Positions 1-64,000 of a DNA stretch of 64,000 bases are shown here, piece by piece (position 1 is the first letter of the stretch; the number at the start of each line of letters is the position of its first letter). This stretch comes from Chondrosia reniformis. Lineage: Eukaryota > Porifera > Demospongiae > Chondrillida > Chondrillidae. Made by a program: the position numbers and the translations under genes. The notes under the pieces are model-generated. The model ran no database searches and had not been told where the DNA came from. It was given only the letters and a program-made list of their open reading frames with translations. The stretch lies in NCBI GenBank assembly GCA_947172415.1, contig OX359196.1:1242501-1306500 (forward strand). Reading direction: 5' to 3'.

Positions 1-1396
1 GAAAATCAGATTTTATAGCCACTTTAGATGAAATATATAATGTTTGTTTTTGTTAGACTGTTCAAATGTTTGTTGCACTTTAGGTACAAACTAACATATA
101 TTTACATGGCTTGTGCAGCCTATACTTTATTTGCTGTATATTGCTCTATTTACAGAAGAATTGTCATGGAAATTGAATATCAGTTACCTAGCAACATGTC
201 CAGTTAAGTAAAAAGAAAGGGTAAGTGGTAGGGAATCATTAAAGTATTGGCTTAACCCATTCAGGTGGGAAAATATAGTTAAGAAAGTATTTACATGGAA
301 TCAATAGAGAGTATAACAACTGTTAAGGACCTGGAGTATATTCTTCCAGTGGGGCTACCATATATAGCATGTCTACCAGTCCCCTAGTAGTAACTCCTAG
401 CTAACGTAGTTCAGTTGGGCGAGGTGTGTTGTACAGGCTTACCTGGTTCTCTGTATCAAATAGATCAGTTTGTCTCACTATATATGAAGCTGTGAAACTG
501 TACAATCCCTTTGAGCAAGATTATTAAAGGTAATTGGTTTTGATATTAGTTGTTAAGTAAACTGTAAAACTGTTCAAACATTTTCTTGTTTCTGTAGCTA
601 CTTATATGATTTTGTCCAACTGGTATGCCTGATTTAGGGTCCATTCCAGCCCCTAGTAGCTATGGCTACACTCATTTAGGGGAGTAGTTACAGTAATGGT
701 CCATCTGAGGTGTAAGTGTAGCAATTATAACTTGTCTAAATGTGCTTACATTGTACATCTTGTTTCTGTATAGCCTACCAGTATTTCCTATTGTTTTATG
801 TAGATACATCTCCATAACAACCAGGTACAGTTCCCTGGCAACCATTCAATAATAATCGTTCATGTGGCTGTCACTTGTAGAAACAACTTCACCCATGTAT
901 AATACAAACAGTTTCTTCACCTAGTCAGCTGATCCCAAATGAGATCATGCAGTTTCTTTAAAGTCATTATCAATTGATGTACATGATAGAAACATTATTT
1001 TTTATGTAAAGGTGATATAATGTGTGTATTTTATGTGCATGACCTTTTAACAGGACCTAGCAATGTGTGACTGCTATAGGTAGAGAATAAATTATCAGTG
1101 ACACTTCTTTGTCCAACTGTGTCACTGTAACAGCACATGACATGTTTTGGCAGGATTTGTGTCTGAGCATGCACTAATTAAATAACTTCTTTGGGGACTA
1201 TAATGCCTTCTTGTTTCAAGTCTAGAAAAAGTTAACATTTATAATCCCTTAAACTATTAGAAATTACAAAAACAACATAAAATGGATAACAATAGTCCTA
1301 TAAATAGATACTACAATGCAGTGGATATTATATATAGTAACCATATCAGGACATTTTAAGTGTATATATTTATTTGTATATAAAAATATCAAGGTG
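1..1396. other. Gene-free flank left of the death-fold gene pair
   Basis: AT-rich sequence with no long open frame, no recognisable exon and no clear tandem or inverted repeat. It lies 3' of the minus-strand CARD/Death gene and may include that gene's 3' UTR near 1300-1396. Confidence 0.5.
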
Positions 1397-3476
1397 TTAC
1401 AATTCTACATGAGATTTACACAATTCCGAATGTTGTAGTAGATAGTTTGCCATTTTAGGAGACCTTATGGCAATGGCTTTAGCCAGAGTACCCATCGTGT
1501 GGGGATCTCTCCCATTTCCTCTCAACCAGTAGCGAATGGCTTCATTGAGCAGCATCTTAGGGTTACTGTACTGCATTTCAAGATGTTTCAGCTCTTCACT
1601 GGGTACCTCCAGTGATGTCCCTATCATGTGCCAGTCCTCAGCAACCTTAGGAATAGCAGTCTCTGTCAGTACACGCATCAGCTTCGTATTTGTGTCATCC
1701 ACCAGGACGCCTGTAGACGGCAGTTGGTAATAAAGGTTTATCAAAAAACAAGAGCATTCTTAAAATTACAATATTGATAATAGTAAATAGTTTGGTGGGT
1801 ATATTATAGAGTGGACATATTGATTGCAAATGAATAGGTATACCATATGTGAATATAGATGAATACAATTAATTACAATTATGAATACAATTATCTCTGC
1901 AATTGCCCTGGACATACGTACACATGTAGTATATATTAAAAGAGTCATATTAAAAGAGTCATATATGGAAGAGTCGTATATGGAAGAGTCATATATGGAA
2001 GAGTCATATATGGAAGAGTCATATATGGAAGAGTCGTATATGGAAGAGTCATATATGGAAGAGTCGTATATGGAAGAGTCATATATGGAAGAGTCATATA
2101 TGGAAGAGTCATATATGGAAGAGTCGTATATGGAAGAGTCATATATGGAAGTCTCACTTGTGCAGGGAGTATCCAAGAGTGGTGGTTGTGTGGGCGGAGC
2201 TGCTGTAGGTAGACTGTCAGTCGTGTCACTAAGCGGTGGTGTAGGAGAGGGGACTGGTGTGCCATTCCAGTTCATATACATGTAGTATAAACCAAAACCA
2301 CTTAGCAGACAGATACAGACCAGTATCAGCCAGTAAAGCTTGGAGCCTGAGTATATAAAGATAGTGTTAACATATATTTGGTATGATTGTATGAATTTAA
2401 GATTGATTTATATAAATTTAGTGATAAATAGTGTGTTGCAAGGCATTAAACTATTTACAGTACATAACCAGGGATAGTTATGATGTCTTCTATATAAGGA
2501 GATTTAGGTCAGTTATAATTAGCAATCTAGTAATAAAGTTTAGTATTCCAGAACTACATACGTACGTACGTATGTATCATACAGAAGTAGTGATTGAAAG
2601 GTAATGTAGTGCCTTAGAATCTAAACACTTTAACATAATTCTATATATTAAATATATGTTTGTGTACATGTCTCACGTAACCAGATCACTATTTTGCCTC
2701 CATATTTATATGATGATTTACAGTCAACAAGATCTGGCTATGTGAGACTACCTGAAGTTTCCTCAGCTGGAGACTCATTGACTGGCAACTCCTCTTCACT
2801 TGGCATGGGCCTTGATGAAGGCACTACCATCTCACCCAAAGACTGGCTCCCCTGCATCTGCACCGGAATAACTTCATCAGGAGCTGCATCTTCAGCAACT
2901 CTTATTAGCGCAGCGTCAATATCACTATCTTGATCCTTCTCTTTATATTTATCTATAAGAAATACAATTAGAAGAGTTCCACCCTTATGTGAAGAACATA
3001 TTACAGAAAGCGCTACATATTGAAAAATAAAAAAACAAGGGACTTTAAGATCTAAAGCTCAATTTAAAACTATGAATGTCATCATCATTTGAGAGTTACA
3101 CATATATTTGACGGGATTACCTTAACTTGGCAGTAGGTAATTTAGAAATAATCTGACACGACCTACCTACTAGTTTTTGGGCAAGGGTTCCACCATTTTT
3201 ATTCTCATTTAGCATTTTAACAAGCTGCCAAAAGTGATCGGGACAGGCGCCTTTTATATAATTCTCAATATCATGCAACATCTCCAACGCTTTATTTGAG
3301 GATTCGTGGAATCCATTTTTTACATATTCGAAGGCAGTTTCACTAATCATATGGTTTTGCTTGAATTTAATTGCCCATGACTTTGGGTCGGCGGACATGA
3401 AGTGATAAAGAGATTCGTAGTTTTCTCTAATTGAATACTTTGCAGCACTCTTTGATATTCTGTGATCTGCAGCCAT
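1397..3476 (-). CDS. CARD-like / transmembrane / SIYDS-repeat / Death-domain protein
   Basis: Predicted four-exon gene: complement(3167..3476, 2752..2952, 1918..2346, 1397..1710). All three junctions are phase 1 and the total is 1254 nt (417 aa). Exon 1 encodes a helical CARD-like domain (about residues 15-103). Exon 2 is an acidic linker. Exon 3 starts with a hydrophobic segment, KLYWLILVCICLLSGFGLYY (about 172-191), then a Pro/Thr-rich stretch and 13 SIYDS pentapeptides. Exon 4 is a C-terminal Death domain (about 313-417; VAEDWHMIGTSL, AIRYWLRG). Such proteins act as adaptors through homotypic death-fold contacts. A second donor at 3116 is possible for exon 1, but it breaks phase. The start codon lies 27 bp from that of the divergent CARD-Death gene. 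A death domain and a CARD on either side of one membrane segment is unusual. The domain calls are from visible pattern only. Confidence 0.7.
1957..2151 (-). repeat. Coding 15-bp minisatellite (13 x SIYDS)
   Basis: Thirteen near-perfect tandem copies of a 15-bp unit (plus strand atatatggaagagtc, with occasional a/g variation). The unit is a multiple of three, so copy-number change keeps the frame. On the minus strand it encodes SIYDS repeats inside the CARD/Death gene. The plus strand is also open (EESYM repeats), but that frame has no gene context. Confidence 0.9.
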
Positions 3477-3503
3477 TTTGGGGGACTTCCCAAACTTTAG
3501 AAT
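3477..3503. promoter_or_regulatory. Minimal bidirectional start region between two death-fold genes
   Basis: Only 27 bp separate the divergent ATG codons at 3476 (minus) and 3504 (plus). Each transcript's 5' leader must therefore overlap the other gene's first exon or be very short. No TATA box is visible. Coupled expression is inferred. Confidence 0.5.
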
Positions 3504-4262
3504 ATGGCGGATAGTAACATCTTAAAGAAAGCTTTGATTAAGATTCTCCCAGAGGCTGAAAGGTCGTTGGATGCGTCATCAATACTTACGACTTTACAGG
3601 CAGAAGATATAATAAACGATTACGAATATTATGATATTGATGGAGAAAGAAATAGAATAGTTAAAGCAAGAAAAGTTTTTCAATTTGTGTCTGGGAAAGG
3701 AGCGGATATCATTTACAAGTTTATTGACATTCTAGATGCAGAGCCAGGAACGAAGCACTTGGCGGACAAGATTAGAGAGAAGGCAGGAATTACAAAACAA
3801 GACGATCCCAGTATATTAATAACATTGACCTAAAGTTCCACAATTTATAAATGTAATTTATTTGTTCATAGTTGATGAGGCGGGCGGAGAGAATTTAGAA
3901 CCAGAAAATGTTCTTGGTAAGTTCCAAAGTGTTTATGCTGTGTAGATGTAACGTCCATGAGACTGTTTGTAGAGAGCAAGCCGAGAAAGCTGGACCTGCT
4001 GCATGGCGTGGTTCCAAAGGTTGCGGCCAAATGGAAGTACATTGGCCTAATGCTTGGGATGGATGATGTGTTGGACCAGATAGATAAAGATGAAAAGACT
4101 GTCCGTGACAAGTGCTTTGCCATGTTTGAAGCTTGGCTGAAGGGCGAAGGGAATAAGATTATCACTTGGGAGCAACTCATCAAGGCCATTGAGAAGGAGG
4201 GATATGGCGACTTTGCTGTTTTTCTGAAAGAATCTCTAGAGAATGGAAAAGATCTTTATTAG
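3504..4262 (+). CDS. CARD-Death adaptor (CRADD/RAIDD-like architecture)
   Basis: Predicted exons 3504..3810, 3872..3916 and 3946..4262 total 669 nt (222 aa). Phase fits at both junctions (atag acceptor at 3871, GTAAGT donor at 3917). The N-terminal domain (about 1-95) has the CARD pattern: LKKAL..ILPEAE, then KARKVFQFVSGKGADIIYKF, then LADKIREKAG. The C-terminal domain (about 135-218) is a Death domain (VAAKWKYIGLMLGM...CFAMFEAWLKGEGNKITWE). CARD followed by Death is the layout of vertebrate CRADD, which links a death receptor or PIDD to caspase-2. Orthology is not claimed, since sponges have expanded death-fold families. The introns are only 61 and 29 nt. PQBP1 begins 163 bp downstream on the same strand. 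Confidence 0.8.
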
Positions 4263-4425
4263 TATTTTGCAACATTTGTGTGTGTGTAGATAATTGTGTA
4301 ACCTATACAATGATATCGATCGATGTTTTGTACAGTATCTTGTTGCAATACTCCGATTTATCGATTATTGAAAATGGCAGCTTGAGAGTGCTATAAACTA
4401 CTACTGAATCGTTCAGAGAAGCGCA

Positions 4426-7400
4426 ATGCCTTTGACAGATGCTATGAAAGAACGTTTAAAGAAAAGGGGAATCTACAAGAATGATGGTGAGAACACGTGA
4501 ATCTGCACTAGCGTTTGTTTGTGGTTTGCTGTATCATAGATTGGTCATATGCATGAAGAGAATTCTCCGCAATCTCTAGCTTATTACGTATATATGTATG
4601 TACGAATCATAGAGTTACTATCCTAACCGTAATATTGTTGTATATTAATATTAATATTATACACATACATATGTGCTTGCCTGTGATTCTCTAACATACG
4701 TAGTACGTACGTATATCGGTATATGTGTTCAGCACTTGTTGTTGGATGAGTCGTTTGTCAAATTGAATGGAATGTGACAAGGATTGAAGATACCTTTATC
4801 CAATATTAAGTCAAATATAATATGCATCTTTATATCTTAAGAGTTTTGTCAGGATTTAATAGCCTGTTAATATAGTCTTAGGCCCAAGTGACACTTATAT
4901 AACCTCAGTACATTTCAATATTATCCCCTCCCTTATTGTACGTAGCAGAGGAAGCTAAGTCAGCACCAAAGAAATCTAGATTTGACATGGACCACCCCCC
5001 CAGCTCCACTGCAGCTGCCATCATTAGTGCTCCCAAACTGAATGGATGTCCGAACAAATGGAACAAGTATCACGAGTGTTCAGAGTACTGTGTTCAGAGG
5101 TGGGGGGAGGTAGTTAAGACTGGGAACAAAAATGTGCTGCCAGAACTGAGTATTCCTCCAGAGTGGAAGAAGGTGATGGATGAGAAGACGTAAGTGAACT
5201 GTGCTGAAGCTCCTCTTTGTTACCATGGTTGTGGAGACTTGCCAATTGATTTTCATCAATTATTCCATTTCCATAGTGGCCATCCCTACTTCTGGAACAC
5301 TGTTACTAATGACGTCACTTGGTACCCACCTCCTGGATGTAAGTGTGTCTGGTTATTGAGCTCTGTATTGAGATTAGTACTGCAAACACAAAAATTCCTA
5401 TTAAATGGCAACCAGTCATTGCCTCACAGTCATTCAAGATGTGACGATATGACACACAACATTAAGGATCTATTATCTAAAACTATTGTTTACACATTTT
5501 ATATATATACAGTACTTTTTGGGTCAGTTGTCCAGAACAGACATTGCAATCAGTAATCGGTTAGCATTCGCGACTCCAAACTTTCATTAGAATGACGTCA
5601 CCATGCATGTGTCAATAACCTTTTACGATTACCGATTGCAATGTCCTTTCTAGACACAACCGACCCAAAAAGTACTGTATATATAACCAGGATGGCAATT
5701 GCAATTTCATTTTGTTTATATTTGTGGGACAAGCAAGCAAGGTCTTTAGATACTGCCTTTGGACTTCATTAACCATTAATTTTCACTCTAGCAAAGGATA
5801 TGAACTCAGATAATCCTTGGTTTTCCATATGACTTGTTCAAGTCTTATATTACAATTTAAATGGGTGTGCAAGATATGAAGTGATTGTTCTTCTTGATCC
5901 TTCACAGCCATTTACAACAATCCCAAAGCTAAGAATGCAGACACTACTGCTAAGCAAAAGAAACAACCAATTAAACAGAAACAAGAGAAAAAGAAGAAAG
6001 GTACGGTACAAGATATTGCATATCTTTATATACACTACCTAAATACAATATACAATACCTATATCTTTACACGATATAAAGGCAGGGCTGCATGCAGAAC
6101 TTGGGGCCAGGGTGGAGTAAAATGAAAATTTTCCAAATTTTTAAGGGGGGGGGCAATGGTATGAGGGTGTCAAAGTAGTTTAGGGGGTTCCCAAAAGTCT
6201 AATGGCCTGGGGACATGCAATATCTATGTATATACATTACCTACGTATTACATTACCTACATATTACATTACCTACATATTACATTATCTATATACATTA
6301 CCTACAGTATATATACATTACCTATATAACATGTTGATTATGAGATATGATATGATATGGTGCTTTAAAGGTCTCTGATAACTTGGCTGCTATGTGGCAT
6401 GATAGGATTGTAAAGGAGTTTGTGATGATATTAATGATGTGCTCATGCACAGATAGTTCATGGAATGGAATTTTAACTGTTAATTTGAATGAGTCTTGAT
6501 TTGCCCCACCCACTTGTGTTTCCTGGGAGATGGGTGGGCAGGTCTCCTGATGGGAGGATGGGTGGGCGGGTGTCCTGATGGGAGGATGGGTGGGCGGGTC
6601 TCCTGATGGGAGGATGGGTGGGCAGGTCTCCTGATGGGAGGATGGGTGGGCGGGTCTCCTGGATTTAGAGTATGTTACTAGGGATTTAAACTCTAGATTT
6701 GACCCTTAGAATATACCCAGCTCTTCACTCCTAGCTACTTGTAACTGTCAAACTAGTGGTTTTTCAATGCTGATACTATACTTTGTAGGTGAAATATTAC
6801 CTTCAGTCATTTACATTTTTCTCTATAGATATGACCTTAATTTTCTTGTATTCATACTTAGCTGCGTATATTTTATTTTTAAGTTCTTTTTAACTTAAAT
6901 GTTGCCTACTTTATATACATACTGTATATGGAAAAGAAGCCTAATTGTATGATAAACCTGTTTTTGGATTTAGGTGTTCTACGTATATTATTCATATGAA
7001 GCTATCTAACAGATTTAATTAGTGGCTTAATGAGTATCTGATGACACTCGTTTCTAGATAAATTGAAAGTTTATGTTTGCATGATCTCATAATAGAAGAG
7101 TGTGGAATTCTCTACACCTATTCATAACTAATATCTTGAATGCTGAGTATGCATACCACAGGGAGCAGTTCCTGTGGATTTCAACATTCCACTTTGGCAG
7201 AATGGAAATGCAGTTACTTTATTATTTGGTAACATTTTAAAGCTATCAGTCAGGCAGTTATAAGCAGTTGTTAAATAAGGCTATATTGTTGAAAAGGTAC
7301 AAGTTAATCATTTTGTTCTCCAAGTAATCTCCCATCCATTTATGCATTATTGTCTTGGTTCTTGTGCCATTCCTTTATTAGTACAGCAAATACCTAATTC

Positions 7401-7872
7401 ACCACAATGAAACCTTGTTACTAGCAATTGTTAGGTTAATATAATTACACATAATAAACCTCAAACAGTGAGAGGAACAGAAAAGGGTCCTTATAACATG
7501 AAGAATTCAATCTAGGAACTCTGATTTGCAAAATGTGTCTCCTCCCACCCCCTCACCCCAGGTTACCCCCTCTCCTCCCACCCCCTCACTCCAGGTTACC
7601 CCCTCTCCTCCCACCCCCTCACTCCAGGTTACCCCCTCTCCTCCCACTCCCTCACTCCAGGTTACCGTCCTAAAGAGGAGGCTGATCCAATGGACCCGAG
7701 CTCTTATGCTGATGTACCTAAAGGTGGGTGGTCAGTGGGCCTTGACACCAAAGGCAGTGCTAAAACTGGAGTAGATGTGACAGCCACAGGCCCCCTATTC
7801 CAGCAGCGACCCTATCCCAACCCTGGTGCAGTTCTTAGGCAAAACAAACAGTTAGAAGACCAGAGCAACTAA
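4426..7872 (+). CDS. PQBP1: Polyglutamine-binding protein 1 (spliceosome-associated WW protein)
   Basis: Exons 4426..4486, 4946..5189, 5277..5338, 5908..6000 and 7661..7872 give 672 nt (223 aa), with consistent phases and GT-AG ends. The protein opens [20 protein letters not shown], like the conserved PQBP1 start. A WW domain is split between exons 2 and 3 (about 90-121; [20 protein letters not shown], then VTWYPPPG). A Lys/Gln-rich stretch follows ([16 protein letters not shown]), in place of the vertebrate DR/ER repeats. The C-terminus has the diagnostic [18 protein letters not shown] and [17 protein letters not shown] segments. In other animals PQBP1 is nuclear, binds splicing factors through WW, and binds U5-15K through this C-terminal motif. 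The last exon has four possible in-frame acceptors (see the 33-bp repeat). TNPO1 starts 279 bp downstream. Confidence 0.92.
5510..5677. mobile_element. Tc1/mariner-type foldback MITE in PQBP1 intron 3
   Basis: A 168-bp element with about 50-bp terminal inverted repeats. It starts CAGTACTTTTTGGGTC and ends with the complement GACCCAAAAAGTACTG. TA lies on both outer flanks, as expected for a TA target duplication. It has no coding capacity. Confidence 0.8.
6236..6330. repeat. Imperfect tandem repeat (cattacctacatatta type)
   Basis: Five to six imperfect copies of a roughly 15-16 bp unit, in PQBP1 intron 4. Confidence 0.7.
6528..6661. repeat. G-rich 28-bp minisatellite
   Basis: About five copies of a unit resembling ctcctgatgggaggatgggt plus gggcgggt, in PQBP1 intron 4. 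The G-run strand could form quadruplex-like structure in the transcript, but nothing shows a function. Confidence 0.75.
7523..7660 (+). repeat. 33-bp pyrimidine-rich repeat carrying four tandem 3' splice sites
   Basis: Successive units each contain a pyrimidine tract followed by CCAG|GTTACC. Acceptors would start the exon at 7562, 7595, 7628 or 7661, exactly 33 bp apart. The three upstream choices add 11, 22 or 33 residues in frame ([11 protein letters not shown] per unit) without a stop. The 7661 site gives the conserved PQBP1 sequence. Confidence 0.85.
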
Positions 7873-8097
7873 CAAATTCCACCCATTTCTTTTTATTGAT
7901 TCTTGTTGTATTCATCTGCACGAGCTGTTAGACTGTTATGAGCATAAAGTATGCACTCGAGTGTTGGATTATATGGCGTTAGCATGATGTCATCTTCCTT
8001 TTCGTGACGTCATATGCAGCTGCTGGGCTCATGGCCGAGAGTAACCTCCCTGCGTTTTAATCTGATGCATCTTTTGGGCGATTTACAGTGAATATTA

Positions 8098-8145
8098 TGA
8101 GGATAAGGTTGTGTTTAAAGTGCCAGTACCACCAGACATTCTGAA
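8098..8145 (+). promoter_or_regulatory. Possible upstream ORF in the TNPO1 leader
   Basis: A 15-codon ORF (starts MRIRLCLKC) ends just before the TNPO1 start at 8152. If the transcription start lies upstream, it could reduce initiation at the main ATG. The transcript start is unknown. Confidence 0.25.
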
Positions 8146-8151
8146 CCGCCA

Positions 8152-11100
8152 ATGGAGGGACAGTGGCAACCGAATGAAGCCACTTTGGGACAGATACTGA
8201 CTGTTCTACGGGACAGCCAGTGTCCAGATAGTCTCGTACAGCGTTCAGTTCAACAGGTCCGTTACCCGTTGTGCTACTGTTCCTTTAATGTTTCATTTGT
8301 AATCCTATCTACAGAGATTGGAGGAATTAAACAGATTTCCCGACTTTACAAGATATCTGCTGTTCGTTTTGACGGATTTAAACATTGCAAGTAAGTTTGT
8401 AACGATGTCGTAAGTTATTCCCCTAAGTATAGATGTTTATTAAAAGCTTGTAACGGAATACCCAATGTAGCGAATTGTGTATATTCAAGGCCACTTTATA
8501 CCGCCATTTTAAAATGGCTGGCCTCTTAATTATACGTTGTTCATATTAGCCAGGAGATGACTAGATAGCATATACCATATATTGTTAATAGCAGTGAAGT
8601 CTCTATAAAGCACTAATTGTACTTACAAGTGCAAGTGTTGTCAGTGTACACACCCATCCACTAATATTCCATATTTGGTACATACACTTCCTTTATGTGT
8701 GCATGATCAGTTTCTAGGAGTAGACTAGTTACTGTTATCAGCCGCATTGAGTAAGTGTATATAGGAAATTAGATAATTGGTGGAAAATATTATGTTGATC
8801 AGTCAAGTGACTTCAGTTGTATCTTGGCTGGGGGACTGAAGTCCTATTACATGGTAGCTATTGATCGCCTTCCTGTAGGTAAGTGTATGTAGTTTTTATA
8901 GTGTCATTAGGCCAGTGAGACATGCGTTAGCTTATGAATGTGTAGTTGAGGCAAGTGATTGTTGCTGCTGATCTTGCTCTCTATTCTTCATTCTGATACT
9001 CTTCAATCCAATTGGTTCGGATCCATAGACCCATTTGGTCTCGGCTGATTAATATTTTGATTTATATTTAGGTGTCATTCATGTATCAGAGTAAAGTGAA
9101 TCCATTTTCTACTTAACCAAAGGTGTGTGTCAACTTTTGGTGTGGTTAATTTATTTCACTCTAATTTGCAGTATACTAATTGATGAGAAAGATTTCATTT
9201 TTTTGTTTAAAGACTAAAACACTGTAAGTCAGTGTGAGATAAGTTTTATAGTGACTTTACGCATTCTCTAAGTGTAAGAACGTAGCTTAAGTGCAGATTT
9301 AGGTAATTGTACACCTACGTATTTGCTAATTTTTAATGGTAACCGAAATGTTATATTTTCATATACTGGAATGTGATACATTCAAGTAATCCAAAACGTA
9401 TTACGAGTGTATTGTAGTGTATTGCATATTTTTGAAATTTTTAAGTCCTCTTTTAATGAGAGAAACTACAAAAAAGGAGGAAATGTAGCTTGTGAAACAC
9501 TAATTAATATCCAATTTAATTTGATCAGTCTGTAGAGTTAACTAACCACATTAAGGTATTACCTTCACAATTTCCATCTTTGGAAACACAAAGTGGTTTG
9601 ATTAGTTGACTTTGATGGGAGACCTCTGTGTTGTTAGATTACAAACGCAGCTTCTTTTAGTTTCAATTACTGTATTGAAGTAATGCTGAGTCAGCATTAG
9701 GTGTACATTTGGGTACTCATATTAACATACATATATGTATGTAAAGTATTAAAAACAGCATCTCTATGGTGACCTACGTAAGGTTACGTTTCTTTAGAAA
9801 ATATCCAGTGGGTGGGTGGTGGGGGGCAATATATAATAAAGTACCCTTATATAATATATAATAAAGTAACCTCTAGTACACCTCTAGTACACCTCTAGTA
9901 CACCTCTAATACGCCTCTAGTACACCTCTAGTACACCTTTAGTACACCTTTAGGACACCTCTAGTACACCTCCAGTACACCTCTAGTACACCTCTAGGAC
10001 ACCTCTAGTACACCTCTAGTACGCCTCTAGTACGCCTCTAGTACGCCTCTAGTACGCCTCTAGTACGCCTCTAGTACGCCTCTAGTACGCCTCTAGTACA
10101 CCTCTAGTACACCTCTAGTACACCTCTAGTACACCTCTAGTACACCTCTAGTACACCTCTAGTATACCTCTAGTACACCTCTAGTACACCTCTAGTACAC
10201 CTCTAGTACGCCTCTAGTACACCTTTAGGACACCTTTAGTACACCTTTAGTACACTAAGCTTAAAGGTGATCTGATTACTGTGTACACATATTTGTAGAG
10301 CAATGAATATATTTACAAACTTGAGCTCACCTACCTTTGAGATCACTGATGTTCCCACAGAACATTACCTAACTGTGTTGCCATGTTACTCTCCAACTAG
10401 ATTGCTATGCCACTCTACAAGCTGGGGCACCCCTCCCAGGTTCTACATGGTTGTACTGGTATGTGGTACCAGTGTACAGTTAGCTGTGTATGGAATGGGT
10501 GGAGCAACCACTGGCCAATTTGTGGCCAACTGAGTCCTTTTGATGTGGAATTATGATTAGTTAGTATAAGAGAGATGTGACTGGAGGTTCACTGTGATAG
10601 TTGGAAAATTTGGGACTTTCAGATCCAATGCCAATCTTTAATGATAACCTCATTATTTCACTGATTGTACCCCGCCCCCTCATATCTCCTCAGGCGCACA
10701 ATGGGTCATGATGACTACCTCTGCATATTTCTCCATCATTTTGTGTATTTGCATATATACGTACGTATGTACAGTACGGTTCATAAAAAAGGTAACGTTA
10801 ACCCGCTAAGAGTTACCATTTTTCGGTTAAAAGTTAACATAAAACAGGTAACAGTTAACTGGTAACTTATACGCTATATTTTCGTTGTATATCGCGCTAC
10901 ATCGTATTATAAGTAAGAAATCCTTCTTCCATAATACAGTTGTATGATTCTTTGCTTACAAAATGCTGTTAAATCCATTTTCTTTCACAGTTCCACTTAT
11001 GGCAAAGTCGATTCCCAAAAATCCTTGCCATCATATCGAGTCAATCCATTGTTCATATAACTTTGTTATCCAGGGTTAACGTTAGCGGGTCTTTGATCGT

Positions 11101-14100
11101 AGATTTCACAAGTCGGCAAGTTAAATTTACACTTTGAATTCGCACGATACGTTAACAGAAAAAGGTTAACCGAAAACTGGTAACTGGTAAGCGTTAACTG
11201 CGTTACCTTTTTTATGAACCGTACGGTATGTAGAGTGACTAAATAGTTGTGGTTTGTTTATCACTAAGAGTGTTTACAGTAAGAGTTTAATCTGCAGCTC
11301 ACTTGATGTAGAGGAGTACTAAAGAGTGTTATGCATAGCTTTGTATTGCAGTTGCTAGAACTATCTGCATGTGTACATTTTTGTGGACATATGTAATGTG
11401 TTAGTACATGCATATGTACATACTGAAACCTTCTGTCTAGGGTGCCTCAAAAATTGAGAATGCCTAAAGGTTACTAATTTTAACAGGTATAAGGTTAAAA
11501 TTACTATCCTTTAGGTACCTAAAGTTAGGGCTATCAGTTTATACGCTGTAAATGTATACAAACCTGGGAAAGGGTACCTTAACATTGAGTCCTAATACGT
11601 ATATGATCATTTGAACATCATGTAAATTCATTTGTGTATGTGTATGTGTATGTAAGCATACATTTGGTGTCTGTACTATTCCTGTGGTTGCTCATTGATT
11701 GTGCTTTGTTGTCTCTCTGCAGATGAGGCAAGTAGATCTCTTGCTGGTATAGTGTTAAAGAATCACGTAAGGAACTGGTATTTGAGTTACCCCGATGACT
11801 TGAAGCAGTACGTCAAGCAGACATCACTGAAGGCTATTGGAGATCCCTCTCGCCTGATACGAGCCACCATTGGAATGATAATCACTGCTATAGCACAGAA
11901 GGGAGACCTCTCCACCTGGCCAGAACTCCTACCAACGCTCTGCACACTCATAGATTCACAGAATATCAACACAGCAGAGGTATGTACTTTGTGAATTATA
12001 GTTTCTGTTACAAGATTCTGCACATTTAGATTATAAGCATTACAAAGCAGTGTGAATAGGAGTTTACCAGCTTGCAGTGAATAATCACCATCAGCATATG
12101 TATACATTATGTATGCATATGTATGTATATCGTATACAGTATATGTACGTATATGTGTATAGCAAATGTATGTATATATGTACATATATCATATGTAAAT
12201 ATGTATAGTACAGTATGTACAGTACTACAATGTGAATGAATAATCTACTAATACACCATTTTCCTACTTGCTATGCCTACTCATTAAAAAGCCTATAGGG
12301 AACTTTGGTGTATTTCCGACAATAACTTGTACACTACTTACCTTGTGAAGGTTTGTAGGTACGTACGGTAGACTGTTGTTACATTTCTTGTGGCCAGCAA
12401 CTTGTAAGGGGCTGACACATTCTATCACTCTCTGACAAAATGTGATTGTTCTACATCAAAGTTGACAGGGAATGAAATGTCTCTTTGATTCTGGCCTGTT
12501 CCTACATGTTTCCTTGTTGAGGTCAACCTCTTAAGAAACAAGTCTGCAATGTTGGGCTGTGTCATCACAACGAACTGTGGCCATGTTTCTGTTCTTCTTA
12601 GGGTGCCATGAATGCCTTCCACAAGCTCTGTGAGGACTGTGGGGACAGACTGGAGTCTCCAGCTCTCAACTCTCCTCTCAACTACCTTATACCCAAGTTT
12701 ATCCATTTCTTTAGACACAACTTTGCTCCCATTAGGTAAGGAAGTGTAAAGGCAGGCCACACCCCTACTTGCCTACCTACCATGTACCATCCTATACCTT
12801 GTATGTACCTTATTATATATATGTCATTCAGTACTACTAGAGCATCACTAAAGCCATTAGCTATGTAGTTATCATAATTGTTGATATAATTATAATTTAA
12901 ACCAATAATAATAATAATCAAAAATGATTGATAATCAAGAACAATATATGTAGGTATTAGGGTAGGTAGTACTTTATAGTACACAAAGTGGTTTGCACTG
13001 AATTTTCTTTCTTAAAGTGTGTACATATCTTTGTTAGCAAAGTACACTGGTATACAGACCTGTCCATTGCTCTTGTACTTAGTTCTATATATCCTTCCAG
13101 TATCCTACTATGGCAGCTACTGATAAGTTGTACGTAGATGTTTTATGTGACAATACTCCATGGCCACATCTGTTTCTCTCACTCATTTGATGCTACCTAG
13201 ATCCTTGGCCGTGTCGTGTGTCAATCAGTTCATTACAGTAAGAACACGCTCTCTAATGGACAACATCGATGAGTATGTTCAGGTCAGTACAGTACAAAGT
13301 GACTCTCGCTCAATCTCACTCTATATCTCTACCAGAGTTTGCTAATTGCTACCAGTAGAATAAATTTGTAGCTCTGTATACGTATAATACGTATGTATGT
13401 TGCATGTGTTATACAGCTATTGTTTGTGTTAATGTTGTCGAGCAAGATTTTTGAGATTCTTTATACGACATTTATAACATACTTACACACAGTTCAATCG
13501 CTAAGTGCATCACACCACTTTAGTTATCATAATCAGTTATTTCTGGATTAGAGTAAAGATCTCTATGTTGAGGCATACTATAAAACTAAGTATTTCCTGA
13601 CAGTGATCACTTACCAGGTCCAATGTACGTATATGCACTATACAACTTATGACCTACGTGTTACAGTATTTGAATGCATTTAGTATGTTCTTTTTCTCTG
13701 TTGCCATGGTTACCAGGGTTTATTTTTGTTGGCGCAAGATGAGAATATTGAAGTGCGTAAGAATGTGTGTCGTGGACTGGTCTTGATGACAGAGATGAGG
13801 ATACCGCAACTGGTCCCTCACATCCATGCTATTGTTGAGGTACAGTGCACAAACACCTAACAGTTACTATACGTATGTACACGATGTTCTAATAGCATCT
13901 GTTGCCATGGCAATGGAGTGATTATTAGGTGTTTAATACTGTAGTTATTGCAAAATGGTGAAATAAATTTTTTTCCTTTATTTTGACCAATATACTATTA
14001 TTGCAAAGGGGCAAATTGAACTATCTATGTAGTTGACTATATTTGTGGTTGTAATGATTCTACACGTAGGCCTGGGCCTTTCCTCTTTGCCATATGTACA

Positions 14101-17100
14101 TAATGAAGTCTCTTAATGCAAGTCACTGTAGCTTAACTGTAAAGCATTGCTTGCTTGTCAGATTTACTTGGGGATTGTTTCGCAGATATTTTAAAATCAA
14201 AGTAGTATTCAAAGAAAGCAGTTGTAAGTTATCCACGTGGTGGAGCATTTGTGAATGTGTTAGGTATCAAATGTAGTAGCTGTAATAAGATGCCGCCCCT
14301 TTCCAGCATGGCACAAATCTACCCTAACTCTACCTCATAAGGTTGACTGTCTCAATTATTTATATAACTGAGTACACACAGACTATACATACATGCTTGT
14401 AGAGTATTTACAAGGTTAACATTCTCAGTAACAACTCTACAGGTATCTCACTCCCTTATAATTGCTAGTCAGTCAGTGTACGCTTGTAAACTTCCCAATT
14501 ATTTCTCTTGTAGCTTGTCAATGCATATGGTACACATGTGGGTGGATACACTTTGTATCAAGTTACACCATTGACCTTGTAGCCAGTCTCTAAATGGTTG
14601 TGGTTATTAATCAGGTTTTGTTTAATGTGGAGGCATTTATTTCATCATGAACATGTTTAGCACCTTTTGAAGAAAGTCAAATTGCCAATTTGTCATGGCA
14701 TACAAACATGTAGAATTAGGTTGCTCCCTCAAAGTGTTACTATTTATAACTATACCTACCTCCTCCTTGTGTATTTTCTAAGAGAAACACTGTAAAATTA
14801 CCTGCGATACCACTTTGCCATTACCTGCGATACCACTTTGCCATTACCTGCGATACCACTTTCCCATTACCTAAGACACCACTTTTCCGTTACCTGAGAC
14901 ACCACTTTTCCATTACCTGCGATACCACTTTTCCGTTACCTGAGACACCACTTTCCCATTACCTGAGACACCACTTTCCCATTACCTGAGACACCACTTT
15001 CCCATTACCTGCGACACCACTTTCCCATTACCTGAGACACCACTTTCCCATTACCTGCAACACCACTTTCCCATTACCTGAGACACCACTTTTCCATTAC
15101 CTGAGACACCACTTTTCCATTACCTGAGATATCACTTTCCCATGCTTTTAGACAAATGATATGACATCATAGACCTAAATATGTATATATGGTGTATAGT
15201 GTCTTTTGAAAGGATCATCTTTTGACTTTTAGAGCGTCTAAAGGCACAGTTTTGTTGTCTCTTCTTAATTGTCAGACGTTTTGACCCTGAGGGTCTTCTT
15301 CAGTCACAAATCCCTACTCTATTAAAATGTAATGTATAGAGCTTTACATTCTCATTTCTGTGACACTTGACTGCTCTCTCTCTCTCTCTCTGCTCTCTCT
15401 TAGTACATGCTGACCTGTACAAAGGATAAGGACGAGATGGTTGCCATTGAGGCTTGTGAGTTCTGGTTGGCACTGGCTGAACATCCCAGTTGCAAGGAGA
15501 TATTGACTCCACATTTGCACAGGTAACCTCAGCCTAGCTGACCAACATATCCATCTGTCAATCTCAGTACTGTACTGTATGTACTGAGTAGTCTACATAT
15601 GATAATATCGGAATAGTGAGACATAATTTTTCACAGAAGTGAAGGTTTCGACCCGGAGGTCTTCTTCAGCAATGCTGAAGTATTACGTATCTGCATATAC
15701 GTATATTGTGTCTGTATTTGTGTCTTTGGTATTTGGTCATCCATGTACAGTGTGTGTGTGTTTTAAAACTGCTTTTCCTTATATACATACCACTTAACCA
15801 GTTGATACCTGTCTAATGCTTTACTGTTTTGTAATTGCAGGGTTGTCCCCGTCCTCCTCTCCTGCATGGTATACAGTGAGATGGACATAATCTTACTGAA
15901 GGGAGATGTTGAGGATGATGCATCTGTACCTGACAGAGACACAGACATACGACCAAGGTTCCACAAGTCAAAGGCTATCTCACAGAAGCATTCTGTATGT
16001 TGGTACTTGTACGAGTTAAAGACTGTACTACATATACATACATTCAGCATTCCATAATTTCGTTGTTAAAACATATTCATAGTTGGCTTATGCCACGAAC
16101 ATTTCCTGCATTGATGTTTTTAACAACAAATGTTGTGCATGGGAAAAATGGGTTGAAGTTGATTGAAGGAATATCATTTTCTGCCAGTGACCTTGCATCA
16201 CATGATCCCTCTCACCTCAGAAAGAGAGTACAAACACCAGTTGGCTTAGATCATGAAAATATTAATTTTGTCCCCTAAAAGTATCCCCAGTTATGGTATA
16301 CAGCACTAGTCCATATGTTTTTTATGTTATGGTAAAGTATATATGTCTTGCTAGTCAACACTACTTTTTAGTCCGTTTTTTTTATTTTTATTTTTATTTT
16401 TAGACAACTGAAGCTGATCCAACCGAGGCCCTGGATGATGTAGACTCTAACGATGATGATGATGATGATGATGATGATGACGACTTGATAGCACAAGGAG
16501 CAGTGTCAGACTGGAATCTACGTGAGTGCACCCGACTTAGCATACTACCATATTTGGTAACAGCTGACTCAATAACATTTTGTGAGTTTAAAGAGGTAGT
16601 TAGATACTGCCAAATAGAAATCGTTTTGATATCCGGAAGGTAGAGTTGGGCCTACGTATGTCTGCCAATGTATACAGTGAAAGCTGTCTAATGTGGTCCA
16701 TTATGTATATATATGTTTGCCGGGACCTTATAAGCAAACCATAATTGGGAGGTGGCCTTACATGCATGGCTGCTCTATTCAGGTAGCCACTTACTCAGGT
16801 ATTACTGGTAGGTGATAGAAGAGTCATCTGTAATGGTGTATATAACCTGCAAGTAATGTGTCACACAGGGTTTCTTTCAAGGGGGGGCACTAAATATGTT
16901 TGCCCCCCCTTCATTTCTATTATCATCATTTCCCCCCCCCCCCCTTGCTAATTACTCTGAAAGAAACACTGTCACTGTTGGTGCCTGTTAAGTCTGTGGG
17001 TTGTGTGTTCTGTAGGTAAGTGTAGCGCTGCAGCCATGGATGTCATGTCTAACGTGTTCAAGGATGACCTCCTAGTAGTCCTGCTACCACACCTCAAGGA

Positions 17101-20100
17101 GCAACTCAACTCCAGCGAATGGGTCATCATAGAGTCAGCCATTTTGGCCCTTGGAGCTGTTGCAGAGGGTGAGCATGGAATTATTATCATAAAGCAATAT
17201 GTGTAAACATCCAGTACATGAATAATCTAGCACACCATTTTTCAACATGCTACATCTACTTTAGAATAAAATGCCTATAGGGAAGTAAACCTAGCGAGAG
17301 CTTTTGATGAGGATACAAGAGTTTTCTCCTTCTACTTCTCTTATTCTCCACTGGGCCAGACAGCTGTTTTTGGGAATTCCCCTGTGACCCTGGGAATCTT
17401 TGTCTTCTTCTTGATCTTTTGTGAGGTCTTGGCTCTTGAGCTCTGTGGTAACACACATGACTATTTACTGTTTTCTTTGTCTCTTCCTGAAGGGTGTATC
17501 AAGGGAATCCAACCTCACCTGCCAGAGCTTGTTCCCTTCCTGACCACTTGTTTGAGCAACCCAAGGGTGAGTACACGTGGACTAGTGTTAGCAGTCCTAT
17601 GATCCTTCTGTATACTTGCAATGCCTCAAATGTACAATTGTCTGTACTAGTGTGCCTTCTGGTGAAGTACATATTTATATTCTACAATCAACTATTGTCA
17701 GCTTGTACTGTTATACTGTCATAGTCATGTCATCATATGGATAACAACCTGACAAAATTGGCATAATAGATTTCAGTGAATAATTAATCCCTTCATCTTA
17801 TAGTCATATGTTACCATCCATGTAAAAGAGTATGATTTAGGTGACATGTAGACCCCCTGGAAATCCATTTTTATGGAAAACAGAATTTAGGCTCTGAACG
17901 GTGACATGTTTGGTCAAATTCTTATCTCCTTTCCTGTAGTATAGTTTGTGTGCTTGTTTCTTTGTGGTATTTATGATTGTTCTCTGTCTTCTCAACTACA
18001 CCTTGTATGTATGGTTGAGTGCTTGTTAATCTTGTACTATAAAACTTGTTATTCTTATGAGATCTCTTTGTTTCCTGTACTTTTTAGTCTCTGGTACGTT
18101 CCATCACATGTTGGACACTGAGTAGATACGCCCACTGGATCGCTAGGCAACCAGTGGAACTGTACATGCAAAAGCTGTTGGAGGAGATTCTAAAGAGGAT
18201 TCTTGACAAGAACAAGAGAGTGCAGGAGGCAGCCTGCAGTGCTTTCTGTACACTTGAGGAGCAGGGATCAGATTTCCTATTACCTTATCTAAAGTTCATC
18301 TTGGAGACACTTGTCTATGCTTACTCTATGTATCAGGTAATATACTTTTCTTATATACGTACATTTATATGGTTACTTCTGCTGATTGATCTATCAGCAA
18401 CATTTCAATAATTTGAGTATTTCGCCTCTAGGTCTTCATCAGCAATAAAGACCGAGACCTATTAAAAGGTTGAAATGGTCAAATTGTTGATTTGATGTAG
18501 ACTTCAGTTTAATGGAAATGTACATATGTACTTGTCTGATATTCCATTTTGTGTCTGCAGCACAAGAACCTTCTGATACTGTATGATGCCATTGGAACAC
18601 TAGCTGAAACAGTCGGCTCTCAACTCAACAAGCCAGTGAGTTACTCGCTTGTGGATTGCACATATCTTTAGCGAAAGGAAGAGAATGATTAAAGATTCAT
18701 GCAATTACAGCAATGCCTTGTCTCTCCTCTCTTCTCTCACCTCACACCATTCGATATATCACTTCCTCAGTTAAATGTTCATATAGTGATGATAATCAAA
18801 CTGTACGATAATAGTCTCCTTACGTAGACCTCGCACTGGTTTATCAAAGGACAGGTTACCAATGTGTCTTCATTAGGAAGGGAAATATACTGTAGAAATA
18901 TTTGTAAACTGTCTCTTTGTTTACTCTTGAAGGAGTTGATTGAAATTTTAATGCCTCCACTAATTGAAAAATGGAATGTTCTAGCAGATGATAATAAAGA
19001 CCTCTTTCCCCTGCTTGAGGTACCTATTTTATACTATACATGTGCATGGTCTGCATAATAAATCACAGTTTCAGTCATTATACTGTAAGTACATATGTAA
19101 GTTACATAATATGTATGTACTAAATTTAATGTATTGAAATTCGGGAAATTTTTACGTTGAAATATTTTCATGGTCTAAACCTACCGCACTCCTTCATTCA
19201 TATGAACAAATGAACGAGTAAAAATTTGGAGTGAGAAAATTTTGTGGTTTGGGCCAACCACAAAAATATTTTGCCAATGAAAATTTCCTGAATTATGGTT
19301 CTTTGTATAATACGTAGTTACTATATGAATAGTAATATGACATGTACGTACGTATATATATGTATAGAGTATAAAGCCTCAATTGATTGAGTTTGTTGTG
19401 TTTCTTTGAAAGTTGTTTTTTCATTCCACCTGTAGTGTCTGTCTTCGGTGACCACGGCACTTCAAAGTGGATTTTTGCCTTACAGTGCACCAGTGTTTCA
19501 GCGATGTGTGCTCTTAATATCAAAGACACTCCAGCAGGAACAGGTGAGTTGTATATTGTTACTAAGTACTTTCAGCACTCGGTACTTTAGCTGTACATGA
19601 TCCCGTGGAGAAGAAGAGAAGAAGAATTTTATCCTCATCTAACTAGGTTTATTTCCCTAAGGGCCTTTATTTTATAGTAGATGTAGCATGTTGAAAAGTG
19701 GTGTGTTATATGCATGAGCTGTGGTAGATCATCCAAATTTATGCCATATCAGAACACAAGTCAAGACGAATAGGGACTAAGATCATACGTATTATGAGGA
19801 CAACCATTTTCCATTCATTCACAATAAGCATCGTCTTAATACTAAATAATAGCACGCACTTTAAGATATGTCCTTTAGAAGTCCATTGGTTGTTATAGGA
19901 AGCACTTTACGTATTAGATTTTAGTCACTAGTACGTTACATATTGTATACTGATGTATACTGTTTCTTTCCAACCTCTGTCTCTAGCTCTACAATGCCCA
20001 ACCAACCATCCATCTTCCTCCAGACAAGGAATTCACCATTGTAGCACTTGACCTCCTATCAGGCTTAGCTGAAGGGTTGCTGGGCAACCTGGAGAGCCTT

Positions 20101-23100
20101 GTTGCCAACAGCAACCTCTTGTCACTACTCTTCCAGTGCATGCAGGTACAACATACTTATACATAACAACCTCTGAGGCTGCCTAGAGTCCGGAATACAT
20201 GTAAAAAATGTAGTCGATTTGGGACAGCTGAGCTTGGCTGCATGCATTATAAAGAAGTCCCTATATACGGATATACTGTATATTAGTTTTTGCTGTGACT
20301 TTTTAAGAGCCACGTGCAATTTGGAAGTGACCGCTCTATAAAGCTGACCATTGCTTACACAGGTTTTAATATACATGAAGAGTAGGCATAGCATGTAGGA
20401 AAATGGTGTATTAGATTTTTCATGTAGCTTCTATACGTACATGAAAGAAGTTGTTAGACTCCAAACAGACTGATAGATATTGTATGACTTTTTGACAAGC
20501 CTTATGAAGAACTGTTTAATTCCTTTCTTCTCTGCACTTTATGTAACTTTTATTCCTTTTTCACTTATGTGTCCTACAGGATGTAGTGCATGAAGTACGA
20601 CAGAGTGCCTTTGCTCTGCTGGGTGACCTGACGAGATCCTGCTTCCCTCACGTGAAACCCTTCATTGGGGACTTTATGCCGATACTCAACCAGAACCTGA
20701 ACCCGTCCCTGGTGTCTGTCTGTAACAATGCCACTTGGGCCATTGGAGAGATTGCACTGAAGCTTGGTATGGTTTGTGGATGCTATTCTATGCAAAGTTA
20801 CTAGTTCAGCAATAGCCACCCTTCAGTATCAATCAATAGTCTTATTAGCTATGCACATAGGCTACTTTGCAAGGGTCCCACCATCATGACGTATTTCATT
20901 AGAAATAGCTGAATAGTAGAATATTTCTGTAAATCAACTATGCCTATACACGTATAGACTGTGTATGCTCCAAAGTACATACGTACATTATGAACTGTCT
21001 GTGTGCTACACATGTGTATTTTATATACGTACGTATGTGCCTTCAACTTAAATGCTTCTGTATGCAGACCTCAGTTCTGTAGTTCTGTAGTTTGATGGAA
21101 TGTTGACATTTGATTGATAGTCACCCTACCTACCCCTATAACCTATATACACCTAAGTCTATATACAGTTTATGTATTTTATTGTCTTCAATGCATAGTT
21201 ACATGTAGTAGTTCATAGTTACATACAAATATATTTGTTGTAGCGCTGTACTTTTTATATCTTAATCCATTAACATATACACCCATGTTATCCTTATAAA
21301 GGTATCCACAGTGAAATGCCATCAAGATGAAGTGGTCTAAACCACAGTGTATCTATAATCTACTGGTATTCCTACAACATTTTTATATTTTTAGTTAGTT
21401 TTGGCTTTCCCTACGTACATACTGAGAGAATAGAAACAGTTATTTACATACTTTTAGAAATCTAGCCCTAATATGAAATATAAACTGTTTAATATACTAG
21501 GCATATTATATGGGTACAAGAACAGTCATCGTTTTTCACAAATAGCTCAATTCATAGATACTACACTTCTGTTTTGTGAAAAGAGTTCTAAACTGTATAA
21601 TGTCCACAGGTGTGGGTGCATGTACTACAGGTTTGTAATGATATAACCTCTATTACTGAGTACAGACTGCACATGTAAGTAGTTTGTTAGCTTCATAAGG
21701 TGGACATGGAAGATTACTGCAGACAGCTCTCATGAAATAGACAATAGATGGGTTAGTGTTAGCTCCACTTCCTGGAACTGGTTCTGGTGATTCATCTACA
21801 CAGATTGTTGTCCTTCCCCCAAAACGATCTCCACTGTCAGCTTCAGTCATCAGATATCCTGCATATTCTCTATTCCAATCAGATGGACACTCATAACGAG
21901 CTGGTATCATTACCATCTTTGATCTCGTACTGACACTGCAGAGAACACATGGCATGTCAGCTTCATACACCTGCCTAAGGAGTGAAGTTCCACCATTATC
22001 TAAGTCATACTCAACTCCATATAATTCTGGTAAATATGACACGGAGCTGTAATAGTTCTTGTACTGTGGTACTTCTGGTAGACAGAGATGATCACTTGTT
22101 CCTCCTTTTGTGCTGTAATGTGATCCAGCAGCTCTACCATAATAGACTCTATCAGCTCCATTTGGACAAGTAGTCTTCCCCCACCTGATATAGACCACAC
22201 CACTTGATCCCATGTCTCCTTTAGGACCTATCATTCCCTTTTCTCCAATATCACCTTTCAATCCTTTCTCACCAGGAGTACCAGGAGCAGCTGGGGGACC
22301 ATCACGTCCATCTCTCCCTGGATTACCATCCCTTCCAGAAGGTCCTGCTGGTCCTTGTAAACCATTAGCTCCTGCAGCTCCACTAGATCCAGGAGCTCCA
22401 CTAGATCCAGGTTGTCCATCTCGTCCATCTCTTCCTGGAGCTCCCATCTTCACAGTCTCACATCTTTCTGTGTCAGTAGACTGTCTCTTCTTTAGAACAT
22501 GACCAGTGAATGTTTGACCTATATAGAGCAAATTGTAATTAAGCTTATGTTTCTTAAATCTAAAAAGATGAAAGACGTATTTGATTGCATCGTAATTAAG
22601 AAAAACAATTATTAGGATATTGAAATAAGAATATTATAATGATCTACCATTGACACTAGGAGTTTGTATACCAGTTTTAGAAGCACTGGGTTGTATCACA
22701 GAAGTTGGTCCTTCAGTTGTGACAGTAGCAGTCTGAGGTCTGTTGATGGTAGTCTTGATGTAGTTGATTTCTTTTTGCATCCAAAATATGAATATTCCTT
22801 CAATGACAACAGCTCCTGTTAAAAGTACAAGAGCTGTAGTAACAGCCACACTAGTAGTCTTGGCAGACATTTTGTGCCTATGTAGCTATGTAAGTATACT
22901 GTGGTTGGAGTAATACCCTTTATGCCTTACTATATATAGAAGGTCATGAATCTAGTTTATTACAATTTGGAAAGTTCTAATTGAAACCTCTGATTACCCA
23001 ATACCTTCATTTCAACTATCTATTTCACATTTTCTATTAAGAAGCCCAGCACTGTGAATATCCAATACCACAGGTGTAATTCTAAATATAGTAACATATA

Positions 23101-26100
23101 CATATGCTACTCATGTGGTTACTGAACTGTTTAATATATGTACTAAGTATATTTGACATTCATATATGATTACAGTCATTGTTTTTCATTAATAGCTCAA
23201 TTTATAGATACTGTTTTGTGAAAAGAGTTCTAAACTGTATAGTGTCCACAGGTGTGGGTACATGTACCACAGGTTTGTAATGATAAGATCTGTTATAACC
23301 TCTATTACTGAGTACAGACTGCACATGTAAGTAGTTTGTTAGCTTCATAAGGTGGACATGGAAGACCATTACAGACAGCTCTCATGAAATAGACAATAGA
23401 TGGGTTAGTGCTAGCTCCACTTCCTGGAACTGGTTCTGCTGCTTCATCTACACAGATTGTTGTACTCCTTCCAAAGTGATTGTCATATTCAGCTGTACTC
23501 ATCAGATATCCTGAATATTCTCTATTCCAATCAGATGGACACTCATAATGAGCTGGTATCATTATCATCTTTGATCTTGTACTGACACTGCAGAGAACAC
23601 ATGGCATGTCAGCTTCATACACCTGCCTAAGGAGTGAAGTTCCACCATTATCTAAGTCATACTCAACTCCATGTAATTCTGGTAAATATGACACGGAGCT
23701 GTAATAGTTCTTGTACTGTGGTACTTCTGGTAGACAGAGGAAATCACTTGTTCCTCCTTTTGTGTTGTAATGTGATCCAGCAGCTCTACCATAATAGACT
23801 TTATCAGCTCCATTTGGACAAGTAGTCTTCCCCCACCTGATATAGACCACACCACTTGATCCCATGTCTCCTTTAGGACCTGTCATTCCCTTTTCTCCAA
23901 TATCACCTTTCAATCCTTTCTCACCAGGAGTACCAGGAGCAGCTGGGGAACCATCACGTCCATCTCTTCCTGAAGGTCCTGCTGGTCCTTGTAAACCATT
24001 AGCTCCTGAAGCTCCATTAGCTCCAGGAGCTCCACTAGATCCAGGTTGTCCATCTCGTCCATCTCTTCCTGGTGCTCCCATCTTCACGTTCTCACACCTT
24101 TCTGTATCAGTAGACTGTCTCTTCTTTAGAACATGACCTGTGAATGTTTGACCTACATATATAACAAATTGTAATTGAGCTTAAATCTAAAAAGATGAAA
24201 GATGTATTTGAATGCATCATAATATTTGGATATTGAAATAAGAATATTATAATGGTCCACCATTAAACACTAGAAGTTTGTTTACCAGTTTTAGAAGCAC
24301 TGGGTTGCATCACAGAAGTGCTAGTTGTTCCTTTTGTTGTGACAGTAGCAGTCTGAGGTCTGTTGATGGTAGTCTTGATGTAGTTGATTTCTTGTTGCAT
24401 CCAAAATATGAATATTCCTTCAATGATGACAGCTCCTGTTAAAAGTACAAGAGCTGTAGTAACAGCCACACTAGTAGTCTTGGCAGACATTTTGTGCCTA
24501 TGTAGCTATGTAAGTATACTGTGGTTGCAGTAATACCCTTTATGCCTTACTATATATAGAAGGTCATGAATCTAGTTTATTACAATTTGGAAAGTTCTAA
24601 TTGAAACCTCTGATTACCCAATACCTTCATTTCAACTATCGATTTCGCATTTTCTATTAAGAAGCCCAGCACTGTGAATATCCAATACCACAGGTGTAAT
24701 TCTAAATATAGTAACATATACCATACATATGCTGCTCATGTGTAGGTTACAGGTTATTTGTATGTATAATGACTAGTCTATATATTATGTGGACAATTTA
24801 ATTATGTTTGTATGTGTGCATGCATTAGGTGATGAAATGAGGCAATTTTTACCAAACACAGCTCAACAATTAATTGATATCCTGAACAGACCGCTAACTC
24901 AGGTTACACTCCTTGAGAATACAGGTAAGTACACCCCTATGGAATTGTAACCATGACGTATTAAAGCCGTATTATATATCTAAAAGCATTTTCCTATGTT
25001 GCAGCTATCACACTCGGAAGGATTGGTTTGGTGTGTCCAAGTGATGTTGCTCCACAACTCCCACAATTCATTAGACAATGGTACGGGAGACCCTCCCACT
25101 TGTAACTCTCACACAGTCACGCTACTTATGAACCTGCTATTTCTGTTTATACTGACGCTCAACCACTGAACTGGGTGTTGCAATAGTAATAGATGTATCT
25201 ACTGTACTACATTATTACAGGTGTTTGTCTTTGAGGAACATACGAGACAATGAAGAGAAGGATTCAGCATTCCGAGGCATATGTGTCATGATCGCCTCCA
25301 ACCCTCAGGGAGTGGCCAATGTGAGCATGAGATATGTGTATATACACCTACTGTTTAGTGGCCGTCCTGGGTTTGGTAAATGTGCATAATTAATGTATGA
25401 TATGTATGTAAGTTACTGCATGAAGCCTCTTTTTAAATTTTGATATTTGAAGTGCATGATGACACAGTTTGTCAGAGTCTTGTGTCAGATATTTTACCCC
25501 TAGAGGTCTTCTTTAACAATTGATGATAGTTAGCAGTTGTCTTCTTTAAAGGACACTTTCTGCCATTTTGATGACATCATTCTGGGCAATCAACCACTTG
25601 CTCTGTGTATGTGAATGTACATTATAATGTAATAGGATTCCTTCAAACTGCATAGGACCTACCTTTTTGATGGTTCAACCTTTGACCTTTAGAGCGTCTA
25701 GAGATGATGTAGTATTCTTGTTAAACTTTAGTCAGATGTTCCGCTAAGAATCACATATACTCCGCCTTGAGATAACTACTACAATGTCATAAAAGAATGT
25801 GTTTTGTGGTATACACTCTAATATTCATCTCTGCAGAATTTTATATACTTCTGTGACTCAATTGCTTCCTGGGTTACTCCTACTGAAGAACTCAAAGATA
25901 TGTTTGAAAAAGTAAGTCAATTGCACTTATACGTACATGTTAGCAATCATGCAGATATTAATTTATAAAGAGGAACAGTGCTATACAGAAAATGCTCATG
26001 ATGCAATTGTTCCATGCCTGTCTATACGCCTAACATAAATCACTTCAGTTGTAGAGAGGCTAGAGCCTATAAAGTACAAAACAGTATACAAACAAACAAA

Positions 26101-26557
26101 AATGTCTACAGTTCAAAGGTCAGATTGAAGATGGCCTCTTTGTCTGATCAACTTGTCTATGTAATAATTATATGTATATACGTACGTACGTTTGTAAATC
26201 TAACCTAGCGGGCTATTTATATACATTAGTATTCTCAATATTAAATATTATTCTAGTCAGAAAGGTGTTTCAGATTTTATTTCAATTCCTTGCATTCCAA
26301 TATATGTTCACACCTACTGATTAGGAGCCATTCTTATAAGTGGATGTGTTTGGTTTTAATTATTCATATGTACATGTATGTCTGTAATGGCTTCATACAG
26401 TCTTTTTTCTGGTGTTCAAAACGCATGTGCCCCTTGTTCCTTGTAGATTCTTGGTGGCTTCCGCCGAGAGGTTGGAGAGGAGAACTGGCAGAGTTTTGTT
26501 AAGCAGTTTCCCCAAGACCTTCTGAATAAATTAGCAGCATCTTATCCCATCCTGTAG
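8152..26557 (+). CDS. TNPO1: Transportin-1 (karyopherin beta-2), PY-NLS nuclear import receptor
   Basis: Twenty-two exons with consistent phase total 2718 nt (905 aa; human is about 898). They are 8152..8256, 8315..8390, 11723..11979, 12602..12735, 13201..13282, 13717..13839, 15404..15522, 15841..15994, 16404..16521, 17016..17168, 17493..17566, 18088..18336, 18561..18635, 18933..19019, 19436..19543, 19987..20145, 20580..20766, 24829..24924, 25005..25080, 25221..25320, 25837..25911 and 26447..26557. The HEAT-repeat solenoid matches transportin from [16 protein letters not shown] to its C-terminus near [17 protein letters not shown]. Exon 9 carries the acidic loop (12 consecutive Asp) that in transportin helps release cargo on RanGTP binding. 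Key stretches include [25 protein letters not shown] and [12 protein letters not shown]. The role is import of PY-NLS cargo such as hnRNPs. A polyadenylation-like AATAAA lies at 26806. Intron 17 hosts two collagen genes on the other strand. Confidence 0.95.
9868..10255. repeat. 11-bp minisatellite (acacctctagt)
   Basis: About 35 tandem copies of an 11-bp unit in TNPO1 intron 2, with a homogenised block of tacgcctctag variants near 10019-10100. It is non-coding in this context. Confidence 0.9.
10775..11223. mobile_element. Mariner-like MITE with about 22-bp inverted termini
   Basis: The left end TACGGTTCATAAAAAAGG is mirrored at the right end by CCTTTTTTATGAACCGTA. Both ends carry TA, consistent with a TA duplication. 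Internal motifs (GTTAACC, GGTAAC) recur in both orientations. No transposase is present. Confidence 0.85.
14797..15141. repeat. 23-bp minisatellite in TNPO1 intron 6
   Basis: About 15 tandem copies of a 23-bp unit of the form attacctgagacaccacttt plus ccc, with scattered single-base variants. Confidence 0.9.
15268..15305 (-). repeat. Hammerhead-core-like repeat (CTGAAGA variant)
   Basis: On the minus strand the motif reads CTGAAGA, then the hairpin AGACCCTCAGGGTC, then AAAACG. It is a member of the dispersed family described under findings. CTGAAGA departs from the CTGATGA core. Confidence 0.5.
15640..15681 (-). repeat. Hammerhead-core-like repeat (CTGAAGA variant)
   Basis: Minus strand: CTGAAGA, hairpin AGACCTCCGGGTC, GAAAC, then a TTCAC/GTGAA hairpin where stem III would be. 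It lies in TNPO1 intron 7. Confidence 0.45.
16865..16972. mobile_element. Short MITE in TNPO1 intron 9
   Basis: About 108 bp bounded by inverted termini ACAGGGTTTCTTTCA and TGAAAGAAACACTGT (one mismatch). The interior is rich in G and C runs. A CAC triplet on both flanks may be the target duplication. Confidence 0.65.
17218..17430 (+). repeat. Dispersed repeat family (CACCATTTT...GCCTATAGGGAA)
   Basis: One of the longest of about six copies. Others are near 12237-12310 and 39066-39210 (same orientation), and 19610-19712, 20366-20415 and 37068-37217 (reverse). Shared landmarks are the CACCATTTT start, GCCTATAGGGA, GAGAGCTTTTGATGAGGATA and GGGCCAGA. Most copies lie in introns or intergenic DNA. 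The element class is unknown. Confidence 0.65.
18425..18460 (-). repeat. Hammerhead-core-like repeat (CTGATGA ... GAAA)
   Basis: Minus strand: GCTGATGA, hairpin AGACCTAGAGGC, GAAA. It keeps the canonical core bases, but I could not find a convincing cleavage strand. It lies in TNPO1 intron 12. Confidence 0.45.
21653..22870 (-). CDS. Membrane-anchored short-chain (spongin C4-like) collagen, copy A
   Basis: Two exons, complement(22648..22870) and complement(21653..22518), join in phase 1 for 1089 nt (362 aa). The N-terminus has a signal-anchor segment (about 7-32; [20 protein letters not shown]). Next come a Thr-rich stalk and a basic VLKKR site that a proprotein convertase could cut. A Gly-X-Y collagen tract of roughly 75 residues follows, with one break around PPAAPG. 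The C-terminal domain of about 175 residues is Cys-rich and opens [20 protein letters not shown]. That collagen plus C-terminal layout is characteristic of sponge short-chain collagen (Ephydatia C4), related to the type IV collagen NC1 module. Its role would be extracellular matrix or basal spongin. It is nested antisense in TNPO1 intron 17, beside a near-identical copy. Confidence 0.85.
23305..24490 (-). CDS. Membrane-anchored short-chain (spongin C4-like) collagen, copy B
   Basis: Two exons, complement(24286..24490) and complement(23305..24152), total 1053 nt (350 aa). The layout is the same as copy A: signal anchor, stalk, VLKKR-type basic site, a slightly shorter Gly-X-Y tract, and a C-terminal Cys-rich domain nearly identical to copy A. 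An inserted base after the stalk makes a TAA before the donor used in copy A. An upstream GTAAAC donor after 24286 keeps phase 1, so the gene is probably intact with a shortened first exon. Copies A and B, including about 220 bp of 5' flank, are a tandem duplication of roughly 1.6 kb. Confidence 0.82.
25485..25525 (-). repeat. Degenerate hammerhead-like repeat
   Basis: Minus strand: AAAGAAGACCTCTAGGGGTAAAA followed by TATCTGAC, a decayed member of the same family. It lies in TNPO1 intron 20. Confidence 0.35.
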
Positions 26558-27627
26558 TATCCTACTTATATGAAGATATTAAGTAAGTCTGCATTGTCTA
26601 AGCATTGTCTTGCATGGTTTTAAGTCTTTGATGCTAGCCTCAACACAATATTTTATTGGAGGGATAATATTAAAGATGCCTTACTTACCCTATCCCTTAT
26701 ATTTAATGCCTATTTGCATTAATTTATATACTGAATATACATACAGTACATGATTTAATTATTTGACTATGAAACTACTGATTCACGTACCTAGCCAACA
26801 ATTTGAATAAAAAAGGAAATGTAAAATTCTTATAGGGCTAGGAATGTCAACAGTTGTTAAATTTTTATTACAATTGTGGATATCCACTTGATCTGTGATA
26901 ATTTTGCTGTATTTGTGGAGAAAATGTTAAAGTGTATCTCTCTCTTTCTCTCTTTAGGGCAATTATTTGTTCTATGTACGTATATTTGTCCAGCTGAGAT
27001 CTTCCATGTGATTCATCTAGGCCGTGTACAAGAGCAGCTAACACTTGTTCTAGGCAGTTTTGTATCAAATGTGTATTAGCGCTGTCCGTCATAGGCACCA
27101 TAGACTAGGCCAACATATAGAAGGATGCCAGGGTAGGATAGGCACTGCGTTTTCTTTTTCCTTTTGAAGATATTTCTTTCATAATACAATGTGGAGTACC
27201 ATAGGGCTGACAGAATCATAAGTCTAACACTTCATTTTTTCACTCTCTCTCAGAGTTCATGAATTTATTTGTAATTTAATTTTTGTCCCTGGCCAAACTG
27301 TCTTTTTGAGTGTAATATATTTGTCTGTTTAGTATAGTATCATGCTCTTTGTTATTTTATGTGTGTGTGTGTAGTATTTATTGTTTTTTTTGTTGCTCAT
27401 TGTACTGAATGAGACTATCATTATGACAATTATATCAGAGTTAATGATAACTTTCATTTATAGTGAGCATTCAAATTCTTTAAAGATTGTGTGTATTACT
27501 AAAATGTATTTGTAAACTTTTTCAGAGAAAATTACGTATATGCTCGCGCCTTGTGGCTCAACTTGCGAAATCCGAAGCGTCTAGCCTATTCATTAGACCC
27601 TCTTTCCCCGACTCGTGATGTAATCAC
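26558..27627. other. Intergenic: TNPO1 3' region and amine-oxidase upstream region
   Basis: Contains the presumed TNPO1 3' UTR (AATAAA at 26806) and a (ct)n run near 26935-26957. No supported exon was seen. Confidence 0.5.
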
Positions 27628-29082
27628 ATGAAAATGGAGCCTCGTAAAGTAAAGCGTGTGGTCGTTATTGGAGCTGGAATGGCGGGTTTGGCCGCTGCCA
27701 GTATATTACACTCAAAGTTCAACGTCTCGTTATCCCTGCTAGAAGCGACTGATAGGCTGGGAGGTCGATGTAGCAGTGAGGGCATATCAGATTTCAACGT
27801 GGAATTAGGCGCAGGCTTTTTCCATGGTGCCAAGGGTAACGTCATTTACGAGATGGCCTGCCGACTTGGACTCGCCTCGGAGCCAGCAAGAGAGATTCCT
27901 GAGGAGAACATTAAGTACTACCTGAGCAATGGCCGTGTTTTAGACCCTACAGTAAGCGTTCTTGGAGAGTGTAGTGACGCGTTTGATGAGGTTCTGTCGC
28001 AGTTGAAAACACCCGAATGGACTTGTCGAAATGGTGACCTCCGCGAATACATCAAAGATGGATTTTACCGATGGGCTGAATCAGGTAAAGGATTTACTTT
28101 TGAAGAAAAGTCACTAGTTGATAGCATATTCCATATGTTGCTATGCAATGAGGGTGCATCTGAGGGAGCCAGTCTGTGCCGTGGTGTAGGGATATCAAGC
28201 TGCAGGGACTATGATGTTCCAGAAGGACCTCTTGAACACTGCTTTATGCCTCCACATTGTTACAAGGATATCGTTGATAAAATCAGTACAAATATTCCCA
28301 AAAACTGCATCCATTTTAACACAGTAGTTTCCCAAATAAAATGGACCCCTTCTTCATTGGAAGATGGGAATGAGACTTCTTGTCCAACTGGTCCACCTGT
28401 TGAAGTTGTGACCTCCAAGGGGTCTTATTACGCTGATCATGTTATTCTTACTGTACCACTTGGAGTACTGAAAAAGTGTGGGAGTGACCTGTTTTCTCCG
28501 CCTCTCCCCAAAGACAAACAGCTGGCCATCCAAAAAATCGGGAATGGTTTATTAGATAAAGTTATATTGGAATTTGATGAACCGCTTATTCAAGATGATA
28601 CAGAACTCACTTTCCTGCTCTGGACTCGAGAGGACCTTGAATCTTACTCCTTAATAAGGGAATATCCCTGGCTTAGCTCCTTCTATGTCTTAATGAAGAT
28701 CCCCGGTTCCAACATTTACTACATTTGGTTTGCAGGAAAAGATGCAGAAATGATCTCTCAATTACCTTCAGAGCTAGTCTCCCAACTACTCTTGAAAGTT
28801 CTTGAGGACAAATTTTTCAAGTTTAGCATTCCCCAGCCAAGGAAGGTTATTAAAACAAACTGGTCACAGAAGCCATTTTGTGGGAGCTACTCATTCAGTT
28901 CTCCTGTGTCTAGTGGTAAGGAGAGAGAGGTATTGGGACAGCCTTTAGATGGAAGTACACCTCTACAGGTTCTGTTTGCCGGAGAGGCTACTAACTTGAT
29001 TCATTTTGCTACCGTTAATGGAGCCTACGAGTCAGGACTAAGAGAATCAACACGGATCATAGAGTCTGGTTTAATCACTTGA
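27628..29082 (+). CDS. FAD-dependent amine oxidase (polyamine/spermine oxidase-like), intronless
   Basis: A single-exon ORF of 484 aa. The N-terminal dinucleotide-binding fold is VVVIGAGMAGLAAA (Gly15, Gly17, Gly20). It is followed by LLEATDRLGGRC (acidic Glu39 for the ribose) and an ELGAGFFHG motif corresponding to the GA-WxHG region of polyamine oxidases. The C-terminal FAD motif is LFAGEATN, then TVNGAYESGLRE. Length matches SMOX/PAOX enzymes, which oxidise spermine or N1-acetylpolyamines to the shorter polyamine, an aldehyde and H2O2. The C-terminus (GLIT) is not a peroxisomal PTS1, so a cytosolic location is more likely. Two in-frame ATGs lie two codons apart (27628, 27634). Which polyamine is used cannot be told. 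The lack of introns in an intron-rich region suggests an old retrocopy or intron loss. Confidence 0.85.
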   Translation: MKMEPRKVKRVVVIGAGMAGLAAASILHSKFNVSLSLLEATDRLGGRCSSEGISDFNVELGAGFFHGAKGNVIYEMACRLGLASEPAREIPEENIKYYLSNGRVLDPTVSVLGECSDAFDEVLSQLKTPEWTCRNGDLREYIKDGFYRWAESGKGFTFEEKSLVDSIFHMLLCNEGASEGASLCRGVGISSCRDYDVPEGPLEHCFMPPHCYKDIVDKISTNIPKNCIHFNTVVSQIKWTPSSLEDGNETSCPTGPPVEVVTSKGSYYADHVILTVPLGVLKKCGSDLFSPPLPKDKQLAIQKIGNGLLDKVILEFDEPLIQDDTELTFLLWTREDLESYSLIREYPWLSSFYVLMKIPGSNIYYIWFAGKDAEMISQLPSELVSQLLLKVLEDKFFKFSIPQPRKVIKTNWSQKPFCGSYSFSSPVSSGKEREVLGQPLDGSTPLQVLFAGEATNLIHFATVNGAYESGLRESTRIIESGLIT

Positions 29083-29428
29083 ATTAGAATTGCGTAACAT
29101 ATTTGATTAACTATATAAGAAGTATCTCCTATTTGTACTCTCTCTCGAATGTGATATGAAGTCATTGTAGTTTTTTTATTAGTCTTCATGCTATTCCACT
29201 AAATTTTACGTTAAGGAACATACCAGCGCATCACATTCCATTCCTAAACACTTCAACAATTTGCTTTCAAGCAATGTTAACAGAATATGTTCACTGCTTA
29301 AAATTGGAATTGATTTATACAACTTGGAAAAATCACTTCCGTTCTGGTGTACAGATAAAAACGTTTGTAGCACGTAAACGCACATCTGGGCAACGCCCTA
29401 TCTGGGGGGAGGCTAGCGGCTAGAAGAA
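29083..29428. other. Intergenic spacer before the MITE
   Basis: No exon, promoter motif or repeat was recognised between the amine oxidase stop and the MITE at 29434. Confidence 0.4.
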
Positions 29429-29433
29429 AATAT

Positions 29434-29784
29434 CAGGCCCGTAGCCAGGGGGGGGGGGGGGGTTCGAGGGGTACGAACGAACCCCCTAAAATTCCTGTTC
29501 AGAAGTTTATCATTTAAATGAATGATAGTTACTTTTAGCTACATAGGAAACCAACCTTCTATATCACACAGTCCTACTATTTCCCCCTGATGTGAGTGGC
29601 GAATGAATTATGCCACTGGAAGATCGCAGCTTTGCTGCTTAGCTGGGAATGGTCTCTGACTCTCGCGTATACGTACGTAAAAGGTCCCTTCTAACGGTAG
29701 CGTGCGTTGCGTAAAAATGGCGGAAGCTTTCAATACAGATCAATTTTTAGAACCTCCCTACTGAGAAGGCTGGCTACGGGCCTG
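29434..29784. mobile_element. MITE with CAGGCCCGTAGCCAG termini immediately upstream of the BTB gene
   Basis: A 351-bp element with 15-bp perfect inverted termini (CAGGCCCGTAGCCAG left, CTGGCTACGGGCCTG right). It is flanked by a direct AATAT (29429-29433 and 29785-29789). It contains a long G run and GGTACGAACGAACCCCC. No transposase is present. Confidence 0.85.
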
Positions 29785-29790
29785 AATATT

Positions 29791-31155
29791 ATGCAGTCAA
29801 TAAACCTTCCTGACCATTTGCAGCTACCACCCCAAAAGGTGTATGGCTGTCTGAGGGAAAATTACACCGAAGATAACTCAGATATCACGTTTATCGATCA
29901 AGAATCCAAGCGAACCATTGCAGCGCACAAATCAGTTCTCTCCGTTGTTTCTAACGTCTTCTTTAAAATGTTTCAGGGAGATTGGAAAGAAAAAAACAGC
30001 AATGTAATGCCTATACCAGATGAATATTCTTTCGAGGTGTTCTCCACTGCAATGAGCTTTCTCTACGGTGACGTGGCCACCCTACTTTCTCCGGAAGATG
30101 CAATTGGGCTCTTCAAAATTGCACACTTTTATAACCTTTTAGGTCTAAAGGAATCACTTGCAGACCTCGTTACAATTTGGCAAAAGTCGAAGATAAATAT
30201 GGACTCTGTCGTCATTTCCCTGTGTACTATATGTGGGTACGAAGCATCCACATTATGCAAAAATGCTGTTTTCCAAGCCTCGCTCAGTTACATTGTAAGC
30301 AGACTTGATGACATTAAGGAGTTGCAGGATTTCCTTCTCCTACCAATTGATGCAGTGTTTGAGATAGTTAAGAGTGAAGATGTTTCAATTTCAGAGATTG
30401 ACCTCTTTGAACTTTTGCAGAAATGGGTGAAACGAAACAATGATAGGGGCGACGGTGTTAGCACTGAGCAGATTATGGAACTGTATGATTACCTTCGTTA
30501 TGGTACTATGTCAAAGGAGGATTTGTTATATAAGGTCGCGGGAGAGAGGTACAAACCTAGCCAAGCATTTGCTGTGGCATTGCAACAGCACCAAAAGTTC
30601 TGTTCAATTACAATAAAAAGTAATTTCAGGCACTTCCTTGTTCGCAAAGCCCAGGCCATTTCTTTCAGGCCTCCCTTCTTCCCCTTAAAAAATTATTCAA
30701 GTCCCAGGTCATTCGAAAAGATTCTCTTGCCTGCTCCACCTTTTCCCGAATTAGATTTAAGAAATGGTGTTGCCGTTGTGTACGAGGGATACCAACCTGT
30801 TAGTTACACCATTGATAACAGTGGAGAAGATGAAAGGATGCAAGATGGTCAATTTAATATTGCCATTAATATTGATTCCTTGGTTGACCAATCAACACAT
30901 ACTCTGAATGCCAGCACTCATATTAAAGGAAACCCTGGATGTGTTTCAGTTAAGTTATCCCTTTCACCCAACAAGATAGTATCTGTAACACCATTAAAGA
31001 TGGAAAAAGCTAGACATGGCTCAGATAATTACTTATTGCTTCAACAAGAGAAAAATATTGATGTAGAGCTACCTTGGATAGTACTAATTACTAGGAATTA
31101 TAATAGCTTATTTAGTTTAAAGAAGTCTCAGACTGTTAGAAGATTAAAGATATAA
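29791..31155 (+). CDS. BTB/POZ-BACK domain protein, intronless
   Basis: The first ATG in frame is at 29791 (454 aa). The open frame runs further upstream only through MITE sequence from a TTG. A BTB/POZ domain spans about residues 25-135 (SDITFIDQESKRTIAAHKSVL, VFFKMFQGDW, AMSFLYGD). A BACK-like helical region follows (about 140-250; FELLQKWVKRNN). The last 180 residues match nothing I recognise, and no Kelch or PHR repeats are evident. BTB-BACK proteins usually act as Cullin-3 substrate adaptors. The ATG lies two bases beyond the MITE target duplication, so the promoter and 5' UTR are probably MITE-derived, and some original N-terminus may be lost. A 15-codon upstream ORF (MAEAFNTDQFLEPPY) also lies in the MITE at 29716. 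Confidence 0.8.
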   Translation: MQSINLPDHLQLPPQKVYGCLRENYTEDNSDITFIDQESKRTIAAHKSVLSVVSNVFFKMFQGDWKEKNSNVMPIPDEYSFEVFSTAMSFLYGDVATLLSPEDAIGLFKIAHFYNLLGLKESLADLVTIWQKSKINMDSVVISLCTICGYEASTLCKNAVFQASLSYIVSRLDDIKELQDFLLLPIDAVFEIVKSEDVSISEIDLFELLQKWVKRNNDRGDGVSTEQIMELYDYLRYGTMSKEDLLYKVAGERYKPSQAFAVALQQHQKFCSITIKSNFRHFLVRKAQAISFRPPFFPLKNYSSPRSFEKILLPAPPFPELDLRNGVAVVYEGYQPVSYTIDNSGEDERMQDGQFNIAINIDSLVDQSTHTLNASTHIKGNPGCVSVKLSLSPNKIVSVTPLKMEKARHGSDNYLLLQQEKNIDVELPWIVLITRNYNSLFSLKKSQTVRRLKI

Positions 31156-32920
31156 CATTGCTTCTATATAGTAATATCTTACATTCTTAAGTTCTTCATT
31201 ATAATTTAAAGCTACTGTATACATTTGAATGCAATAATGCATTATTAAGAATTTATTGAATGAAGTTTTCTGCTGCATGTCAAGTAGTTTGGCTATATAA
31301 AATATACATGTATCCAATTCATATAGATGAATAATCTATCCAGCACATCTTTAGTAATTCTTCATTCACTCATATTCTGTGGCATGAGGCTATTATATAT
31401 ACTTACAAAATCAGTTAATTTCTTTTGTTATAAAATATTAATACATGTATTTTACTATATACATACTATATACACCCCCATCAAGTTTGACTACATTGAC
31501 ATTCAGGGTTCTATCAATGCAAATTTTGGGGGGGGGGGGGAAAGAAGGTATTAAGGAAAGCGTGGAAGGAAGGGGGTCTGGGGGCATGCCCCCCCAGGAA
31601 AATTTAGGATTTTATGCCCTCTGAGATTGATTCTGATATGATCTGAGAGGTAAAAATCACATGACGTCGCACACGATCACGTTAACCATGATGTTTTTCA
31701 TGCACTCATTTTGTCAGCAATTACGTGTATGATATAATTAATTCAGAGATAGGTATATGTAGTCTTATTCAGGAGTGTGATAAACTCTATAGCTAGACAC
31801 AGAACAAAACAGTGCAACAATAATGGTTTATAAAGGTAATCTATACACTTCCTAGCTATACTACATATATAGTAGCTATGTGATAACCTTTTCTATGTCA
31901 TTTTTAAATTGCAGTTGGGAAGAGATTTTTTTTGGGGGGGGGGGGGGATCGAAGCTGGAGTGTTTGGGGGAGAAGAAATTTCCCCTGAACCCTAGTAGAT
32001 TGAACCCTGACTCGTTGAACTTAATTTTTTTGAATACTCTTAACATTCCATTTTTATTTAATATCTGTATAGTGCTGCATGGAGCTGTGAGGCTCTAGTG
32101 CATGGGCCTGCACATGATGCACTTTAATAATAATAATTATAATAAATTATATATATAATATACTACACAGGATCAAATGTCAGGTTTCATAAGGCATGAA
32201 ACCTATATTTGAAACTCTTTGAACAAAACCAGGTTACAAAAGGTAATAGTATGTATAAAACTCAGAAAGGGGGCTGTTAAAATTTGAAACCCATGAAATT
32301 AATCTATTAGTACATATTTGAGCATGTTTTGAAACCTGGCTGTTCAAGAAGTTTCAAATAGGTTTCATGCCATATGCCACAAGGGACATAAAGGCAGGGG
32401 CCTTTAATTTATTTCATGAACAATGTCCTTTGTGTGCAAGTTACCAAATTGTCTCTCACCCTGTTGTTTATGTGAATGCATGAGAGCAACCAATGGTACT
32501 CCTAGCTCACACTCAAGGCAAGTCAAATCTGCGGTGATTATTGGCTGAGACCCCCTGCATGAGACTGGAATTTTTGCTGATAATAGCATGCAGATGCATC
32601 ATCTTCAGTCTATACTAAGGTGTGAAAAGGTAATTGGAAGGCCATGCGTTTAACCTTATGTGATCTGTAGAGACTACTACTCTGTATGCAGCAGTTGAGA
32701 ATTTCAGTGTGGCTAAAGTCTTGTAGCGTTTAATATATATACCTGTAATGGGAGGCGAAAATGTTCAGCATATGCACTTGGCTGGTCTGGCACAATAAGC
32801 TTCAGTGATCATTAGTTATAATTATTTATTATTTCATGAAATTAACTTCTATATATGTATGTACGTATATACCATTAATTTCCATATATACATGTAAGTA
32901 TCATCAAGTATATATGCAGT
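31156..32920. other. Intergenic with transposon-like G-rich sequence
   Basis: 31504-32009 has loosely matching ends (CAGGGTTCTATC and GATTGAACCCTG) plus G-runs, like a decayed MITE, but no target duplication. 32160-32370 contains short inverted pieces (GGTTTCAT / ATGAAACC). No exon was recognised. Confidence 0.4.
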
Positions 32921-32925
32921 TATGC

Positions 32926-33211
32926 TATGTCATTTGCTTCAACCTCTCAGCTAGGTCTACTTGATCCATATGTGATAATGCTCAATCACAGTGGACCACT
33001 CTCTTGGCTTGTCTCCAGTGCCTCTCTCTTCCTTGAGCCACCTGCTGAGAACATCTTTGCATGCTTCATCACATCGTTTCTTTTTGTTATCAATGTTAAC
33101 CTTATCAAGCACAGCTTGTTCTACTCCAAGATACAAACCAAGTTCCTGCCATATAGATGCAACTTGATGAACTAAATCAGAATACTTGGGATCTTGTAAT
33201 AATTCTATAGA
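32926..33211 (-). pseudogene. Orphan Death-domain exon, frameshifted copy
   Basis: Nearly identical to the Death-domain exon at 37530-37810, including its acceptor (ctatag) and stop. One T is missing at about 32981 relative to the other copy, which breaks the frame. It sits in a roughly 670-bp duplicated block that also includes the downstream hammerhead-like element. No partner exons are visible nearby. Confidence 0.75.
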
Positions 33212-33299
33212 ATTAAGAAATCAGCTATATACGTACGTACGTATATGTATGTGCATAATAGAATAAGGATTTCTTCTAATTGCGTTGAACTTATCTTTT

Positions 33300-33425
33300 A
33301 TGTAGATGGTACATCTTTTGATTCTTTGAGTGTCTAAAAATCGCTGATGAAGACCCCCAGGGTCGAAATGTTCGACCAAAAGATTTATCAAGCCAAATTA
33401 CATTTTAGACGTTCAAATAACGGCA
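33300..33425 (+). repeat. Foldback/hammerhead-like element, degenerate copy
   Basis: Contains GCTGATGA, hairpin GACCCCCAGGGTC, GAAA, and outer arms GTCTAAAA / TTTTAGAC. Stem III and the inner part of stem I are poorly paired. The right end runs into the upstream part of the fucosyltransferase-like frame. Confidence 0.55.
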
Positions 33426-33493
33426 ACGTAAAAATTTGTAATGTTCGTCATATTTTTGTCGGATTAACCGGTTGTTACACCAAAATCTTCAGA

Positions 33494-35029
33494 ATGAAAA
33501 AGACAATTACGTATACCTTTGTCGTTATATTTGGAGTAGGACTAATCATATTAGGCCTACAACTTGTTAACGGAAGAGTGAAGAGTAACCTTCGTGTATC
33601 ATATAACCTATACAATCACAGAACAGGACCGCATCAGTCCAACAGTCAGAGCTCCGAGGCTCCATCTGAACGCCATTTCCCAACTGCACACAGTAAATCG
33701 GCAAACCTACCTGAAAATGCTAGTCTGACAGACGAAAAGAATACGGATACACCGGTCTATAATGGACATAGGAACATTTGTGAAATCCTCTTGAACGAAA
33801 GCGGGTCGGATTACAGTAGCGATTACCTAGAGGACTGCGTACGCCTGGTGGACAGTCATCCTCGTCTCTATGAGTTCTTAATTAAAACTAAGCAATACAT
33901 TGGATGGCACAAAAAACGAGTTGAGGAGTTAAGCAAATCTAAAAGGGGAATCTCTGACGAGCGAACACTTGTGGGAACGTGTCTAAATCCGAAATGTGGA
34001 GGTTATGGGACCCAAATGTTCTCTCTGGGTTTTGCTTTTGTACTGGCAGTCGCGACTGAACGATTACTTCTCCTTAAGTGGCCAGAAAGTCCAGCACTAC
34101 GCAGCCAACTGCAAGACGTAAGACTAGATATATTTAGTCCAACGACATTTGATTGGTCCGCTTTTGATAATGACATTCATATCGACAAAGTTCCAACTTC
34201 TAAAACTGATGATCTTTGCTCTGAGGCGCTAAGCCCAAACAAGAAAACTGTTATATATGACATTTGACATTTTAGGAAATCCAAAAGAGACGATTGTGCA
34301 AGACGCTTGGGTTACAGTGCTGATGTAGGAACTTTGAATGTTGCCCAAATTTGGAATACCACATCTGGGGTTAATTTCAACGTCTTTCCATTATTTATTC
34401 TTATACGAATGCTGTTTAAATTTGGGGAACCCGTTAGAAAGGTAGAAAGGAAGTTTTGGGAATTGCAAGGTCTGAAAGAAAATGTAGAGTATGCTGCCGT
34501 TCACATCAGAACAGGTGTATTTGATTCTGGCATTAATGAAACACTTTCTGCAAAATTAGATAGGTTTCTTTCCACAAAGGATGAGTGGCAGGAACAAATT
34601 GAATGTGCTCTTAAGATTAAGGAGGAAAGGCATATAGATGCACCACTATTTGTGGCATCTGACTCAGCAGACTGCAAAAATTGGGCCAAAGAGACATACA
34701 AAGATAAAATCATCACCTTGGATGTAATTCCAAAACATGTAGTAAAGGACAAATATAAGAGAAGGGAAAAAACACCTGAAGAGTACAAACAAGAAATAGT
34801 AATGAATGTTGCAGATTTAGCTTTAATGGCTCATGCTCAGTTGTTCTTTCCATCATCCAGTAGTTCTTTTTCAAGACCTTCTTCCTACCTTGGGGATCTT
34901 TCAAGCAAACAAATGTACCGAATCTACTTTTTGAATTATTATAATACATATATACATGATACAAGATTGTGCGTCTTTATGGTATATGTATGCAGGATAA
35001 AAATTCATTTAATTATTATTAAACATTAA
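33494..35029 (+). pseudogene. Golgi-type fucosyltransferase-like ORF interrupted by one in-frame TGA
   Basis: The ATG at 33494 begins a type II anchor (about 1-25; TYTFVVIFGVGLIILGLQL). The earlier ATG at 33347 lies inside the hammerhead-like repeat and is unlikely. The lumenal part contains GTCLNPKCGGYGTQMFSLGF, then AVATERLLLLKWPESP, resembling the G-L/Y-G-N/T-x-M nucleotide-sugar region of GT37-like fucosyltransferases. AAVHIRTG later resembles the GDP-fucose HxRxG motif. A TGA at 34265 separates two open stretches in the same frame; reading continues for about 250 codons. No intron with GT-AG ends and length divisible by three removes it. So it is a recent pseudogene, a readthrough gene, a polymorphism or a sequencing error. 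The true 3' end may lie before 35029, since the last 40 residues look non-coding. Confidence 0.6.
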
Positions 35030-35202
35030 AAATATCAATTCATAAATACTTCAAAATATTAATAATGGTTGATCCTATTCAATGAAATATCGTAGCTTAG
35101 TATATACAAAGATTATAAAAGACATATCCACATGACCCATGCATATTATATTAAAATACTTTTACCTCAGATAGATTTAGAATACATACAGTCAATTAAA
35201 TG

Positions 35203-35994
35203 TTATTCAGTTGGTTGGTTATAGCAGTTACAAGTTCTTTCCCTTGTGTAAGATGCCTCTTTGAGCTTATATGCATGTTTACAAAGGTTACACACATAAT
35301 CACCAAACGAACAAACTCTCTCTGTAAACTTGAAAACTTTATCAACGTCAAAATTGGATGTGTGATACTTGAAGACTTCATCATCCTCTAGAATACGTTT
35401 GATGTACTCTGCTGCAGACTTTTGAGAGTATTTGTATTTACTCAAGTCCACATAAGTGTGGTTGCCAGGTAACCACTGATGTACATCAGGAGGTCCCCAA
35501 TACACTGGTACAGCACCAGAAGCATACACTGCAAATATCTTTTCACTAACGTAAGCCTTCTGTATGTTGTTCTCTAATGTGATAATTGCTCTATACTTGG
35601 AGGCTTTCTTGATGAAACTAAAAGTGAAATCATTACCAAATCGATCAGACCCTTCTCCTACATTGTGGAAGCAGGTTCCATGCATGTCAATGTGAATGTG
35701 AGGTGTTAATTTCTTGATCCATTCTGTTCTCCATTCACCCTCTTTGCAGTGACTAAAAAACATGGCTACTCCCATTCTTTCTGAAGGGTCTGGCTGCGCT
35801 CTCTTCATCAGAGCATTCCTATACCAATGATTGCATGCATCAGAGATACACACCTCTGATTCAGGGTGAAAGTCATTGTGAACTTTGGCATGTGCCACTT
35901 GCGGACGATTCTCATATCCTAGACCTTCAACTTCTGAGTTTAAAATGGAGATAATTTGGGGATAGCAGTATCTCACTGGGTAGCTGTTCTTCAT
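35203..35994 (-). CDS. Alpha-1,3-fucosyltransferase (GT10) catalytic domain, N-terminally short
   Basis: The 263-aa ORF has the GT10 C-terminal signature: ITLENNIQKAYVSEKIF, then GAVPVYWGPPDVHQWLPGNH, then AAEYIKRILEDDEVFKYH. Upstream is MHGTCFHN. It ends with a Cys cluster (CSFGDYVCNLCKH) as in animal enzymes. GT10 enzymes transfer fucose from GDP-fucose to N-acetylglucosamine in glycans, in the Golgi. Full enzymes carry a type II anchor and are about 350-400 aa. No anchor is present here and an in-frame TAA precedes the ATG closely. Either a 5' exon is missed or this is a truncated copy. It faces the other fucosyltransferase-like ORF convergently, about 170 bp away. Confidence 0.75.
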   Translation of the reverse strand: MKNSYPVRYCYPQIISILNSEVEGLGYENRPQVAHAKVHNDFHPESEVCISDACNHWYRNALMKRAQPDPSERMGVAMFFSHCKEGEWRTEWIKKLTPHIHIDMHGTCFHNVGEGSDRFGNDFTFSFIKKASKYRAIITLENNIQKAYVSEKIFAVYASGAVPVYWGPPDVHQWLPGNHTYVDLSKYKYSQKSAAEYIKRILEDDEVFKYHTSNFDVDKVFKFTERVCSFGDYVCNLCKHAYKLKEASYTRERTCNCYNQPTE

Positions 35995-37374
35995 AAACCA
36001 TTACATTCTAAAGACTACATCAGCCATTTTGTCTGCATGTTGAGGGATGCACTTAGCATTAATAATTTTGTTAGGTTACAAGCATGTTTTAGGAACGTTT
36101 ACTTCTCTAGTACTGCAAGTATTTCCATACATGGAGTTTAGAGTTCCAAATTCCAACCTTATCATTCCTTCGTTGTTCTTCTTTCATCTTTAGATTTTTA
36201 GAGCACAGTTTAGTTGTCTGTCAGACGTTTCAACCCCGAGAGTCTTCTTCAGTGACAGATAATAATAACTTTCAAACCAATTTAGAACAACAAGAAAAAG
36301 GGAAGTAAAATGAAGAACATTACAGAAACGATGTTAAAAATTAGAAGTGGTAGTTTTCACCATGCAGTGTACGTCTATATAGTATACGTACATCTGCAAA
36401 AAGTAGCAAAACAAGACAGTGATTATATATATATGTAATAAAGCTAACCATAATTATAACACCAAACTATAATTAAAGATCTGTATGTATGTATTAATTA
36501 TATCTGTGCTATATCGACTGGATCTGGCACTATATATAGTTAATAGTTTGAGTTAGAAAAATTAAACATAATTATGTATACATATATTGTGAAGGGAGTT
36601 AATTGCAATTGACCTACAGCGGCTTTTGCATGCAAAGGATTGATATTATGGTGATTAATAAGTGAATAATCACTGGAGTGCATTGCCCGACCAGTCAAGT
36701 GACTGAAGTCTAATCTGGCTGGTCCTATTAAAGTCCTGTTAAAATAAAAATCAATGATTGTCAACGATCGATCCCTGTGTCATGGAAAAGTCTTCAAAGA
36801 ATGTTGTACAATGTACAATTAATGAGTCCTGTGTCTTACATATAATAGATATGCTGAGTCTATATATTGTATACAAGCCAGATTACTATGTATATAATAA
36901 AATCATTTATCATTTACCCCAAACATTGAATTAATTTAATTTGACATACGTACATTGCTTTCATACAATTAAATTTCATCATGCATTTGTCTTATATATA
37001 GTTAACACCTTTTGGTACAAAATTGTGTATATAAGACCCCTAGATTTAGCATAGAGAGCCCAGGATTCACAAATCAATTGCAAGAAAAAGACAAAGATTC
37101 CCAGGGTCACTTGATCCTGTATCTTTATCCAAAGCTCTCTCCAGGTTTAGTTCCAGTCCCCTATAGGCTTTTTTAAAGAGTAGGCATAGCATGTAGGAAA
37201 ATGGTGTATTATGCATATGTCCATCAAAATACACATATACGTACATTGCTATAATATTTCTGCCTCTATAGTTTGGATGGCTTCATAATTATATAAGAAG
37301 TTCCATTCTCTTCAAGTGTTGCCATTTTAGTAGAACTTCGGTCTCCATCCATTGCAAGAATTTGATTTTACATG
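35995..37374. other. Intergenic with repeat pieces
   Basis: Contains a hammerhead-like family member (minus strand, about 36205-36255, CTGAAGAAGACTCTCGGGGTTGAAACG) and a dispersed-repeat copy (about 37068-37217, reverse). No exon was recognised. Confidence 0.5.
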
Positions 37375-38046
37375 TTCATGCACTTGGCTGCATGGTCTGG
37401 TATATAATATGCTTCAGTGATCATTATAATTATATTAATCACTTCATGAAATTAATTTCTACATACATTTCCATGCCTTCACTTATGTATATATGTAAGT
37501 ATCATCAAGTATATATGCAGGTTATTCTACTATGTCATTTGCTTCAACCTCTTAGCTAGGTCTACTTGATCCATATGTGATAATGCTTCAATCACAGTGG
37601 ACCACTCTCTTGGCTTGTCTCCAGTGCCTCTCTCTTCCTTGAGCCACCTGCTGAGAACATCTTCGCATGCTTCATCACATCGTTTCTTTTTGTTATCAAT
37701 GTTAACCTTATCAAGCACAGCTTGTTCTACTCCAAGATACAAACCAAGTTCCTGCCATACAGATGCAACTTGATGAACTAAATCAGAATACTTGGGATCT
37801 TGTAATAATTCTATAGAATTAAGAATTCAGCTATATACGTACGTACGTATGTATGTGCATAATAGAATAAGGATATTTCTTCTAACTGCGTTGAACTTAT
37901 CTTTTATGTAGATGGTACATCTTTTGATTCTTTGAGTGTCTAAAAACTTGCTGATGAAGACCCTCAGGGTCGAAACGTTTGACCAAAAGATTTATCAAGC
38001 CAAACTACATTTTTAGACCTTCAAATAATTGAGAGATGTACCATCT
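37375..38046. repeat. Duplicated block (second copy at 32760-33425)
   Basis: About 670 bp share extended near-identity with 32760-33425: a TTGGCTG...TTCAGTGATCATTA flank, the Death-domain exon, the acgtacgtacgta spacer and the hammerhead-like foldback. Copy 2 is the better preserved. Confidence 0.8.
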
Positions 38047-39682
38047 AAAAGATATCTACATATATAAGGGTTATATAACCTAGTTGACCATACATGTATA
38101 ATTACGTATACACACAAAGGTTTGTAAAAGCATGGAGATCAATGGTAATTGCATTATATATTGTATTATATAAGGATCACCCAGTTGAGTATCACACGTA
38201 TGCAGACTCATAATTTGAAGCTTGTATGGTATGTATAGAGACAGATCTGTAGAGTGCATGGCAATGAATTGACAACAGAAAATGTCATGTCCATACTATA
38301 GATGCATACATTGTTTAAGAAGTAAGAAATTGTGGTCAATTTCTGATAACATCCTATAAACATCTGTTACGTAAATGTTTTAGGTTTTATTACATTATAT
38401 ATACGTAATATATATAGATATATAGCTAACCAGAATAAATTTTCTGTTTTTGATTTCTTATTCCTTTAACCTTATATCTCATGCTATCAGCTTGATGTCT
38501 TTCTGTGTATAGAAGTATAAGGAGCCTCACAATTATATATAATACATGTACATGTCTTTCTATATGTATTTATTTATTTCATTGGAATGCATTAATATGA
38601 TAACAAAATTACATTGACTTGTATATTTGGCTGCCACAAGTTTCAGTTAGGTCGACCTTTGTGGTGTAGCAGAGTGGAGTGATGGATTTAGGAAGTATAA
38701 GGTCCTGACTGTACAGGGTTTGGGGGGAACACAATGGAAAAATTAAAAAAAAAATAGAGCTATAAAGCTAATCTTATATCATTTGACTCTGGATTTACCC
38801 CCATCCACTCATGTCTCCTGAGGAGCACAATGAGCTAACGAATGAAATCAAAGTTCACTTGACTGGAGCCAGAGTCTCCCCTTAGCTACTCAAAAATATG
38901 GTGATGTGCACCTTACCCTTTGCTTGCTTCAAGAGTAATGCGGCTGCCTTTTCCTTTGTTACCGGAGGTATGCCGTAGAAACCTTCACTGTCACTGGATG
39001 TTACAAGAGAGCAAATGCATATGTATGTACATATATACAGTTACTGTATTGTAATTCTGTGTAATTCCTATTTAACATGCCACATCTACTTTAGAGTAAA
39101 AGGCCTATAGGGACCTAAACTAGTGAGAGCTTTTGATGAGGATACAAGAGTTTTCTCCTTCTTCTCTTGTCCGATGGGCCAGAAAGCTGTTTCCGGGAAT
39201 TCCATACATCCTTAATCAGTGATTTTGGCAAAATTTGTTTTCTTGCATGAATTTACCTGATCATGATTGCATTAAATTTAATTGAATATTAAGTGCTTGA
39301 ATGCATGTAGTGAGAAACATATATACATATATATGAAAAAATGTGAATTGCTGTATATACACAAGTTCCATACCTTTCTGTGGTGGGATATGTTTCACTT
39401 GATAATGGAGTCTCTGCAGTACTAGTCTTTAAAAGCTCTGGATGTCCTTGGAAGCCAGAAGGATATCCATCAACCTCTTCAAGTGGATTGTTCGGTTGGT
39501 CAACAAGACTAGGTCCTGCACACTCCAAGGTGGCTGTTACAAGTTGCACATGCACATTACTGTTCTGTCCATCGTCTGAGCATGTAGCTAGTTGTCTTTG
39601 GAGATTTACTGTGACATCTTCAGATCCAGTATCATTATCATCATTAACCACTAAGTTTATTAACTCTTCATCGATGTCATTA
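37530..39682 (-). CDS. Death-domain protein, 3' exons only
   Basis: Three exons join with consistent phase: complement(39374..39682), complement(38917..38993) and complement(37530..37810). The first gives an acidic linker (DIDEELINLVVNDDNDTGSE...). The second is short (SDSEGFYGIPPVTKEKAAAL). The last is a Death domain (LVHQVASVWQELGLYLGV, then ACEDVLSRWLKEE, REWSTVIEALSHM, VDLAKRLKQM). The acidic linker before a Death domain echoes the CARD/Death gene at 1397-3476. By analogy a CARD-like first exon is expected upstream, but I could not find it between 39683 and 40588. The Death exon is duplicated as a frameshifted fragment at 32926. Confidence 0.65.
37938..38018 (+). ncRNA. Hammerhead ribozyme-like motif (type I)
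   Basis: Core CTGATGA (37951-37957) and GAAA (37972-37975) enclose stem II GACCC-tca-GGGTC. Stem III pairs GTTTG (37977-37981) with CAAAC (38001-38005), closed by A37975-T38006. The predicted cleavage triplet is CTA (38005-38007). Stem I pairs TG (37949-37950) with CA (38008-38009), then GTCTAAAAA (37938-37946) with TTTTTAGAC (38010-38018). Stem I extends outward through imperfect arms to 37910 and 38046. Deviations are an extra A at 37958 before stem II, an unpaired C at 37976, and two bulged bases in stem I. Similar ribozymes are known in Penelope-like retroelements and retrozymes. Activity here is untested. Confidence 0.6.
38050..38910. other. Intron of the Death-domain gene
   Basis: AT-rich sequence with short TA-type repeats. 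No additional exon was recognised. Confidence 0.4.
39066..39210 (+). repeat. Dispersed repeat family copy
   Basis: Same landmarks as 17218-17430, including CTACTTTAGAGTAAAAGG, CCTATAGGGA, GAGAGCTTTTGATGAGGATA and GGGCCAGAAAGCTGTTT. Confidence 0.65.
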
Positions 39683-40588
39683 CTATAAGCAAAATCAATA
39701 AATGGAGTAAGGTTACTGGTACCGGAAATGAATAATTAAAATGACAACATAATCAAACCACAAGTAATCAAAAATCATGAAGTAAAGAAGAATATTTTTT
39801 GGGAATTGAACCCAGGACAGCTGGTTTATAATGACAGCTAAGTTATATAGGTACAAGTGTCACAGCAATGCTTGTTCCCCTCTTATATATACTAACTACA
39901 AAGTATAGGTACAATTAGTTGCCACTCACACTAAATATAGTGGTGATGCAAATCCCAAAACAAGAGTTAAATATAGAACAGTCATGCTATACACTGGCCT
40001 ATATAGGCCTTTTAAGGTAAATGACTGTTCGGCTGGTAAATATTAACTGACAGTATGTATAATACAGTCAAATCACATAGTCTCTGGCCATCCGGCTATT
40101 ATTATGTGTGTATAGGCATAAAAGTGGATATGTCTATAGAGGTTCATTGGATAGAGTTCTGGTGATTTGATAAGTTATTGAACTTTCCATGGTACTGTGA
40201 AACAATTCACAAGGTTTCAGAACATTTTATTTAATCAAGGTGTTAAATTGTATTTAGAATTTTATTAGCCGATAATGGTCATTGGACTGAAGTGTTCTGA
40301 AATACAGTGAATCATTTTGCAGTGCAAAATTAGAAAAACGTAACTTTATCAAATTAATGCATTGATTTATCAAAGACAAACATTTGCTGTTATATATGTT
40401 AGGCAAATGAGTTCCTTGCAGTCCTATTATGTATAATATGTGTAAGAATCTATAATATTACCCTCCTTTATTTATCCAACTCTCATGATCAGATATCATG
40501 AAATGATGCATGGAGATATATACAGTTATGTATGTAAGTAATTTGCCTATAATATACAAAGTATTATATAGTACATAGATAATAAGCT
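39683..40588. other. Intergenic or 5' intron region
   Basis: Nothing recognisable. The missing first exon(s) of the Death-domain gene could lie here or further upstream. Confidence 0.35.
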
Positions 40589-41338
40589 TTAATTGTTATA
40601 CTTTGGTGCTGTACTTTCCCTTTGTTGCGTTCTTTTTCTGCAAGTACATGTTTTACACTTCTCCATTACACAGTAGTAGATGCAGCAAAAGGAGATGGAG
40701 AGGAAAATCACAACAAAGAGAGTAGCATTTACAATAATCCAACGTATGAAGTTATCATAGCAAGCAAATAATAGCAGCCACACACTCTTAAAATCTAAAT
40801 GGTTAGATGTTACATCATACCAGAAGGTAAGGTAGTCATCATATGCCTTAATAACATAATATTGGACCTCAGTTCCTTTCTCTATTACAGAAAAACCAAA
40901 ATGAATTCCAATCTTCACATCAGCAACTGCAGTAGGCAGGCATTCACTGCCGTAATCTTGATTGCAAAGGGAGTACTTGTTTGGTTCTCTAGAGTAAAAA
41001 TAAACACATACTTGAGGATGACCTCCAGGTCGGTGCTGTGCCAAGATGTCTCCTTCGGAGAGGCACACTGCATCAAGATAGGGTGTGTCACCATCTGTAT
41101 CAATGCTAATATTAAACCTTCCTATTTCTATTGGGTAATGTGATAGGTTAGCAGCGCTGCCCATTTGCAGCATGCTCGTGTCTCCCGCCAGCAGTCGAGG
41201 ACAGAAGGGAGTGGAGACCCATATATATGTGCTAAATCCAAGTACTCCCAGTGTGATGAGGCCAATCGCAATTCCACAGAAAACATTGATACACAACAGG
41301 ATACAACAACAATATCTGATCTTTTCAATTAATGTCAT
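40589..41338 (-). CDS. Two-pass membrane protein of unknown function
   Basis: The ATG at 41338 gives 249 aa in one exon; two earlier in-frame codons begin with TTG. A short basic N-terminus is followed by a Cys-rich hydrophobic segment (about 8-38; YCCCILLCINVFCGIAIGL). A loop of about 145 residues follows, with several Cys (FCPRLL, VCLSEGD, QVCVYFYS, LCNQDYGSECLP) and an NLSH sequon. A second hydrophobic segment is at about 184-225 (VNATLFVVIFLSISFCCIYY). The tail is basic and Cys-rich (EKCKTCTCRKRTQQRES). The layout suggests both ends cytosolic with a disulfide-bonded ectodomain. I do not recognise the family; tetraspanins have four segments and do not fit. Confidence 0.55.
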   Translation of the reverse strand: MTLIEKIRYCCCILLCINVFCGIAIGLITLGVLGFSTYIWVSTPFCPRLLAGDTSMLQMGSAANLSHYPIEIGRFNISIDTDGDTPYLDAVCLSEGDILAQHRPGGHPQVCVYFYSREPNKYSLCNQDYGSECLPTAVADVKIGIHFGFSVIEKGTEVQYYVIKAYDDYLTFWYDVTSNHLDFKSVWLLLFACYDNFIRWIIVNATLFVVIFLSISFCCIYYCVMEKCKTCTCRKRTQQRESTAPKYNN

Positions 41339-41409
41339 GATCAATCATCATCCTATGACACCATCTATTGGAAAAGAGGTTGATATGTTATAACTTAGAT
41401 TTATTTTTT

Positions 41410-41411
<2 letters not shown>

Positions 41412-41465
<54 letters not shown>

Positions 41466-41512
41466 CTACTCCTACTCCTACTCCTACTCCTACTCCTACT
41501 CCTACTCCTACT
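41412..41512. repeat. Compound microsatellite (act)n then (actcct)n
   Basis: About 18 act triplets followed by about 9 ctcct-act units. A transposon-like end (CCCCCACTTTTTAGGACC) follows at 41549. Confidence 0.9.
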
Positions 41513-41977
41513 AGATTGAAAAGTCTCATTAGTTGAGCTCCCCCACTTTTTAGGACCTACCGCCGCCCCTGCTAGATCAAAACATTATCGCACCATATAT
41601 TTCTATATACTACATAGTATCTATATGATCACACCTTGTCTCATTTACGTTATAATTTAAATTTTCGAGCTATATTAGTCTACAGTTCCACTAATTGGGA
41701 TAGTGCTAGTCCTACAAATAATTATAGAGTAGCTTGGTCATGCAGTCGGGGTCCTCCTATACATTTGGGGCGCTGAAGCTTATCCCGATAAAATATTATT
41801 TACCTCACTCGAAAACACTCAATAGACGCCGAAGCGGCTCTTATTCTGCTATCGCCCACTTTTGCGATTACTTTTCGTGTTTAGCCTGCGCTACCGAAGT
41901 GCTGTATTCTGTACGTACCTGGTAGCTAAGCGTACAGAAATATCTGTAGCCCCGTGTGATCGGTGTGTTCAGGAACC

Positions 41978-42102
41978 ATGTCGTCCTATTTTTCAGATAT
42001 CCACATGATGGATTCAGAACGAAGTACTTCGATTCTTCACATCGGAGACACTATCAGTCTGTATGCCGAAGGGGACGTTAGTGGTTTCATCAGTACGTTT
42101 GG
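41978..42102 (+). CDS. ITPR: First coding exon of an inositol 1,4,5-trisphosphate receptor
   Basis: ATG at 41978; the exon ends in a strong GTAAGT donor after 42102 (phase 2). The encoded 41 residues contain SILHIGDTISLYAEGDVSGF then ISTFG. These match the N-terminus of the ITPR suppressor domain (vertebrate SFLHIGD-SLYAEG-GFISTLG). The next exon should begin with the LVDDRC region; I could not find it anywhere downstream in the window. Either intron 1 exceeds 21 kb and would contain the receptor-like array on the same strand, or this exon is an orphan fragment. ITPRs are ER calcium-release channels. Confidence 0.75.
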
Positions 42103-42810
42103 GTAAGTTTTGATTGATCGGTAGTAGTACTAACTTAGACATTTCTTCTCACGTGGTGATCGGATACTTCGTACAGTCTCCTCTGGGCTCATCGGCTAGT
42201 GTAATCACCTGTTGTCTGTATTATTCGACTGTGGTAAATGTGTAATGCGTGATTCGTGTGCCTGTCATATGGTCCGACCATGTAGACACTGCCTATCTTC
42301 CCTGAGGCTCCAGTAGGTACAGAGCGTACCACTGCTTCTGTATTCTCTAGTGGTATTAACCACTAACGACCTTCGTAGCGTGTATGTTTTAGGCATACTC
42401 AAATTACTAAACCCATTCACTCCAAGACGTGATTCCACTGATTTCCTGCATGGGCTCTCTGATAGTAGCTATTCAGGAAAAGAGATGCACCAGGATAATA
42501 GTGATTTTAGTGAAGTGATTTGAAGTTTCTTCTGTTGCAACTCTGAATGTGAAAGGTCAGCGAAGCTAATGAGGTGGCAGAGACTGGTAGCGTGTATATA
42601 GTTATTAAAGGCTAAAGATGGTGTCTTTATAGCAACTATATTCAAATGTGGCGTATATGCATATTATGTAATTTGATATATGTGGGCTGGTAGATACAAA
42701 ATGTAGCTCCATTATATGACCAGCTATTGAAGTGGGTCTGATTGTGAATTTAGAACTGAAATTTGCTACAAAACTGCTTAACTATAGGATTGTACAAGTG
42801 GACAAGTAGT
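42103..42810. other. Presumed ITPR intron 1, start
   Basis: No second ITPR exon. A 68-codon stop-free stretch at about 42318-42523 is noted under rejected observations. Confidence 0.4.
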
Positions 42811-43104
42811 TTAGTGTGAGCTGTTTTTCACTAATACCAATCTAGTATTACTGGAGCCACTTAAATATTTAGTGCAATTATATTTTGGGTCATATTCCTT
42901 CAGTTGCCATACGTATGTTGTGTGTGACTTGTCAGACTGAGTGATAGCCAGTGTTGTGAGAAGGACCAAGGTGTTGTCATAGTAACAAGCACCATAGCTG
43001 AGGCTAGGTCTGTCAATACCCCTGGTACCCTCCAAAGAACCGGATGTAACACATACGACATGACAGGCGTTCCAGTGTACCGTGCACCATGCCTTTGGAC
43101 ATTC
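42811..43104 (-). CDS. Possible 3'-terminal exon of an unknown minus-strand gene
   Basis: An open frame of 97 codons runs from a gtag acceptor-like site at 43105 to a stop at 42811. It has protein-like composition: CPKAWCTVHWNACHVVCV, then GIDRPSLSYGACYYDNTLVL, then TTYVWQLKEYDP and an NCT sequon. Six Cys and several Trp/Tyr suggest an extracellular module. No upstream exons were found and it is antisense to ITPR intron 1. It may be a genuine exon or chance. Confidence 0.3.
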   Translation of the reverse strand, partial: ECPKAWCTVHWNACHVVCVTSGSLEGTRGIDRPSLSYGACYYDNTLVLLTTLAITQSDKSHTTYVWQLKEYDPKYNCTKYLSGSSNTRLVLVKNSSH

Positions 43105-45749
43105 CTACTGTGTTTGTGAAAATGTGCAACTTACAGTTTGTGTAGTGTAAAATTCTAAAGTGTTAATCCCAAATACATACATACCTGTACACACAAGGGT
43201 GCTATATGCATTGGTGTATGTATTGGTGTATGTATTGGTGTATGTATTGGTGTATGTATTGGTGTATGTATTGGCGTATGTATTGTGAAGGCTACCTTGT
43301 CCACTTGTACATTCCTACGTATGTCTCACTGATATAGTACAGGTGTAGGGAGTCTGTTTTTCGTAATAAGGAGGAAATCCAAGTACTTTTAAACGTGTAG
43401 TGTGGTTAGTAGAGTGTGTTTGGTGACTATAATCTCATAGTTAACTGTGTTTAATGGATTGATGGGACTTTCATTCACTAGCTGTTATATTTAATAACCC
43501 CTTACTTGGAAATGTGAGTTTCATTTAGTAAAGCTTGTACCTTGAATGTGGCCGCAAATAATTATTTTCTATTAATAGATTTATCATTCCTGTGGCTAAT
43601 GTTTGAAAGTAGCTGTTTGTGCCTATTAGTGATAATTAATTGTGCAATAAGTTACTGTGATTGTGCAATGGTATGGTTTACTCCATAGTGAGTAATTTGA
43701 GGGTGGACCTGTACTGTTCAGCTATTGATATATTCCTATATACATAGGCAGTAAGATGACATGAAGTTACAGTTCCTACGTATATATATATATACTTATG
43801 TCACTGAAGAAGACCCTCGGGGTCAAATGTCTGACAGCAAAGAAGAAACAACAAAACTGTGTCTTTAGATGCTCTAAAAGTCAAAAGATGATCCTTTCAA
43901 AAGATACGTTCGATGCAGTGAGAAGAAATCCTTATTCTATTGTACGTATATACGTACTGTATATTATGGATTGTGTGGGTCGTGTGTTTATTCCCTTAGT
44001 ACATACGTACCATCAATTTGTGCAGTGTATGTTTGTAGAAGCTAATGTGTGTATTCTGAAAGTTCTTGTTTAATGCCATGTCTCACTCATTTGAACTGTT
44101 TTCAAAATTGTACCCGCAGCTCTGTGGCAGTTTGTTTAAGAGTGTGTATACTGGAGTGAGAGATTCAATTTGTTTCAGTTAGTTTGAAAAATAAAATTCA
44201 TTTATGCAATTTCTACTTTAATGCAGTTTGTTGACCATTCATGTGGGAATCACTTTTGTAGGTAAAATCTCAAATTACCAACGTGTAGGTATAGCAATTC
44301 TAAAATTTCTATGTACCTGTTTCAAATGTTTATTTAATTTACATCAAATCTGTCTTTGTAGTTAACTGAGAACCCTTGACTGGTTCTTTTTTCTGGAATT
44401 AATGGCTGCTCCACCTCCACCCCTTATCTCTGTAACAACAAGAAGAGATCCTTTCGTTCCTCTTTACACAGCTCACACAGTGTTCTACATCTTCAATCCA
44501 TCCCTGGAACCGAACTATGATATGGATATATATCAGGTCATGATATGGATATCAGGCTATGATATCCTTAACAGAGAAAACTTGTAATTTTGACACATTT
44601 GGCACCCCATAAAAAGAACTTCTTTTATAAAGAACAATTATGCTGGGATTTTGGTGTTCGTTATATCAGGAGTCGACTGTATTTGATTACCTTAGTATAT
44701 TTTAACTTGCATTGTACTGTATATATACCTTAGTATATTGTAATTTGTACTGTATATAGTATATTGTAACTTGCATTGTATATATACACCTTATCACTTC
44801 ATGCATACGTATATATATAATACTGGGTTACAGAACATTTTATTTGCACAGCAAGTTTAATTATAAGTGAATTTGTTGATCTATCATAGAAAACTGTCAA
44901 ATTGACTACATGTATACAAATTAATTAGTCTCAATTGAAATTGAAACTGTTTCTATTTTTTCATTTTATATATATATATTTATTCAGTGGGCATGCAAAT
45001 TTGAAACACCCATGCACCACATGGGGAAGAGAAATGTATGAATTATATATATAATGCGTCATCTGATCTGAGACAAGCAATTGCAAGCTGTCCACATGTG
45101 GCTCTATATAGCACAGGTGGATTCAAGTTACAGATTTTGTAAGTGATCATTATTACTGTCATCTAGAGTGGAGGTAATGATGACACTAGCCCTCATGCAG
45201 TGGTACATATACATGTACAGTATATATCCAGTGGATACTACGTAGATACCAGTTATATATTTATAATAATAATGAAGGTATAGACTGCATGTGCACTTCT
45301 GATTCAGAGGTTATTAATTATCATGACCTTGAAAACATTTAAGCTGTGACAATGTGCACTGTGCGCATACAATTGCAAATTAACACACTATATATATATA
45401 GCTTGTTTCAATACCTCAATACAATATAGCATTAAATATATAGGGGCTGCCACAGGCAGAGCTATATATATACAGCATTTAATGTATACGTACATACGTA
45501 TATAAGATATTAGTATACAAACCTATAATGTATGGTGAAATAATGTCATGCAGTTTACGCATACATTATCCATATACAAATCTATATTACACAATACAAA
45601 ATAAAGCTGAAAATTATAATATGACTGTTGTATATAAACCACTTCAATTTCATAGAAAATGCACAGCTTTAATAAGTATTTTTTCTATATCAATTCATGC
45701 TTATATTGGAAAGTCAGCAGATTAGTTGAAGAAGCTGCTGGGTGGCAAA
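43105..45749. other. Gene-free interval before the receptor-like array
   Basis: Contains a 12-bp tandem repeat (attggtgtatgt, about six copies, 43208-43285) and a hammerhead-like family member at 43803-43835 (CTGAAGAAGACCCTCGGGGTC). It also holds a pogo/Tc1-like terminus near 44655-44682 (GTTCGTTATATCAGGAGTCG). No exon was recognised. Confidence 0.5.
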
Positions 45750-48700
45750 ATGAGATTTTGTTTAATGTTGTTCCTCCTAGTTTCCTGTTATAATAAGCCA
45801 CAAGCGAGTGGTCATACCTTTTGGGTGATCCCTTCAGCTGAACAAGACTGTGAGGACAGAATAAACTGCAACACACTTGAAGAATACTACAAACAGAATA
45901 AGAGCATCTTTTCAACAGCAAACAGCGCATGGATCTTTCTAGAAGGTAATCATTTCCTTTACAAGAGTTCATTACACGTAAATCAAACAGAGAATGTAAC
46001 GTTTGAAGCATATTCAGATAACAAAGTGGCTATCTTCAGACAAGGTAACCAAATCAGTATAGAGAACAGTGCAAATGTTTCCTTCCATGGTTTAAATTTT
46101 AAAGATAACTCAACTAAACCTCCTCAACAGATTAATTTCAAATATGTAAAAAATGTGACACTCTCAAATCTTATAATAGACATTCCACTCTTGATTGAAT
46201 CTCCCTTTGGAAGATATGATATTCATAACTGTGCTTTTAATGAAGTAATAAATGTCAGGAAGTGTTCACAATGTCCACAGACAGCAGAATCTGATGTAAA
46301 CATAACATTCTCAGACACCAGCTTCCATGAAACAGGAATACATCTTGACCATTCTGATAATAACAAAGTTAAACAATATGACAGTATTGTCCTACACTTA
46401 CACAAATGTAACTTTATAAAAGGTTCCATTGCAAACATTAATATTGAAGTGAAGAGAAGCTTTCCAAGGAGATCCTTCATAGTTATGATCACAGAATGTA
46501 CCTTTAAATCAGTTAAATCAGATGTTACAAGTAGCAGTATACACATGAAAGTTCCAATTCATCGAAATCATATGTACGATACAACTAACACAGAGCTAGC
46601 AAAGGTAATGATAGAAAAGTGTACATTTTTGGAAACTTTGAATGCCATTCAGTTGAGTTATAATTATGAAAAATTTGATTTATTTTTGGTGGTTCCTACT
46701 GTAACTATATCAGAGACCCAGTTCCACTTGAAATGCAATTCGAGTGAATTATATGAATATGGACCAATTCTAAAGGCACATTTCAATCAATTCCATGATA
46801 GAGCTCTAGCTAATTCCTATGACAATAACTTCAAGTTACCACTTCCAATTCTTACAGTTAAGAAGTGCAAATTTGCTACCATTACATCAGCTAAGGGAAG
46901 TGTAATTCAGATTGTAAACTTTAAAGATTACCCTGTGAAGATGATTGACAATGAAATATTTCATGTAGGCTTTACTGGTATTGAGGTAATTAACAGTTCA
47001 ATTTGGCTATCTGGAACCAATTATATAAGCTATAGTAGATCAATAGATGCAAGTGGTGTTGTAGGGAATGGCTTGGTAATAAGCTTTTTATCTTTGATTT
47101 TCCTTGAAAATGGTACGGTGCTAGTCATAGATCAGCCTTCTGGATATGGTATTGAAGTTCCCCAGGATTATTACAGAGGCTCAGCTCAGAAGTACATAGG
47201 CTGCATTAGGGGTGAACTACAAGATGAAAATTGCAATGGAAACTGCTTCTTTCAACTGATTCAAATGAATGGAAAGTTGCTGAATAACAACGAGGATATT
47301 TTCAGATTCACTGGTTCAATAAAACTCAAAGGTGACAACAATACTTTGTACAATGGACGCTTACATAACTGCAAGCTACAGAGTCAAAAGAGATCTCTTA
47401 CATTGAACTCTTCACTTTCTGACCGTGTACTTCCCTTTCCTGCTTCAAGAGGTTCCCTAGCCACTACCTCTATGGCCTACAATATATGCCTGTGCGATAT
47501 GAGGGCTCCAACTAATACAAAATTGTGGGATTGTGGTCTTCAGTCTACTATCAGAGTCTATCCAGGTCAGTATGTAAATCTATCAATTATTCTAATTGGG
47601 GATGAGGGTAACCCACTGTCCGACAAAGAGGTCAACATTACCAGCTCAAAATGGTCACAATCAAAGATTGTAACAGTTACTATAAAAAATACATGCAATA
47701 ATGTATACAATGAAGGTCCCTATCAAGCAAAAGATGCAGCTACTATTACATTGCAGTCATTTGTAAAGCATACAGTAGAAGTCCTTACACGTCCTTGTCC
47801 TCCTGGCTTCAAGGTTGAACAAGAAATAAAATCAAATACATCAAAGTGTGAGTGCAATGATATATTACATAATCACGGTTTCCAATGTTCTCTTAATGGC
47901 ACTAGAGCTAACTTTAGAAATGACAGAAGTGGATATTGGATTGGCCTATGTAATGATAATAAAACATTAATATGTTTCACTGATTCCTGCCCACCCTTTT
48001 ACTGTAAAAAGTCAGAATTTATGTTTAATATCCTAAATCAGAACTTGCAATGTAATCATGAAAACAGGCGAAAAGGCTTCATCTGTAGTGAATGTCCAGA
48101 AGGTTTTAGTTCTATATTTGGGGAGCACCAGTGCTTGGATTGCAAGGGAATGTGGTATCTGACTATACTGTTATATGCCTGTGCTGGTTTGGCGATTGTA
48201 TGTCTACTCTTGCTGTTCAACCTAACGGTAATGCATGGAGCAATAAACGGGATATGTCTATATGCCAACATTATGTACCTATACTACACCTACCTTGAAG
48301 AAAATACAGTGCACTCAACCCATACCGAGATAGCGCTATCTCTTTTAAGAGTTCTCAATTTAGAATTCGGCAGGAGACTATGCCTTTATGACGGCATGGA
48401 TGAATTTACCAAGATACTAATTCGATTATTCTTCCAGTTCTATTTTATAATAATTGTAACTATAGTTGTGGTAATTACCTATAAATGTAAGTTCAATTTC
48501 CTAAAAAGAACTGGTAATGTTTTAAAGAGGACTGTTCCCGTTTTGGCTACTGTGATGCTAATCACCTACACAAACATCACTGGAATAGTGATTTCTGCAT
48601 TACGACACATCAGTGTACATAAAGTTGAACAAGAGGGTTCTCTAGACATGTGGTACTCACAGCCGACACTACAATACTTTCATGGTAGGCATTTGGCCTT

Positions 48701-49604
48701 GGCTTGTGTATCTTTGAATGTGTGCATTTTGTATTTACTTCCGGTAACGATTATGATACTTTGCGGCAACAAAATTCGTAGATATACCAACAATGTTACA
48801 TTTGGACTTTTTCTGGATGTATTTCATGGACCATATAAACCAGGTTTTGGGTTTTGGCAAGGACTGAGATTAATCCTTCGGTTGATAATCCTTGTACTCC
48901 TGGTTAACCTCCCAATTGACATTTTCATACTGGTTGCTACAATTGTCATGTTTGTGTTTTTCTCTATTCAATTGGTGCTCAGGCCTTTTATTGAGATTAG
49001 ACCATTCAGTGATATTGATTCAGAAGAAGAAGGAAGAAAGTATAGCAAAAGGCTGGCCTATATTGCCCGCATACTAGTACAACCATTAACATCTGATTCA
49101 GTTTATTTTGCAAATTTCATAGTTTTCAGTTTTCTGCTCAACATAAAAATGGGTGCCAGGTTCAATGCAGTCATCAGTACTATTTCAATTGTACTGGCCA
49201 TCTTGCAACTAGGCATTATTACAGTTTACCATGGTGCTGTTTATTTTCCCATGTCAAAACCTAGCAGACTAATTCAAAGAAGAGCACCGAGGCAAGAGCA
49301 AGGATCCTTTGGTCAGGCAAGTAACAGATCTAGAGAAGGGTCAACTGCATCGAATCAAGTCAATTTTAGACATAGTACTAGCAGTGACAGGCAGCTTCTG
49401 GCTAGTGCCTATATTAAAGAAGAAAACACATCATTTGAACATGAAGAAGAACTATCTACTCACAACCAAGATCGTCAGCCTGTAGCTCAACAGGTTCCAT
49501 GTACAATAGAAGGTCATGTGCTATTAGATGAGGAGGTAGCAGTTGAAAACCACAGCCAGTTACCTAATCTTAAAGAACCTCTGCTAAAGACATCAGCATT
49601 TTAA
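45750..49604 (+). CDS. Beta-helix ectodomain / multi-pass membrane protein, array copy 1
   Basis: The first in-frame ATG is 45750 (1284 aa, no intron). A signal peptide (about 1-20; MRFCLMLFLLVSCYN) precedes the array signature GHTFWVIPSAEQDCEDRINC and SIFSTANSAWIFLEGNH. Residues about 60-600 are Asn/Ile/Phe-rich repeats in the style CxFxxxxxxIxIxxS, as in right-handed parallel beta-helices. A Cys-rich module (about 680-795) includes CPPGF, CPPFYC and CSECPEGFSSIFG. About nine hydrophobic segments follow, from about 799 to 1167, with PVLATVMLITY and GFWQGLRLILRLIIL. The cytosolic tail (about 117 aa) is longer than in the other copies and is Ser/Gln-rich with EPLL near its end. A surface receptor or adhesion role is inferred; I do not recognise a named family. 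Confidence 0.8.
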   Translation: MRFCLMLFLLVSCYNKPQASGHTFWVIPSAEQDCEDRINCNTLEEYYKQNKSIFSTANSAWIFLEGNHFLYKSSLHVNQTENVTFEAYSDNKVAIFRQGNQISIENSANVSFHGLNFKDNSTKPPQQINFKYVKNVTLSNLIIDIPLLIESPFGRYDIHNCAFNEVINVRKCSQCPQTAESDVNITFSDTSFHETGIHLDHSDNNKVKQYDSIVLHLHKCNFIKGSIANINIEVKRSFPRRSFIVMITECTFKSVKSDVTSSSIHMKVPIHRNHMYDTTNTELAKVMIEKCTFLETLNAIQLSYNYEKFDLFLVVPTVTISETQFHLKCNSSELYEYGPILKAHFNQFHDRALANSYDNNFKLPLPILTVKKCKFATITSAKGSVIQIVNFKDYPVKMIDNEIFHVGFTGIEVINSSIWLSGTNYISYSRSIDASGVVGNGLVISFLSLIFLENGTVLVIDQPSGYGIEVPQDYYRGSAQKYIGCIRGELQDENCNGNCFFQLIQMNGKLLNNNEDIFRFTGSIKLKGDNNTLYNGRLHNCKLQSQKRSLTLNSSLSDRVLPFPASRGSLATTSMAYNICLCDMRAPTNTKLWDCGLQSTIRVYPGQYVNLSIILIGDEGNPLSDKEVNITSSKWSQSKIVTVTIKNTCNNVYNEGPYQAKDAATITLQSFVKHTVEVLTRPCPPGFKVEQEIKSNTSKCECNDILHNHGFQCSLNGTRANFRNDRSGYWIGLCNDNKTLICFTDSCPPFYCKKSEFMFNILNQNLQCNHENRRKGFICSECPEGFSSIFGEHQCLDCKGMWYLTILLYACAGLAIVCLLLLFNLTVMHGAINGICLYANIMYLYYTYLEENTVHSTHTEIALSLLRVLNLEFGRRLCLYDGMDEFTKILIRLFFQFYFIIIVTIVVVITYKCKFNFLKRTGNVLKRTVPVLATVMLITYTNITGIVISALRHISVHKVEQEGSLDMWYSQPTLQYFHGRHLALACVSLNVCILYLLPVTIMILCGNKIRRYTNNVTFGLFLDVFHGPYKPGFGFWQGLRLILRLIILVLLVNLPIDIFILVATIVMFVFFSIQLVLRPFIEIRPFSDIDSEEEGRKYSKRLAYIARILVQPLTSDSVYFANFIVFSFLLNIKMGARFNAVISTISIVLAILQLGIITVYHGAVYFPMSKPSRLIQRRAPRQEQGSFGQASNRSREGSTASNQVNFRHSTSSDRQLLASAYIKEENTSFEHEEELSTHNQDRQPVAQQVPCTIEGHVLLDEEVAVENHSQLPNLKEPLLKTSAF

Positions 49605-51226
49605 CTATCTGTTTATTGAACCGCTTTCTGCATTATTATATAGAAATAGCATGTAGTCATTTTCTTTGTATACTTAAAAATTGAGAGCTGTATGTTCATT
49701 TTGCTAATTAAGTGATCCATGAGCAGATCAAAGAACTAGCTATTTACGTGAAACATGAAACTTGAATACGTATACACATACATACATATACACATACCAA
49801 TTGTGTATATATATACATATATACTTCCCATGCAATGGCTATTAAGAAATAGAAATAATCACATGCAGGAATTCGAAGTTATATATATTCATATTAGAAT
49901 AGTTTTTAATACTTTCATTATTAATACAGTAATTGAGGGATTCAAAATTAATATGAAGAAAGTGAAATGTTTTTGCATCTATTGGACTATATCCTGTATA
50001 CAATAACTTCAAATTCAACTTTAATCATAGATTTATATGTACGTATATATATACTAAACACTTCCATTCAATGGTACAAGCACTATACTGTAAATGCACA
50101 TACATATATATACCACTGCAAAGGTATCTCCAAAAATCAAGTAGGATCAATAATATACCCAGTTGGGTATGAGTACGTATGCAGGAATTCTATACCTCAA
50201 ACATGTGTACGTATATATACGTATGTCAATAACGTATACATACTATATAGTGCAGTGTATGATATGTGTACAAGTGAATTAGATATATACTTATTTCCAC
50301 TTTTGGCAGTTACGAGTAATTTCATTAAATGGTACACACTGAACATATATACAGTCCATGGGAACACCTCCCATGTATATGTACGTATGAGTCTATACTA
50401 TATGTACAGTTTATACACGTACGTACGTATATACCTGTCACTTACTACAGCTGATCTGCAAACATTTCTACAAGAATGCTACACTTTAACAACAGACCTA
50501 TTAGCTGCAGAATATAAAACAGTGGAGGTGACACACTTTGTGAGGGAACATTCATAAAACAATATATTACATACATATGTACAGTGGAATTCACACATTG
50601 GCTACTGATCATGAAACGGCATGGCTTTATATAGGTATATAACTTGACAAGGGCATAAAATATACACATACAATACATCTATACTATTGTATATAATTTT
50701 ACATGCATGCAGTTCACTACGTATATACAGTTGTATATATGTATTATATAATTCACTATACACAGTTAATGGCTATTAATGAAAACAATGCAACTTTCAT
50801 TCACATATACATCATATGAAAATTAAAATGACATTGAACATTATATGCTAAATACGTAAAATTGTACAATAGGCAAATTGTTTGTATTAAAAACCATATT
50901 CACATTTAGTAATTGATCTATTCAAATGTGTACATAAACAACTTAAGTGTGTATATATTATTACAGATAAGAGTTATATATTACACAATTTAACATTAGG
51001 TTTTATACATAATGTCTGCAATATGCATGCGATAGATTTTGAATTATATTTTTTAATGAATATATTTATTTTTTATTTATAACATATATAAAGCACTTAA
51101 ATATAAATTTGAATTTACTTTAAGCATTTTATATGCAATTATATATAATGCAGCTATTAAATCGTGATCAATATTCCTATATATAACAGGAAGTGGAACC
51201 CTTTCCAAGATTAAGGCTCGTTAATC
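49605..51226. other. Intergenic spacer between array copies 1 and 2
   Basis: Very AT-rich, with many (ta)n and tacgtacgta stretches. Open frames here (for example 49967-50557) are low-complexity Tyr/Ile-rich and not credible genes. Confidence 0.6.
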
Positions 51227-54200
51227 ATGAAAATCTTAAGTTTCATTGGAGTCCTGATTTTTCTTTCCAGAAGTTGTGTAACAGCTCTATTAAGCACTGA
51301 TAAATCACAGGGGCACACATTTTGGGTGACTGCTTCGAATTCAACTGATCATGAACAAGACTGTAAGAACAGGGCGTCATGTAAGACACTAGATGAATAT
51401 CATCAACATAATAATAGCATCTTCTCAACATCACACAGTACATGGATCTTTCTAGAAGGTGACCACACAGCATCATTTGCCTTGGAAGTAACTGAGACTG
51501 AACATATAGTCTTTAAAGGAGAAAGAGAAGATTGCTGTGAAGTAATTTTCAAGAATGGATTTCACATTACAAGCAGCCAAAGTATCAAAATTCAAATGCT
51601 AAAATTTAGATCTTATGAATTGTTTTCACAACTTAAATACTGTTTAATGGTACACAAGCTAGCACTAGTATTGCAACTTAGCCAAGTAGAAAATGTTACG
51701 CTAAGTAAACTTAAAGTTGACAACTGGGGAATAATCATCACTGATCCGTCTGGTCTCTATGAAGTAACTGCCAGTAATTTCACAAATACTACCTTATGTG
51801 TAAAGAAGGAATCCAATGAAACTAATTATTGTAGGAGTCCTGCGCTTTTCAAGATGACCATGACAATTGTAGACAACAGTTACATTTTTATTGAAATACT
51901 ACAAATTGGATCCAAAAATGTAACTGATAATTGCCTATTAAACATGCAACAATGTTTGAAAGTTCACCTAACATACTGCTCCCTTTTTGACACCAAATTT
52001 ATATTCTATGGACCAAAAGAACAATATTACGAATCAAACTTTAATAACTCAAGTATGCTGGAAAGAGAGTTAGAGTCTTTTTTACAGATGGAAAACTGTA
52101 AGTTTTTTGGTAGCAACCAGCAGGGTGGTTTAATAGTGAAAAAGGGTATAGTTTTAATTAATAATTGCACTTTTGATAACACATGTACAAACCGACACTA
52201 CATGCAGAGCGAAATACAAATTCTGAGTAGTATGGTTTATGTTCAAGGATATAACAGTATTTCTGGCTATGTAAGTCATCTTTCTGGCATCCTAAAGGTC
52301 TTTAATTCAACTTTGTTCATTCATAACAATTCCTATCTGGAGATAAGAAACAACAGCGGCAGATACAGTGGAGGAATACATGGATGCTTCCTTCCTGACT
52401 TGCCAGTTCATTCATACAGGGAATGCAAAAGATTTTACAGTGCTCATCCAAGTCTGTGTTTTTTTCAGTTAGTAGATCAACAAGGGCATTTATTGACCAA
52501 AGGTGAAATTCCTTATTTTAAAGGATCATTAGTGCTGGAAAATAACACAAATAAAATAGGTCATCACAGTAACAATATCTATGCTGGACATATTTCAAAC
52601 TGTACTATTCAAACTAAAGATGGTGATGTTACTGCAAATCAAACATTTCTTCAAATGTTTATAAATTTGCCATCATGGGAGTCAAAGGACATTTCATCTC
52701 CTCCCTACCTTATTTGCTTATATAAAAAGCAAAATTGTAGTAATCAATTCATTATAGATTGTAACAACGAAACAAACTTTACTCTATTTCCAGGAGAGAA
52801 ACTAACATTATATGTTAGCATAATAGGAGATTTTAACCAACCGGTATATCATTTCTTGGAGTTGCTGCATGAAAGCAATGTTCCTTTTGATTTGTTGTCA
52901 GAGGCTGAACTAAGTATTTGTCAAGAGTATCATATTTCTAGAATTCAAAGGGAAAACGTTACTGTTACATTAAAACCAAAAGATTACAGTATGAACGAAG
53001 TCTATCATAACATCAATATAAGAGTCCTTCAAAAGTGTCCCCCTGGATTTCTTCTTCAAGGTGCAGATAATTCAAATCAAAGCTTAAAATGGTGCTCATG
53101 TAACTCTTTTTTAAACAAAAACCATTTTCGTTGTTCTATAATTCAGGGTGAACCAAAATATCAGCAAGAAAGGGGATATATGTGGATTGGATTGAAAGAG
53201 TATTTCCTAACAATCAGTGAATACTGTCCTATATTTTATTGTAACCAACGTAAGCTTAAACATGGTGTAACCCTATCTGACATTAAATCAGACAATTTAA
53301 CAACACAATGTCAACATAACAACAAGCGTCAAGGATTCCTTTGTAGTGAATGTCCGGATGGTCATAGTTCAACATTTGGAGGATTTAAATGTACGGTGTG
53401 TGAAAAATCTTGGCTTCTGCTTTTGATCATTTATTCATTAGCTGGTCCAGCACTTTTAGCCTTTCTGTTTCTGTTTAACCTCACTGTAGTACCAGGAACA
53501 ATCCAAGGAGTCATTCTCTATGCCAATGTTATGTATCTTTATGATGACTTCTTACAAGAAAATGCAAGAGGCATATTTTATGCAATAATCTCATCTCTTA
53601 ATCTTGGGCCTTTAAAAAATATCTGCTTCTATGGTGGCCTGGATGAATGTTCAATTGCAATGCTTAAATATGCATTTCCAATTTATCTATTACTTTTAGC
53701 AGGTCTTGTTATATTTGGAGCTCAAATCTTGAAACTCAAACTTTTTACAGTACAATTTATTGTAAAGAGATGTGTTCCAGTCCTAGCCACTGTTATGATA
53801 TTAACATACTTAAATTTGGTGCATCTCGTCTGGATATCCCTAAGGTACAATATAGTGCATTATGTATCACAAGATTATATATTTTCAGAAGTTGTTTGGC
53901 TGTATCAACCAAAACTTCATTATTTTCAAGGAAAGCACTTAGCTTTGGGTCTCTTGGCTATTGTTGTATCTATCATTTACATCTTTCCTCTAACTATTGT
54001 TGTACTATTTGGAGAACCTCTGAGGAGAAGGGTCATACGCAAGACATGGTTTAGCCACTTTATTGATGTGTTCCAAGGAGCATATCGCAAGCCGTTTGGA
54101 TTCTGGTTGGGTTTGAGATTAGTGTTTAGAATTGTCCTTGTTAGTTTACAAAGTGTCATATTACACAATGACATAGTCAAGTATACCTTGTCAGTATTGT

Positions 54201-54700
54201 GTATTGTAATCTTCTTTCTTTGCCTTGAAAACCTGGCTAAACCACTTCGCAATTGTTATAAATTTGACATTTCAAAAGAAGAGGCTATAAAAAGCAGAAA
54301 AATTCTAAAGTTACTACAAAGATTTCAGGGTTTTATTAAATGGTTGATGCATCCACAGGTTTTGGATAATCTTTTTCTGCTAAATATAATCTATATATGC
54401 ATAGTAATTGTAGTCACTCGGGATAATAACATCAGCCAAAGGTTTGGATGCAACATTTCTATAACTATTGCATCAATTCAGTTATTATTAATTCTTATTT
54501 ATCATGGTTACTTGTATTTTCCAATTCCAAAATGTCTCCAAATAAAATGGAAACAACTGAAAGTGAAAATCTCTCAAAGTAGGCCTCAGCAAGGCAATCC
54601 TGAAGATGACCCAATAGAGTTCTTTCCATTCAGGGATATTCAGTACTCTGCAGTACCAAACTCTTCACTTCCTCATGAACAGGTTGAAAAATTAATCTGA
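51227..54700 (+). CDS. Beta-helix ectodomain / multi-pass membrane protein, array copy 2
   Basis: 1157 aa, intronless. Signal peptide MKILSFIGVLIFLSRSC. The signature follows: GHTFWVTASNST, EQDCKNRASCKTLDEYHQ, SIFSTSHSTWIFLEGDH. The beta-helix-like region is shorter than in copies 1 and 3. It ends with LPSWESKDISSPPYLICLY, a boundary shared with copies 3 and 4. The Cys-rich module has CPPGFL, CPIFYCNQ and CSECPDGHSSTFGGFKC. Hydrophobic segments run from about 725 to 1100, with PVLATVMILTYLNLV and PFGFWLGLRLVFRIVL. The tail ends FFPFRDIQYSAVP, related to IPFRYLDF in copy 3. Many N-glycosylation sequons are present. Confidence 0.8.
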   Translation: MKILSFIGVLIFLSRSCVTALLSTDKSQGHTFWVTASNSTDHEQDCKNRASCKTLDEYHQHNNSIFSTSHSTWIFLEGDHTASFALEVTETEHIVFKGEREDCCEVIFKNGFHITSSQSIKIQMLKFRSYELFSQLKYCLMVHKLALVLQLSQVENVTLSKLKVDNWGIIITDPSGLYEVTASNFTNTTLCVKKESNETNYCRSPALFKMTMTIVDNSYIFIEILQIGSKNVTDNCLLNMQQCLKVHLTYCSLFDTKFIFYGPKEQYYESNFNNSSMLERELESFLQMENCKFFGSNQQGGLIVKKGIVLINNCTFDNTCTNRHYMQSEIQILSSMVYVQGYNSISGYVSHLSGILKVFNSTLFIHNNSYLEIRNNSGRYSGGIHGCFLPDLPVHSYRECKRFYSAHPSLCFFQLVDQQGHLLTKGEIPYFKGSLVLENNTNKIGHHSNNIYAGHISNCTIQTKDGDVTANQTFLQMFINLPSWESKDISSPPYLICLYKKQNCSNQFIIDCNNETNFTLFPGEKLTLYVSIIGDFNQPVYHFLELLHESNVPFDLLSEAELSICQEYHISRIQRENVTVTLKPKDYSMNEVYHNINIRVLQKCPPGFLLQGADNSNQSLKWCSCNSFLNKNHFRCSIIQGEPKYQQERGYMWIGLKEYFLTISEYCPIFYCNQRKLKHGVTLSDIKSDNLTTQCQHNNKRQGFLCSECPDGHSSTFGGFKCTVCEKSWLLLLIIYSLAGPALLAFLFLFNLTVVPGTIQGVILYANVMYLYDDFLQENARGIFYAIISSLNLGPLKNICFYGGLDECSIAMLKYAFPIYLLLLAGLVIFGAQILKLKLFTVQFIVKRCVPVLATVMILTYLNLVHLVWISLRYNIVHYVSQDYIFSEVVWLYQPKLHYFQGKHLALGLLAIVVSIIYIFPLTIVVLFGEPLRRRVIRKTWFSHFIDVFQGAYRKPFGFWLGLRLVFRIVLVSLQSVILHNDIVKYTLSVLCIVIFFLCLENLAKPLRNCYKFDISKEEAIKSRKILKLLQRFQGFIKWLMHPQVLDNLFLLNIIYICIVIVVTRDNNISQRFGCNISITIASIQLLLILIYHGYLYFPIPKCLQIKWKQLKVKISQSRPQQGNPEDDPIEFFPFRDIQYSAVPNSSLPHEQVEKLI

Positions 54701-55165
54701 TTTTTTGATATTCGTATGTTTTCAATTTCATGACTTGATTAAACACTGAATATAATGAATGCTATTTACCGTACGTACATACATGTACATTGTATAAAAC
54801 GTATACGTAGGTACTTTTTCTGCATCTGTTTACTTTGCACTGATCATATACGTATACTTCCAAATGTTTAGTTGTGATTTATATATATACAATGCTAGCA
54901 CTATTGTATTGCTTATAAACTACAACAATAACTTTTTGCACATATCCTATTGCTATGAATTAAATACACTAATACAGTATGTGAATGCTATAAATGAAGT
55001 ATATAGTATATACAAACCATAAAACTGAATCTACATTTTATATCTGCATAGTATACGTACGTACATATGTACATATATAATACAAGAATGAATTCACTGA
55101 ACCATTTGATTTATGCCTGGTAAAGAGTAAGCAATTTTCGTTACTGCCAACCAAGGTAATAACCG
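54701..55165. promoter_or_regulatory. Upstream region of array copy 3, shared with copy 4
   Basis: The last roughly 200 bp before the ATG are nearly identical to the sequence before copy 4 (59580-59790), including CGTACGTACATATGTACATA and the leader CCAACCAAGGTAATAACCG. No TATA box stands out. Confidence 0.5.
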
Positions 55166-58100
55166 ATGGAAAAGTGCTTCTTCTTCAAGATTATTTTTCT
55201 TATTGTCTCCTGCAAATTGCAATTGTCAGATTGTAGAAATCACACATTTTGGGTGACACCTATGGCTGGTCAAAACTGTCACAACAGAACACCATGTAAC
55301 ACAATTGCTGAATACTACCAACAGAATAACAGCATCTTCTCAACATCAAACAGTACGTGGATATTTCTTAATGGAACACATGAATTCAAGACTAATATGG
55401 GTGTAATTAGTTCAGCTGAACATGTGACCTTTAAGGGTGAGTACCCAGACTGTTGTCTTGTACACATAAGAACTATACGTGTTTGGGTTTACCTCAACCA
55501 TGGCCAGTTTATTGGGTTTGAAAATTTACATTTAGCAGCTGGCAGTGATATATATACATGGACCAGGTTTATTGTAGTTAATAATACTAATGGTTTGACA
55601 TTCTCCAATGTGCACTTGCAAGGAGGAAGCATTCATTTTATTAATAGCTACATTGAAATTTGGAACTGTTCATTCAATTACACTAATATGAAACTAGAAT
55701 CAGTGGCACCTGAAATAATTGATGAAAATACGAGATTATCAATCAATTACAACAAAACACATTTCAAGGATAGCATAATTTTCATTACCATAGCTAGTGA
55801 GGAAAATGCAGTCGTTGCTATGCATGGATGCACATTAAAAAGGAGTAAGCTTGAGTATGAGGCAAATTCATTTTTCTCGTATCCTGAGTTGAAAATGAAC
55901 CAGTGCATAGTCAAATATAGCACTGTTACCACTGTGGTGTATTCACTACTTAACTTTTCTGCATTGATCAATATAAATGTGACTGAAAATAACTTTACCA
56001 ATAGTGACTTAAATTTTCAATTAACTAACAATGAAGTATTCAATACAGTCTCACCAAAAAGCGTTGACATTATTGAGAAAAACAACTTTCTATTATGTAA
56101 ATTTGAATTTTATTATTCTGAAGTTTCAATAAAAACACTCAAAGTAACCAATAACAATTTGACATCAACCTCTATTTCTATTCATTTTGTTAATGGTTAT
56201 ATTAATGGTAGCATACCATACGATATGACTGGATCTGAAAGAAACATAACAGTGCAAATTGTTGAATGTTTTTTCCGAAATTCAACTATGGAAATATTAG
56301 GTGATGGCCATGGGGACTGGCGGACTGATGGGTATGGAGCATTAAATTTTCAACCCGGAAGAAAGATCCTCACAGCAGCTGTAGCAATCCACAACTGTAC
56401 TTTTGTTGGAGACAATCACCAATCGACTGCCTTAACAATAAGGTTTTTATCTATTCCAATCTTGCTGTCTGAAACTAAGATTGTGAATTATTCCACTGCT
56501 GCCATTATGTGTGAATATGCTATGATACACTTTAAAGAAAAAAATTGGATTGACAATAATGGAAACAGGGAGACATTACCCAACTTTTATGATTTGGAAA
56601 TATTTATTGGATCAAGTTTTGGATCAATATTCTTGGAAACATCTGTTATTCTGATTCAACAGAATTCAAAGCTACAAATAAGCAACAATTATAATGGGGT
56701 AGGGTACGATTGGTTTAATATGTTTCCTTTCCAGGGCACCTGCCCATTATTCCTGGTCAATAGCAGCCTAGAATTGTTAAATATATATGAAATGGAAAAT
56801 GAATTCAATGGATCCATTGAATTTACTAACAATACAATATTCAGAGGAGAGGGGAATCAGATATTCAATGGGTACTTATCAAAATGCTTACCCGAAACAT
56901 CAAACAATACAGCAGCTATTCCAAATATAACTACATTGAAAGATATCCTACATTTACCATCATGGACCTCAAGAGATATCTCCTCACCACCTCATAAATT
57001 ATGTCTCTGCAATGATAGTGATTTGGGAAATAGACAACTCTGGGATTGTAACGAGTATACCAATTTTACTATATATGGAGGGTTAGATTTCACCATATAT
57101 ATTACTCTAATTGGAGATCTAAACCTTGCAGTAAATGATTTTGTTGATCTATCATATAGAATAGGAATTGACTCTTATGATGGAAGTAATCGATTACATG
57201 TACATGGAGAATGCTATCCAATGCAGATCTATAGGGGGAGTGAAGCAAGCTTAAGTATTAGAAATGGAAAGAAGCATTTGAAAACAGTGCAAGTCAACTT
57301 TTATGAATGCCCCCTTGGTTTCAAACAACATTCATTAAATACAAGCCTCTCACCTACTTGTTTATGTGATGATTTTCTATACGATCATGGATTTAGCTGT
57401 ACTATCAGTCACAGTGGATTTAAGTTCCAGCAAAGCAGAGATGACTACTGGATCCATTATGATTTGGATACTCTGACATTCAGTGATCACTGTCCATCTT
57501 TCTTTTGCAACAATCAGCTCAAGGAGAAAGGAATGGTTTTCAAAAGTAGTAATCTATCTCCCGCACAACAGTGTAATGGCGATAACAACCGCTTGGGTAT
57601 ACTCTGTAGCAAGTGCCCACCAGGACACAGCTCCACTTTTGGTGGTCAAAGATGTAGGTGTTGCAAAAATCTTTGGTATCTTATGCTTTTGTTGGTTGGT
57701 GGCTTTGATCTGCTAGTGTTATTTCTATTCCTTCTCTTTAATTTTACAATTGTTTACCAAACCACCATCGGCATTGCTCTTTATGCTAATGTTTTGTACA
57801 TGTATGATGACTTTTTCTTAAAACATTCCAGACACTTTGCTTACAAATTTATTGCAACTCTTAATTTAAGATTTTCCTATGAAAACTGCTTCTTTAATGA
57901 AATGAATGAATATTCAAAGCATTTGATTAAGTTTTGTGGTCCATTTTCGCTAATCTTTCTTATTGCCTTAATTATCTTCAGTGCAAATAAATTGAAACTA
58001 AAGGTTTTTAAGTTCTCCTTAATCTCTGAAAGAGCTGTACCCGTTCTTGCAACCTTGATGATAGTAACTTACTATTTCATTATTGGCAATGTATGTGACT

Positions 58101-58963
58101 CCTTGCGATCCACTACCATTTACACATTATCTCAAAATGAATCTATAACTGTGACTAAACACTGGCTATATCAACCTGCTCTAAAGTACTTTGAAATGAA
58201 GCATTTAGGTTTGGCAATGTTTGCATTGCTGTTGACTCTCCTGTATGCTCTTCCCCTCACTGTGACAGTACTCTTTGGAGATATTTTGAAAAGAAAATTA
58301 ATCCGCTTTATATGGTTCAGTCATTTCATTGATGCATTTTATGCACCATATCGCTGGCCATTTGGGTTCTGGTTAGGAGTACGCCTATTACTTAGAGTAA
58401 TTTTGGTTATTCCACGAGGAATGCTTTCCGAACACAGATATGCCCTCTTTGTAGCATTCGTAATGATAATATTCTTGGCAGTACAAACATACATAAAACC
58501 ATTCCACAGTGGAAGGAGCCATCATGATGAGTCAAAAGATTATGACGAACACCACAAATCCCTTTGGAGAAAAAGAATGAATAAGATTATAAAGTGGTGC
58601 ACCAACCCTCTCTTTCTTGATGGTCTCCTCCAGTTAAATGCTATTCTTGTCAGTATTGCTATCTCCAGTAGGTTACCACAACATTTGAACACAGTGGCTT
58701 GCGTATTATCTGCGACTTTTGCTGGTATACACATTACCTTAATTTTTGCATACCATGGATACATGTTCTTTCCTATTCCAAAGTGTATCAAAAGAAAATG
58801 GAAGAGTTTCAAACAAAAACTTCCAAGATTAAAGTCACAAAAAGATAATGATTGCTCCAATGAAATTGACTCTGTGGAGAATATTCCATTTAGGTATTTG
58901 GATTTTAATGAAGCTGACACTTCAGAAGAACGAAATATTATAGATCTAGACAGATCCACTTAA
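55166..58963 (+). CDS. Beta-helix ectodomain / multi-pass membrane protein, array copy 3
   Basis: 1265 aa, intronless. Signal peptide (about 1-23) then NHTFWVTPMAGQNCHNRTPC, EYYQQNNSIFSTSNSTWIF and a DCC motif. The beta-helix-like ectodomain (about 60-640) is rich in NxT/NxS sequons. A boundary motif, LPSWTSRDISSPPHKLCLC, precedes a short beta-rich domain. The Cys-rich module (about 725-832) has CPLGF, CPSFFCNN and CSKCPPGHSSTFGGQRC. Hydrophobic segments run from about 835 to 1200, with PVLATLMIVTYY and PFGFWLGVRLLLRVIL. The cytosolic tail is about 60 aa, with VENIPFRYLDFNEAD and an acidic end. It is the intact parent-like copy of array copy 4. Confidence 0.82.
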   Translation: MEKCFFFKIIFLIVSCKLQLSDCRNHTFWVTPMAGQNCHNRTPCNTIAEYYQQNNSIFSTSNSTWIFLNGTHEFKTNMGVISSAEHVTFKGEYPDCCLVHIRTIRVWVYLNHGQFIGFENLHLAAGSDIYTWTRFIVVNNTNGLTFSNVHLQGGSIHFINSYIEIWNCSFNYTNMKLESVAPEIIDENTRLSINYNKTHFKDSIIFITIASEENAVVAMHGCTLKRSKLEYEANSFFSYPELKMNQCIVKYSTVTTVVYSLLNFSALININVTENNFTNSDLNFQLTNNEVFNTVSPKSVDIIEKNNFLLCKFEFYYSEVSIKTLKVTNNNLTSTSISIHFVNGYINGSIPYDMTGSERNITVQIVECFFRNSTMEILGDGHGDWRTDGYGALNFQPGRKILTAAVAIHNCTFVGDNHQSTALTIRFLSIPILLSETKIVNYSTAAIMCEYAMIHFKEKNWIDNNGNRETLPNFYDLEIFIGSSFGSIFLETSVILIQQNSKLQISNNYNGVGYDWFNMFPFQGTCPLFLVNSSLELLNIYEMENEFNGSIEFTNNTIFRGEGNQIFNGYLSKCLPETSNNTAAIPNITTLKDILHLPSWTSRDISSPPHKLCLCNDSDLGNRQLWDCNEYTNFTIYGGLDFTIYITLIGDLNLAVNDFVDLSYRIGIDSYDGSNRLHVHGECYPMQIYRGSEASLSIRNGKKHLKTVQVNFYECPLGFKQHSLNTSLSPTCLCDDFLYDHGFSCTISHSGFKFQQSRDDYWIHYDLDTLTFSDHCPSFFCNNQLKEKGMVFKSSNLSPAQQCNGDNNRLGILCSKCPPGHSSTFGGQRCRCCKNLWYLMLLLVGGFDLLVLFLFLLFNFTIVYQTTIGIALYANVLYMYDDFFLKHSRHFAYKFIATLNLRFSYENCFFNEMNEYSKHLIKFCGPFSLIFLIALIIFSANKLKLKVFKFSLISERAVPVLATLMIVTYYFIIGNVCDSLRSTTIYTLSQNESITVTKHWLYQPALKYFEMKHLGLAMFALLLTLLYALPLTVTVLFGDILKRKLIRFIWFSHFIDAFYAPYRWPFGFWLGVRLLLRVILVIPRGMLSEHRYALFVAFVMIIFLAVQTYIKPFHSGRSHHDESKDYDEHHKSLWRKRMNKIIKWCTNPLFLDGLLQLNAILVSIAISSRLPQHLNTVACVLSATFAGIHITLIFAYHGYMFFPIPKCIKRKWKSFKQKLPRLKSQKDNDCSNEIDSVENIPFRYLDFNEADTSEERNIIDLDRST

Positions 58964-59790
58964 TTTGACGGGAGTCCTCGAGTAATATTTAGATACTATT
59001 TCATGCATGCCAATAGAAATTCAAACACATATACATGTAACATGCATAACATGATTTCGTATATATAATATGATTTCAAGCTGTTTTGTATATGTATATT
59101 ATATTGTAGAAATAATTGATAATTCATTATTATACGTACATAAAATTTAAGCTTGAAACAAGACAGTGATATGCATATGATATAGGACTATCCATACTGA
59201 AACTTAAGTGACTTAACAGTATATATATATGCACATCATGATCACTTATCATTAAATTAATGGAATCATGATTGCTTGTATATAGAATCTACTTATATAG
59301 CTGTACATCGAAACTAAACTAATATGTATTAGTGAATTCGAAGTGATGAAGTTTTAAACACATAAGCCTCAAAAATGAGTAGAACTGTCACATTTCAAAA
59401 ACAGCATTGCACATTCAATTATCACCTTCACTTTGCGTATAAAAAGGGTGCTTGCCTTGTACACATACAGATCTGATGAACTGATGAAGATCCCTGGATT
59501 GGGTCGAAACGTTTGGTTCATTGACACGATCCATTTTCCAATTCAGCCCAGCTAGTGTTATACCGAAAGATTTGAAATCCTATTGTTATGAATTAAATAT
59601 ACACTAAAACAGTATGTGAATGCTATAAATGAATTTAAACCATAAAATTGAATCTACATTTTATATCTGAATAGTATATACGTACGTACATATGTACATA
59701 TATAATACAGGAAGAATTTCACTGAACCATTCGATTTATGCCTGGTAAAGAGTAAGCAATTTTCGTTACTGCCAACCAAGGTAATAACCG
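58964..59790. other. Spacer between array copies 3 and 4
   Basis: 58964-59410 is repeated after copy 4 (63090-63500), and 59580-59790 repeats the leader of copy 3. The unique middle contains TATAAAAAGG at 59438 and a hammerhead-like core at about 59476-59515 (CTGATGA, GATCCCTGGATTGGGTC, GAAACG). Confidence 0.65.
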
Positions 59791-62700
59791 ATGGAAAAGT
59801 GCTTCTTCCTCAAGATTATTTTTCTTATTGTCTCCTGCAATTTGCAATTATCAGATTGTAGAAATCACACATTTTGGGTGACCCCTATGACTGGTCAAAA
59901 CTGTCACAACAGAACACCATGTAACACAACTGCTGAATACTACCAACAGAATAACAGCATCTTCTCAACATCAAACAGTACGTGGATATTTCTTAAAGGA
60001 ACACACAAATTCAAGATTAATATGGGTGTAATTAGTTCAGCTGAACATGTGACCTTTAAGGGTGAGTACCCAGACTGTTGTCTTGTACACATAAGAACTA
60101 TATGTGTTTGGGTTTACCTCAACCATGGCCAGTTTATTGGGTTTGAAAATTTACGCTTAGCAGCTGACAGAGTTACACGGACCAGGTTTATTGTAGTTAA
60201 TAATACTAATGGTTTGACATTCTCCAATGTGCACTTGCACGGAGGAAACATCCATTTAATAGATAGCTACATTGAAATTTGGAACTGTTCATTCAGTTAC
60301 ACTTATATGAGACTAGAATCAGAGGCATCAGTGGTATGTGAAATAATTGATGAAAGCATGAGAAACATAATAGTGCAAATTGTTGAATGTTTCTTCCGAA
60401 ATTCAACTATGGAAATATATTAGGTGATGGCCATTGGGACTGGCGGACTGATGGGTATGGAGCATTAAATTTTCAACCCGGAAGAAAGATCCTCACAGCA
60501 GCTGTAGCAATCCACAACTGTACTTTTGTTGGAGACAATCACCAATCGACTGCCTTAACAATAAGGTCTTTATCTATTCCAATCTTGCTGTCTGAAACTA
60601 AGATTGTGAATTATTCCACTGCTGCCATTATGTGTGAGGATGCTATGATACACTTCAAAGGAAAAAATTGGATTGACAATAATGGAAACAGAGCTAGAGA
60701 GATATTACCCTATGGCAACTTTTATGATTCGGAAATTTTTGGATCAATATTCTTGAAAACATCTGTTATTCTGATTCAACAGAATTCAAAGCTACAAATA
60801 AGCAACAATTATAATTGGGTAGGGTACGATTGGTTTAATATGTTTCCTTACCAGGGTACCTGCCCATTATTCCTGGTCAATAGCAGCCTAGAATTGTTAA
60901 ATATATATGAAGTGGAAAATGAATTCAATGGATCCATTGAATTTACTAACAATACAATATTCAGAGGAGGGGGGAATCAGATATTCAATGGGTACTTATC
61001 AAAATGCTTGCCTGAAACATCAAACAATACAGCAGCTATTCCAAATATAACTACATTGAAAGATATCCTACATTTACCATCATGGACCTCAAGAGATATC
61101 TCCTCACCACCTCATGGATTATGTCTCTGCAATGATAGTGATTTGGGAAATAGACAACTCTGGGATTGCAACGAGTATACCAATTTTACTATATATGGAG
61201 GGTTAGATTTCACCATATATATTACTCTAATTGGAGATTTAAACCTTGCAGTAAATGATTTTGTTGATCTATCATATAAAATAGGAATTAATTCCTATGA
61301 CAGAAGTAATCAATTATATGTACATGGAGAATGTTATCCAATGCAATTTGATGGGCAGATCTATAGGGGGAGTGAAGCAAGCTTTAGAAATGGAAAGAAG
61401 CATTTGAAAACAGTGCAAGTCAACCTTTATGAATGCCCCCTTGGTTTCAAACAACATCTATTAAATACAAGCCTCTCACCAACTTGTTTATGTGATGATT
61501 TTCTAAACGATCATGGATTTAGCTGTACTATCAGGCACAGTGGATTTAAGTTCCAGCAAAGCAGAGATGACTACTGGATCCATTATGATTTGGATACTCT
61601 GACATTCAGTGATCACTGTCCCTCTTTCTTTTGCAACAATCAGCTCAAGGAGAAAGGAATAGTTTTCAAAAGTAGTAATCCATCTCCCGCACAACAGTGT
61701 AATGGTGATAATAAACGCTTGGGTATACTCTGTAGCGAGTGCCCACCAGGACACAGCTCCACTTTTGGTGGTCAAAAATGTAGGTGTTGCAAAGATCTTT
61801 GGTATCTTATGCTTTTGTTGGTTGGTGGCTTTGATCTGTTAATGTTATTTCTATTCCTTCTCTTTAATTTTACAATTGTTTACCAAACCACCATCGGCAT
61901 TGCTCTTTATGCTAATGTTTTGTACATGTATGATGACTTTTTCTTAAAACATTCCAGACACTTTGCTTACAAATTCATTGCAACTCTTAATTTAAGATTT
62001 GCCTATGAAAACTGCTTCTTTAATGAAATGAATGAATATTCAAAGCATTTGATTAAGTTTTGTGGTCCATTTTCGCTAATCTTTCTTATTGCCTTAATTA
62101 TCTTCAGTGCAAATAAATTGAAACTAAAGGTTTTTAAGTTCTCCTTAATCTCTGAAAGAGCTGTACCCGTTCTTGCAACCTTGATGATAGTAACTTACTA
62201 TTTCATTATTGGCAATGTATGTGACTCCTTGCGATCCACTACCATTTACACATTATCTCAAAATGAATCTATAACTGTGACTAAACACTGGCTATATCAA
62301 CCTGCTCTAAAGTACTTTGAAATGAAGCATTTAGGTTTGGCAATGTTTGCATTGCTGTTAACTCTCCTGTATGCTCTTCCCCTCACTGTGATCGTACTCT
62401 TTGGAGATATTCTGAAAAGAAAATTAATCCGCTTTATATGGTTCAGTCATTTCATTGATGCATTTTATGCACCATATCGCTGGCCATTTGGGTTCTGGTT
62501 AGGAGTACGTCTATTGCTTAGAGTAATTTTGGTTATTCCACGAGGAATGCTTTCCGAACACAGATATGCCCTCTTTGTAGCATTCGTAATGATAATATTC
62601 TTGGCAGTACAAACATGTATAAAACCATTCCACAGTGGAAGGAGTCATCATGATGAGTCAAAAGATTATGACGAACACCACAAATCCCTTTGGAGAAAAA

Positions 62701-63089
62701 GGATAAATAAGATTATAAAGTGGTGCACCAACCCTCTCTTTCTTGATGGTCTCCTCCAGTTAAATGCTATTCTTGTCAGTATTGCTATCTCCAGTAGGTT
62801 ACCACAACATTTGAACACAGTGGCTTGCGTATTATCTGCGACTTTTGCTGGTATACACATTACCTTAATTTTTGCATACCATGGATACATGTACTTTCCT
62901 ATTCCAAAGTGTATCAAAAGAAAATGGAAGAGTTTCAAACAAAAACTTCCAAGATTAAAAACACAAAAAGATAATGATTGCACCAATGAAATTGACTCTG
63001 TGGAGAATATTCCATTTAGGTATTTGGATTTTAATGAAGCTGACACTTCAGAAGAACGAGATATTATAGATCTAGACAGATCCACTTAA
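59791..63089 (+). pseudogene. Array copy 4: recent duplicate of copy 3 with deletion and frameshift
   Basis: The start, signal peptide and HTFWV module match copy 3 almost exactly. About 170 codons of the beta-helix (copy 3 nt about 55730-56240) are missing, in frame, near 60352. Then an extra AT at about 60413-60420 (ATATATTAGG against ATATTAGG in copy 3) puts a stop at 60421 and shifts the frame. The remaining 890 codons up to 63089 stay open in the shifted frame. They keep the Cys-rich module (CSECPPGHSSTFGGQKC), all hydrophobic segments and the tail, with few changes. The break is therefore recent. It could be an inactive allele, a dinucleotide-slippage polymorphism or an assembly error. 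If transcribed, only a secreted fragment of about 210 aa would be made. Confidence 0.8.
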
Positions 63090-64000
63090 TTTGATGGGAG
63101 TCCTCGAGTAATATTTAGAAACTATTTCATGCATGCCAATAGAAATTCAAACACATATACATGTAACATGTATGACATGATTTCGTATAATATGATTTCA
63201 AGCTGTTTTGTATATGTATATTATATTGTAGAAATAATTGATAATTCATTATTATATGTACATAAAATTTAAACTTGAAACAAGACAGTGATATGCATAT
63301 GGTATAGGACTATCTATACTGAAACTTAAGTGACTTAACAGTATGCACATCATGATCACTTGTCATTAAATTAAGGGAATCATGATTGCTTGTATAATCT
63401 AAGTATATAGCTGTACATCGAAACTAAACTAATATGTATTAGTGAATTCGAAGTGATGAAGTATTAAACACATAAGCCTCAAAAATGATTAGAACTGTAA
63501 CATTTTCAGTATTGTATTTTGATAAGTACTTACCGAATTAGGCAAGTCAACTGATTAAGTATTAATTTGAAAAAAAATTATCTTGTAATTGGTTGAAACA
63601 CAGTGCATTGCTAATTAATTTACTAATTGATCCCACATGCTTGACTGTAAGAAATTAGAACTAATATTGATATGTAAAAAGATTGCCAAATTTGGTTTGG
63701 AAGAGTTATAATCACACAACCTTGCTAAGATTTTACAAAATTCACATAACATCACTATTCAAACCAATGTTTAAACATTCAGGTATGCAAATCACTCTAT
63801 AATAATCCAATATAGCTATGTATAAGTGATGTCAATGTTTAGGCAACACTATAAAAGCTAATAGCTACAGGTAGCATGAGTGTGAGACAAGTAGAAGGAA
63901 ATAAAGCAACTTGAATCCTAAATGGAAACGTTCGTATGTTATATTCAACTTCTTGCCTGAACCCTTTTTGATCAGTATACAAACTTACTGATGTAGGCCA
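63090..64000. other. Right flank
   Basis: 63090-63500 duplicates the 3' flank of copy 3. A TATAAAAG at 63850 with AAATAAAG about 50 bp later might mark another promoter, but no coding frame of note begins before the window ends. Confidence 0.4.

Follow-up and report, generated by a model that had tools for sequence, protein, structure and literature searches.

Intron-free genes encoding a β-helix-like ectodomain and a nine-segment membrane half form a tandem array in the sponge Chondrosia reniformis

The sponge genes described here occur in tandem arrays with pseudogenes, have constant parts subject to local conversion and differ in their ectodomains, all of which they share with allorecognition, KIR-like and clustered protocadherin families. 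In those families the modules are split by exons or the ectodomains are of the Ig or cadherin type, whereas in the sponge family a single unbroken frame contains the module borders and codes for a β-helix-like ectodomain. Profile matches and fold-search rank indicate that the fold of this ectodomain is like that of β-helix proteins (PF13229, PF02415, 3zpp, PL6 alginate lyases and tailspikes), which are soluble, secreted, viral or cell-wall proteins, unlike the membrane-spanning sponge family. We know of no β-helix protein that has DUF7630 together with nine membrane segments. Class C GPCRs have a Cys-rich module ahead of the membrane part, similar to the sponge family. Sponge GPCRs of the adhesion and glutamate (class C) types, as presented in parts of two published accounts (PMC4302439, PMC12716839), likewise have a large ectodomain, a multi-pass membrane part and sponge-specific clusters. 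However, they have seven membrane segments compared to about nine in the sponge β-helix family, in which no Pfam 7tm family matched any of 36 members at E ≤ 1. PMC12716839 makes no mention of "helix domain", "pectin", "nine transmembrane" or "intronless", and PMC4302439 none of "intron" or "tandem".

The array is located on chromosome 8 of Chondrosia reniformis (kidney sponge) and has nine members in approximately 50 kb. Four of them, P1 to P4, fall in the window, the whole stretch of 64,000 nucleotides that was analysed (Table 1). A preliminary description of this DNA had presented them as four intronless genes on the same strand, the last ending at 63089. P1, P2 and P3 are single frames, but the fourth, P4, consists of two overlapping frames, a private 2-base insertion near 60415 having broken the frame relative to three near-copies. 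Moreover, the array extends beyond 63089, with five further members that follow on the same strand and reach about 1.34 Mb of the contig. In the window outside 45.7-63.1 kb, there was no stop-to-stop frame above 487 aa, and the small frame at 49952-50557 had no Pfam match (E ≤ 0.01) and no family match better than E 0.31. The Ensembl annotation of C. reniformis has 7.20 exons per transcript, according to a part of PMC12181767.

Table 1. Features of the array in the window, with positions counted from its first letter
Feature	Position	Strand	Remarks
P1 gene	45750..49604	+	intact single frame, 1284 aa, ATG to stop, signal-like peptide
DUF7630-like module of P1	48063..48143	+	15.3 bits, below 27-bit cut-off
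P2 gene	51227..54700	+	intact single frame, 1157 aa, ATG to stop, signal-like peptide
DUF7630-like module of P2	53321..53401	+	17.2 bits, below 27-bit cut-off
Gene-conversion tract in P2	53900..54142	+	81 codons, loop 4 to TM6
5' flank of P3	54944..55165	.	88% identical to 59577-59790 before P4
P3 gene	55166..58963	+	intact single frame, 1265 aa, ATG to stop, signal-like peptide
P3 ectodomain part missing from P4	55733..56239	+	507 bases = 169 codons
DUF7630-like module of P3	57590..57664	+	13.5 bits, below 27-bit cut-off
3' flank of P3	58964..59395	.	93% identical to 63090-63505 behind P4
P4 first frame	59791..60423	+	210 aa: signal peptide, N-cap, ectodomain start
P4 second frame	60387..63089	+	900 aa: remaining ectodomain and membrane half
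DUF7630-like module of P4 second frame	61716..61790	+	15.3 bits, below 27-bit cut-off

Expansion by tandem duplication, also proposed in the preliminary description, was borne out by the continuation of the array, the near-copies and the tree. The matching 3' flanks of P3 and P4 mark where a recently duplicated tandem unit ends. The segment of P3 that is missing from P4 is missing as well from C8:1310k and C8:1317k, the downstream near-copies of P4; no claim is made that it represents a whole number of β-helix coils, the coil length being too poorly defined. P1 had the longest end branch in a 36-row tree, and so long a branch is poorly placed.

A whole-genome search found at least 43 subfamily loci with an open membrane half, at least 35 of them in frames of 1100 aa or more, at least 10 broken places (fragments), at least 13 sister genes and further branches. 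The census was compiled manually from two genome searches that scored the best candidates only, so that all family counts are lower bounds. The paralogue count suggested in the preliminary description thus stands at no fewer than 43 open membrane halves in this genome, and the array genes belong, as far as their sequences tell, to a large intron-free repertoire of dozens of genes. A stop inside the match was found in one of the 13 sister genes. Viral and prokaryotic relatives were sought with two short peptide patterns each; none of the 25 and 67 matches, respectively, was confirmed, leaving transfer from those collections without support. Among the matches listed in the literature search, no title or abstract opening described a β-helix/DUF7630/nine-segment family. 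Four findings go beyond the preliminary description: the broken P4, the genome-wide family size, the mosaics left by gene conversion and the motif conserved in the cytosolic tail.

The domain order was 1) a signal-like peptide, 2) an N-cap (HTFWV...SIFST), 3) the β-helix-like ectodomain, 4) a DUF7630-like Cys-rich module, 5) about nine membrane segments and 6) a tail. The family alignments bore out the N-cap motif, the Cys-rich module (SxCPxGxSSxFG) and the motifs PVLAT and FGFWxG. The membrane half had been described as conserved and the ectodomain as diverging, and the column identities, which averaged 53% for 36 membrane halves and 22% for 29 ectodomains, agree with this. The 36-member membrane-half alignment had 31 invariant columns, seven of them within the Cys-rich part. 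The Cys-rich module that precedes TM1 resembled DUF7630 (PF24633) in 32 of the 36 members at E ≤ 1 (best E 3.8e-7), and the 13 places in the genome that exceeded the DUF7630 cut-off were all on members found by the genome searches. The Pfam entry differs in that it comprises 45 residues of unknown function and is silent on the rest of the protein; the name DUF7630 was absent from the literature searched.

The ectodomain had been described as sequon-rich and right-handed β-helix-like. The first 700 residues of P1, P2 and P3 contained 15, 22 and 25 N-glycosylation sequons, in excess of the shuffle means of 9.6, 8.7 and 12.2, respectively. Several profile matches argue that the family ectodomain is probably a right-handed β-helix-like structure, 1) PF13229 (Beta_helix) matched 4 of 29 ectodomains at E ≤ 0.1, with a best E of 1.1e-7, 2) an ectodomain profile matched 3zpp in the PDB (E 5.4e-5), the sole match at E ≤ 5, and 3) the remote relative L063 matched Chlam_PMP (PF02415) with 40.5 bits, over the cut-off. 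Taken singly, the window proteins matched no Pfam β-helix family at E ≤ 1, and nine members of the ectodomain set, rescanned one at a time, gave one β-helix match (E 0.0053). Autocorrelation of these related sequences gave weak peaks at lags 8, 15 and 22 (z 4.1, 3.2 and 3.6), with other lags down to z -3.2; the weak ectodomain periods were 7-8 and 22.

Structure prediction had been recommended as a check. The ectodomain model had regular short strands at residues 84-375, and β-helix chains led the Foldseek matches, but this model and that of the membrane half were poor. The overall mean pLDDT was 38.1 for the ectodomain, with ten-residue means of about 29-66 over the strands, and 38.7 for the membrane half, in which all 444 residues were below 50. 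With the low-confidence ectodomain model, the best Foldseek E was 2.8e-3, none being below 1e-3, and the first 22 matches are proteins that we take to be β-helix proteins, one being titled so. The nearest folds in this search, for which the model was poor and the E-values weak, were PL6 alginate lyases, pectin methylesterases and tailspikes. Such neighbors would be expected if the genes encoded membrane-anchored polysaccharide-processing enzymes with a pectate-lyase-like fold. However, in addition to the quality of the model and the matches, there was no evident catalytic set in the main β-helix stretch of the 29 ectodomains, and we consider an enzymatic role very unlikely. The invariant residues of these ectodomains, some of which were N-terminally cut, were three Cys, and 12 near-invariant residues, including one Gln and one Asp, were at or beyond position 463 of 724 (first row), towards the C-terminal end.

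Hydropathy averaged over 36 members gave nine peaks, consistent with the nine or so hydrophobic segments noted previously. The predicted topology is N-out, C-in, and the loop charges mostly alternated according to the positive-inside rule, with a weak fit at loop 4-5 (4.1 K+R on the outer side). The membrane half had been left without a named family, and Pfam and PDB searches, which took in GPCRs, TRP and other channels, did not supply one. The 7TM classes of GPCR were rejected, since the 36 members had no 7tm match at E ≤ 1 and nine hydrophobic peaks, not seven. TRP/polycystin and other known channels were rejected by sequence, as no Pfam channel family matched the 36 members at E ≤ 1 and PDB searches with profiles of all 36 and of 18 diverse members returned nothing except COX4 at E > 1. 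The COX4 matches were taken as chance, as were matches of one member each to TatA_B_E (E 0.025) and NCD3G (E 0.64). These negative results argue against a channel, transporter or mechanosensor in which the membrane domain does the work and the β-helix is a polycystin-like gate or tether. Such a protein would explain why conservation is highest in the membrane half and why, in three compact relatives (L061, L062 and L064), a signal-like peptide lies shortly before the Cys-rich part with no ectodomain of β-helix length; overall, we judge it unlikely.

The motif [FI]PFxx[ILV] was present in 31 of 37 tails, compared to a shuffled mean of 0.065, although the tails are related and are not 31 independent cases. 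The cytosolic tail usually had an acidic Ser/Thr cluster as well. The tail of P1 lacks the [FI]PF motif and ends ...EPLLKTSAF. Canonical acidic dileucine signals were considered and set aside, having been found in only 4 of the 37 tails.

The examination of mosaics centred on P1-P3 and a single C5 cluster. The tract scan took maxima over 48 pairs, with 16 partners each for P1, P2 and P3 drawn from the 37 loci, and its p-values are uncorrected. The P2 tract, which spans residues 892-972 counted from the ATG (896-976 in stop-to-stop numbering), was 98% identical in nucleotides to the C8:1324k gene, about 28 kb downstream, with a pS of 0.02, while outside the tract the identity was 61% and the pS 0.65. 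In C5, the pS of L035 compared to L019 and L011 was low in the N-cap (0.084-0.141) and the membrane half (0.086-0.091) but reached 0.57-0.58 in the ectodomain. The breaks, at residues 79 and 802-804 of the stop-to-stop frame, were at module borders, and L018 had a break after TM6. Mosaics of this kind could in principle arise by purifying selection on the membrane half without gene conversion; protein conservation of this half holds between chromosomes too, where synonymous differences are slightly reduced in the CIRS...GFW segment (median pS 0.68). However, synonymous differences fall along with the protein differences, 30/322 versus 243/424 sites for L035/L019 (Fisher p 1.3e-45), and the same is true of the low pS confined to the P2 tract, making selection alone a highly improbable explanation.

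Between chromosomes, the median pS by segment was 0.68-0.79 (110 pairs; 17 rows of the 37 loci). Most synonymous sites were thus near saturation, so that high identity there is largely attributable to purifying selection, and conversion between chromosomes was rejected for most of the 110 pairs. The C1:3130k/C8:1395k pair had a lower pS, 0.15-0.56; these two loci may have exchanged sequence, or one may recently have moved from one chromosome to the other. Import of the ectodomain into the C5:1533k gene was also rejected: the closest long matches were 45-48% identical, and the mosaic was attributed to converted ends around a middle that was not imported. In the clusters examined, conversion has homogenized the N-cap and the core from DUF7630 to TM6, while the β-helix diverged in sequence and length.

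The reading we favor, with a probability of about one half, is that these intron-free cell-surface genes, in which the ends are constant and the β-helix varies, constitute a repertoire of recognition receptors. The clusters examined have features of recognition-type multigene families, namely tandem duplication, local conversion and a diverging ectodomain. In the proposed mechanism, the β-helix ectodomain would bind diverse ligands. The likeliest of these would be glycans on the surface of microbes or of other cells of the sponge, since polysaccharides are frequent targets of β-helix proteins with solved structures. The DUF7630 module would relay the state of binding on to the membrane domain, with the tail engaging one common cytosolic partner, for signalling or uptake. 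To our knowledge, the molecules of allorecognition and symbiont discrimination are poorly known in most sponges, and a surface family of this size, whose membrane domain is unclassified, is a testable candidate for either. PMC12181767 describes the microbes of C. reniformis as typical for a sponge of high microbial abundance.

The dN/dS ratio per domain had been put forward as a check, and no ratio exceeded 1 in either half of any of the 21 pairs (11 + 10; chosen by cluster, non-independent and with two slightly different border sets). Ratios below 1 in both halves indicate maintained protein genes. The ectodomain ratio was 0.19-0.89, with an ectodomain dS above 1.2 in two pairs, and was higher than the membrane-half ratio in 14 of the 21; whole-domain positive selection on the ectodomain was therefore not detected in these pairs. 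Ratios in this range are compatible with relaxed constraint, and could suit adhesion or structural proteins in which the β-helix is a glycosylated spacer in cell-matrix or cell-cell contacts and the diversity is drift among redundant copies. The excess of sequons, the in-frame 169-codon length difference between near-copies and the 10 broken places, in the style of a birth-and-death family, are in keeping with this alternative. Nevertheless, a structural anchor needs neither some nine membrane segments with so many invariant residues (31 columns) nor the tail motif found in 31 of 37 genes, and we regard this alternative as rather unlikely.

A broader form of the recognition hypothesis, offered tentatively and more probably wrong than right, is that the β-helix, DUF7630, 9TM and [FI]PF tail define an unnamed animal receptor superfamily, a combinatorial repertoire for self/non-self or symbiont recognition built from four conversion-joined cassettes with breaks at the module borders. 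The unnamed nine-segment domain, its DUF7630 lid and the conserved tail motif represent a gap in Pfam. If the superfamily is real, the four cassettes would be the N-cap, the variable β-helix, the constant core to TM6, and an alternative TM7-9 plus tail.

The best-supported reading of this gene family is a putative surface-receptor repertoire, in which a variable β-helix would be held between constant parts. The family alignments showed an N-cap, an ectodomain, a Cys-rich module and a membrane half. The window corresponds to positions 1242501-1306500 of contig C8. The preliminary description had reported four intronless same-strand genes in the window; the first three, P1, P2 and P3, were each a single frame running from an ATG and a signal-like peptide through to the stop codon, but the fourth, P4, was split into two overlapping frames by a 2-base insertion, found in P4 alone on comparison with P3 and with two further copies, C8:1310k and C8:1317k. 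Alignment with P3 showed that 507 bases were missing from P4 and also from both copies. Across the segments compared, which took in the near flanks, P4 and the two copies matched P3 at 93-98% identity, and the flanks of P3 and P4 were alike (88% and 93% identity by BLAST), so the comparison indicates a recent tandem duplication. The copy at C8:1317k (L003) had a tail about 60 residues longer than its near-copies, the frame continuing beyond their stop position.

One haplotype of the genome (117.4 Mb, 15 contigs) was searched with P3, the P1 membrane half and one gene of the sister subfamily as protein queries, and all counts are lower bounds. At least 43 places belonged to the subfamily of P1-P4 and had an open membrane half; in 35 of them a single frame reached 1100 aa or more, and the remaining 8, P4 included, had shorter frames. 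At least 10 further places were fragments or contained stops. Contig C5 carried 17 of the 43 and C8 carried 13, among which the window's array comprised nine members at C8 ~1.288-1.341 Mb, counting the broken P4. In the sister subfamily at least 13 genes were counted; their frames span 1344-1451 aa, and in one a stop lies within the match. Stepwise searching revealed distant branches in long single frames, and the single member read from the C14 array matched Chlam_PMP. Compact members with frames of ~420-770 aa also exist; in the three read (L061, L062, L064), a signal-like peptide lay shortly before the Cys-rich part. Transcripts in the Ensembl annotation of the genome have 7.20 exons each (PMC12181767), and an intron-free family stands out against this. 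In a tree of 36 rows there were 10 changes of chromosome label, compared with a shuffled mean of 20.9, and most genes grouped with their genomic neighbours.

Family members and other genes located in the genome and the window
Feature	Location	Strand	Remarks
Distant branch, two genes	C5:5.62 Mb		long single frames
Distant branch, one gene	C2:4.6 Mb		long single frame
Distant branch, array of five	C14:5363942-5418502	-	frames 1286-1302 aa; identity of membrane halves to query 98-100%
About ten distant compact relatives	C9:5.798-5.859 Mb		frames mostly 421-541 aa; one with internal stop, one of 239 aa
Two sister genes, 15 kb apart	C9:2040416, C9:2055168		membrane halves 100% identical as printed
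Broken members	C8:1.52-1.96 Mb, C5:1.387-1.396 Mb, C5:2.46 Mb, C5:5.39 Mb, C14:2.1 Mb		stops or split frames
Two collagen triple-helix frames	window 21656-24180	-	
Flavin amine oxidase	window 27619-29079	+	487-aa single frame; PF01593, 443/443 positions, E 6.3e-54
BTB-BACK gene	window 29701-31152		single frame, downstream of amine oxidase frame
O-fucosyltransferase	window 34268-35026	+	weak match below cut-off
GT10 fucosyltransferase frame	window 35206-36000	-	

The β-helix-like ectodomain and the roughly nine hydrophobic segments of the preliminary description were both upheld. PF13229 matched 4 of 29 ectodomains at E <= 0.1 (best 1.1e-7), and the only PDB chain reached at E <= 5 by a profile of all 29 was 3zpp (E 5.4e-5), a β-helix adhesin. 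Ten members were scanned one by one: L063, a relative, scored above the cut-off for Chlam_PMP, L017 matched Beta_helix (E 0.0053), and the other eight gave no match to a β-helix fold. L055 matched POMP_repeat above cut-off (E 1.6e-4), and Beta_helix and Chlam_PMP below theirs (E ~0.005). The window proteins taken singly reached no β-helix family in Pfam at E <= 1. The structure model of full-length P2 was poor (mean pLDDT 38.1); its best Foldseek match had E 2.8e-3, and the first 22 matches were to proteins known as β-helix folds. Hydropathy autocorrelation over 34 ectodomains gave weak peaks at 8, 15 and 22.

The Cys-rich module resembled DUF7630, with 32 of 36 members matching at E <= 1 (best 3.8e-7) and 15 of 18 in a wider set at E <= 0.1. 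The window's own genes scored below the cut-off, and all 13 places in the genome above it lay on family members. Nine hydrophobic peaks were found in the membrane half. The mean K+R/D+E counts were 2.6/5.6 in loop 2-3, 4.8/0.6 in loop 3-4, 4.1/2.6 in loop 4-5, 4.8/1.9 in loop 5-6, 0.5/0.4 in loop 6-7, 7.9/1.9 in loop 7-8, 1.1/0.7 in loop 8-9 and 7.6/1.7 in the tail, a balance that predicts the N-terminus outside and the C-terminus inside, although loop 4-5 agrees poorly with this topology. Since the first two peaks abut, eight segments and a re-entrant stretch are possible. Of 37 members, 31 carried the tail motif [FI]PFxx[ILV] (mean 0.065 after shuffling), which was missing from P1, L006, L007 and the three sister genes in the set; 32 of the 37 had an acidic Ser/Thr cluster, and 18 ended in a PL[LI]-like sequence, loosely defined.

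Mosaics were studied in a few clusters. Against the array at C5:1.37-1.43 Mb, L035 (C5:1533k) had 84-94% nucleotide identity by window in the N-cap, 51-74% in the ectodomain and 35-62% past the stop codon; most of its membrane half was mostly 90-99% identical to L011, L019 and L036. The changes fell at residue 79 of the stop-to-stop frame, the end of the N-cap, and at 802-804, the start of the DUF7630-like module. The synonymous difference, pS, from L019 and L011 was 0.084-0.141 in the N-cap, 0.573-0.577 in the ectodomain and 0.086-0.091 in the membrane half. Similarity to L018 stopped at residue 1084, directly past the GFW motif of TM6, and TM7-9 and the tail start of L018 and L033 differed from those of L011, L019 and L036. 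In P2, residues 892-972 were 98% identical to the C8:1324k gene (pS 0.02), compared with 61% and 0.65 for the rest, and residues 694-969 were 79% identical to the C8:1330k gene, compared with 46% elsewhere (pS 0.44 and 0.77). A scan of P1, P2 and P3 covering 48 pairs gave no strong tract in P1 and none better than p 3.8e-4 in P3. Selection on the protein cannot account for a fall in synonymous change like that of L035 and P2; the straightforward interpretation is gene conversion. In comparisons between chromosomes, most synonymous sites were near saturation (pS medians 0.68-0.79, 110 pairs), the pair C1:3130k and C8:1395k being lower (0.15-0.56).

Across 21 mutually non-independent pairs, dN/dS ranged from 0.19 to 0.89 in the ectodomain and from 0.21 to 0.86 in the membrane half, and in 14 pairs it was the ectodomain that had the higher ratio; with a maximum of 0.89, neither half gave a signal of positive selection in these pairs. 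The genes are maintained as proteins. In the putative receptor repertoire, the β-helix would bind glycans, the membrane domain would signal and the purpose would be recognition of microbes or other sponge cells. The family may instead have an adhesion role, or a channel or transporter role. No family relatives were found in the viral and prokaryote contigs searched; similar unnamed sequences presumably occur in other marine invertebrates, which is a lead only. The putative fucosylation genes (34268-36000) lie ~10 kb from the glycosylated receptor array.
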